Shown: piece by piece, positions 1 through 38,098 of the stretch | Layout of the letters: every line of letters starts with the position of its first letter | Numbering within the stretch: the first letter of the stretch is position 1 | NCBI GenBank assembly: GCA_963169875.1 | Contig: CAUJEL010000204.1 | Location: 1 to 38,098 of the forward strand | Direction of reading: 5' to 3' | Length of the DNA stretch: 38,098 bases | From: Candidatus Zhuqueibacterota bacterium | GTDB taxonomy: Bacteria; Zhuqueibacterota; Zhuqueibacteria; Residuimicrobiales; Residuimicrobiaceae | Program-made: the position numbers and the translations under genes | The notes under the pieces: model-generated | What the model was told of the DNA's origin: nothing | The model's input: the letters and a program-made list of their open reading frames with translations, nothing else | The model's database searches: none

Positions 1-1032
1 GAATTGATCGATCAAACCCTTTTGCACTTCCTGCGACAGGAAAGAACCCCGAATACCATTGCACAGAATCTGCACAATTTCCTCCCGGGTCAAATTAAAT
101 GCCCTGGCCGCCAGTTCATATTCTGAATTCAATGTAACCGCAAACACTTGCGGATCATCGGTGTGCAGGGCCACCACCAAACCATCACGCAGATAATCCG
201 CAAAAGGATGATCCTCCACACCCTGGACGATATGAAGCCGGACGTTACTGCTGATGCACTGCGTCAAGGGGATTGCTTCATCTTTCAGGCGCTGCACCAG
301 ATTTTGATCCTTGAACGCCTGTGTGCCATGATCGATTCTCTGGGCATGCAAAATATTCAGGGCATCCAGGATGCTTTCGGGACCCAGCGCTTCACCGGCG
401 TGCACGGTACGGTTCAATCCTGCCTCTTTTGCCGCGGTGAAAGCACGGACGAAGAGTTTTTGCGGATAGAGCGTTTCATCGCCGGATAGTCCCACGCCGG
501 CAATAAACGGGTGCGCCATACGGGCAATATGGTCGACGAGTGCGGCGGTCTTTTCAGCGCCATGGGATCGCTGCAAATTAATGATCAGACGCGCAAGAAT
601 TTTGTCTTTAACTTCCAGCGTGCAACAGTAAAGGGTATCAATAATTTCCTTTAAATCCAGACCCAGATCCACATATTTCTGCACCGCACAATCGAATTCC
701 ACATAAAAAGTGTTTTGCGCGATGAGATCGGCGAGCATCTGGCGGGTGATGAGCTGCAAATCGTCCAGTGTGCGCACGTGATTGGTCACAGAACGCATGG
801 CGATAACGAATTGGGAGAGATCATCAAAGCGATACAAGTCGCGCACCTGGTCGCTCCGTTCCGGAAGTTGGCCTGATTGATTCCGGCGCATCAACGCAAA
901 AGCGGTTTCCGGCCGGATAGCGCCCTCCAGATGGAGATGCAATTCAACCTTGGGCAGGTCGCGAATGAAGGTTTGTAACGATGGGTCGAGCGTTTCGGCC
1001 TCTTCCGGCGTCTTGATCATTCTCGTTTTCAT
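1..1032 (-). CDS. add: Adenosine deaminase family protein, 3' end cut by window edge
   Basis: This is a zinc-dependent amidohydrolase that deaminates adenosine (or a related purine nucleoside) to inosine in purine salvage. The frame is open for 344 codons from an ATG at 1032 and runs off the window without a stop. E. coli Add has about 333 residues, so little is missing. The visible family motifs, in order, are HLHLEG (residues 32-37, metal ligands), SGDE (about 183-186), HAGE (211-214, the substrate/metal His and catalytic Glu), RIDHG (232-236) and HTDDP (290-294, metal Asp). No strong ribosome site precedes the ATG, and a second in-frame ATG four codons later is possible. It lies 43 bases downstream of the DnaE2-type gene and could be its last co-transcribed partner. 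Substrate is unproven, because adenine or aminofutalosine deaminases share these motifs. Confidence 0.88.
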   Translation of the reverse strand, partial: MKTRMIKTPEEAETLDPSLQTFIRDLPKVELHLHLEGAIRPETAFALMRRNQSGQLPERSDQVRDLYRFDDLSQFVIAMRSVTNHVRTLDDLQLITRQMLADLIAQNTFYVEFDCAVQKYVDLGLDLKEIIDTLYCCTLEVKDKILARLIINLQRSHGAEKTAALVDHIARMAHPFIAGVGLSGDETLYPQKLFVRAFTAAKEAGLNRTVHAGEALGPESILDALNILHAQRIDHGTQAFKDQNLVQRLKDEAIPLTQCISSNVRLHIVQGVEDHPFADYLRDGLVVALHTDDPQVFAVTLNSEYELAARAFNLTREEIVQILCNGIRGSFLSQEVQKGLIDQF

Positions 1033-1075
1033 TCTGTTAATATATGGGATAATCACGGCAAATTCCACTGCAAAA

Positions 1076-4000
1076 TCACAAAAATTGAATCTTTTCTACA
1101 TTTAGATAGATGGCGCCGAACTGCTCATCGACCCTCCCCTGCAGCAGAAAGGGCCTTTTGTCCGTCATCATATAGGCGAACCGCGTGTACACTTTAGGGA
1201 AAAAAGTGGTCTCGTAAATGGCGGTTGTATCTTCAAAGCTTATGAATTCCATGAGTTGTTTGTGCCGGGTGCTGACGACTTTGGCGGTGATGAACCAGCC
1301 AATGGTGTGGACATGCTCACCGATGTGCTTGTGAAGATCACAACCCTTGACATGCCGGAGGCGTTGTATTTGCTCCTTGTATAGGGTGAGCGGATGCTGC
1401 GACAGCAGAAATCCCAGTATCTCCTCCTCCATTTGCCACAGCTCCTTGGAACTATAGGCAGGGGGTTTGGGCAGTTCATCCGGCAATACCGTATTCTCTT
1501 CAAAAAGCGATAGGGTTGTGCCAGTTGCGGGTGCTGATTTTTTGTGCGATTGCCACCAATAGAGATGCCACAACAGCTCGGGTCTCGATTTATGCGGTTC
1601 CAGGGTATCAAAAGTTCCCGCCTTTATAAAGATAGCAATATCCGCCGCATCAAACGTGACGCGGGACAAGAAATCCGCAAAAGATGCAAAAAGCCCGTTT
1701 TTTTGCCGTTCTGCCAGTACTGTTTTCACGGCATTTTGCGTTATTCCCTTTAGCTGCATCAATCCGACACGAACCTTTTTGCCCCTTCCGCTATATTTTT
1801 GTTCACTTTCATTGATATCCGGCAGAAGTACCTGCAATCCCATGCGCCGCGCTTCCGAAATGTAAGCAAAGGCGGAATAATAGCCTCCCTGATTACTGAT
1901 CACCGCGGCTATGAATTCCGCGGGATAATGCACGCGCAAATAGGCCGACTGGAAAGAGACCAACGCGAAGGAAGCAGAATGGGGTTTACAAAAACTGTAT
2001 TCTGCAAAACTGAGGATCATCTCCCAGATTTTCTCGCAGGTCTCCGCATCAGCGCCTTTTTGCTGTGCTCCCATAAAAAACTGCACTTTATACGCTTCAA
2101 GTTGATGGCGTTTGTGCTTCTTGGTGACAATTTTGCGCAAATCATCGGCGCTGGAAGAATCAAAACCCGCCAGGGCAATGGCGACCTTGGAGACATCCTC
2201 CTGATAGACCATGATGCCATAGGTTTCTTTGAGAAGGTTTTCCAGTGTGGGATGCAGGGGTTTGTAGGCACCACCGCGCAGACGCCGCACATACTCTTCG
2301 ATGAACACCGCCGCAGCCGGACGGATGATGGAGCTGTGGATGACCAGATGCTCGAAATCGCCCTTGCCGGTTTTGCGTTGCAGCTGCCGCATGGCCGGCG
2401 ATTCGACGTAGAAAACGCCGATCGTATCACCGCGCGCCAGCATCGCCCGGGTGGCTTCATCCTGCAGGGGATTGATGCGGTTGAAATCAAGATCAATGCC
2501 ATAATTATCCAGGACTGCGCGGCGCGCGTCGCGGATGACCGCCAGCGAGCGGTTGCCGAGGATATCCATTTTCACCAGTCCCATATCCTCGGATTGATCC
2601 TTCTCCCAATGCACCACCTGAACGTGTTCCAGTTCCCGCGGCAAGCCTGTATCGCCTTCAGTGAGAACACCGGCGGGCCGGAGAATTTTTTTGGCCGGCT
2701 GCACGGCACAGTAGTGGTCGAGCCCTTCCGGCGCAATGACCACACCGCCGCAGTGAATGGAGAGATGCCGCGGATATCCGCGAATTTTTTCGGCGTGCTG
2801 GAGAATCTCCGGCCAGGGGGGGCGCAGCTCGGTCCCCTTGTAAACCGGATGGGTTTGGATTAATTGCTCCAGGTTGCCCGGCTGCCAGTAGCTGGTCATT
2901 TTTTTGCTGATCAGACCTATCTCACGATCGGGCATGCCATAGACCTTGGCAATCTCGCGCACCGCGGAGCGGGCTTTGAAACAGTTGTGGTTGGCGATCA
3001 TGGCGACGCAGGAACGGCCATACTTGCGGAAGAGATAATCGATGATGTCGTCGCGCTCATCCCAGGGGAAATCGACATCGATGTCCGGCGGATCCACGCG
3101 GCCCGGATTGAGGAAACGTTCGAAAAAAAGGTCATATTTGATGGGATCCACATGGGTGATGCCGAGGCTATAGCTGACGAGGCTGGAAGCGGCCGAACCG
3201 CGGCCGCAGGTGCGCGGCGCCTGGCGCACGGCATCAGCAACCACGAGAAAGTAGGGGGCGAATCCCTTGCGGTTGATGAGGTCCAGTTCAAAATCCATGC
3301 GCTGCCTGACTTCAGGGGAGAACGAACCATATCGCCAAATCACGCCCCTTTCGACTTGCTGTTGCAAATACGTCTGCGCATCCTGGCCCTCAGGACCCTG
3401 GAACGATGGAAAGATGTTTTTGCCGAAATTCAGATCGAACGTGCACTGTTCTGCAATGCGTTTACTATTCGTGATCGCCTCCGGGCAATCCGGAAAATAA
3501 TTTTGCATCTCTGCCGTTGGGATCAAATGCGCCTCAGGGGACGCCAGTTCGTGGGCGGGAATGCGGGTCAGGGTTGTGTTGAGGTCAATGGCCCGCAGCA
3601 GGCGATGCACCTCAAAATCCTTGCGGTCGAGAAAATAGGCGGCCTGACTGGCGACGGGGGGGATATTTTTCTTCCGGGCGAATTGCAGGGTCTTGTGGCG
3701 GTTACGATGCGGAACGATTTCTGCATAAAGATCATCCCGGACGCCCGCCTGGTGCAGCGCTTCGAGCAAGGCCAGATCATCGCTGAGGAGGATGACCTGC
3801 TCGCGGTTTCCTTTCAGCCAATCGATGAGATGGAACGCTTCATCGCCGTGCAAGGCAGTGAGGGTGCGGCACAGGGTGCGGTAGCCGGTGAGATTTTTCG
3901 CGAGCATGACGGCGTGATTGGCGCGGTGTTGCAGGAATGCGCCCACCAGGGGGGTGAGGTTTTGCGCCCGCGCCTCCTGCAGGAACCAAGCCAGTCCATA

Positions 4001-4153
4001 GATGCCGTTGGTATCGGTCAGTGCGAGATGGGAAAACCCCATCTCGCTTGCACGGCCGCAGATATCCTCGATGCTATTGGCGCCCCGGCACAGGCTGTAA
4101 TTGGAATGGACGTGCAAATGGATAAAGTCGCCTTGTTGGTGCGGCCGGGGCAT
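1076..4153 (-). CDS. dnaE2: Error-prone DNA polymerase III alpha subunit, short DnaE2/ImuC type
   Basis: This is a C-family DNA polymerase that probably extends past lesions during SOS mutagenesis. An N-terminal PHP domain carries HLHVHS (12-17) and LTDTNG (45-50), where the usual TDH has become TDT. The palm holds PDIDVDF with D359 and D361 and, later, VKMDILG with D530, so all three catalytic carboxylates seen in E. coli DnaE (D401, D403, D555) are present. TLSLF at about 880-884 looks like a beta-clamp binding pentapeptide, and an OB fold fills the last 80 residues. At 1025 aa it is shorter than a replicative DnaE (about 1160) and lacks the long tau-binding tail. It begins 13 bases after the GNAT-like gene. 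The lexA and inactive Y-family gene upstream make a damage-induced role much more likely than chromosome replication. Confidence 0.9.
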   Translation of the reverse strand: MPRPHQQGDFIHLHVHSNYSLCRGANSIEDICGRASEMGFSHLALTDTNGIYGLAWFLQEARAQNLTPLVGAFLQHRANHAVMLAKNLTGYRTLCRTLTALHGDEAFHLIDWLKGNREQVILLSDDLALLEALHQAGVRDDLYAEIVPHRNRHKTLQFARKKNIPPVASQAAYFLDRKDFEVHRLLRAIDLNTTLTRIPAHELASPEAHLIPTAEMQNYFPDCPEAITNSKRIAEQCTFDLNFGKNIFPSFQGPEGQDAQTYLQQQVERGVIWRYGSFSPEVRQRMDFELDLINRKGFAPYFLVVADAVRQAPRTCGRGSAASSLVSYSLGITHVDPIKYDLFFERFLNPGRVDPPDIDVDFPWDERDDIIDYLFRKYGRSCVAMIANHNCFKARSAVREIAKVYGMPDREIGLISKKMTSYWQPGNLEQLIQTHPVYKGTELRPPWPEILQHAEKIRGYPRHLSIHCGGVVIAPEGLDHYCAVQPAKKILRPAGVLTEGDTGLPRELEHVQVVHWEKDQSEDMGLVKMDILGNRSLAVIRDARRAVLDNYGIDLDFNRINPLQDEATRAMLARGDTIGVFYVESPAMRQLQRKTGKGDFEHLVIHSSIIRPAAAVFIEEYVRRLRGGAYKPLHPTLENLLKETYGIMVYQEDVSKVAIALAGFDSSSADDLRKIVTKKHKRHQLEAYKVQFFMGAQQKGADAETCEKIWEMILSFAEYSFCKPHSASFALVSFQSAYLRVHYPAEFIAAVISNQGGYYSAFAYISEARRMGLQVLLPDINESEQKYSGRGKKVRVGLMQLKGITQNAVKTVLAERQKNGLFASFADFLSRVTFDAADIAIFIKAGTFDTLEPHKSRPELLWHLYWWQSHKKSAPATGTTLSLFEENTVLPDELPKPPAYSSKELWQMEEEILGFLLSQHPLTLYKEQIQRLRHVKGCDLHKHIGEHVHTIGWFITAKVVSTRHKQLMEFISFEDTTAIYETTFFPKVYTRFAYMMTDKRPFLLQGRVDEQFGAIYLNVEKIQFL

Positions 4154-4166
4154 CGTTTACTTCTTT

Positions 4167-5336
4167 CTAGCGAATTTCTTTCTCAAAGATGGCATAGACT
4201 TTTGACAGCTTAAAGTCTTGCATCATCTCCACCACGCGAATGATCAGGACGTTGTCTTCCAGAACCCAACCGAGGTCGGCGTAATCATAGCCCTTTTTCT
4301 GCGAAAAGACTTTCTGCTGCCACAACATGACGCCATCGATTCCGAGGCGGCGGAATTTGGGGCGCACGCCCATGTAGCCGAGGCGGAATCCGGTGATTCT
4401 GCCTTTTGTCAGCAGCATGCGCGCGGCGCGCAGCAATTCGCAGCGGCGGCGCCAGGAGAGCGGCTTCATGCGTTCAAAAATATTGGGAACACCACCAAAA
4501 AAAGCCGCCAGTTCACCCTTGACATAGACGAAAATAAAGAGCCCCTTCTCCATGATCAGCTGCATATCGTCGACATTTTTGCAAAATTCTTCCCGTGTGA
4601 AGGGCACATAGCCCCAGTTGTCATTCCAGGCTTCGTTATAGACCTGCAGCATCTCTTCCTTGCGAACGCTCAGAGGCCGTTGCCCCCAATCCTCGATGGT
4701 GACGCCATAATGCTCCATCACCTTTTTGCCGACGCGTTCCAGCTTCTCTTCCATGGGACGATCCACCGGCACTTCCCACGATTTGACGCGCTTGACCACC
4801 TGCATCTGATAGTTTTGCAATATTTTTTCATAGTAGGGCTTGTTGTAATGGTAATAAACCACCGGCCGGGAGTCGAATCCTTCAACGAGGCATCCTGGTG
4901 TCGCCTCATTGACCGGCAGGTTTTGCGGACCGCGCATGGTGGTCATGCCCTTGCTTTTAAGCCATTCGGCGGCGGCGTTCAACAGCGCATCAGCGACTTC
5001 CTGGTCATCGATTGTCTCGAACTGTCCGAAAAAACCCACCTTGTCATTCCAGTGCTTGTTGTGATTATGATTGACAAAGGCATTGCAGCGGCCCACCACC
5101 TTTTCACCGCGTTGTGCCAGAAAAAAAGTCATCTCGGCGTGTTTGAAAAACAGGTTTCTGGGTTCAAAAAAGCCGGTGATGCCAAGAAGTTTGAAACCGA
5201 GGTATTCATAATCGAGCAACGGGATGTATTGCGGGTCATTTTCATAATGTTTCCAGTGGAAATCGACAAAAATTTTCAAGAGACGGCGATCTCTGGCGGT
5301 CTTGTTGGAGAATTGGATAATCTTCACAGCGGACAT
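4167..5336 (-). CDS. GNAT-like acyltransferase family protein in the SOS cassette
   Basis: The protein has 389 residues from an ATG preceded by a GGGAGA ribosome site 8 bases away. An upstream in-frame ATG would add 19 residues but lacks this site. The C-terminal part (about 290-389) has the look of a GNAT acetyltransferase: a beta-strand reading LGYMGVRP, then KFRRLGIDGVML, which matches the acetyl-CoA binding R/Q-x-x-G-x-G/A region, and finally DLGWVLEDN, a pattern I know from a family of uncharacterised GNAT proteins of similar length. The N-terminal half is less clear and may be a second, degenerate GNAT fold. The substrate is unknown. It is immediately upstream of the DnaE2-type gene (13 bases), so the two are almost certainly co-transcribed. 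Nothing in the sequence proves a repair role. Confidence 0.75.
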   Translation of the reverse strand: MSAVKIIQFSNKTARDRRLLKIFVDFHWKHYENDPQYIPLLDYEYLGFKLLGITGFFEPRNLFFKHAEMTFFLAQRGEKVVGRCNAFVNHNHNKHWNDKVGFFGQFETIDDQEVADALLNAAAEWLKSKGMTTMRGPQNLPVNEATPGCLVEGFDSRPVVYYHYNKPYYEKILQNYQMQVVKRVKSWEVPVDRPMEEKLERVGKKVMEHYGVTIEDWGQRPLSVRKEEMLQVYNEAWNDNWGYVPFTREEFCKNVDDMQLIMEKGLFIFVYVKGELAAFFGGVPNIFERMKPLSWRRRCELLRAARMLLTKGRITGFRLGYMGVRPKFRRLGIDGVMLWQQKVFSQKKGYDYADLGWVLEDNVLIIRVVEMMQDFKLSKVYAIFEKEIR

Positions 5337-5508
5337 GGTTTTTCTCCCTATTCTCTGATGAGCAAAATGATTTTTTTGTGTTTTCATGAACACATGGGGC
5401 AGAATTTATCAGGTCAGGATACTTTTACTTCTTTTTTGCACAAAATGGCTGCCATTCTCAGCGAACAGCCTTGACGCCCGCAATGACTCCGGTTTGCAGG
5501 GGGCGGGA

Positions 5509-6384
5509 TCAAACGAGAGATTCTGCGTTCACATCGTGATGGCGGCAACGAATTCGCGCCTCTTCAGGATTATGCGTGGCATAGCAGTAGAGGCAGCCGG
5601 CCGCACAGGTGTTGTTGACGCCTATGTCCCTGCTGCGCATGCAGCCGCACAAGGGGCGCTGTCCCGGATCTTTTTGATAATTCAGGTTCAGTCCAAATTC
5701 GCTTTTCAGCAGCCGGTCATCGATACAGCGGTCTGTAGAGATGCCATATGACTGCACAACTTCCGGCTCGGCGCATGACGCAACATTCATCTGGTTTGAC
5801 TCAGCGACCGCCATTATATGTTGCAGCAAAGGCGCCAGGCCGTGATGCAGCAGCGCATCCCCCTGATAGGGTATCTTTGCCGTCCGCATCCGCAAAAGCG
5901 TTTTACGATATTCATCCAGAAAACTGATTACCACCTTCCGGGTCGAACCGCACAGCTGCGCGCAGAGAAATTCGAAATTCTTTTGATGGAACGCCAATGT
6001 GCAATCATCGCTGAACAGGATGGGATCATAACGCCAGATCACGCGCCTTGGGCCCAACTGCTGCGCCAGAGCCTTGAAACAGTCAATGACTTGCTGCAGC
6101 GGCGCTGCACCCGGCTCATACTGCCCGGGATAGTTGGTTATGGTGTATTGAAAGTAAAACTTGAATTCAGATCTTTCAAGTTCCGCTAAAAAGGGCATTA
6201 ACAGTTTCGGATACCTCGTCCAGAAGACAAAGGCGTCGACCGCTTCCGGGCGCAGGTCAACGCGGCTCGCCCTTTTCGGATTAAAGGGATTGGGCACCCT
6301 GCAGTAGCCGGCGCGGACGCGGTGGATGAACCACTCCGCATAGTAGCGGGGTATGTCGGTGCGCCGGCTGGCGGAGATGATCAT
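5509..6384 (-). CDS. DUF1848 family protein with C-terminal cysteine cluster
   Basis: This 291-residue protein begins MIISASRRTDIP, the typical DUF1848 start, after a strong GGAGG site 6 bases upstream of the ATG. The body has FVFWTRYP and VIWRYDPI, also typical of the family. Near the C-terminus lies CGCMRSRDIG followed by NNTCAAGCLYCYA, a group of five to six cysteines that likely binds an iron-sulfur cluster or zinc. The CxxxCxxC spacing recalls radical SAM enzymes, but it is at the wrong end of the protein for the classical fold. The function of the family is not known to me. The gene lies between the Y-family homologue (109 bases away, with its own promoter candidate) and the GNAT gene, inside the lexA-dnaE2 block. 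Confidence 0.85.
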   Translation of the reverse strand: MIISASRRTDIPRYYAEWFIHRVRAGYCRVPNPFNPKRASRVDLRPEAVDAFVFWTRYPKLLMPFLAELERSEFKFYFQYTITNYPGQYEPGAAPLQQVIDCFKALAQQLGPRRVIWRYDPILFSDDCTLAFHQKNFEFLCAQLCGSTRKVVISFLDEYRKTLLRMRTAKIPYQGDALLHHGLAPLLQHIMAVAESNQMNVASCAEPEVVQSYGISTDRCIDDRLLKSEFGLNLNYQKDPGQRPLCGCMRSRDIGVNNTCAAGCLYCYATHNPEEARIRCRHHDVNAESLV

Positions 6385-6404
6385 GACCGCCTCCTTCAAA
6401 GTGC

Positions 6405-6432
6405 AATATAGCATATTTTTGCTAAAGGTCAA
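6405..6432 (-). promoter_or_regulatory. Candidate promoter for the DUF1848 gene with overlapping inverted repeat
   Basis: On the minus strand TTGACC (6432-6427) and TATATT (6410-6405) are 16 bases apart, about 20 bases upstream of the DUF1848 start. The spacer holds TAGCA-6-TGCTA, a perfect 5+5 bp inverted repeat reaching into the -10 box, which could be an operator. It does not match the repeat at the lexA promoter. Confidence 0.5.
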
Positions 6433-6492
6433 CTTTTTTCTGCAAACGGGGGTGCGGCTTCCTGCGCAGGACGCCTCCCTCCTGCCGCCGTC

Positions 6493-7656
6493 TCACGCCG
6501 CATAGCCAAAGCGGATGGCGGCATCGCCGAAGCGGTCGCGGATTCGGTCCAGGGCGCGGGTGAGGGCCTCGGTTTTGGGATTTTCCTGGGCCGGAAAGAG
6601 TCCGAGCTGGCTGCTGGCCGGACCCAGGCCGCCGAGGCGCAGGGTGATTTTGCGCACGCGTACGCGCCGTGCCAGGGCGTTCTGGAGGGTCGCTTCGGTG
6701 CTGGCGCGCAGTTCCGCGTCGTTTTGCGCCGCCGCGGTGCGGCTATGGGCGCTGGCGTCGCGGTAATCGGCGTAGCGGATTTCCACGGTCACCCGTTGCG
6801 TGAAGAGCTGGTCGCGGCGCAGGCGCCGGGTGGCGCGGGCCAGGAGTGCGAAGGTGAGGCGGCGCAGGTGGTCGAAGTCGTTGCAGTCGTCGGCCAGTTC
6901 CGCGGTTTCGACGATTTCGGGACTGCGGCGCGGCGGTTGCACCGGGCGGTCGTCTATGCCGCGGGCGCGCTGGAACAGCAGCAGGCCGAAGCGGCCGAAG
7001 ACCATCTGCAGATGCTCGGATTTGATCCCGGCCAGTTCCTGGATGCGGTGGACGTTGAGTTCGGTCAGCTGGCTGCGGATGGTTTTTTGCACGCCCGGCA
7101 GATAGCCCACCTGCAGCGGGGCGAGAAAGCGCTGTTCCTCGCCGTGGTTGACGTCGCAGAGGGCGGTTTGCGGACTCGCGACGATGATGACATCGGAGGC
7201 GACCTTGCTGACCAGTTTATTGCTGGCCACGCCGGCGACGGCATCGAGGCGGAGGCGGTTGCGGATTTCGCGCTGGGCGCGGGCCGCGGCGTCCACGGCG
7301 CTGCCGAAGAGTCGGCAGGAGCCGGTGAGGTCGAGGTAGGCGTGGCCGAAGCGCAGCGGTTCGATGACGGGTGTGAAGCGGCCGAGGAGTTGCAGCAGCG
7401 CGGTTGTGGCGCGGCGGTAGAGATCCTCGTTGGGCGGCAGCACGGTGAGATCCGGGCAGTATTTCAGGGCCTGGTGCAGGGGCATGCCGCGCTGCACGCC
7501 ATTGGCGGCGGCCTCGCGGGAACGCGCGGCGATGAGGGCGCGGCTGCTGGTCTCGATCGCCACGGCCACGGGTCGCTGCCGCAGCCGCGGTTCCAGCACC
7601 CGTTCCACGGCCACGGGGAAGTCGTTGATGTCAATATGCAGGATGGTGCGGGACAT
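6493..7656 (-). CDS. Catalytically inactive Y-family DNA polymerase homologue (ImuB-like)
   Basis: The 387-residue protein aligns by eye along the whole length of DinB/Pol IV: palm (1-110, 140-165), helix-hairpin-helix region (about 180-215), little finger (about 245-345) and the clamp-binding tail QLGLF (350-354). The first metal ligand is kept (HID, D9), but the DE pair of the usual SxDEAYLD motif reads FGHAYLD (G104, H105). The steric-gate aromatic next to F13 is proline (P14). Two of three catalytic carboxylates are therefore lost, as in ImuB, which acts as a clamp-binding adaptor for DnaE2 rather than as a polymerase. The start chosen is the ATG of MSRTILH; the frame stays open for 53 codons upstream, but they do not resemble the family. 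It sits 4 bases after the small ORF downstream of lexA. The gene looks GC-richer than its neighbours. Confidence 0.85.
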   Translation of the reverse strand: MSRTILHIDINDFPVAVERVLEPRLRQRPVAVAIETSSRALIAARSREAAANGVQRGMPLHQALKYCPDLTVLPPNEDLYRRATTALLQLLGRFTPVIEPLRFGHAYLDLTGSCRLFGSAVDAAARAQREIRNRLRLDAVAGVASNKLVSKVASDVIIVASPQTALCDVNHGEEQRFLAPLQVGYLPGVQKTIRSQLTELNVHRIQELAGIKSEHLQMVFGRFGLLLFQRARGIDDRPVQPPRRSPEIVETAELADDCNDFDHLRRLTFALLARATRRLRRDQLFTQRVTVEIRYADYRDASAHSRTAAAQNDAELRASTEATLQNALARRVRVRKITLRLGGLGPASSQLGLFPAQENPKTEALTRALDRIRDRFGDAAIRFGYAA

Positions 7657-7660
7657 GGTT

Positions 7661-7828
7661 TTACCGATCAACGTCAAAGCCCCGAAGGGCCGTCCTGTGC
7701 CAGCCCAGGCCGCAAGCCCGGGTATAATCAAAAAAATAAAACCCTGGAGGGCCATCCCGCACCACATGCTGATGGGGCGTCTCGTCCCGCCTGCCCTGAT
7801 AAAAAGCAATTTCATTCAGGACACTCAT
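7661..7828 (-). CDS. Small ORF coupled to lexA, possible remnant of a HEAT-repeat-like protein
   Basis: The 55-codon frame starts at an ATG that overlaps the lexA stop by four bases (ATGA) and ends 4 bases before the inactive polymerase start, so it fills the gap exactly. Its first 22 residues (MSVLNEIAFYQGRRDETPHQ and on) remind me of the N-terminus of small HEAT-repeat proteins that start with a similar FYQ-x-RRDE-x-P-x-Q pattern. After that the similarity stops and the residues look random. It may be a truncated gene kept only as a translational bridge, or a spurious frame. There is no other support. Confidence 0.35.
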   Translation of the reverse strand: MSVLNEIAFYQGRRDETPHQHVVRDGPPGFYFFDYTRACGLGWHRTALRGFDVDR

Positions 7829-8433
7829 GCCACTTCCTCGCGGATCAAAGCCACCACCTTGCCTTGAATGGACCACTCACCCCGGGGATAAATGTCCTCA
7901 AAAGCCGGATTCTCCGCCTTGAGAAACAGCCCACCGGGCGCCTGGGCCAGCCGTTTGACGGTGGCTTCTCCCTCCATCAGTGCCACCACGACATCGCCGA
8001 CTTGCGCCTCGGCCTGGGCGCGCACCACCACCAGGTCATCGGGCAGGATGCCCGCCTGGATCATGCTCTGGCCGGCCACGCGCAGCAGAAAATGGGGCGC
8101 GCTGGAATGGAGTAAATAAGAGGGCACCGGCACATAACGTTCAATGTTCTGTTCCGCCAGCAGTGGTGTGCCTGCAGCAACCGATCCGATCAAGGGCAAC
8201 CCCGCCTCGCCGCTCCCCAAATCAGAGGCCAGTTGAATCCCCCGCGCCTTGTTACGTTCCCAGACGATATAACCCTTGCGCGAAAGGATGCGCAAATATT
8301 TGACCGCCGTGTTTTTCGAGGCGGCCCCCAGTTCTTCGGTCAATTCGGCCAGCGTCGGCGGATAGCCCTGTTCCCGGGTCCGCTTGGCGATCAGTTCGAG
8401 CGCTTTTTCCTGTTTTCGTGACAGCTTTTCCAT
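7825..8433 (-). CDS. lexA: LexA SOS repressor
   Basis: LexA binds operators of damage-response genes and self-cleaves when stimulated by RecA filaments. The 202-residue protein starts at MEKLSRKQ with a GGAGGG site just upstream; the frame is open 17 codons further but runs back through the promoter, so those codons are not used. The winged helix-turn-helix spans residues 1-68 (YPPTLAELTEELG then NTAVKYLRIL). The cleavage site is Ala87-Gly88 in SVAAGTP. The catalytic dyad is Ser123 (GQSM) and Lys160 (ATVKRL). The length is normal for LexA (about 200). It heads the minus-strand block that contains the ImuB-like and DnaE2-type genes and is probably autoregulated through the inverted repeat at its start site. 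Confidence 0.96.
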   Translation of the reverse strand: MEKLSRKQEKALELIAKRTREQGYPPTLAELTEELGAASKNTAVKYLRILSRKGYIVWERNKARGIQLASDLGSGEAGLPLIGSVAAGTPLLAEQNIERYVPVPSYLLHSSAPHFLLRVAGQSMIQAGILPDDLVVVRAQAEAQVGDVVVALMEGEATVKRLAQAPGGLFLKAENPAFEDIYPRGEWSIQGKVVALIREEVA

Positions 8434-8451
8434 AACCCTCCACAAATAAAA

Positions 8452-8475
8452 AAGGGTGAATATATTTTCACCCTT
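8452..8475. promoter_or_regulatory. Candidate LexA operator (9+9 bp inverted repeat on the lexA start site)
   Basis: AAGGGTGAA and TTCACCCTT form a perfect 9+9 bp inverted repeat around the 6-base spacer TATATT. It begins at the base next to the -10 box, so it covers about -6 to +18 of the predicted transcript, the position where a repressor would block initiation. LexA is the obvious candidate because the gene is normally self-repressed. The motif is neither the E. coli CTGT-N8-ACAG nor the Bacillus GAAC-N4-GTTC box. It could instead act as an RNA hairpin in the leader. Confidence 0.6.
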
Positions 8476-8504
8476 AGTATACATAATATTTTATCTGTTG
8501 TCAA
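8476..8504 (-). promoter_or_regulatory. Strong promoter of lexA
   Basis: On the minus strand a perfect -35 TTGACA (8504-8499) is followed after exactly 17 bases by TATACT (8481-8476). The spacer is AT-rich. Transcription would start near 8470, giving a leader of about 35-40 bases before the lexA ATG at 8433. Confidence 0.8.
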
Positions 8505-8523
8505 GTCAAAAGTGCTATTTTGT

Positions 8524-8766
8524 TCACCTATTAGTAATTTCCTCACAGGGGATATTGAGGACCATGGCGAGACGTTCATGGATTTTTTCCGGCACTTCCT
8601 TTTCCTTGAGCAGCGCAAAGAGATGGACGGTGCTGCGCATGGTCTGAAGTTGCCGGGCGCACTCTGGACACTCCGTCAGGTGCTGTTTCAAGCGTTGACA
8701 GACATCGGAATCGATGTCTTCCGCCAATTCCGCGCAAATTTCATCGAGAATTTTTTCACAGGACAT
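8524..8766 (-). CDS. Small zinc-finger anti-sigma-like protein
   Basis: The 80-residue protein starts at MSCEK, six bases after an AAAGGGG site; an ATG five codons earlier overlaps the stop of the upstream UspA gene (ATGA). Its central segment HLTECPECARQ fits the H-x3-C-x2-C motif of the ZAS/putative zinc-finger family found in cytoplasmic domains of ECF anti-sigma factors. There is no membrane segment and no sigma factor gene nearby, so a soluble regulatory or redox-sensing zinc protein is as likely as a true anti-sigma factor. It is coupled to the universal stress protein gene. Confidence 0.65.
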   Translation of the reverse strand: MSCEKILDEICAELAEDIDSDVCQRLKQHLTECPECARQLQTMRSTVHLFALLKEKEVPEKIHERLAMVLNIPCEEITNR

Positions 8767-8777
8767 AACTGCCCCTT

Positions 8778-9671
8778 TCATTTAACCACCAGTACGGGTA
8801 TTTTTGACTGGCGCACCAGATGATCCGAAACGCTGCCCAGCATGATAGGTTCATCGGTGAAACGGCTGCGCTGACCAATGATGATCATATCGGCATGGTG
8901 ATTATGCGCGTATTCGATGATTTTATCCGAGACCGGGCCTATTTCCAGAACGCGGCTGCAATTAATTTTTTCCGGTAACACGTCCTGCGCGAAATGCGCC
9001 AGGGTTTCTGAGGCGCGATGCTGTAAAACAGGCATCAGCGAAGCCATGCCGGAGGTGCCATAATGGGCGAGAAAGCTGTCGTCAATGACATGCAGGAGAT
9101 CGATCTGAGTCTTTGCCGACGCAAGAGCAGCAGCCATTTCCAGTGCTTTTTTGCTGTTGGGTGAAAAATCGCTCCCCACCAACAGACGATTGTAATATTT
9201 CAGGGAGTCCCTGTTTTTTGATCCTTGCCGCACAGCCAGCACGGGACAGGCTGCCATTTTCGTCACCTTGTCGGCGACGCTGCCGAGAATCCATTGCGAA
9301 AGAGGTTTGTGGCCGTGTGATCCGATGGCCACCAGACCAATGTCATTCTTTTTAATAAAGGTGAGAATTTCTTCCGCCACATTGAAGCCGCTGCGTACAG
9401 TGGCATCGACTTTAACACCCTCGCTGTGAATCCCGGCGAGGCAAGCGTCGATCTTTTGAGAGGCTTTTCTCTCCAGATGGCCGAACAGGGCGTTCAAGGT
9501 CGAAATTTGCTTCTCTTCGATATCACTCTCTGCAAAAAGAGTCACGACATGCAGAAGCGTTATCGAGGTGTTAAAGATTTTCGCCAGGATCAAAGCATTT
9601 TGCATGGCCGCGTCCGCAGGCGCGGAAAAATCGCTGGCGACCAGTATATTCTTTATCGGTTCCATGGGCAT
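8778..9671 (-). CDS. Tandem-domain universal stress protein (UspA family)
   Basis: The 297-residue cytoplasmic protein is made of two UspA domains (about 4-150 and 158-297). Each starts with a ILVASDFS / LLVGSDFS strand and ends with the PVLAVR / PVLVVK strand. The first has a complete nucleotide-binding pattern G-2x-G-9x-G-S (GSHGHKP then ILGS), whereas the second has GQRS in place of GxxG, so probably only the first binds ATP. The start is taken at MPMEP, where AGGA lies 4 bases upstream; MEPIKN two codons later is an alternative. Such proteins are induced in stationary phase or stress and their biochemical role is usually unclear. It is 45 bases downstream of the CorA gene and overlaps the zinc-finger gene. 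Confidence 0.9.
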   Translation of the reverse strand: MPMEPIKNILVASDFSAPADAAMQNALILAKIFNTSITLLHVVTLFAESDIEEKQISTLNALFGHLERKASQKIDACLAGIHSEGVKVDATVRSGFNVAEEILTFIKKNDIGLVAIGSHGHKPLSQWILGSVADKVTKMAACPVLAVRQGSKNRDSLKYYNRLLVGSDFSPNSKKALEMAAALASAKTQIDLLHVIDDSFLAHYGTSGMASLMPVLQHRASETLAHFAQDVLPEKINCSRVLEIGPVSDKIIEYAHNHHADMIIIGQRSRFTDEPIMLGSVSDHLVRQSKIPVLVVK

Positions 9672-9716
9672 TCCATCCTAGTAATTAGATGCACAAACCG
9701 TAAAAAGTATGCACCA

Positions 9717-10631
9717 TCACCACTTTTTATACCGCCAAAACCAGTAGAATCCCAGGACCGAGACCAGGGCGATGCCGAGGACAAACCAGAACGCCAGCGG
9801 ATGCTTTTGCATGGGGATGCCGACGTTCATGGAAAAAGCGCTCACGACAAAAGTCGGCACCATGATACCAATAGTGACAATGTTGAGCGTCTTCATGAGC
9901 ACATTGAGGTTATTGTTCACGATGGAGGCGCGCGCATCCATCATGCCGGACAAGATATTGGAGTAGATTTCGGACTGGCGGTAACACTGCGAATTTTCAA
10001 TCATGATATCGTCCAGCAGTTCTTCTTCTTCCTGGATAAAGCCCATCTTGCTGCCATTATTTTTCAGCCGCTGCAGAAGGATCGAATTGGAGGTGATGGC
10101 ATTGAGATAATAGACCAGACTTTTTTCCAAGGAGAAGAGGCTGATCAGATACCGGTTCTCCATGGAGAGATTGATCTTTTCCTCCAGGTCGTTGGTGATC
10201 ATGTCAATGATCTTGAGATGTTCGAGAAAATGGTAGATGGAACGGTAGAGCATCTTGAGCATGACGTCCTTGAGGCTGGTCACTTTGGCAAATTTCTTGT
10301 CGTCAAAGATCGGCACATCCTCCGAGGCGACCAGGATGATCTTGTCAGCGAAAACGAACACACCCATGGAGGTGACCCGGAAGAGGAAGCGGTCTTCAAC
10401 CATATAGTTGCGCGGGCGCTTGAAGATCATGGCGACGTGTTCGGGTTCAAATTCCAGACGCGAGAGTTCATCGGGGTCGAGGGAAGAATTAAGCGTGTGT
10501 TCATCCAGTTTGAGATCGCTGGTGAGATACTTTTTCTCGGTCTCATCCGGATTGATATAGGTCAGGATCTGAGCCTCTGCAACGGAACAGGTCTGAATCT
10601 TTCCCTCGCAGATATGATAGCATCTCAACAT
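9717..10631 (-). CDS. corA: CorA family divalent metal transporter with SMN in place of GMN
   Basis: This is an inner-membrane Mg2+/Co2+ channel-like transporter of 304 residues. The start is the ATG of MLRCYHIC, preceded by GGAG 8 bases away; an ATG nine codons earlier has no such site. A large cytoplasmic alpha/beta domain is followed by long helices and two C-terminal membrane segments (about 240-265 and 275-297), ending in the basic WRYKKW. The family signature at the end of the first membrane helix, YGMNF, reads FSMNVGIP here, so the nearly invariant Gly is Ser. Variants of this position are found in related transporters with other ion preferences. The substrate is therefore uncertain. 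Confidence 0.88.
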   Translation of the reverse strand: MLRCYHICEGKIQTCSVAEAQILTYINPDETEKKYLTSDLKLDEHTLNSSLDPDELSRLEFEPEHVAMIFKRPRNYMVEDRFLFRVTSMGVFVFADKIILVASEDVPIFDDKKFAKVTSLKDVMLKMLYRSIYHFLEHLKIIDMITNDLEEKINLSMENRYLISLFSLEKSLVYYLNAITSNSILLQRLKNNGSKMGFIQEEEELLDDIMIENSQCYRQSEIYSNILSGMMDARASIVNNNLNVLMKTLNIVTIGIMVPTFVVSAFSMNVGIPMQKHPLAFWFVLGIALVSVLGFYWFWRYKKW

Positions 10632-10676
10632 AATCCAATCTCCTAACCCAACCTTCATTCCGAGGAATACGGCAGG

Positions 10677-10705
10677 AATGTACGGAATAAAAATGACATT
10701 TTCAA
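10677..10705 (-). promoter_or_regulatory. Candidate promoter upstream of corA
   Basis: On the minus strand TTGAAA (10705-10700) and TACATT (10682-10677) are 17 bases apart. The -35 lies inside the palindrome CATTTT-C-AAAATG (10697-10709), which could be an operator. The leader to the corA ATG would be about 40 bases. Confidence 0.4.
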
Positions 10706-10813
10706 AATGATTTATCGGGTCATTGACGATGAAAATGGTCTGAAAACAGGGATGCAGAAATTAACATTTTTTTGCGAAAATACAACACAAAAGTAAAGAC
10801 CGATAAAAAAAGC

Positions 10814-10841
10814 TTGCAAACTGATATGATTTCCTTATATT
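10814..10841 (+). promoter_or_regulatory. Candidate promoter for the S9 peptidase-GH13 unit
   Basis: TTGCAA (10814-10819) and TATATT (10836-10841) are separated by 16 bases in an AT-rich stretch. A start near 10848 would give an unusually long leader of about 250 bases that includes the folded segment 10871-10974. Confidence 0.45.
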
Positions 10842-10870
10842 TAAACAGGGATTTTCTCTCTTGGTGCATT

Positions 10871-10974
10871 TGACCCGGATACGGTGGCAGAGTCCGCTGC
10901 AAGTTCGATTCAATTTCTCCCTGAGGTGAACCACCTTTGAGGGAGAAGGCGTAGTTCGCACATGAACCGGGTTA
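10871..10974 (+). ncRNA. Candidate structured leader RNA (closed multi-branch fold)
   Basis: An outer helix pairs TGACCCGG (10871-10878) with CCGGGTTA (10967-10974), eight pairs with one G-U. Inside are three hairpins: GCAG/CTGC (10887-10890 with 10897-10900), the long TTCTCCCT/AGGGAGAA (10915-10922 with 10940-10947) capped by AGGTG-AAC-CACCT, and a short GCG/CGC (10949-10951 with 10957-10959). It lies between a promoter candidate and the S9 peptidase start. I cannot match it to a riboswitch class I know. It could equally be the footprint of a small repeat element, and the fold works on either strand. Confidence 0.4.
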
Positions 10975-11098
10975 AAAACAATTCATGCTCGAGCGGATTG
11001 ATAGATACTTTGATCGATTCGTCTCATCTGGCAGCCCATGCAGTTTGTGTCTTTTCTCTTTTCTAAAATTGTAACCTGGATGTACAAGGAGGGACATC

Positions 11099-13534
11099 AT
11101 GGGCCATACCATAAAATTATCAGCGATGTTCTTTTTTTGCTTTGGATTATTCATGATCGATTCAGCCCCACTCCGTGGTCAGGAAAATGGTTACCGCATG
11201 CCACCCGCGGAAATAGCCGCGCTGGTGGATGCGCCGGTCACACCCGTCCTATCGCTTTCGCCTGACCGCCACGCTTTATTGCTTCTGGACATTCCAGCCC
11301 TGCCCCCCATTGCTGAACTCGCGCAAACCGAAATCGCGTTGGCGGGAAGCAGGATCAATCCCCGGACCTTCGGGCCCAGCCGCACCCCCTATTACACAGG
11401 AATGCGCCTGAAACTCCTCGAAGAGGGAACGGAAAAAGAGATCACCGGGCTGCCTGAACAACCGCGGATTAATAATGTAAAGTGGTCTCCCGACGGCCAA
11501 TCCATTGCCTTCATGTTGAGCAAAAGAGATGGCACTGAACTCTGGCTGGCTGATCTGACAACGCACACGGCAAAACCGCTGCTTGCAAGAGTGAATGCGT
11601 GCTTTCCAGGCTCACCGTACGACTGGTTCCCGGATAGCAAAAGCCTGCTGTGCCGGGGGGTTCCCGATGACCACGTTACGCCGCCCGCTGCCAGCGACGT
11701 GCCCGCCGGGCCAGTAATCCAGGAAAATATCGGCAGAACAGCGCCGGCACGGACTTTTCAGGATCTGTTAAAATCTGCCCATGATGAATCTCTCTTTGAA
11801 TTCTATTTCACCGCACAGCTTCTGCGCGTCACCGTAGAAGGCCAGATTACCACCATCGGATCTCCAGGTCTGCACAGAACAGCCGAGATCTCTCCGGATG
11901 GAAATTATTTGTTGGTGGAGACGATTCATCGTCCCTTTTCATTCCTGGTGCCCATGTACCGTTTCCCCTATCGGGTTGAAATCTGGGACAGTAACAAGGG
12001 GCAATTGTTAAAAAATATGGGCGATCTGCCGCTGGCCGAAGAGATTCCGATCGCCCAGGATGCGGTTGCGCAAGGACCGCGAGAGTTCAGCTGGCGCGCG
12101 GATGCGCCGCATACCATCTATTGGTGTGAAGCGCAGGATGGCGGCGACCCCAGAATCGAGGTCGAGGTCAGGGACAAAGTGTGGACACTGAGTGCGCCCT
12201 TTCATCGTGATCCGCAGCTGTTGATCAATCTTTCCCTGCGCTATGACGGGATATACTGGGGAGATAGCCATACAGCCCTTGTTTCTGAACGATGGTGGGT
12301 GAACCGCAAAATCCGCCTATGGAAAGTTGCACCTTATAACAAAGAATCCAAGCCCGGGCTTGTTTTCGACCGTTCCTGGGAAGATCGCTACAGCAATCCG
12401 GGGGTCCCTGTCATGACGAACAACCAGTATGGCAGAGTATCACTTCGCTTTGCCGGGAATTCCCAGTGCATCTATTTGCGTGGTGCGGGCGCATCGCCCC
12501 AGGGCGACTTTCCTTTCCTGGATGAGTATGATCTCAAAGCGGGGCGTGCGAAACGTTTATGGCAGTGCACGGCGCCTTTTTATGAAGATTTCATCGATTT
12601 TCTCGATGTGCGAAATGAACGTTTTCTGACGCGGCGTGAATCCCTGGAAGAAACACCCAATTATTATATCCGAAAGATCAGCTCCAATCATCTTCAAGCG
12701 TGTACGCACTTTCCGCATCCCTACCCGCAGATGCGGGGTGTTCACAAGGAATTGATCCAGTATACCCGTGAAGATGGTGTGCAGCTCAATGGCACCCTGT
12801 ATACGCCCGCTGGATGGAACCGGGAGAAAGGCACTCTGCCGCTATTGATGTGGGCCTATCCTCAGGAATACAAAAGCGCCGCAGCAGCCGGTCAGGTTAA
12901 GGATTCTCCGTACCGTTTTGTCAGGCTGTCAACCGGCTCCCCGCTTTTCTGGTTGGTGCGCGGATACGCTATTCTGGATAACCCCACCATGCCGATCATC
13001 GGCGAAAAGGATCAACAGCCCAATGACACCTATATCGAGCAGCTGGTGTCCAGCGCGCGGGCCGCGGTCATGGAACTGCGGCGTCGCGGCGTAACGGATT
13101 CCAATCGCATCGCCATCGGAGGTCATTCCTATGGCGCGTTTATGGTGGCCAACCTGCTCAGTCATTGCGATCTGTTCAAAGCCGGCATTGCGCGCAGCGG
13201 CGCTTACAACCGCACGCTGACACCCTTTGGATTTCAGAGTGAGGATCGCACACTCTGGGATGCGCCGGATGTTTACGCAAGGATGTCGCCTTTCATGTAT
13301 GTGAAACAGATGAACACGCCGCTGCTGCTGATGCACGGCGAATCGGATAATAACAGCGGCACTTTTCCCATGCAGAGTGAACGATACTATGCCGCGTTGA
13401 AAGGCATGGGAAAAACAGTGCGGCTGGTCCTTCTCCCCAAAGAGAGCCATGGGTATCGCGCCCGGGAATCGGTGATGCATATGCTTTGGGAAATGGACCA
13501 ATGGCTGGAAAAATACGTAGCCCATTATCGCTAG
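11099..13534 (+). CDS. Secreted prolyl oligopeptidase-family serine peptidase, S9D glutamyl endopeptidase-like
   Basis: The 811-residue protein has a hydrophobic N-terminal signal peptide (about 4-27) and a strong AGGAGGG site before its ATG. An N-terminal beta-propeller-like region (about 60-540, with WSPDGQS at about 128 typical of WD/TolB-like blades) is followed by an alpha/beta-hydrolase domain. The catalytic triad is readable as Ser677 in GGHSYGAF, Asp750 in HGESDNN and His784 in KESHGY. The surroundings CDLFKAGIARSGAYNRT and LTPFGFQ closely resemble the S9D subfamily, which includes the chloroplast glutamyl endopeptidase. It probably degrades peptides in the periplasm or outside the cell. 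It is followed after about 20 bases by the GH13 gene, so the two may form a nutrient-degradation operon. Confidence 0.9.
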   Translation: MGHTIKLSAMFFFCFGLFMIDSAPLRGQENGYRMPPAEIAALVDAPVTPVLSLSPDRHALLLLDIPALPPIAELAQTEIALAGSRINPRTFGPSRTPYYTGMRLKLLEEGTEKEITGLPEQPRINNVKWSPDGQSIAFMLSKRDGTELWLADLTTHTAKPLLARVNACFPGSPYDWFPDSKSLLCRGVPDDHVTPPAASDVPAGPVIQENIGRTAPARTFQDLLKSAHDESLFEFYFTAQLLRVTVEGQITTIGSPGLHRTAEISPDGNYLLVETIHRPFSFLVPMYRFPYRVEIWDSNKGQLLKNMGDLPLAEEIPIAQDAVAQGPREFSWRADAPHTIYWCEAQDGGDPRIEVEVRDKVWTLSAPFHRDPQLLINLSLRYDGIYWGDSHTALVSERWWVNRKIRLWKVAPYNKESKPGLVFDRSWEDRYSNPGVPVMTNNQYGRVSLRFAGNSQCIYLRGAGASPQGDFPFLDEYDLKAGRAKRLWQCTAPFYEDFIDFLDVRNERFLTRRESLEETPNYYIRKISSNHLQACTHFPHPYPQMRGVHKELIQYTREDGVQLNGTLYTPAGWNREKGTLPLLMWAYPQEYKSAAAAGQVKDSPYRFVRLSTGSPLFWLVRGYAILDNPTMPIIGEKDQQPNDTYIEQLVSSARAAVMELRRRGVTDSNRIAIGGHSYGAFMVANLLSHCDLFKAGIARSGAYNRTLTPFGFQSEDRTLWDAPDVYARMSPFMYVKQMNTPLLLMHGESDNNSGTFPMQSERYYAALKGMGKTVRLVLLPKESHGYRARESVMHMLWEMDQWLEKYVAHYR

Positions 13535-13555
13535 AATATTTTTGTGAAGAAGATC

Positions 13556-15415
13556 ATGGTAAACAGGTGTTATTCATTTTTCATACGCTATGGAGTCATC
13601 ATGCTGACGCTGAGCCTCCCTGCGCTGCATGCGGGTGCAAACGCTTTTGAGGCTGCTGACTGGGGGCCGGAGTGGGCCCGCAAGGCGGTCTGGTATCAAA
13701 TATTCCCGGAACGCTTTCGCAACGGCGATCTGACGAATGATCCCGCTTTGATGGACATCAGAGGTGCCTATCCCCATGACATCACATCGCCGTGGCAGAT
13801 TCATCCCTGGGGGTCCGACTGGTACGAACTGCAGCCGTACGAGAAAGCGAACGGCAAGAGCATCTGGTACAATCTGCAGCGGCGGCGTTATGGCGGCGAC
13901 CTGGCGGGCATCCTTGAAAAACTGGATTATCTGGAAAACCTGGGTGTGACAGCGCTGTATCTGAATCCGGTTTTCATGGCCCCTTCTTCGCACAAGTATG
14001 ATGGCGCCACCTACCATCACGTGGACCCCAATTTTGGTCCTGATCCCGCAGGCGACCGCAGCCTGATCGCCTCTGAAAAACCCGTTGATCCATCCACATG
14101 GGTCTGGACCAGCGCGGACCGCCTCCTGCTGCAGTTGATCCGCGAGGTACACCGCCGCGGCATGTACATCATTCTGGATGGGGTGTTCAACCACATGGGC
14201 ATAAACAGCTGGGCATTTCAGGACCTAGTATTAAAAGGCGAGAAATCCGAATTCAATGAGTGGTTCACCATCACTTCGTGGGCAAAAACAAGCCGCCATG
14301 CGCCCTTTAGTTACCAAGGGTGGTTTGGTGTACAGGAATTGCCGGAACTCCGTGAAGATGAACAGGGTATCGTATCCGGACCCAGAGACTACATATTCGC
14401 GGCCACGCAGCGCTGGATGGATCCGGATCAGGATGGTGATCCCCGGGACGGTATAGATGGCTGGCGTCTGGATGTGGCGTTTTGTGTCGCCCATCCGTTC
14501 TGGAAGGCATGGCGGCAAAAAGTCATGTCGATCAATCCGCAGGCCTACCTAACCGCTGAAGTCATTGACAAGCCGGAAGTGATCCTGCCTTATCTTCAGG
14601 GCGATGAATTTGATGCTGTCATGAATTATAATTTTGCCTTTTCCTGTCACGATTTTTTCATCCGGGATCAAGGCCGCATCACCGTCACTGAATTCGATCA
14701 ACAGCTGGCAGGGCTTCGCAGCGCTTTCCCCGCAGGCGTTGCCTGGATCATGCAGAATCTGTTCGACAGTCACGACAGCATGCGTCTGAGCTCATTGATT
14801 GTGAATAAAGAACTGGGCTCATTCCGGGATTGGGGGCCCTTTTTTGAGAAAAGCAAGGGCTCCAATGCGGCTGTTTCCATGCGCAAACCGAATGCCCAGG
14901 AAAAACAGATTCTGCGTCTGATGACGCTGCTGCAGATGACCTACGTCGGCGCGCCGATGATTTATTACGGCGACGAGGTTGGCATGACCGGGGCCAATGA
15001 TCCATGCTGCCGCAAACCCATGCTGTGGGACGATATTCACCATGAAGATGAAGCGATGTCACCGCAGGGCACGCCTTTCCTTGAACCCATGCCAATTGCG
15101 CCGGACATGGATCTGTACCAGCATTATGCCGCCCTGATCAAGCTGCGCAAGGAGCACCCATGCCTGTGGACGGGTGGATTCAGAACCATCCTTGCCGATG
15201 ATCGCAGAGGATTGTATGGTTTTGAGCGCTACACAGATCGCGACAAGCTTGTTATTTTGTTGAACAACAGTGCCATTTCTCAACCTCTTTCACTCCCCGA
15301 AGGATGGAGCCACGCCGTGGATTTGCTCAGCGGCGAACGCTTTGCAGGTGCCAAGGGCGATTCCAGCTTACGCCTGCCTCCGCTGTGGGGGCGTGTTCTG
15401 CAGCCCTTGCCGTAA
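13556..15415 (+). CDS. Secreted GH13 alpha-amylase family glycoside hydrolase
   Basis: This is a retaining alpha-glucan hydrolase, with a signal peptide (YSFFIRYGVIMLTLSLPALHA) that sends it to the periplasm or beyond. The ATG at 13556 has a purine-rich AGAAG upstream; a GTG at 13544 is the alternative. The four GH13 motifs are present: DGVFNHM (about 208-214), GWRLDVA with nucleophile Asp at about 306, LTAEVID with acid/base Glu at about 335, and FDSHDS with the third Asp at about 407. A C-terminal beta domain follows (YGFERY...LLNNS). The protein resembles neopullulanase/cyclomaltodextrinase-type members without the N-terminal CBM34, but the exact substrate (maltodextrin, pullulan, glycogen) cannot be read from the sequence. 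Length is 619 aa. Confidence 0.9.
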   Translation: MVNRCYSFFIRYGVIMLTLSLPALHAGANAFEAADWGPEWARKAVWYQIFPERFRNGDLTNDPALMDIRGAYPHDITSPWQIHPWGSDWYELQPYEKANGKSIWYNLQRRRYGGDLAGILEKLDYLENLGVTALYLNPVFMAPSSHKYDGATYHHVDPNFGPDPAGDRSLIASEKPVDPSTWVWTSADRLLLQLIREVHRRGMYIILDGVFNHMGINSWAFQDLVLKGEKSEFNEWFTITSWAKTSRHAPFSYQGWFGVQELPELREDEQGIVSGPRDYIFAATQRWMDPDQDGDPRDGIDGWRLDVAFCVAHPFWKAWRQKVMSINPQAYLTAEVIDKPEVILPYLQGDEFDAVMNYNFAFSCHDFFIRDQGRITVTEFDQQLAGLRSAFPAGVAWIMQNLFDSHDSMRLSSLIVNKELGSFRDWGPFFEKSKGSNAAVSMRKPNAQEKQILRLMTLLQMTYVGAPMIYYGDEVGMTGANDPCCRKPMLWDDIHHEDEAMSPQGTPFLEPMPIAPDMDLYQHYAALIKLRKEHPCLWTGGFRTILADDRRGLYGFERYTDRDKLVILLNNSAISQPLSLPEGWSHAVDLLSGERFAGAKGDSSLRLPPLWGRVLQPLP

Positions 15416-15478
15416 CAGATCCCTTTCCTGCACTGCTGCCGTATTTGTACACCAACGAATAAAAAAATAACATTTCTG

Positions 15479-15507
15479 TTGCACTTTTCTCAATTTATGT
15501 GTAAACT
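15479..15507 (+). promoter_or_regulatory. Candidate promoter of the acyl synthetase gene
   Basis: TTGCAC (15479-15484) and TAAACT (15502-15507) are 17 bases apart in an AT-rich intergenic stretch, about 100 bases upstream of the gene. Confidence 0.45.
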
Positions 15508-15608
15508 ATATTGAATCAAATTCATTTTATGGGCATCAAAACATATACATTCAATTGTTTTACCCGATTTATTTGAATACTATTCATTAATTGGCAGGAG
15601 TGACCAGC

Positions 15609-17132
15609 ATGATACTTCATCATGAATTCATCAAGACGGCTAAGAAGAGGGGCAGCAAATTAGCCATTATCGACAAAACCACGGAAAAACAGCTTACATT
15701 TCAAAAAACATTGATCGCCTCCTTGATAATGGCCAATCGGTTCAAAAAAATGAAGGAGGGTTTCATCGGCGTCATGATTCCGACCTCTGCCGGGTCCATT
15801 CTGGTCACTGCCGGCATTGTCATGGCCGGAAAAGTACCCGTCATGATCAACTATTCCACGGGAGCGGCCGAAAATTCGGAGTATGCGCAAAACAAGTGTG
15901 GATTCAGCACCATCATCACCAGCAAAGCCTTGATCGAAAAAATAAACTGCCGCATCGTGCCGGGTATGATTTTTATCGAGGATATTCTCGAACAGGTATC
16001 AGTCGCGGATAAGTTGCGTGCGGCATTGCGCTCCAAGCTTCCGGCGAGTCTGCTCATCGCCTCCCTTCCTTCTGTCTCTGAAAATGACACAGCGGTCATC
16101 CTCTTCACCAGCGGCAGCGAGAAAGACCCCAAGGGTGTTCAGCTGACGCACAAGAATTTTTCATCCAATATCACCGATCTGGTTCAGGTTTTCCACCTGA
16201 CCGAGGAAGACCGCTTCATGAGTGTGTTGCCCCTGTTCCACGTCTTTGGTCACAATGCCAATTTTTGGCTGCCCTTGATTGTAGGAATGACCAACGTCAC
16301 GCTGGCCAATCCGCTCGAATACAAACGTGTTCCCGGTATTGTGCGCGAGGAAAAAACCACGCTGCTGGCAGGAACCCCCATCTTTTTCGCGGGGTATTTG
16401 CGCGAATCGCAACCCGGCGATTTTGCCTCGTTACGTCTGATGCTTCCGGGCGCTGACAAGACACCCGATTGGTTGCGTCAGGGCTACCGTGACAAGCATG
16501 GCATTGAATTGATGGAAGCCTATGGCGCCACAGAAACCAGTCCGGGCGTTTCGGTCAACACACCCCAGGCCAATCGCCCCGGCAGCATTGGCAAGCCGTT
16601 GCCGAGTGTTCAGGTTAAGATTGTCGATATCGATACCGGACATGAAGTGCCACATGGGGAGGAAGGCAAGATTCTTGTCAAAGGCGACCTGGTCATGAAA
16701 GGTTACTTCGATGACATTGAAGAGACGTCGTTTCGCGTCAAGGATGGCTGGTACGATACGGGCGACATGGGTATGATCGACAACGATGGCTTTCTCTGGC
16801 ATCGTGGCCGTCTCAAACGGTTCGTCAAGATCGGCGGAGAGATGGTATCACTGGTGCGCACAGAGAGCGTGCTGGAAAAATATTTACCCAGCGGCGTATC
16901 CTGCTGTGTGGTTGAAATCCCTGATTCCATCAAAGGCGCGCGCATCGTCGCTGCCATCACTGCGCCTATCAATGAAAGGGATATTTTGAAGAAGATGGCC
17001 GCTGATTTGCCGGCCATCGCCTTGCCAAGAAATTTCATCGTGCTGTCCGAGATGCCCAAGATGGGCAGCGGCAAGATCGATTTTCGTTCGGTGTCGCGCA
17101 TGGTCAGGGAAATCCTGCGACAGAAGGCCTGA
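15609..17132 (+). CDS. AMP-forming acyl-CoA / acyl-ACP synthetase
   Basis: The enzyme activates a fatty acid with ATP to the acyl-adenylate and transfers it to CoA or acyl carrier protein. The ATG at 15609 is preceded by GGAG nine bases away; an in-frame TTG at 15591 is less likely. Of 507 residues, the adenylate-forming motifs are TSGSEKDPKG (about 167-176), YGATETSPG (about 300), WYDTGDMG and GRLKRFVKIGGE at the hinge, and the C-terminal catalytic lysine in MGSGKID (about 489). The pattern of the core (VLPLFHVFGHNA, NPLEYKR, SVNTP) is closest to the ligase domain of Aas, the acyl-ACP synthetase/acyl-GPE acyltransferase, but the acyltransferase domain is absent. It stands as a single-gene unit ending at a hairpin terminator. 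Confidence 0.88.
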   Translation: MILHHEFIKTAKKRGSKLAIIDKTTEKQLTFQKTLIASLIMANRFKKMKEGFIGVMIPTSAGSILVTAGIVMAGKVPVMINYSTGAAENSEYAQNKCGFSTIITSKALIEKINCRIVPGMIFIEDILEQVSVADKLRAALRSKLPASLLIASLPSVSENDTAVILFTSGSEKDPKGVQLTHKNFSSNITDLVQVFHLTEEDRFMSVLPLFHVFGHNANFWLPLIVGMTNVTLANPLEYKRVPGIVREEKTTLLAGTPIFFAGYLRESQPGDFASLRLMLPGADKTPDWLRQGYRDKHGIELMEAYGATETSPGVSVNTPQANRPGSIGKPLPSVQVKIVDIDTGHEVPHGEEGKILVKGDLVMKGYFDDIEETSFRVKDGWYDTGDMGMIDNDGFLWHRGRLKRFVKIGGEMVSLVRTESVLEKYLPSGVSCCVVEIPDSIKGARIVAAITAPINERDILKKMAADLPAIALPRNFIVLSEMPKMGSGKIDFRSVSRMVREILRQKA

Positions 17133-17144
17133 GTGGATTAGCAT

Positions 17145-17183
17145 TAAAAAAGGCTGCCCCGCTTCGCAAGGCAGCCTTTTTTT
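17145..17183. terminator. Bidirectional intrinsic terminator
   Basis: GGCTGCC (17152-17158) pairs with GGCAGCC (17170-17176), flanked by an A-run on the left and seven T on the right. It lies between convergent genes and can end transcription from both sides. Confidence 0.9.
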
Positions 17184-17199
17184 AGTTTTGGACAGTTCG

Positions 17200-18030
17200 T
17201 CACGAGCGGGTCCTGCCGGAAAATTTATGACGGCGTCTGTGCGCGGCCATGAAATAGCAGACGAAAAACACCAAGGTTGCCACCATGACGATGGTTGCCC
17301 CGGATGCCAGATTGAACCAAACAGATAACAGCAAACCCATCCAGGATGAACCGACGCCAAAAAGAATGGCAAGCAGCATCATGTTTTTAAAATCGGTGCT
17401 GAGCAAATAAGCCGATGCGGCGGGCGTGACGATCAGGGCCGATACCAGGACAATGCCGACACTTTTGATGGAAATAACAATGGTCACGGCCATCAAGGTC
17501 ATCATGAGCAGATTCAGCATCTTGGTCTTGAGTCCCGTGACGCGGGCCATTTCGGGATCAAAGGTGAGCAGCAAAAACTCCTTATAAAAGAACCAGATGC
17601 ATCCGATCACCAGGGCCGCGATGATCAGACTGATCAGCAAATCGTTGCTGCTCACCGCCAGAATATTGCCGAAGAGATAACCGAATAAATCGACATTATA
17701 TCCCTTCATCAAACCGATCAACAGGATGCCCAGCGCCATGGTGGAGGCGAAGAAAATTCCTACAGCGCTGTCTTCATGAACCTTGCGGCGTTCACTGAGG
17801 AACGCGATGCCCCAGGCCGTGCCAACGCAGAAAACAATGGTGGTGAAAAACGGATTCACCCCCAGCAAAAATCCAAGGGATACCCCTGCGAACGAGGCAT
17901 GTGCAATGCCCGCGCCGATGAAGGACATGCTGCGCAGCACGACATAGACGCCAATGGCGGCGCAGACCGTTCCGATGATGGCAGCGGAGAGAATGGCTCT
18001 CTGCATGAATGCGTATTGTAAAAGATCCAC
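17200..18030 (-). CDS. Metal ABC transporter permease (ZnuB/MntB-like, ABC-3 family)
   Basis: This is the inner-membrane channel of a Zn2+ or Mn2+ importer. It has 276 residues and about eight hydrophobic segments; AGIAHASFAGVSLGF (about 37-51) and VTPAASAYLLS (about 205) are characteristic of the ABC-3 permease family. The C-terminus is strongly basic (RRRHKF). It begins 13 bases after the ATPase gene and is the last gene of the operon, ending just before the shared terminator. The metal cannot be decided from the permease. Confidence 0.93.
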   Translation of the reverse strand: MDLLQYAFMQRAILSAAIIGTVCAAIGVYVVLRSMSFIGAGIAHASFAGVSLGFLLGVNPFFTTIVFCVGTAWGIAFLSERRKVHEDSAVGIFFASTMALGILLIGLMKGYNVDLFGYLFGNILAVSSNDLLISLIIAALVIGCIWFFYKEFLLLTFDPEMARVTGLKTKMLNLLMMTLMAVTIVISIKSVGIVLVSALIVTPAASAYLLSTDFKNMMLLAILFGVGSSWMGLLLSVWFNLASGATIVMVATLVFFVCYFMAAHRRRHKFSGRTRS

Positions 18031-18043
18031 GACTATTGTCCCA

Positions 18044-18850
18044 TCAGTGATGTTGGTGTTCGTGTTGGTGCGCTGGTGAAGGCACGACCATGTGGGGAAC
18101 GCGGCCGTGCTGAAACAGCATCACTTCGCAGCCGTACATCTGTTCCAGACTCTCCTGGTTGAGCACCTCAGCCGGCCTGCCATGTGCCACCAATGTTTTG
18201 TTGAGGCAGGCGATTGCGCTCACGAACTGCGAGACAACACCCACGTCGTGCGAAACCAGCACCAGGGTCATGTGCAACTGAGAGTGCATGTGATTGAGCC
18301 ATTCGTAGAATCCCTCCGTAACCCCCACATCGAGGGCGGCTGTGGGTTCGTCGAGGAGCATGATTTCGGGCTCAAGGGCCAGCGCCCGGGCGATCAAGGC
18401 GCGTTGCCGCTCTCCGCCGCTGAGCCGGCCGATCTGCCGCCTGGCAAATGCGCTCATCTCCACCCGTTCCAGGGCTTTATCCACAGCTTCGTAATCTTCC
18501 TTTTTCGCCCGCTTGCCCAAGCCCATTTTGCGGCAGCGTCCGAGCAGCACCATTTCGCGCACCTGCAATGGAAAATTAAAATCGACCTGTGAATGCTGCG
18601 GCACGTATCCGATTTTATCCCGCAAGGGCCCCAGATTCGCCGGAGCAACCCCCAATACGCGTATGGAGCCGCTCACAGGTGCGACCAGGCCGAGCATGCT
18701 TTTCAGCAGCGTGGTTTTTCCGGATCCGTTGGGACCCAATATACCCCAAAATTCGTTGCGGTGAATATCAAAAGTCACATCTTCGAGCGCCAGCTTATCT
18801 TCATAGGCGACGGTGAGATGGTTGCAGGAAATGATAATCTCTGGCGACAT
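18044..18850 (-). CDS. Metal ABC transporter ATP-binding protein (ZnuC/MntA-like)
   Basis: This is the ATPase of the importer. It has Walker A GPNGSGKTT (about 40-48), the Q-loop in YVPQHSQVD, the signature LSGGERQR, Walker B IMLLDEPTAALD and the H-loop SHDVG. The chosen start is the ATG of MSPEIII; a GTG three codons upstream overlaps the stop of the binding-protein gene (GTGA), so translation of the two is coupled either way. The C-terminus ends in the His-rich HQHEHQHH, which may sense or buffer metal on the cytoplasmic side. Length is 268 aa, normal for the family. Confidence 0.95.
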   Translation of the reverse strand: MSPEIIISCNHLTVAYEDKLALEDVTFDIHRNEFWGILGPNGSGKTTLLKSMLGLVAPVSGSIRVLGVAPANLGPLRDKIGYVPQHSQVDFNFPLQVREMVLLGRCRKMGLGKRAKKEDYEAVDKALERVEMSAFARRQIGRLSGGERQRALIARALALEPEIMLLDEPTAALDVGVTEGFYEWLNHMHSQLHMTLVLVSHDVGVVSQFVSAIACLNKTLVAHGRPAEVLNQESLEQMYGCEVMLFQHGRVPHMVVPSPAHQHEHQHH

Positions 18851-18855
18851 AGCTC

Positions 18856-19734
18856 TCACTTCATGGCGGAAGCCATTTGCTGTATGTTATGCTGGAGCAG
18901 CTTAATATAGGAAAATCCGGGTCCATCCTGGCCCAGGGGATCCAGGGCGATCACTTTGGCGCCGGCTTCGGCTGCAATGGTTTCGCTGATTTTAATGGGG
19001 AATTGTTTTTCCGCAAAGATGGCTTTGACGCCGAGTTGCCTGGCAATCTGGATGATCTCCGCCATTTCGCGCGGATTGGGTTCGAAGCCCGGTCTTTTTT
19101 CAATGACAGCCGCTTGCGTCAGTCCATAGCGATTGGCAAAATAATTCCAGGATGGGTGAAAGCAGATGAAGCTTTTTTGCAGCCACGAGTCCACTTCCTG
19201 CCTTGTTTGTGCATCCAGTGCATCAAGAGCCGCGAGATATGTTGCGGTATTGCGGCGATAGGCCTCCGAGTGCTCGGGGTCTATTTTGCACAAGGCCTCA
19301 CTGATAGCGCGGACCTGGGTTTGGGCCGCCACCGGATCGAGCCAGACATGCGGATTGCCCTCGGCGTGGTCATGATCCTCCAGTATGGGTATCCCCTGCG
19401 CCGTCTCCACGATGATAAAACCCGGCTTTTGCAGCGTGCCCGCTAATTTATCGGCCCAGTATTCCAGCCCAATGCCATTGAGCACCAGCACACTGGCATT
19501 GCTGCAGCGGCTGATGATTTGGGGGGTGATTTCAAAGGCGTGGGGATTGGCGCCCCCTGGAACAATGGTGACCACATCAACGTGCTCGCCCCCAATCTGT
19601 CGGGTGAAATCCGCCAGGGGCGCTATGCTCACGGCCACGGTCAATTTTTCATCCGTCCGCGGTGAGCGGCGACAGCCGGCAATAAGCACAATGACAGCGA
19701 GAACAAGAATGATCCATGTCAAGATTTGTTTCAT
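18856..19734 (-). CDS. Metal ABC transporter substrate-binding lipoprotein (ZnuA-like, cluster A-I)
   Basis: The protein captures Zn2+ or Mn2+ in the periplasm. The start at MKQILTW has AGGA 8 bases upstream and gives a 292-residue lipoprotein precursor with lipobox LIAGC at about residue 20. A GTG nine codons earlier overlaps the stop of the SDR gene. Metal-ligand positions are visible: His in GANPHAF, His in NPHVWLDP, His in CFHPSWNYFANRYG and Asp in ALDPLGQDG. The set of three His plus Asp is found in ZnuA- and MntC-type proteins. The His-rich loop of ZnuA is reduced to EDHDHAEG. It is followed directly by the ATPase gene. Confidence 0.93.
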   Translation of the reverse strand: MKQILTWIILVLAVIVLIAGCRRSPRTDEKLTVAVSIAPLADFTRQIGGEHVDVVTIVPGGANPHAFEITPQIISRCSNASVLVLNGIGLEYWADKLAGTLQKPGFIIVETAQGIPILEDHDHAEGNPHVWLDPVAAQTQVRAISEALCKIDPEHSEAYRRNTATYLAALDALDAQTRQEVDSWLQKSFICFHPSWNYFANRYGLTQAAVIEKRPGFEPNPREMAEIIQIARQLGVKAIFAEKQFPIKISETIAAEAGAKVIALDPLGQDGPGFSYIKLLQHNIQQMASAMK

Positions 19735-19757
19735 CAGATTATCCTGAATTGTACGTT

Positions 19758-20540
19758 TCACTGCGGTGATTCGGTCTCAAGTTTTTTACGAAAAGACATC
19801 AAGCGGCTGTAGAGGCTGTCGGGAAGTAAACGGACCAGCTGCAGCAATCGCACATAGAACCACGGAAAGCGGATGTGATATTTCTCTTTTTCCAATCCCT
19901 TGATGATCTTCCTGGCGGCGGGTTCTACATTCATCATCATCGGCATGGGAAACTGGTTTTTGTCGGTCATGGGTGTTTTGATAAACCCCGGGGAGATGAG
20001 GGTGATGAGCACACCGGCCTTCCAGCAATCGATGCGAATGCTTTCGATCAGACGATCCAGGGCAGCCTTGGAGGCTGAATAGGGCGCAGAACGCGGCATG
20101 CCACGATAGGCAGCCAGGCTTGAGGTGGCCGCTACAAACCCCTTTTTTCGTTCCAGTAAAACCGGCAGCAATTCGGCGATGAAGCCGGTGATGCCCCAGA
20201 AATTGACTTCGAACTGGTAGCGCATTTTATTCAGGTCCATGGCAGCTGCTTCAAAGCCCCCTCCCACACCGGCATTGAGGATCATGCCATCCAGCGGCCG
20301 TGCGTCGCTTTTGATTTCCTGACAGGCAGCCCGCACTTGTGCCGGTTCGCTGACATCGCAGACAATCACTTTATGGCGCGCCGCGCCGCCCGGCAATTGG
20401 CTGACCAGATCTTGCAGCAAATGCTCCCTGCGCGCCAAAAGCACCAGGCGGCAATCCCTTTCCGCGAGCTGGCGCGCCAATTCGGCGCCGATTCCGCTCG
20501 ATGCGCCGGTTATCAGTATGGAGCATCCGTTGAGTTTCAT
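19758..20540 (-). CDS. Short-chain dehydrogenase/reductase (SDR)
   Basis: This is a classical NAD(P)-dependent SDR of 260 residues. It has TGASSGIG (11-18) for cofactor, NAG (about 91) and the catalytic Ser-Tyr-Lys in SSLAAYRG and YSASK (about 143, 156, 160). An Arg-rich stretch LLARREH after strand 2 favours NADPH. The C-terminal tail (FYVRLLQLVRLLP) is hydrophobic and basic and may associate with membrane. The ATG has no visible ribosome site. It is the first gene of the metal-transport operon, the stop overlapping a possible GTG start of the binding protein, but its substrate and any link to metals are unknown. Confidence 0.9.
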   Translation of the reverse strand: MKLNGCSILITGASSGIGAELARQLAERDCRLVLLARREHLLQDLVSQLPGGAARHKVIVCDVSEPAQVRAACQEIKSDARPLDGMILNAGVGGGFEAAAMDLNKMRYQFEVNFWGITGFIAELLPVLLERKKGFVAATSSLAAYRGMPRSAPYSASKAALDRLIESIRIDCWKAGVLITLISPGFIKTPMTDKNQFPMPMMMNVEPAARKIIKGLEKEKYHIRFPWFYVRLLQLVRLLPDSLYSRLMSFRKKLETESPQ

Positions 20541-20588
20541 AAAATAGTTATAAATAGTAAAATAAATCAGCTGGATTGTATGTTCAAT

Positions 20589-20617
20589 AATGTATGCATA
20601 ATCATCCGGAAATGCAA
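20589..20617 (-). promoter_or_regulatory. Candidate promoter for the SDR-metal transporter operon
   Basis: On the minus strand TTGCAT (20617-20612) and TACATT (20594-20589) are 17 bases apart, leaving a leader of about 40 AT-rich bases before the SDR ATG. Confidence 0.4.
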
Positions 20618-20652
20618 GATCAATAAGACTTTGCCCCGGATCTCTGCTGTAA

Positions 20653-20667
20653 TATTGTGAGACAATA
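20653..20667. promoter_or_regulatory. Inverted repeat, possible operator
   Basis: TATTGT-GAG-ACAATA is a perfect 6+6 bp inverted repeat in the divergent region between the SDR operon and the secreted-protein operon, upstream of the SDR promoter candidate. A repressor site is possible. It does not match the Fur or Zur boxes I know. Confidence 0.35.
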
Positions 20668-20710
20668 AATCATTAATGAACATTCCCCTTGCTTTTTGCA
20701 TCCGCAGGTT

Positions 20711-20745
20711 CGAGCTAACTCATTGGTACTATTAGCTGCAGCTCG
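20711..20745 (+). other. Two mutually exclusive hairpins in the leader of the secreted-protein operon
   Basis: CGAGCT (20711-20716) can pair with AGCTCG (20740-20745). The overlapping AGCTAA (20713-20718) can pair with TTAGCT (20732-20737). The two helices share the 5' strand, so only one can form, as in an attenuator. No T-run follows. Confidence 0.3.
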
Positions 20746-20812
20746 CTGATTTTGTGGCACTTAATTTGTAATATATCCTCCTTTGGGATCAATTCAAGAT
20801 GTGGAGGTTGTC

Positions 20813-21952
20813 ATGCATGGCCGAAAAACGATCATTTTTTTGCTGGTTTGGCTGTTCCCCGCACTGGCTGCGCAAGCGCAAATGCAAATCCAGGCGCAGG
20901 TCATTCAAAGGGATTTGCGGGTCTTTTTTCTCAGCGATCTCAATTTAACCGGACGCGGGACCACCGCAAATGAAATCTTTGCGCTCACCATCACCAATCC
21001 AACCGGGACTGCGCGAACCTCGCAGCTATGGGTTGGCATCAGCAGCAGAAATTTCGGTGAACTGGCTTCCGGTATTACGAATCCGTTTACATTGTCTCCA
21101 GGCGCTTTTCTTCGCATCACCAACCGTAATCTTTTCTCACAAGCGCAGCAGTTCACTTTGCAGGACTATCAAATCCTGGACACCGGCATAGAGTTGCGCG
21201 ATCGTGTGCTCAGGCTTGGCAAGCTGCCCTCGGACATTTACATTTTTACCTTCGAATTAAGGCCAAGCGATGGGGGTTCGTCCTCATCGACCTTCATCGA
21301 AATCGATGTCTCCAATCCCACCAGCCTCGATCTCATCGGCCCGGGTGCTCCGGCCGATCGCGGAGATGCAGTTATTGTACCCTCTTCGCAGCCCATTTTC
21401 CGCTGGACGTCCAATATCAATCAATTCAGGCTCTGCATTGCCGAAAAGCTGCCCGATGTTCACGACAGCGCCAGCCCTGCCGAAATCATCCAGGACCGGA
21501 TTCGATTCGAAAAAACTTTTACGCTGGATCCGACCAGAAGCGGCGGTTTAGCAGAAGATGGCAGCGAATACATCTCCACAACCGCCTATCCCTATCCCGC
21601 CGCGGGCGTTTGGCCGCTCGAAGCGGGCAAAGTCTATTTCTGGCAGATAACGGGCATCGTGCCCTCATCCGGCGCTCCCCTGGAGCTGCCCAGTGAGATC
21701 TGGTCTTTTGAGGTTCAGGGAGCGGGCGGCCCGCTGGGCAGCCTCACTCATGAAGCACTGCTGGCCCAGTTGCGGGCCTTGCTGGGCGCCGATTTTGAGG
21801 CCTTTTTCAAATCCGGCGGTGAATTGGCGGGATATTTACCCAGTGGACTTTTTCTGCTCAATGGACGATGGATTTCGCAGGAGCAGATTCGCGCGATTTT
21901 AGCCAAAATAGCCTCCGGCGAATACACGCTGATTGAATCACGGGTCGAATAG
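20813..21952 (+). CDS. Secreted protein of unknown function
   Basis: The 379-residue protein starts at MHGRKTII after a GGAGG site; an in-frame TTG at 20783 is not used. It has a clear signal peptide with cleavage after LAAQA (about residue 21). The mature part looks beta-rich, with a strand pattern (FALTITNPTGTARTSQLWVG) like an immunoglobulin-type domain, then a P-x-FRWTS segment with KVYFWQITG, which resembles fibronectin type III-like modules in extracytoplasmic proteins. I do not recognise a named family. It is 28 bases upstream of the FecR gene and probably the first gene of the envelope-signalling operon. Confidence 0.75.
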   Translation: MHGRKTIIFLLVWLFPALAAQAQMQIQAQVIQRDLRVFFLSDLNLTGRGTTANEIFALTITNPTGTARTSQLWVGISSRNFGELASGITNPFTLSPGAFLRITNRNLFSQAQQFTLQDYQILDTGIELRDRVLRLGKLPSDIYIFTFELRPSDGGSSSSTFIEIDVSNPTSLDLIGPGAPADRGDAVIVPSSQPIFRWTSNINQFRLCIAEKLPDVHDSASPAEIIQDRIRFEKTFTLDPTRSGGLAEDGSEYISTTAYPYPAAGVWPLEAGKVYFWQITGIVPSSGAPLELPSEIWSFEVQGAGGPLGSLTHEALLAQLRALLGADFEAFFKSGGELAGYLPSGLFLLNGRWISQEQIRAILAKIASGEYTLIESRVE

Positions 21953-21980
21953 TGCCTGTTCTTTAAGGAGAATGCACATC

Positions 21981-22661
21981 ATGAAGATAGCACATCTAAC
22001 CATAATACTTCTTGCGGGTCTGGGAATGATTCTCTTCAGCACGACCTGGCTCTGGGCGGCTCCGCAGGAAGTCGCTTTTGTCTTGAAGGTGAGCGGCGAA
22101 GCCAAGATCAAAAAGGAGAGCTCAAATTGGGCCACCATATCAAAAGGCATGCGGCTGCACAATAAGGATATCATCAAAACCGGAACTACCGGTCTGGTGG
22201 CCCTTGTTTTTCTGGATGATAAAACCATGATGAAAATTCGTTCAGATTCCGAAGTCCAGATACAGGCGGAGAAGGACGAAAAGGGCATGCACAAACGCAT
22301 CATCATGGAGATCGGTCAGATGTGGAGCAAAGTCACGCCAGGCAAAGGTTCATTTCGCCTCGAGACACCATCGGGCGTTGCTGCGGTGAAAGGCACAGAG
22401 TTCTACGGCATCGCCGACGGAGACGGGAACACCATGATCATTGGCATCGAAGGCATTGTGGAATTCTTTAATGATTTGGGAAAAATTCTCGTCGTCAAGG
22501 GCACCACTGGAAAGGCCGGCAAGAACGGGATTCCCAATCTCAGCGACACCCAGGTATTCGAAGACTGGGCTCAGGACGGTGCGACCAATGAGCTGGACAT
22601 AGAGTTTGAAAATTCGCAGGGCGCGAAAAAACATCTCAAACTAAAATATAAAATGCAATGA
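21981..22661 (+). CDS. FecR-domain periplasmic protein
   Basis: The 226-residue protein starts at MKIAHLT, 10 bases after AAGGAG, and carries a signal peptide (about 1-27, cleaved after LWA). The FecR domain covers about 30-150: VSGEAKIKKE, then LHNKDIIKTGTTGLVALVFLDD, then FRLETPSGVAAVKGTEF. FecR domains occur in anti-sigma regulators but, as here, also in free-standing periplasmic proteins that accompany outer-membrane and CHASE2 proteins. There is no sigma factor in the window. Its stop is 17 bases before the start chosen for the outer-membrane gene, and an alternative ATG of that gene overlaps the stop. Confidence 0.88.
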   Translation: MKIAHLTIILLAGLGMILFSTTWLWAAPQEVAFVLKVSGEAKIKKESSNWATISKGMRLHNKDIIKTGTTGLVALVFLDDKTMMKIRSDSEVQIQAEKDEKGMHKRIIMEIGQMWSKVTPGKGSFRLETPSGVAAVKGTEFYGIADGDGNTMIIGIEGIVEFFNDLGKILVVKGTTGKAGKNGIPNLSDTQVFEDWAQDGATNELDIEFENSQGAKKHLKLKYKMQ

Positions 22662-22678
22662 TTGGGAGAAGAGTCGCC

Positions 22679-25234
22679 ATGGCGCATCGGAGATCAGGCC
22701 CTAATAAAAGCTGGCTTTTTCTTGTCATGATCTGGCTTGCCGTTGCAAGCAATCACGCGTTTACACAGCCGTTGCTCAAGCATAACCCTCCTCAACAAGC
22801 CCGTATGGGCAGTCCCATCATCATTGACTGCACATTGAGAACCGGCCCTGACCTGCATGTACAAAAAGCGCATATTTTCTTTCGTTCCGGTGCAGAAACG
22901 ACGTACCGATCCGTCACCATGCAGTCCATCGGCGATAATTGGCAGGGCATCATTCCTGCAAAGTTGGTGCGGGATAAGAACTTTAAATATTTTATCACCT
23001 TTTTGTTTGACAATCAGACGCTCAAGACCTTTCCTGAGAAAAATCCCTATAACCAACCTCATGCACTCGAGCTGCTCCCTCCTGCCGCAGCTGTCACCAT
23101 CGCGCCGCCGGCTGTCGCTGTGCCGCAAAAGTCTTCTCCATCCGCCCCAACGGCATCCATGCCGACGCCTGTACCATCTGTTTCGTCCGCAGTCACCACA
23201 AGCGATACGTTGCAACTTCTCAGTCCGGAACCGGACGGCACGTATGATGCACAGGACGTTCTTCTGGCCGTTTCTTATATGGGTGAAACGGAGTTGGATC
23301 CGCTACGGGTGCGAATAGATCTGGATATCCGTGATGTAACCCGTCAAGCGGAGATCACAGGAAATTTGATCACCCTCACACCCGCGGAATTGATACCCGG
23401 ACGCCATATCATCAAAGTCCAGGCTCATGATGTCAAAAACAGGCTCATTCCCCCCGTGTCGGTGCGATTTTTCATCATTGGCCAGGAAAAATCCGTCACC
23501 CAGGCACCGGAAAAAATGCGCGCCCATGTTTACACAGACCTGATGTATGAAGAGACGGGGGACAAAGGGAATCGCGTCGCCATGGCAGGAGCCGAACTTT
23601 CCGGCAAGTGGAAAAGTTTCGCCTACCGCGGCAATTTGTTTTTCACATCTCTGGAAGATCGCCATTTCCAGCCCCGCAACCGTTTCAGTTTTTCCATCAG
23701 CAACAAATGGATCGGCGTAGCAGGTGGCGATGTTTATCCGCGTTACAATGAGCTCATCCTGGCCGGAAAACGCGTACGCGGGGTGAACGGTTATCTGCAT
23801 CTGGGATTGGTCAACCTGGATGTCGTTTATGGCCAGACGCAAAGATCAGTCAAAACGGCGTGGACGCGCATACCCGGCGGCACGGACGCAGATTCCCTGC
23901 AAGTGAACCGCTACGGCACTTTCTCGCAAACCCTGATCGGCGTACGTCCGAGCTTGGGCGACGGCCGTCATTTTCAATTGGGATTGACGCTGGTAAAAAT
24001 AAAAGACGATACCGGATCGGTTGCCGCCGGCCTTTTGCCCAAGGACAATCTCATCATCGGCCCGGATGTCAAATTATCGCTGCTGCGCGACAGGATTGTG
24101 CTGACCGCTCAGGCCGCTGTGAGTGCCATCACCCAGGACATATATCCAGGCGCAGTGACTTCTGATGATGTAGAACGGGCATTTGGCGATGATTTCGAGT
24201 TGCCCCTTGACCCGCAAACTCTGGACAACCTCCTCATCATCAATGACAGCACCATCCCCTTGAATCCCCTGGACGGCGGTTCATTGGCTTATCTGGTCAA
24301 TCTCAGGGTCAACCTGCTGCAGCAATTCCTCAATGTGGGTTATCGCTCCATCGGATCTGAATACATCTCGCTCGCCAATCCCTGGCTGAGAAAAGATCTG
24401 CGCGGTTTTTTCATCAACGACCGGCTTCGCTTTCTCTCCAACAGAGTTTATCTCACTCTGGGCTATGAGCAGTATGCGGACAATTTCAGCGAACAAAACG
24501 CCAACCCGGCCATTGACTTGCGCACGCTGAATTATGCCCTTACGCTCTTGCCGGGAGAGAACTATCCCCAGCTCAATATCAGCCTGCGCGACCAGCTACG
24601 TGACAATCATGTGGATACAATCTCGGTGCAATCCTATCAGATCAGTTCACTGCTGGACAGCACAACCGTTGTTCGGGATGAACGGGAAAAGATCTGGTTT
24701 CGTGACCTGGCTATCCAGGCAAGTCAAAATTTCAGGCTCTTTGATATTTCACACCAGATGAATCTAGGCTACATATCAAGCAGGAATATCGACGATTTCG
24801 AGGATGAGCGCGGGGCCGGGCATGTATCCGCTGAGTTGAGCAATCGCATCGTGATGCTGAGCCTGACGACGCGGTATGCCGTTCCACTGACTACCACCTT
24901 CAGCTACAGCCACAATGTGATGGATGGTTCGGGCATACCCGATTTGAATTATCAGACCATGGCGTTTTCCGGTGAATATCGCTTTTTGCAGGACCGGCTG
25001 GCGACATTTGCAGATTGTCAATATACCCATATCCGGCAGCAGTCGGCGGCAAGTGCGGATATCGAGCAGAACCGCATGCAATTGCGGTTAGGCACAAGAT
25101 GGCAGTTCTCTCCTGGACAATCCCTGGTTCTCGAGGGACAGCTGTGGCGCTATACGATGAACCTCGATGAGGTTTCCTCCACAGCGAACGCCACAGACAG
25201 CATCCTGCGTTTGCGATTTGACCGTTACTTTTAA
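22679..25234 (+). CDS. Large outer-membrane beta-barrel-like protein with N-terminal Ig-like region
   Basis: The 851-residue protein starts at MAHRRSG, after a GGGAG site, with a basic n-region and hydrophobic core (SWLFLVMIWLAVASNHAFT) as signal peptide; an ATG seven codons upstream overlaps the FecR stop. After a beta-sandwich-like domain (about 40-125) and a Pro/Ala/Ser linker (about 130-180) there is a second Ig-like region. The rest, about 280-851, alternates short polar turns and amphipathic strands, as in an outer-membrane barrel. The last residues LRLRFDRYF end in the aromatic typical of BAM substrates. I do not recognise a named family; a transport or anchoring role is possible. Its place between FecR and CHASE2 genes suggests a common system. 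Confidence 0.7.
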   Translation: MAHRRSGPNKSWLFLVMIWLAVASNHAFTQPLLKHNPPQQARMGSPIIIDCTLRTGPDLHVQKAHIFFRSGAETTYRSVTMQSIGDNWQGIIPAKLVRDKNFKYFITFLFDNQTLKTFPEKNPYNQPHALELLPPAAAVTIAPPAVAVPQKSSPSAPTASMPTPVPSVSSAVTTSDTLQLLSPEPDGTYDAQDVLLAVSYMGETELDPLRVRIDLDIRDVTRQAEITGNLITLTPAELIPGRHIIKVQAHDVKNRLIPPVSVRFFIIGQEKSVTQAPEKMRAHVYTDLMYEETGDKGNRVAMAGAELSGKWKSFAYRGNLFFTSLEDRHFQPRNRFSFSISNKWIGVAGGDVYPRYNELILAGKRVRGVNGYLHLGLVNLDVVYGQTQRSVKTAWTRIPGGTDADSLQVNRYGTFSQTLIGVRPSLGDGRHFQLGLTLVKIKDDTGSVAAGLLPKDNLIIGPDVKLSLLRDRIVLTAQAAVSAITQDIYPGAVTSDDVERAFGDDFELPLDPQTLDNLLIINDSTIPLNPLDGGSLAYLVNLRVNLLQQFLNVGYRSIGSEYISLANPWLRKDLRGFFINDRLRFLSNRVYLTLGYEQYADNFSEQNANPAIDLRTLNYALTLLPGENYPQLNISLRDQLRDNHVDTISVQSYQISSLLDSTTVVRDEREKIWFRDLAIQASQNFRLFDISHQMNLGYISSRNIDDFEDERGAGHVSAELSNRIVMLSLTTRYAVPLTTTFSYSHNVMDGSGIPDLNYQTMAFSGEYRFLQDRLATFADCQYTHIRQQSAASADIEQNRMQLRLGTRWQFSPGQSLVLEGQLWRYTMNLDEVSSTANATDSILRLRFDRYF

Positions 25235-25261
25235 ATATTATCTTGACAGGGTTACACAATC

Positions 25262-27376
25262 ATGATGGACAAGAAAAGATCACGGGAACGGTTCCGGGTC
25301 ATCATACTCATCGCCGCACTTTCTCTCTTTCTTGCGTTTATATTGGATTCGATGGTACTCATCGAGAGCATCCAGCTGAAAACCGTCAATACCCTGTTCA
25401 ACCTGCGCGGTCCTGCCACTCCACAGGACACAACCATTGTCATCATCGCCATTGATGATCAGACCCTGCGCAGCCTGCCCGGAAAGCTGCCCTATCCACG
25501 CAGCTACTACGCCAAACTCGTGAACAACCTGCGCGTGGCAGGCGCGAAAATGATCATCTTCGATATCGAATTCACGGAAGTTACGCACGAGCGGCCGGAT
25601 GAGGATTTACAGCTGGCTGCTGCGGTGAGCGATATGAAGCAGGTCGTCCTGGCTGGAAAAGTGGTTTTGGATATCGGCAGCCGGCTGTCTAATAATGAGC
25701 ATGTACTTGAACCCATTCAGCCGCTCATGCGCACCCAGGCTGTGCTGGGATTGGTCAATGTGCCTGAAGATGGCGATGGTTTCATTCGCCGCTATCTGCT
25801 GTTTCAGCCTTCCGGTCAGCGTGTTTACTACTCGCTGGGCGTTCAAGCTGCACGGCTTCTTTCCGGGCATTCGATGGACACGCCTCCTGATCTTTTTACG
25901 CATGCATTCGAACTGGGCTTGGTCGAAATTCCCAAGGTTCAGGACAATACGATGTACATTAATTTCAGGGGGCCCGCGCGCACGTTTCGAACTTATTCGC
26001 TGGTCAGCGTCCTCGACGATTCCACGTTTGATCTTCCTGGTGATGAAGACACCGACATTTTTGATCAATATTTGGAATGGGGTACATTTCGGGACAAAAT
26101 CGTCTTTGTAGGTGCAACTGCCGAGGAGATGCAGGATAACAAATTTACGCCCTTTTTCGAGTATAGCGGTTTAAAACAGAAAATGCCCGGCGTGGAGCTG
26201 CACGCCAACGCCTTGAGCACCATGATTCGCGGTGATTTCATTCATCCATCACCCGAGTGGCTTGTCTACATCATTGCTGTATTATTGGCGTTGATGGCAG
26301 GGTTGTTTATGCGCTGGATGCATGGTGTGCGCGCCTTGGCCATGGTTCTGTTCATCGCGTTCCTCTATGGCGGCATGGTTTATGCGGGTTTTGCATTTAT
26401 GCGAGTGCTCGTACCATTAAGTGTACCCTTGTTAACCCTCGCGGTGGCTTCTGTCTCCCATCTCGCTTATCAAATCGTTGTGGAGCAGCGTGAAAAAGCG
26501 CGCATCCGCCAGACGTTTCAACAATATGTAGCACCCGCAGTTGTCGCAAAAATGCTCGATGCCGGGGAGCTGCCCAGTTATGGCGGAGAACGCAAGGAAC
26601 TGACTGTCTTGTTTTCGGATATCCGCAGTTTCACGCGTTTCAGCGAAAACAATGAACCGGAAGTGGTGGTGTCGCGGCTTTCCGATTACCTCAGTGAGAT
26701 GGTGGACGTGATTTTTAAATATAACGGCACGCTGGATAAATTTGTCGGTGATGAGATCATGGCGTTGTTTGGCGCGCCCTACCATTATGAGGATCATGCG
26801 ATGCGCGCCTGCCAGGCGGCATTGGAAATGCTGCAGCGTCTTAAAGAGTTGCACAAGGCGTGGCCTGATGAAGCGTACGGCCGTTTCAATATTGGTATTG
26901 GCATCAATACCGGCAAGATGATTGTGGGTAATCTGGGTTCAAAGCAGCTGTTCGATTATACAGTGATCGGCGATCAGGTCAATCTGGCATCGCGTCTGGA
27001 GGGTGCCAACAAGGAGTATCAGACCAATCTGATTATCAGTGAAAGCACGTATCAGTGCATCAAGGATAAATCCTTTTGCCGTGAGCTGGATCAGGTCAAA
27101 GTGGTGGGCAAATCGCAGGCCATACGCATTTTTGAACTGCGCAGCATGGATTCGCTGCCGCAGTTGGAGCAGGATTATTTGATCGACATCTACAGCGAGG
27201 GTTTGTACGCCTACCGGGAACGGCGCTGGTCCGATGCACTGATATCCTTTCGTAAAGTATTGCGTTATTTTCCCAACGATGGGCCGTCTCGCATCTACAC
27301 TATTCGCTGTCTTAATTATTTGGAAGCACCGGCGCCGTCCGATTGGGATGGCATCTATGAAATGAAACAAAAATAA
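25262..27376 (+). CDS. CHASE2-domain class III adenylate cyclase
   Basis: This 704-residue inner-membrane enzyme should convert ATP to cAMP in response to a periplasmic signal. One N-terminal membrane helix (about 12-35) leads to the CHASE2 sensor (about 40-325: RGPATPQD, IVIIAIDDQTLRSL, FVGATAEEMQD). Three membrane helices follow at about 335-408. The cyclase domain begins at about 445. Metal-binding D453 (LFSDIRSF) and D497 (VGDEIM) are present, as are the adenine-selecting K493 and D565 and the transition-state N574 and R578 (NLASR). All catalytic positions are therefore intact, and the K/D pair favours ATP over GTP. The C-terminus (about 635-704) is TPR-like. It starts 27 bases after the barrel gene. 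Confidence 0.95.
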   Translation: MMDKKRSRERFRVIILIAALSLFLAFILDSMVLIESIQLKTVNTLFNLRGPATPQDTTIVIIAIDDQTLRSLPGKLPYPRSYYAKLVNNLRVAGAKMIIFDIEFTEVTHERPDEDLQLAAAVSDMKQVVLAGKVVLDIGSRLSNNEHVLEPIQPLMRTQAVLGLVNVPEDGDGFIRRYLLFQPSGQRVYYSLGVQAARLLSGHSMDTPPDLFTHAFELGLVEIPKVQDNTMYINFRGPARTFRTYSLVSVLDDSTFDLPGDEDTDIFDQYLEWGTFRDKIVFVGATAEEMQDNKFTPFFEYSGLKQKMPGVELHANALSTMIRGDFIHPSPEWLVYIIAVLLALMAGLFMRWMHGVRALAMVLFIAFLYGGMVYAGFAFMRVLVPLSVPLLTLAVASVSHLAYQIVVEQREKARIRQTFQQYVAPAVVAKMLDAGELPSYGGERKELTVLFSDIRSFTRFSENNEPEVVVSRLSDYLSEMVDVIFKYNGTLDKFVGDEIMALFGAPYHYEDHAMRACQAALEMLQRLKELHKAWPDEAYGRFNIGIGINTGKMIVGNLGSKQLFDYTVIGDQVNLASRLEGANKEYQTNLIISESTYQCIKDKSFCRELDQVKVVGKSQAIRIFELRSMDSLPQLEQDYLIDIYSEGLYAYRERRWSDALISFRKVLRYFPNDGPSRIYTIRCLNYLEAPAPSDWDGIYEMKQK

Positions 27377-27395
27377 TCCTATTCATGGAGAAATC

Positions 27396-27578
27396 ATGGA
27401 AGAGAAAGATGAAAGACCAGGCAAGCCAGTCATTGGCGAGTATAAGGGAAATCCGATACTGACCCTGAACCCCGGTGAACGTTTTCCGTTTTCGTTCGGT
27501 TTATCAAAAGCCAAGCTCATCCTGATGCATCTGGATGAAATACGGGATTTTGTGCTTAAGTACAGCAAGGACAAATAA
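27396..27578 (+). CDS. Small conserved protein of unknown function (60 aa)
   Basis: The ATG is 6 bases after GGAG and only 19 bases after the cyclase stop. The sequence is ordered and charged, with the core GEYKGNPILTLNP, then FPFSFGLSKAKLIL and a helix ending in LDEIRDFV. I recall small bacterial proteins with nearly the same GEYKGNP and FPF-x-FGLxKAKLIL elements but no assigned function. No membrane segment is seen. It is followed directly by a strong terminator, so it is the last gene of the operon. Confidence 0.8.
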   Translation: MEEKDERPGKPVIGEYKGNPILTLNPGERFPFSFGLSKAKLILMHLDEIRDFVLKYSKDK

Positions 27579-27579
27579 T

Positions 27580-27614
27580 AAAAAAGGCGGCTGTTATAAA
27601 ACGGCCGCCTTTTT
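27580..27614. terminator. Bidirectional intrinsic terminator
   Basis: GGCGGCTG (27586-27593) pairs with CGGCCGCC (27602-27609) around an 8-base loop, with A- and T-runs on either side. It separates convergent operons. Confidence 0.9.
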
Positions 27615-27634
27615 AAATTCAACCTGTGTGCACG

Positions 27635-28957
27635 CTATAACCTGCTCAACCACTGCCGTGCTTTTTCCACGTATTCGCTGCCTGGATGCTGATCGATCAC
27701 CGCCTGAAAATACTCACGAGCCTGCGATTTTTCATTGAGACTGTAAAAACATCGCCCCATCATCAAGGTGGCGTCATCCCGTTTGGTGGATTCGGGGTAT
27801 TTGAAAACAGCCTGGAACGCATCCGCGGCCATTTTGAAATCACGCAAAGCAAAGTTACATTCGCCCAGCCAATATTGGCAATTGGCAGCCAGGGCGTGCG
27901 TGGGGTAGTCGCGCAAGAGGCCCGTGAATAAATCGATGGCGCCTTTATAGTCCCGGGCGTAAAATTTGCGCAGAGCTTGTTCGTAATTGTACGAAAAATC
28001 TCCCGAGGTGGACGACTTTTCTGCGGGCGCAAAAGTGGATGTCTGCAGCGCGGTTTCGAGATCAGCTATGCGCTGTTCTTTGAAATCCAGCGTGGATTTC
28101 AGTTCCGTGAGTTCGTTTTCCTTGATGCCGACCAGTTGGTTGAGTTCATCGACGCGCGACTTTAGACGAACATACTGTTCCATGCTCAAATCTGCGTCTG
28201 CGGCCTCCATTTTATCCAGCTTTGCCTCAAACATATCGAGGCGGTCGCTGGATTCACCCGCTTCACCTGAACCAGAAAGGCCATACTCACTCCGCTGCAG
28301 AGCTAACAGTTCCTCCTGTGAAGGTTCTGATCTGACGCCTCGAGGAGAAAGATAATAGGTGATGCCGACGCGGGCATTCAGATAACCGTCTTTGTGTTTG
28401 CCGAGTTCTGCCCCATCAAGGGCATCTCCCATGCTGAAGCGGTAATCCAGCAGCGTATTGATGGCAATTTGTGGCGTGAGCATAAATTCAGCGCCGCAGC
28501 CATAAATAAAATTTCCATCCGTATAGCGGTTATCTTCGAATGTTTCGCGGCCGACGGCCCAGGGCTTGTTGCGGGTGTAAGAAAAGTTGTTAAACCCCAA
28601 TCCCAGTGAGATGTACGGATTGGTTTTACCAGGTTTGGTCAGGTGAATATTGGCTTTTATGTCACCCGAGATCATGTCGGTGACAAAGGTGTTATAGCTG
28701 AAACCGTCGTTCAGAGTGCCGTAGCCTAATCCAAGTGATACATCCAGATAGTTGCCGATCAAAAAACGCATCATGAACTCGCCTGCCAATCCAACGCCGG
28801 TGTGGAGCACATCGACGTAAGGCTTTTGCAGCCCCATGTTGAAACCTACTCCAATATTGCTCTTTTTGGGAGCAGGATTCATGGTACCCTGGCCAAAGGC
28901 AGAAATGGCGGACGTCAAAAAAACCAGGATGACCAAAGTGGATAAAATGCGTTTCAT
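27635..28957 (-). CDS. Outer-membrane barrel protein fused to coiled coil and CpoB/YbgF-like TPR domain
   Basis: The 440-residue protein has a signal peptide (MKRILSTLVILVFLTSAISAFGQ) and a GGGGAG site upstream. Residues about 30-205 look like an eight-stranded OmpA/OmpW-type barrel (NIGVGFNMGLQ, YLDVSLGLGYG, NPYISLGLGFNN, LNARVGITYYLSP). A charged coiled coil spans about 240-312. The C-terminal third (about 325-440) is a set of three tetratricopeptide repeats much like CpoB/YbgF (GDFSYNYEQALRKFYARDY, YWLGECNFALRDFKMAADAF, YFQAVIDQHPGSEYVEKA). CpoB coordinates peptidoglycan synthesis with Tol-Pal constriction and normally is a free periplasmic protein. Here it appears to be tethered to the outer membrane. 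It is transcribed alone, with a long leader. Confidence 0.8.
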   Translation of the reverse strand: MKRILSTLVILVFLTSAISAFGQGTMNPAPKKSNIGVGFNMGLQKPYVDVLHTGVGLAGEFMMRFLIGNYLDVSLGLGYGTLNDGFSYNTFVTDMISGDIKANIHLTKPGKTNPYISLGLGFNNFSYTRNKPWAVGRETFEDNRYTDGNFIYGCGAEFMLTPQIAINTLLDYRFSMGDALDGAELGKHKDGYLNARVGITYYLSPRGVRSEPSQEELLALQRSEYGLSGSGEAGESSDRLDMFEAKLDKMEAADADLSMEQYVRLKSRVDELNQLVGIKENELTELKSTLDFKEQRIADLETALQTSTFAPAEKSSTSGDFSYNYEQALRKFYARDYKGAIDLFTGLLRDYPTHALAANCQYWLGECNFALRDFKMAADAFQAVFKYPESTKRDDATLMMGRCFYSLNEKSQAREYFQAVIDQHPGSEYVEKARQWLSRL

Positions 28958-29395
28958 ACCCTACTTCTCCCCTCTTCTTAAATCGAGGAAGGTAATCAAA
29001 AGCTGTTGTTTCAGAGCTTATGTGATTTACGTGTGTTGCGGCTGCCGAGTTGTCGTTCATTCACTCGAATTAAAACTGCAAATATTATACCAATAAAATA
29101 AAAAGGGAGGTTGATGCCATCATATATGGAGCCATGAGCACACAAAAGTTGACATAAACTTAATAAATTCAGATATTGAATCTGCATCCCTCCGCCGGAG
29201 CAGTGTAAAACCCCTTCAGCGGCGAAAGGCATACGTTGAACTGGCGCAAATTCGTTCATTTTTGTATCGTATTGCTACAGATGTACCAATACATGCCTGC
29301 TCAACGGGACAAAAACCGCTTTCACCCGTCCATCTTAAAGTATTAATAAAAAATAGCATTGTCAAGTTTTTTTGTTCAGTTTTTGAACACCCTCT
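28958..29395 (-). other. 438-base leader/intergenic region with two promoter candidates
   Basis: Two possible minus-strand promoters serve the barrel-TPR gene. The distal one is TTGACA (29365-29360), 17 bases, TACTTT (29342-29337). The proximal one is an extended -10 TGG-TATAAT at 29092-29084. Between them lie hairpins CGCCG/CGGCG and ACGGG/CCCGT and the repeat ATTCA-5-TGAAT. Just upstream of the distal -35 is GTTCA-5-TGAAC (29374-29388). I see no coding frame with family resemblance. Confidence 0.45.
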
Positions 29396-31153
29396 TCATC
29401 TGATGACCGCAAATTTTCGCGGCGGCCACACCCGGCTGCCCCGCAAGTAACAGATGTAAACACCTGCGGGTGACACTTGCCCCTGCGCATTTCTGCCATC
29501 CCAGAAGAAGCAGTTCAGGCCCTCTGGCACATCTTGAAAGTGCTGCTGGTAAATAATGCGGCCATGCTCCGTCATGATAAACAGATCCAGAGAAGGTTCT
29601 GGTTGTAGCAAGCGATATTGTATTTGCATGGAGTGGTCTTGATCCAACTTGAACGGCGAAGGGGCTAACAGAGTGATGCCATCCGTCCGTGCAGCTGTCT
29701 GTTTTGTGGAAGAGAGCAGAAATGAATAGGACTGATTGGTCTGGGAGTAATTGGAGACCGGCAGACTGATATTTGTGACGGCCAGAAGCAGTTCGCTTCC
29801 CGGAGAAATGGCGTTGAAGAGTTGGGACCCATTTCCGGCGGTGATATGGTAGTCATCCCCCTTCAAAGAGTCGAAGAGCGTGATACTATAAAACCAATCG
29901 GCTGGACGATTGAACGAGGGCGTCACCTGCACTGTCCCTCCCATTGGCACCTGGATACGGTGATGATGGGTGACCAGTTCGGACGCCTCCCCCTCAATCA
30001 TCAGCTGAGAGGTGTAGGTATTGGCGCTCATTTCAGTGATGAGCGGGTAGAGATGGCTTTCCGGGAAAAAATGGGTCGTGTCAGCGTGTCCACTGGTGAA
30101 GCCGTTCCAAACCGCGAACTGAGCCAGCGAAGTGCCGAGCTGATCCGAGCGCGATGCGAGTGCAGTGCCGAGCGCGGTCAGTGGTTCCTGATCATAGAGT
30201 TCTTCCCAGATACGGCGGATGAGATTCCGGTCATGCCGTTTTTCCAGCATCATCAGATAGAGACCCATTGCATAGGTGACCTTGGAGTACGAATGAAATG
30301 GAAAATAGGGCGACTTGAAAAAACTGCGGACATATTGCAGGTAATCATTGACATCATCGTAGGCAACATCCTCGAACCAGACGGATGAGGCTTCAAACAA
30401 GAACCGCGAATCCATTTTGGTTTTGGGAAAATAGCGGTATCCTCCCTGAAGCATGTGGAAAAACTCATGGGCAGCGGTGACATGAAGCGCATCCAGGCCT
30501 CTGGTTTCAAAGCTGGATCCCATAAAGTTATTATCTATCACTATATAGCTGGTATATTGCTCCCCATTGCTTCCGGGCACACTCTGTTCAAAACGTGTTT
30601 CACCGTAAAGATAGAACTGCATGACATAGACGTCCAATTCGGGCGTTCCGCCCGATTCGAGATCGTTCGGAGGCGGATTATATCCCATTTCACGAACCAG
30701 CAGATCATAGACATAATCAAAACTCCGGCCCGCTTCAGCAATGAACGCTTCGGAGCTGGAATCCGGTCCGGAGTCTGTATGGTGGAGGACAAAATAACCT
30801 TTTGGGCTTTTGGTGCGCAGCGGCAATCGCAGCGAGTCGGGGCGGCTGAGCAGCATAGCAAGCATGCGTTTTTCCACATCCGGGAGCGAATCCAGGAACG
30901 CGCGCGCTTCTCCGGCAATGAGCGTCGAGCACAGACCTGGTTCCACTGGAAAGGTGTGGTACGGCGGAGGCAGTTTCTGTGGATTTTCGGCCGCCTGGAG
31001 CTGGTAAGCGAGATAAGATGCCCTGGAGATTTGTCCGGCGCGGTAATCCTGTGCGAGTTTGCTGTGCAGAGTCTGCTGTTCCGCACCCTGTAACGTCATT
31101 GCCAGGCAGCAACAGAAAAATATGAATTTCCCGGTTTTCAATCGGCTGTTCAA
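29396..31153 (-). CDS. Secreted MXAN_6640-like putative metalloprotease with C-terminal FlgD/sorting-type module
   Basis: The 585-residue protein has a short signal peptide (FIFFCCCLAMTLQGA). The zinc motif HEFFH (H229, E230, H233) lies in VTAAHEFFHMLQ. A downstream Glu (E254) in FLFEASSVWFEDVAYDDVNDYLQY is the probable third ligand; this block is typical of the MXAN_6640 family. The last 85 residues (SPFKLDQ then FFWDGRNAQGQVSPAGVYIC) match the FlgD-Ig/type IX-like C-terminal module that keeps exported proteins at the cell surface. The start is a TTG overlapping the Der stop (TTGA), with no visible ribosome site; a second TTG four codons on is possible. It is the last gene of a tightly packed operon. 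Confidence 0.82.
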   Translation of the reverse strand: MNSRLKTGKFIFFCCCLAMTLQGAEQQTLHSKLAQDYRAGQISRASYLAYQLQAAENPQKLPPPYHTFPVEPGLCSTLIAGEARAFLDSLPDVEKRMLAMLLSRPDSLRLPLRTKSPKGYFVLHHTDSGPDSSSEAFIAEAGRSFDYVYDLLVREMGYNPPPNDLESGGTPELDVYVMQFYLYGETRFEQSVPGSNGEQYTSYIVIDNNFMGSSFETRGLDALHVTAAHEFFHMLQGGYRYFPKTKMDSRFLFEASSVWFEDVAYDDVNDYLQYVRSFFKSPYFPFHSYSKVTYAMGLYLMMLEKRHDRNLIRRIWEELYDQEPLTALGTALASRSDQLGTSLAQFAVWNGFTSGHADTTHFFPESHLYPLITEMSANTYTSQLMIEGEASELVTHHHRIQVPMGGTVQVTPSFNRPADWFYSITLFDSLKGDDYHITAGNGSQLFNAISPGSELLLAVTNISLPVSNYSQTNQSYSFLLSSTKQTAARTDGITLLAPSPFKLDQDHSMQIQYRLLQPEPSLDLFIMTEHGRIIYQQHFQDVPEGLNCFFWDGRNAQGQVSPAGVYICYLRGSRVWPPRKFAVIR

Positions 31154-32469
31154 TTTTTTTGGCGAAAATGCATGCGAATGGGTACCCCCAGAAAACCAAA
31201 CTGGGCACGTATCTGATTTTCCAGGTAATTACGATAATTTTGTTTGATCCCGCGCGGCTCATTGGTGAAAAAGGTAAATACAGGCGGATTTTTTCGCGTC
31301 TGCACCACATAATTGATTTTGACCCATTTCGTGCCATACGCGGGTGGATGATTCTTTTCGATGGCGGATCTCAGCAAATCATTCAAGTCGGGTGTGGGCA
31401 CCTCGCGTTGACATTCATCAAACACCGAAAGTGCTGTATCCAGCAAACGGTGTATTCGTATTTTATTCAACACCGATATGAACATGATGGGGATGAAGGC
31501 GAGGTCTTTCAGAGCCTCCTGGATGTCTTTTTCAAACTGTCGCGCCGTTGTGCTGTCCTTTTCCACGGCATCCCACTTATTCACGCCCAGTACGATCCCC
31601 TTCCCCGCCTCCGCTGCGCTCTGCAATATCTTCTGATCCTGGTCGGCGATGGGCATCGTCGCATCGATGAGAACCATGGCGATGTCACATTTTTCCAGCG
31701 CCGAGTACGAACGCACGGTGCTGAAATACTCGACGTTTTCTTTTACTTTGGCGCGTTTGCGCAGACCCGCGGTATCGATGATGATGATGTCCCGTTCCTT
31801 GTAACGAAACCTGGTATCCACGGAATCACGGGTGGTGCCTGGAATGGGTGTGACAATTTGTTTATCCAGTCCGAGTATGGCATTTACATATGAGGATTTC
31901 CCGACGTTGGGGCGTCCCAGTACGGCCAGGCGTATGGCCGCCTCCTCTTCGTCTCGGGCGGCGACTTTTCTTGGCAGCAGTGCGATCACGGCATCCAGGA
32001 AATCGCCCATACTGCGGCCGCTCATGGCGGAGATGGCAAAAGGGTCTCCCAGACCGAGTTTATAAAATTCTCCGAGATCGACTTCGCGGAACTCATTATC
32101 GATTTTGTTCACCGCGACGATGACCCGGGACTGGACCCGCTGCAAAATGCGTGCGATCTCCTCATCCAGCGCCGTGATGCCGGTGGTGACGTCCACCACA
32201 AAAATGATAACGTCAGCCTCATCGATGGCATAGTGCACTTGTTCGCGAATGGCTTGTTCAAAAATGTCTTTGCTGCCTGGGACGTATCCGCCGGTATCTA
32301 TGAGATCGAAAGCCACACCAGCCCAGTCAGCGGATTGGTATTTACGATCCCGGGTGACGCCGGGTTGATCATCCACGATGGCGATGCGTTTGCGCAAAAT
32401 ACGATTAAAGAGCGTGGATTTTCCCACATTGGGGCGGCCGAGAAGTGCAATGACTGGTTTTTTTTTCAT
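31150..32469 (-). CDS. der: Ribosome-biogenesis GTPase Der (EngA)
   Basis: Der is an essential GTPase in 50S ribosomal subunit maturation. The 439-residue protein has two tandem G domains: GRPNVGKS (about 11-18), DTGG and NKID in the first, and GRPNVGKS (about 185-192), DTAG and NKWD in the second. A C-terminal KH-like domain follows (about 355-439). The length is standard. The ATG overlaps the stop of the DUF512 gene (ATGA) and its stop overlaps the next start (TTGA), so translation is coupled on both sides. Confidence 0.97.
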   Translation of the reverse strand: MKKKPVIALLGRPNVGKSTLFNRILRKRIAIVDDQPGVTRDRKYQSADWAGVAFDLIDTGGYVPGSKDIFEQAIREQVHYAIDEADVIIFVVDVTTGITALDEEIARILQRVQSRVIVAVNKIDNEFREVDLGEFYKLGLGDPFAISAMSGRSMGDFLDAVIALLPRKVAARDEEEAAIRLAVLGRPNVGKSSYVNAILGLDKQIVTPIPGTTRDSVDTRFRYKERDIIIIDTAGLRKRAKVKENVEYFSTVRSYSALEKCDIAMVLIDATMPIADQDQKILQSAAEAGKGIVLGVNKWDAVEKDSTTARQFEKDIQEALKDLAFIPIMFISVLNKIRIHRLLDTALSVFDECQREVPTPDLNDLLRSAIEKNHPPAYGTKWVKINYVVQTRKNPPVFTFFTNEPRGIKQNYRNYLENQIRAQFGFLGVPIRMHFRQKN

Positions 32470-33749
32470 AGTCTTTTCAGGTATCTCACTATTTCTGACA
32501 TAGTACGTTCAGGTTTAAATACCGGCGTTTTGAGCGCCGCTTCGAGATTGGGGACATCCCAATCGTCGAGAAAGAGGAGATCATGGTTCAAACAGTTTGG
32601 GGGTAACACCACGAGATCTCCTAGTTTTTTATGGCGCAACTGACCGGCGATATCGCCGCCAACCAGCAACCCCGAGACGGTGACGCCGCCGCCATAAAAG
32701 TGATTTTCGATGACCGCCAGAGTCACTGTCAAGCCCGCGATTTTTTCAAACGCAGGCAGGATCTTTTTCTGCAACACCGGAGCAGCCATCCGCCCGGTGA
32801 CCACGGTGATATGTTTCGGCGCAATCTGTTTGGGGAAACCTCTCTTCTGCCGGTTGAATTGATCGATAAAGCTGCGTGTGAGTCCTACGCCATTTTCGAT
32901 CTGGGCAAAATTTTCATATCTTTGTGCAGGCGGCAATTCCTGTCCGGCCAGCAGATAAAATTCATCCGCCACATAAATGAAATGAGTGCCGAGCGTTTTC
33001 AGGAATTCATGGCTGCGTTTTTCTTCCCACTGCAACAGTTCACGCGCGGCATCTGCATCAACTGGACGGAGCCTGGCCAGGCTGGCGCGGTGGCCGGTGA
33101 GTCCGACGGGAACGATAGCGATGGTCTGGATGGCCGGAAAATAGCGGGTCAGTTCATCGATGGTTACATCCAAGTGAGGTCCGTCATTCCATCCCGGGCA
33201 CAGTACGATCTGGGTGTGCATTTCGATGCCGGCTTCGGACAGAAAGTCAAGTTTTTCCAAAAGATGATCATCTTTTTTGATACCGAGCAGCTGCTGCCGT
33301 ACGGACCATTCCGTGCTGTGCACAGAGAGATAGAGCGGCGAGAGGCGCTGTTGGGCGATGCGATCGAGGTCTCTCCGGGTGATATTGGTCAGCGTTACAT
33401 AATTACCATATAAAAATGAAAGGCGAAAATCCTCATCCTTGAAATACAGCGTATCGCGCAATTTTTTTGGATTCTGATCGACGAAGCAAAAAACACATTT
33501 GTTGCCACAACTGCGGTATTTAATCTCATCGAATTCTGCGCCGAACCAGGCATCCTCCTCGAGATTCACCTCGACCTCAAACTGTGCATCCCCTCTTTTA
33601 ATGGTGATAGAAAAGCTGTCTTCAGCGCTGTGGAATTGAAAGTCGATGGGATCCCGGATGGGCTGGCCATCAATGCACAGCAATTGGTCTCCAGGCTGCA
33701 AACCAATTTGCTGTGCTATCGAGTTTTTTTCAATGGATTTAATTATCAT
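32466..33749 (-). CDS. PDZ-radical SAM-DUF512 protein
   Basis: The 427-residue protein has an N-terminal PDZ-like domain (1-60, IAQQIGLQPGDQLLCIDG). The cysteine motif C81-x3-C85-x2-C88 (SCGNKCVFC) marks a radical SAM-type 4Fe-4S cluster. The C-terminal DUF512 domain ends with VLPPNCLNHD and FLDDW. In many bacteria the gene is next to der, as here. The reaction is unknown. It overlaps the permease gene upstream by 11 bases and der downstream by 4, so it is part of the same operon. Confidence 0.93.
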   Translation of the reverse strand: MIIKSIEKNSIAQQIGLQPGDQLLCIDGQPIRDPIDFQFHSAEDSFSITIKRGDAQFEVEVNLEEDAWFGAEFDEIKYRSCGNKCVFCFVDQNPKKLRDTLYFKDEDFRLSFLYGNYVTLTNITRRDLDRIAQQRLSPLYLSVHSTEWSVRQQLLGIKKDDHLLEKLDFLSEAGIEMHTQIVLCPGWNDGPHLDVTIDELTRYFPAIQTIAIVPVGLTGHRASLARLRPVDADAARELLQWEEKRSHEFLKTLGTHFIYVADEFYLLAGQELPPAQRYENFAQIENGVGLTRSFIDQFNRQKRGFPKQIAPKHITVVTGRMAAPVLQKKILPAFEKIAGLTVTLAVIENHFYGGGVTVSGLLVGGDIAGQLRHKKLGDLVVLPPNCLNHDLLFLDDWDVPNLEAALKTPVFKPERTMSEIVRYLKRL

Positions 33750-34968
33750 TTTTCTTGCGGCGCCAAATCTTTCGGCGGTAGGAATGCATCCACACCGAGA
33801 TGAATATTTTCAGGGATGCGGCGAGTGGTACAGCAATGATGAGGCCGACAAGTCCAAGGAAATGGGCAAAAATCAGGATGGAAAACATCACCCAGACGGG
33901 ATGTAATCCGACGCGGTCGCCGACGATCCTCGGCGCCAGAACCGAGCTCTCCACCACCCGGATGGTCTCCACAGCCACCACAATCTTGAGACAGGTGGTA
34001 AGCGGATTGGGACTGGCGATGCCGATGACCAGTCCGGTGAACAGCGTAATAGCCAAGCCGACATAGGGAACGATATTCAGCACCCCGGCCATGATGCCGA
34101 TGAGCAGGGCGTACTCGACTCTAAAAAGGAGCAGCAAGAGCGTGGTCAATATGCCCACCAGCGTGCAGACGATTAATTGGCCGCGGAAAAATCCGGAGAT
34201 GATCGCATCGACTTTCTCGACATATTCCCGCACCACCCAACTGGTCTCGATGGGGAGCAACTCCTTGATCCAGCGGCGCACCTTGTGAAAATCTTTGAGG
34301 ATGTAAAAGAATAAAAATGGCGTAAGAATCAGATACAGCAGTTTGGTGAACAGCGTCGGCAAGGTTTTGGTGAAGTGCACCAATTTGGCCACCATATACG
34401 CAGAAACCTTTTCCATACGATGCGGCAATTCGCGATCGAGCCAGGCTTGAATTTTGTCCACATCCTCGCGGGTTTCGCCGAGCATGGAAGCGCCGTCACT
34501 GTTAAGCCATTCGGAGATGTGTGACGGGATTTCCATAATGAACGAAACCAGATTGCGCAATTCATTGATAATTCGCGGAATAGACAGCGTTAACATAAGC
34601 AGAAATAATCCAAGACTGACAACGACGATAATACTGACGCTGGTCAGGCGGGGAATCCGCTTCTTTTCCAATTTGGTCACCAATGGGTCAAACAGGTAGG
34701 CCAGTGCAAAAGCAATGGCGAACGGCGCCAGGATATCCATGGTGTCGCGAATGAACCAGAAGGAAAAAATGACCACGATGAGGATGATCAACCGCATCAC
34801 CACCGGGTTGGCGCGCAGCGGGATCAGGAAAAAGAGCAGAATCAAGACGAGAAAGGGCGGGATAAGCGCCAGTCTCATCGCGTAAAAAAACAATCCTAGC
34901 AGGATGGTGAGAGAGACGAGAAACAGTATCTCAAAAAGTTCATATTTCGGTTTGTCGGCGTTCATCAT
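33739..34968 (-). CDS. AI-2E family (PerM/YhhT-like) membrane transporter
   Basis: The 409-residue inner-membrane protein has seven to eight hydrophobic segments, with a first pair of long hydrophobic hairpins (about 10-80) and the family core FFRGQLIVCTLVG, then GVLNIVPYVG, and VLAPRIVGDRVGLHP near the end. The family was named for autoinducer-2 export, but many members have other or unknown substrates, including ion antiport. The ATG follows the FecR stop without a base between them (TAA-ATG). A second ATG is adjacent. Confidence 0.9.
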   Translation of the reverse strand: MMNADKPKYELFEILFLVSLTILLGLFFYAMRLALIPPFLVLILLFFLIPLRANPVVMRLIILIVVIFSFWFIRDTMDILAPFAIAFALAYLFDPLVTKLEKKRIPRLTSVSIIVVVSLGLFLLMLTLSIPRIINELRNLVSFIMEIPSHISEWLNSDGASMLGETREDVDKIQAWLDRELPHRMEKVSAYMVAKLVHFTKTLPTLFTKLLYLILTPFLFFYILKDFHKVRRWIKELLPIETSWVVREYVEKVDAIISGFFRGQLIVCTLVGILTTLLLLLFRVEYALLIGIMAGVLNIVPYVGLAITLFTGLVIGIASPNPLTTCLKIVVAVETIRVVESSVLAPRIVGDRVGLHPVWVMFSILIFAHFLGLVGLIIAVPLAASLKIFISVWMHSYRRKIWRRKKNDN

Positions 34969-35727
34969 TTACTGGTTTTCTTTCGCGTCCAATTCCTTGT
35001 TCCATTTTACCCAGTCATTATCAGCATCGCGTTTTTCATCAAATCGGGATTTGGCGTACTTGCCGTCTGTTCGCACGGTGATTTGGAAACCTTTGACAAT
35101 CTGCTGCCATTGCTGCAGAGATACCTCATAGGGCCCCGGGATCTGCGTGGGGCCCGGCACCTGTTGTGGCGGACCGGAGCGTAACGATTTTGGTGTTGAT
35201 TTGCCCCATAATCCAACAGGACCTACAGCGACAGCGCCATCATAGACCACACAGGTAGTTGCGCTATCGGCTTCGATGCGGTAAATCGTCCCGCGCACGG
35301 CGCAAACCGCGGTAGGCGCCTTGATCTGAAAATCTTTTTTGCCGCTCACCGCCTGTGACAAATTAACCCATACTTTTCCGCCAGAGAGTTCTGCTTTGAC
35401 TTTCTGGTTCGTTTTTTTGAGAGTAGCCTCATTGAATTGAAAAGTGCTGTTTTCGCCGATACGAATGATAGCGCCATCCTGCAGGGTTATTTCACATCGG
35501 GATTCTGGTTTGGTGGTCACAATATCCCCTGATTGCACCGGCATTTTCAGGGCAGCCGGTTTTGCGGTCTTGTTCCCGATGGTCAATATCTCGATGTCGC
35601 CGGGTCCTCCCAAAAGAAAGGAAACCTGCCCGATGACGGCAGCCGGGGCGCTGGAGGCCAGTAAAAATGTCATTGCGATGCAAATGAACAAAGCCCACAC
35701 CCTGTGATGCCTTTTCAGATTTTCCAT
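34969..35727 (-). CDS. FecR-domain periplasmic protein
   Basis: The 252-residue protein has GGAG 7 bases before the ATG and a signal peptide with cleavage after APA (about 30). The FecR domain covers about 30-175 (IGQVSFLLGGPGDIEI, VQSGDIVTTKPESRCEITL, IRIGENSTFQF, FQIKAPTAVCAVRGTIYRI). A proline-rich segment (PPQQVPGPTQIPGP) and a charged tail follow. It is a second FecR protein in the window, only distantly like the one at 21981-22661. The CsgG-like gene lies upstream, separated by a terminator-like hairpin, and the AI-2E gene follows directly. Confidence 0.88.
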   Translation of the reverse strand: MENLKRHHRVWALFICIAMTFLLASSAPAAVIGQVSFLLGGPGDIEILTIGNKTAKPAALKMPVQSGDIVTTKPESRCEITLQDGAIIRIGENSTFQFNEATLKKTNQKVKAELSGGKVWVNLSQAVSGKKDFQIKAPTAVCAVRGTIYRIEADSATTCVVYDGAVAVGPVGLWGKSTPKSLRSGPPQQVPGPTQIPGPYEVSLQQWQQIVKGFQITVRTDGKYAKSRFDEKRDADNDWVKWNKELDAKENQ

Positions 35728-35754
35728 AATTAACTCCGGAATGGTCTAAAACAA

Positions 35755-35788
35755 AGGAGGAGTTGTCCAGATAGAAACAGCTCCTCCT
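35755..35788 (-). terminator. Terminator or attenuator between CsgG-like and FecR genes
   Basis: On the minus strand AGGAGGAGCTGT pairs with ACAACTCCTCCT through 12 pairs (one G-U) around a 10-base loop, followed by TTTGTTTT. It may partly stop transcription into the FecR-der operon. Confidence 0.65.
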
Positions 35789-35815
35789 GTGAAGTTGGCA
35801 GGACCTGCGAGCGGA

Positions 35816-36745
35816 CTATTTCATCCGCACGATATCGTTGCGTTGAAAACCGGATCCCGAGACAATTGCACAGATCGAAGCCTTGCCATTGCCAACATTG
35901 TTATTGGTGATCTTGATGGTACCCACCTTGGTCTCTTCAGAGCCCAGGGAAATGCCGGTATCCGGATCGACCAACTCCTCTCCAGCGCGAAACACGTTGA
36001 GTTCCTGGCCTACTTGCAGTCCAACGCTGGCGCCAGCGTTGATATAAACCGTGGCATCTGCCTTGATGACCTTGGCTTGCCAGGGAATTTTCTCCATGTT
36101 GCTGTCAATCATCTCAACAATGGTATCAATCGCCTGCCGCGTCGCCTTGCCGACCAGGGATTCGTCGAATTTGTCACGGTTATCGAAATCAAATTTTTCA
36201 GTGCTGACCGAGAGGCCTTTTTTGGATTCCTGCTTGCGGACATCTTCTGCCGCGATGATTTCACCTGTGGAGGTATTGACCATGCGCACATCCACGGCGA
36301 CGGTTGCTGAAGAGGTTTTGACGCCCAATCCCAAACCTTTTTTGGCCAAACTGCCGCCGACATTGCCTTCAGCCCAGCCAAATTCGGTTACCGCGCCAAA
36401 CACGGCCAGTTCAACGCCCAGCATCTGGCCGACTTTGGCTGCACTTTCCTGAGTCACCACACCGGATTGCCCCATGCTCTGTTCATCGAGGATTTTTTGT
36501 ATTTCACCCCGTTCCATCACCTGATAGCGGCCGCTCTTGACCAGGGCTGTGATCAGCATGTCCGACATGCCTTCACCGACAGAAACACCGCTCCACCAAT
36601 GATGTGAGCCATCGGTTTTGTCCTGAAATGAAAACACCGCCACACGCTTTTTAACTTGCACATCCTCGCTAAAGGCAGCGGATGTCAGCAGGACCAGGCA
36701 GAGCAAGAGTGCGACAATCGCCGTAAAATATTTCTTGGAATGCAT
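35816..36745 (-). CDS. CsgG-family lipid-free secretin-like protein with FlgT-C-like C-terminus
   Basis: The 309-residue protein starts at MHSKKYF, with GAGG six bases upstream; an adjacent ATG and an upstream TTG are possible. It has a signal peptide (about 1-26) without a lipobox. The CsgG/TolB-N-like domain (about 30-190) shows VAVFSFQDKT, GMSDMLITALVKSGRYQVMERGEIQKIL and VDVRMVNTSTGEI. The C-terminal domain (about 225-309: VYINAGASVGLQVGQELNVFR, then GTIKITN) resembles the C domain of the Vibrio flagellar ring protein FlgT. It follows the FlgT-N-like gene by 61 bases. Lack of the lipidation Cys separates it from the curli pore CsgG. Confidence 0.82.
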   Translation of the reverse strand: MHSKKYFTAIVALLLCLVLLTSAAFSEDVQVKKRVAVFSFQDKTDGSHHWWSGVSVGEGMSDMLITALVKSGRYQVMERGEIQKILDEQSMGQSGVVTQESAAKVGQMLGVELAVFGAVTEFGWAEGNVGGSLAKKGLGLGVKTSSATVAVDVRMVNTSTGEIIAAEDVRKQESKKGLSVSTEKFDFDNRDKFDESLVGKATRQAIDTIVEMIDSNMEKIPWQAKVIKADATVYINAGASVGLQVGQELNVFRAGEELVDPDTGISLGSEETKVGTIKITNNNVGNGKASICAIVSGSGFQRNDIVRMK

Positions 36746-36806
36746 CATACACCTCAAAATTTAGGCACTAATTCAATTTCTGTTTGATCGACGTCCACAG
36801 TATGCG

Positions 36807-38015
36807 CTATTGAACCGTCGAATCAGATGCGGCTGATTCATTGCCGTGATCGACTCTCAGGGTGACCTTATTGGCGGTGACACCGGTGACGGACATCTTG
36901 TATTTGGCAACCTGACGCTGATCCAGTTCTCGGGCCAGTTGATCCGCGGTCCCCTGGATCTGCACATCGAATTCTGCGGTTGCCCCGGTTAAATTGCGTT
37001 GATTGACCGCTTTGATGCCGCGAGCCGCATAGCTCAGCGCGCCGCGGAAAGTGACGGCATCGTTATAGTTGGCCAAACCGGTCACCAATAGCTTTACCGT
37101 TGCAGCGCCATAGACGCGGCTGCGCCATTTCTCCAATATTTTGGCGATGAGTTCATCGGTCAACTGGTTGGCAGCTTTCTCAATGGCTTTGGTCCCTCCC
37201 ACCACCTCGTCGATATGAGGATAAGCCGCGGTCTTGCTGCCGGTTGCGAGCACCGTGCCGACATCGGCATCGATGACTCTGGCGGTCAACGTGGCCTGGC
37301 ATGATTTCATGCCACCGAGATTCACTCCGGTAGCCACCTTGGCCAGTGCCTTTCCGGTGATCACGACTTCGGCCTCCAGGGTTGTTGCCAGGCTCGCGGC
37401 GGCCTTGGTATCGCCATTGATGGCGGCTAACACCGCGTCCCGTTCCTTATTCTGACGAACAGTGCCTGGATCCACAACCTGGAAATTTTTTTCAAGGAAC
37501 TTGTTCATCATGGCCGTTTCGGAGGCGGTCATATCGACATCGAAATAGTGATAGCGATCCCAGGTCTCGCCGATATTTTGCTCATCGATCAAAAACATGA
37601 CGCGTGGATTGCCCATGCTTTGAATCAGATCTTGCACGGCCTGCAAATCTTTTTGCAGATTACCCTGGTCCACCGTGGCGAGCATGCGGATTTCGTACGT
37701 GTCATCCGATTTCCTGCCTTCGCTGAGGACCTGAAAATTGCGAACGTAACCGCGGGTCCAGGAGAGGATGCGATCTTCCATCACCTGATAATTTTCGACC
37801 CGGGTTTGTGAGTCGATAAAAGTGCCCAAAACACTTTCGACCGCTTTTCGCTTCGCATCGTCCAGCGCCCGGTCGCGCGCGGCTGTCACATCGTTATAGG
37901 TGATGGCACCCATACCAATGGCTTCGACCTGCGTGCTTGGAGCTGGAATCTGCGACCACAGCTGTACCGTACAAAGCAAAAAAGCAGTCAACGTCAAGAC
38001 CTTGATGATTTTCAA
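36807..38015 (-). CDS. FlgT N-domain-like periplasmic protein with TTG start
   Basis: No ATG gives a plausible N-terminus. The TTG at 38015 has GAGGA 8 bases upstream and gives a clean signal peptide (KIIKVLTLTAFLLCTVQLWSQ). The mature 402-residue protein begins with a domain like FlgT-N/LPP20 proteins (GMGAITYNDVTAARDRALDD, AKRKAVESVLGTFI). A second region (about 130-290) has PRVMFLIDEQ and EAEVVITGKA, resembling CsgG-like or TolB-N folds, and the end (VKLLVTGLANYNDAVTFRGAL) resembles a further repeat. Its neighbour carries the CsgG and FlgT-C regions, so together they cover a FlgT-like architecture. No flagellar gene is seen in the window. Confidence 0.75.
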   Translation of the reverse strand: MKIIKVLTLTAFLLCTVQLWSQIPAPSTQVEAIGMGAITYNDVTAARDRALDDAKRKAVESVLGTFIDSQTRVENYQVMEDRILSWTRGYVRNFQVLSEGRKSDDTYEIRMLATVDQGNLQKDLQAVQDLIQSMGNPRVMFLIDEQNIGETWDRYHYFDVDMTASETAMMNKFLEKNFQVVDPGTVRQNKERDAVLAAINGDTKAAASLATTLEAEVVITGKALAKVATGVNLGGMKSCQATLTARVIDADVGTVLATGSKTAAYPHIDEVVGGTKAIEKAANQLTDELIAKILEKWRSRVYGAATVKLLVTGLANYNDAVTFRGALSYAARGIKAVNQRNLTGATAEFDVQIQGTADQLARELDQRQVAKYKMSVTGVTANKVTLRVDHGNESAASDSTVQ

Positions 38016-38050
38016 GGGCAGTTCCTCTGTATTTAATTTTCCATGCTTAA

Positions 38051-38090
38051 AAGGTGAGTAAACGTCGTGGCGGGACGGCTCACTCACCTT
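38051..38090. other. Long inverted repeat upstream of the FlgT-N-like gene
   Basis: AAGGTGAGT (38051-38059) pairs with ACTCACCTT (38082-38090), and an inner CGTC/GACG extends the helix around a short loop. On the minus strand it lies about 36 bases upstream of the TTG start, so it is either the terminator of the preceding gene (short T-run) or a leader hairpin. Confidence 0.5.
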
Positions 38091-38098
38091 CTAATATA

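Follow-up and report, generated by a model that had tools for sequence, protein, structure and literature searches.

Mutasomes that function without ImuA have published precedents (PMC6511836; PMC12926913; PMC3765255). Timinskas and Venclovas described the RecA-NT motif, with RecA being proposed to replace ImuA in ImuA-less systems (PMC6511836), and a 2026 survey recognised DnaE2B-iPolY-RecA and DnaE2X-iPolY-ImuB-C-RecA as ImuA-less types (PMC12926913). The ImuB-C domain was defined by Aravind et al., with solo ImuB-C noted alongside DnaE2 and inactive DinB (PMC3765255). In keeping with these precedents, the locus described here is very probably a mutasome operon under LexA control that belongs to the ImuA-less iPolY-DnaE2-RecA type already published, in this case probably with a standalone ImuB-C. 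No earlier report of an ImuA-less mutasome in this phylum was found.

The window, by which is meant the whole stretch of 38,098 nucleotides analysed, derives from an uncultured KSB1/Calditrichota-like bacterium. Scans of its sequence for Rfam families and tRNAs gave no matches, and no repeats were found in it. Five genes stand in one row on the minus strand in the order lexA, iPolY (an inactive Y-family protein), DUF1848, tandem GNAT and dnaE2 (Table 1), a five-gene block of this kind being far beyond chance. The lexA gene, listed as 7825-8484, likely starts at 8432, and the true start of iPolY lies near 7656, not 7815.

Table 1. Features of the cassette, with positions counted in the window
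Feature	Position	Strand	Support
dnaE2-type error-prone C-family polymerase, 1025 aa	1076..4153	-	PF02811, PF07733, PF17657, PF14579
Tandem GNAT acyltransferase; passenger or accessory specific to the order	4167..5336	-	PF00583
DUF1848 protein, TIM-barrel-like model, C-terminal CxC + CxxxCxxC; probably outside the mutasome	5509..6384	-	PF08902, E=1.9e-92
DUF1848 gene's own promoter, sigma-70-type TTGACC-N16-TATATT	6405..6432	-	Comparable TTGATC-N16-TAAATT at the corresponding position of L001 (G053)
iPolY, inactive Y-family polymerase-like protein, 387 aa	6493..7656	-	PF00817, PF11799, PF21999
RecA-N-terminus-like tail of iPolY	6496..6588	-	hhalign
Beta-clamp-binding motif QLGLF of iPolY	6595..6609	-	Kept as QLxLF or a near variant in almost every homologue
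Lost catalytic pair of iPolY, Gly-His replacing Pol IV Asp-Glu	7342..7347	-	Alignments
lexA, encoding a repressor that has a winged-helix and an S24 self-cleavage domain	7825..8432	-	TIGR00498 192.8 bits (cut-off 110.95 bits), PF00717, PF01726
Candidate LexA operator GGTG-N10-CACC at the -10/start of the lexA promoter	8453..8474	.	Conserved palindrome, PWM
lexA promoter, sigma-70-type TTGACA-N17-TATACT	8476..8504	-	11/12 matches; conserved in relatives
Weaker second site resembling the operator (GGTG-N10-CACT type), lying upstream of the -35 box	8509..8530	.	PWM 10.4 bits

The lexA-iPolY-dnaE2 core is recurrent across the phylum, with its adjacency extending from the bacterium's own order through to other classes and being found also on a Desulfosarcina ovata plasmid. 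Of the 82 phylum genomes compared, 35 had both iPolY and DnaE2, four had iPolY alone, nine had DnaE2 alone and 34 had neither (p=1.5e-10, uncorrected for relatedness). The compared genomes are draft assemblies, the source genome being 95.6% complete, and presence was scored in bands of above about 200 bits for iPolY, about 800 bits or high-identity partial matches for DnaE2, at least about 60% identity for GNAT and above 250 bits for long-form DUF1848.

The iPolY protein scores with Pol IV/PolY-core models, the Pol IV sequence SLDEAYLD aligning with RFGHAYLD such that the catalytic DE is replaced by GH. This loss is common to all 38 cassette homologues examined, with DEA kept in six PolY paralogues of relatives, and about 38 homologues conserve the inactivated active site together with the clamp motif and the RecA-like tail. 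PF20114 (ImuB-C) is absent from iPolY, which ends instead in a tail whose sequence (KTEALTRALDRIRDRFGDAAIRFG) is similar to the RecA N-terminus. Comparison by hhalign of a profile of 36 iPolY tails with eight RecA N-termini of the same group gave a score of 24.1 (E=3.1e-05) that was reached by none of 200 column-shuffled controls (maximum 16.1), a single pairwise alignment of tail and RecA being matched by 32 of 5000 shuffles. Since iPolY carries both the clamp motif and this tail at its end, RecA, of which the source genome has one copy plus one further match below cut-off, is the likely substitute for ImuA, to be engaged through the tail.

The ImuA model NF033429 matched only RecA in the source genome and reached its cut-off in none of 25 genomes, while the Y-family genes found in the source genome were iPolY and one active PolY, with no classical ImuB among them. 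The active-site aspartates of the window DnaE2 are intact (PDIDVDF, VKMDILG). It is about 35% identical to DnaE1 of the source genome, from which it stands apart in a tree, grouping with DnaE2, and a tree built without labelled DnaE2B/X references placed it with weak support outside the imuAB-linked clade and beside the Desulfosarcina DnaE2. The initial annotation of the locus as an ImuA-less, LexA-headed cassette with an intact DnaE2 and a dead clamp-binding Y-family protein is borne out by the GH for DE replacement, the QLGLF motif, the retained aspartates and the NF033429 search. A classical ImuA cassette is rejected on the NF033429 search, which matched only RecA, and on the tree position of DnaE2. 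It is also extremely improbable that the locus is a diverged ImuA-ImuB-DnaE2 cassette with imuA lost or located elsewhere in the genome; such a cassette would have the same logic of LexA control, dead Y-family protein and DnaE2, but the ImuA model finds only RecA, iPolY fits Pol IV/PolY-core models with no fused ImuB-C, and the window polymerase lies outside the clade of DnaE2s travelling with imuA and imuB. No paper combining three of lexA, imuA, GNAT and DUF1848 was found in the literature.

Regulation of the iPolY-DnaE2 cassette is suggested by the GGTG-N10-CACC palindrome (AGGGTGAATATATTTTCACCCT) immediately past the -10 box of lexA, which is conserved in 11 loci of the order and has the highest PWM score in the window (31.7 bits, with the runner-up at 10.7). 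The weaker site upstream has counterparts at the same position in four other loci (L001, L005, L037 and L038). In two genomes where iPolY lies apart from lexA (G042 and G043), an operator-like site is found 27 or 88 bp upstream of iPolY. These sites are consistent with LexA (SOS) control of the cassette, which would be induced by DNA damage. The source genome has two LexA genes including the cassette copy, the second having a different box (GAACATTTGTTC) in its upstream region, and no operator of the GGTG-N10-CACC kind was found at recA. A genome-wide pattern scan (GGTGANNNNNNNNTCACC, one mismatch) gave 319 hits, mostly GC-rich, and was uninformative.

What appears to be new here, on the evidence of sequence, is that the missing C-terminal domain of ImuB is encoded elsewhere in the genome as a lone ImuB-C (DUF6504) protein of about 95 aa, which is found away from the cassette in the source genome and in most of the order. 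In the source genome it is encoded at positions 2261-2560 of locus L173 on contig C120, unlinked to iPolY and dnaE2, with a PF20114 score of 28.9 bits against a cut-off of 24.2. C-terminal matches to the DUF6504 model were likewise obtained in two of the three reference ImuBs examined. When the ImuB-C profile was aligned directly with reference ImuBs by hhalign, the match was weak (E=0.02), so that the assignment rests on the shared PF20114 domain and on adjacency to PolY genes, ImuB-C lying immediately ahead of iPolY in three genomes of family f13 of the same phylum (G074, G076 and G078) and ahead of active PolY-type genes in four other genomes (G002, G003, G004 and G007). By profile search within the order, ImuB-C was present in 15 of 17 DnaE2-bearing genomes and in none of five DnaE2-less genomes (p=8e-4). 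The profile had no match in many iPolY-DnaE2 genomes outside the order, in which ImuB-C may be non-essential or may have been missed by the profile.

An operator matrix trained on lexA sites only was run on the lone imuB-C genes of 16 genomes and located an operator at the -10/start in 14 of them (p<=0.011). The imuB-C operator of the source genome is degenerate (4.7 bits, p ~0.045) and none was identified by this matrix at imuB-C of G042. Inspection of sequences identified the neighbours of imuB-C as pflA-like, ECF-like and TonB-like genes; these being unrelated, the shared operator provides independent evidence of a link between imuB-C and the cassette.

The two genes between iPolY and dnaE2 had been proposed in the initial annotation to belong to the same pathway, with one or other perhaps replacing ImuA. 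As a substitute for ImuA both are rejected on their distribution, on the synteny controls and on fold, neither being RecA-like. In the case of DUF1848, the idea of a common pathway is not supported, given a cassette location confined to one family (f1, four genomes including the source genome), the gene lying elsewhere in most genomes, and co-occurrence with iPolY and DnaE2 no better than independent (p=0.65 and p=0.64 for the long form in the 82 genomes, uncorrected for relatedness). At the locus it stands directly after iPolY in three genomes and ahead of GNAT in the fourth. No operator was found beside its promoter, and its identity between sister genomes (67%) is below that of GNAT (87%) and iPolY (85%). 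The slots are also occupied by other genes, with AP_endonuc_2-type TIM barrels in G035 (by size and position) and G050 (by Pfam), a glycosidase in G045, DUF72 in two of the f13 genomes (G074 and G076) and on the Desulfosarcina plasmid, and PDDEXK_3 in G010 and G055.

The cysteines of the DUF1848 CxC and CxxxCxxC motifs are invariant in alignment and its structural model (pLDDT 89.8) finds weak best matches in the PDB, mostly to TIM barrels and none below E=0.001; no paper on DUF1848 was found in the literature. The invariant cysteines, the TIM-barrel-like model, the occurrence of SplB-like radical SAM enzymes in ImuB-C/SOS operons (PMC3765255) and the placement beside iPolY or GNAT would all suit a damage-repair enzyme recruited to the cassette, radical-SAM-like for instance and acting on DNA photoproducts. 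Against a gene that is mostly located elsewhere without co-occurrence, has its own promoter free of an operator, is more divergent between sister genomes than GNAT or iPolY and lacks a significant PDB match, such a role is very improbable.

The GNAT gene follows iPolY, directly or past DUF1848, in 11 of the order's 13 informative genomes, and its model (pLDDT 84.9) matches tandem GNATs in the PDB such as MAB_4324 and mycothiol synthase (E=2.7e-13). This placement, on the same strand and mostly with small gaps to dnaE2, is what would be expected if GNAT were a true accessory of the mutasome in this order, sharing a transcript with dnaE2 and either acylating one of the mutasome or replication proteins or tuning the complex in some other way. 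GNAT and dnaE2 moreover remain together in G042 and G050 despite iPolY being located elsewhere, and GNAT shows a weak co-occurrence with iPolY (p=0.0076 in the 82 genomes, uncorrected for relatedness). However, GNAT occurs without iPolY in 15 genomes and without DnaE2 in 13, adjoining another gene in G037 and G043 where no DnaE2 was found in the genome. Its position between iPolY and dnaE2 is confined to the order; outside the order the mutasome is without GNAT or has it far away, other classes having the gene elsewhere, and the window protein is 62-73% identical to free-standing copies with the same invariant residues. Two unrelated genes, an anti-sigma-like one adjoining lexA at all 11 of the order's lexA loci and an adenosine deaminase gene after dnaE2 in 11 genomes, are equally conserved at the locus, so adjacency does not single out GNAT. 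An accessory role is accordingly unlikely, as is, to a slightly greater degree, a dispersed four-part mutasome regulon of the order, governed by a dedicated LexA with an operator of its own, that has acquired a tandem GNAT to modify DnaE2 or iPolY when induced by damage. Most probably both genes are bystanders with no part in the complex. Among relatives the neighbours vary freely in the case of DUF1848 and largely so in that of GNAT, and experiments built on the DUF1848/GNAT proposal would have been sent astray.

For the iPolY-DnaE2-RecA mutasome with standalone ImuB-C, induction, the contacts that form the complex and mutagenesis are what we infer from these computational comparisons. DNA damage would generate RecA filaments and LexA would cleave itself, vacating the GGTG-N10-CACC operator such that lexA, iPolY and dnaE2 would be expressed together with the unlinked imuB-C, whose operator is of the same kind. 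As a scaffold, the dead iPolY would use QLGLF to hold the clamp and its RecA-N-terminus-like tail to hold RecA, with RecA taking over the job of ImuA. ImuB-C would supply the DnaE2-contacting part of classical ImuB and DnaE2 would copy across the lesion.

These observations place what is very likely an ImuA-less mutasome in a poorly studied phylum with its parts dispersed. The LexA operator shared in spite of the lack of linkage is sequence evidence, independent of adjacency, that iPolY-DnaE2 and standalone ImuB-C belong to one regulon, and it speaks for the earlier published view that ImuB is split and that RecA stands in for ImuA. Of all the parts, the lone imuB-C gene with its shared operator most merits follow-up.

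Among the closest described systems is the DnaE2B-iPolY-RecA type, resembling DinB2 of Geobacter bemidjiensis (gbDinB2), which likewise has an inactive Y-family protein with a clamp motif and RecA-NT-like tail, a DnaE2, a genome without ImuA or ImuB and an operon often including lexA (PMC12926913; PMC6511836). The present locus differs in having GNAT and sometimes DUF1848 between iPolY and dnaE2, in the presence of a lone ImuB-C and in belonging to KSB1/Calditrichota-like genomes, names absent from the main text of the survey (PMC12926913). The DnaE2X-iPolY-ImuB-C-RecA type of Kyrpidia tusciae has the same combination of iPolY, standalone ImuB-C, DnaE2 and RecA (PMC6511836; PMC12926913), but imuB-C is linked in the described operons, as it is in family f13 of this phylum, whereas here it is unlinked and tied to the cassette by the shared operator type only. 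The operon of the Geobacter sulfurreducens GSU0042 type is also LexA-headed with a standalone ImuB-C and a Y-family protein (PMC3765255; PMC6511836), although its Y-family polymerase seems to be active and DnaE2 is missing from the operon. With the ImuA-ImuB-DnaE2 mutasome of Caulobacter, Mycobacterium and Pseudomonas the locus shares LexA control, a dead Y-family scaffold with a clamp motif and the DnaE2 polymerase, differing in that ImuA is absent and ImuB appears split into iPolY and a separate ImuB-C.

The likely LexA operator upstream of lexA (loci L037-L070) varies within the phylum. In the order it reads GGTG-N10-CACC; other families of the class carry GTGCACAAATGTACAC and GAACATTTGTTC, and TATACC direct repeats take its place farther out. 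The small Cys-rich protein gene beside lexA, with weak similarity to anti-sigma factors (RsrA-like), adjoins lexA at every lexA locus of the order, and none was detected at that position in other families.

The second LexA gene of the genome is followed by two small unknown ORFs, with GAACATTTGTTC upstream differing from the cassette operator. The final ORF encodes 80 aa, and its C-terminal SAQINLFD resembles a clamp-binding motif. A further Y-family polymerase gene is truncated by the contig end, its product being apparently active given the motifs HIDMDAFF and VDEAFLD.

Feature coordinates
Feature	Source	Position
Cys-rich protein gene	window	8524-8781
Surface/signalling block	window	20783-38087
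Second LexA gene, two ORFs	L171 (G000:C30)	4191-5477
Y-family polymerase gene	L172 (G000:C95)	2-799
Standalone ImuB-C gene	L173 (G000:C120)	2261-2560
Tandem ImuB-C-like ORFs	L068	5949-6557
Tandem ImuB-C-like ORFs	L062	1108-1805
lexA-DUF72-iPolY-dnaE2	L116	4531-10306
dnaE, hypothetical protein	L140	2986-7457

The standalone ImuB-C (DUF6504) gene is unlinked; most relatives have an operator of the cassette type at this gene, and in G000 that operator is degenerate. In f13, another family of the phylum, two tandem ImuB-C-like ORFs lie immediately upstream of iPolY. The distal window holds a large surface/signalling block (FecR, CHASE2-adenylate cyclase, CsgG, FlgT_N and beta-barrel/TPR proteins) that is unrelated to the cassette, two of its ORFs (389 and 858 aa) having no Pfam match.

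On the mobilizable Desulfosarcina ovata plasmid Do28_1 (L116), iPolY is annotated solely as hypothetical; DUF72 is found in loci L058 and L062 (after iPolY) as well as on this plasmid. On a Streptomyces sp. NBC_00016 plasmid (L140), dnaE is followed by a 'hypothetical protein' with a 30% match to iPolY, which looks like a plasmid-borne Streptomyces scDinB2-DnaE2 pair.
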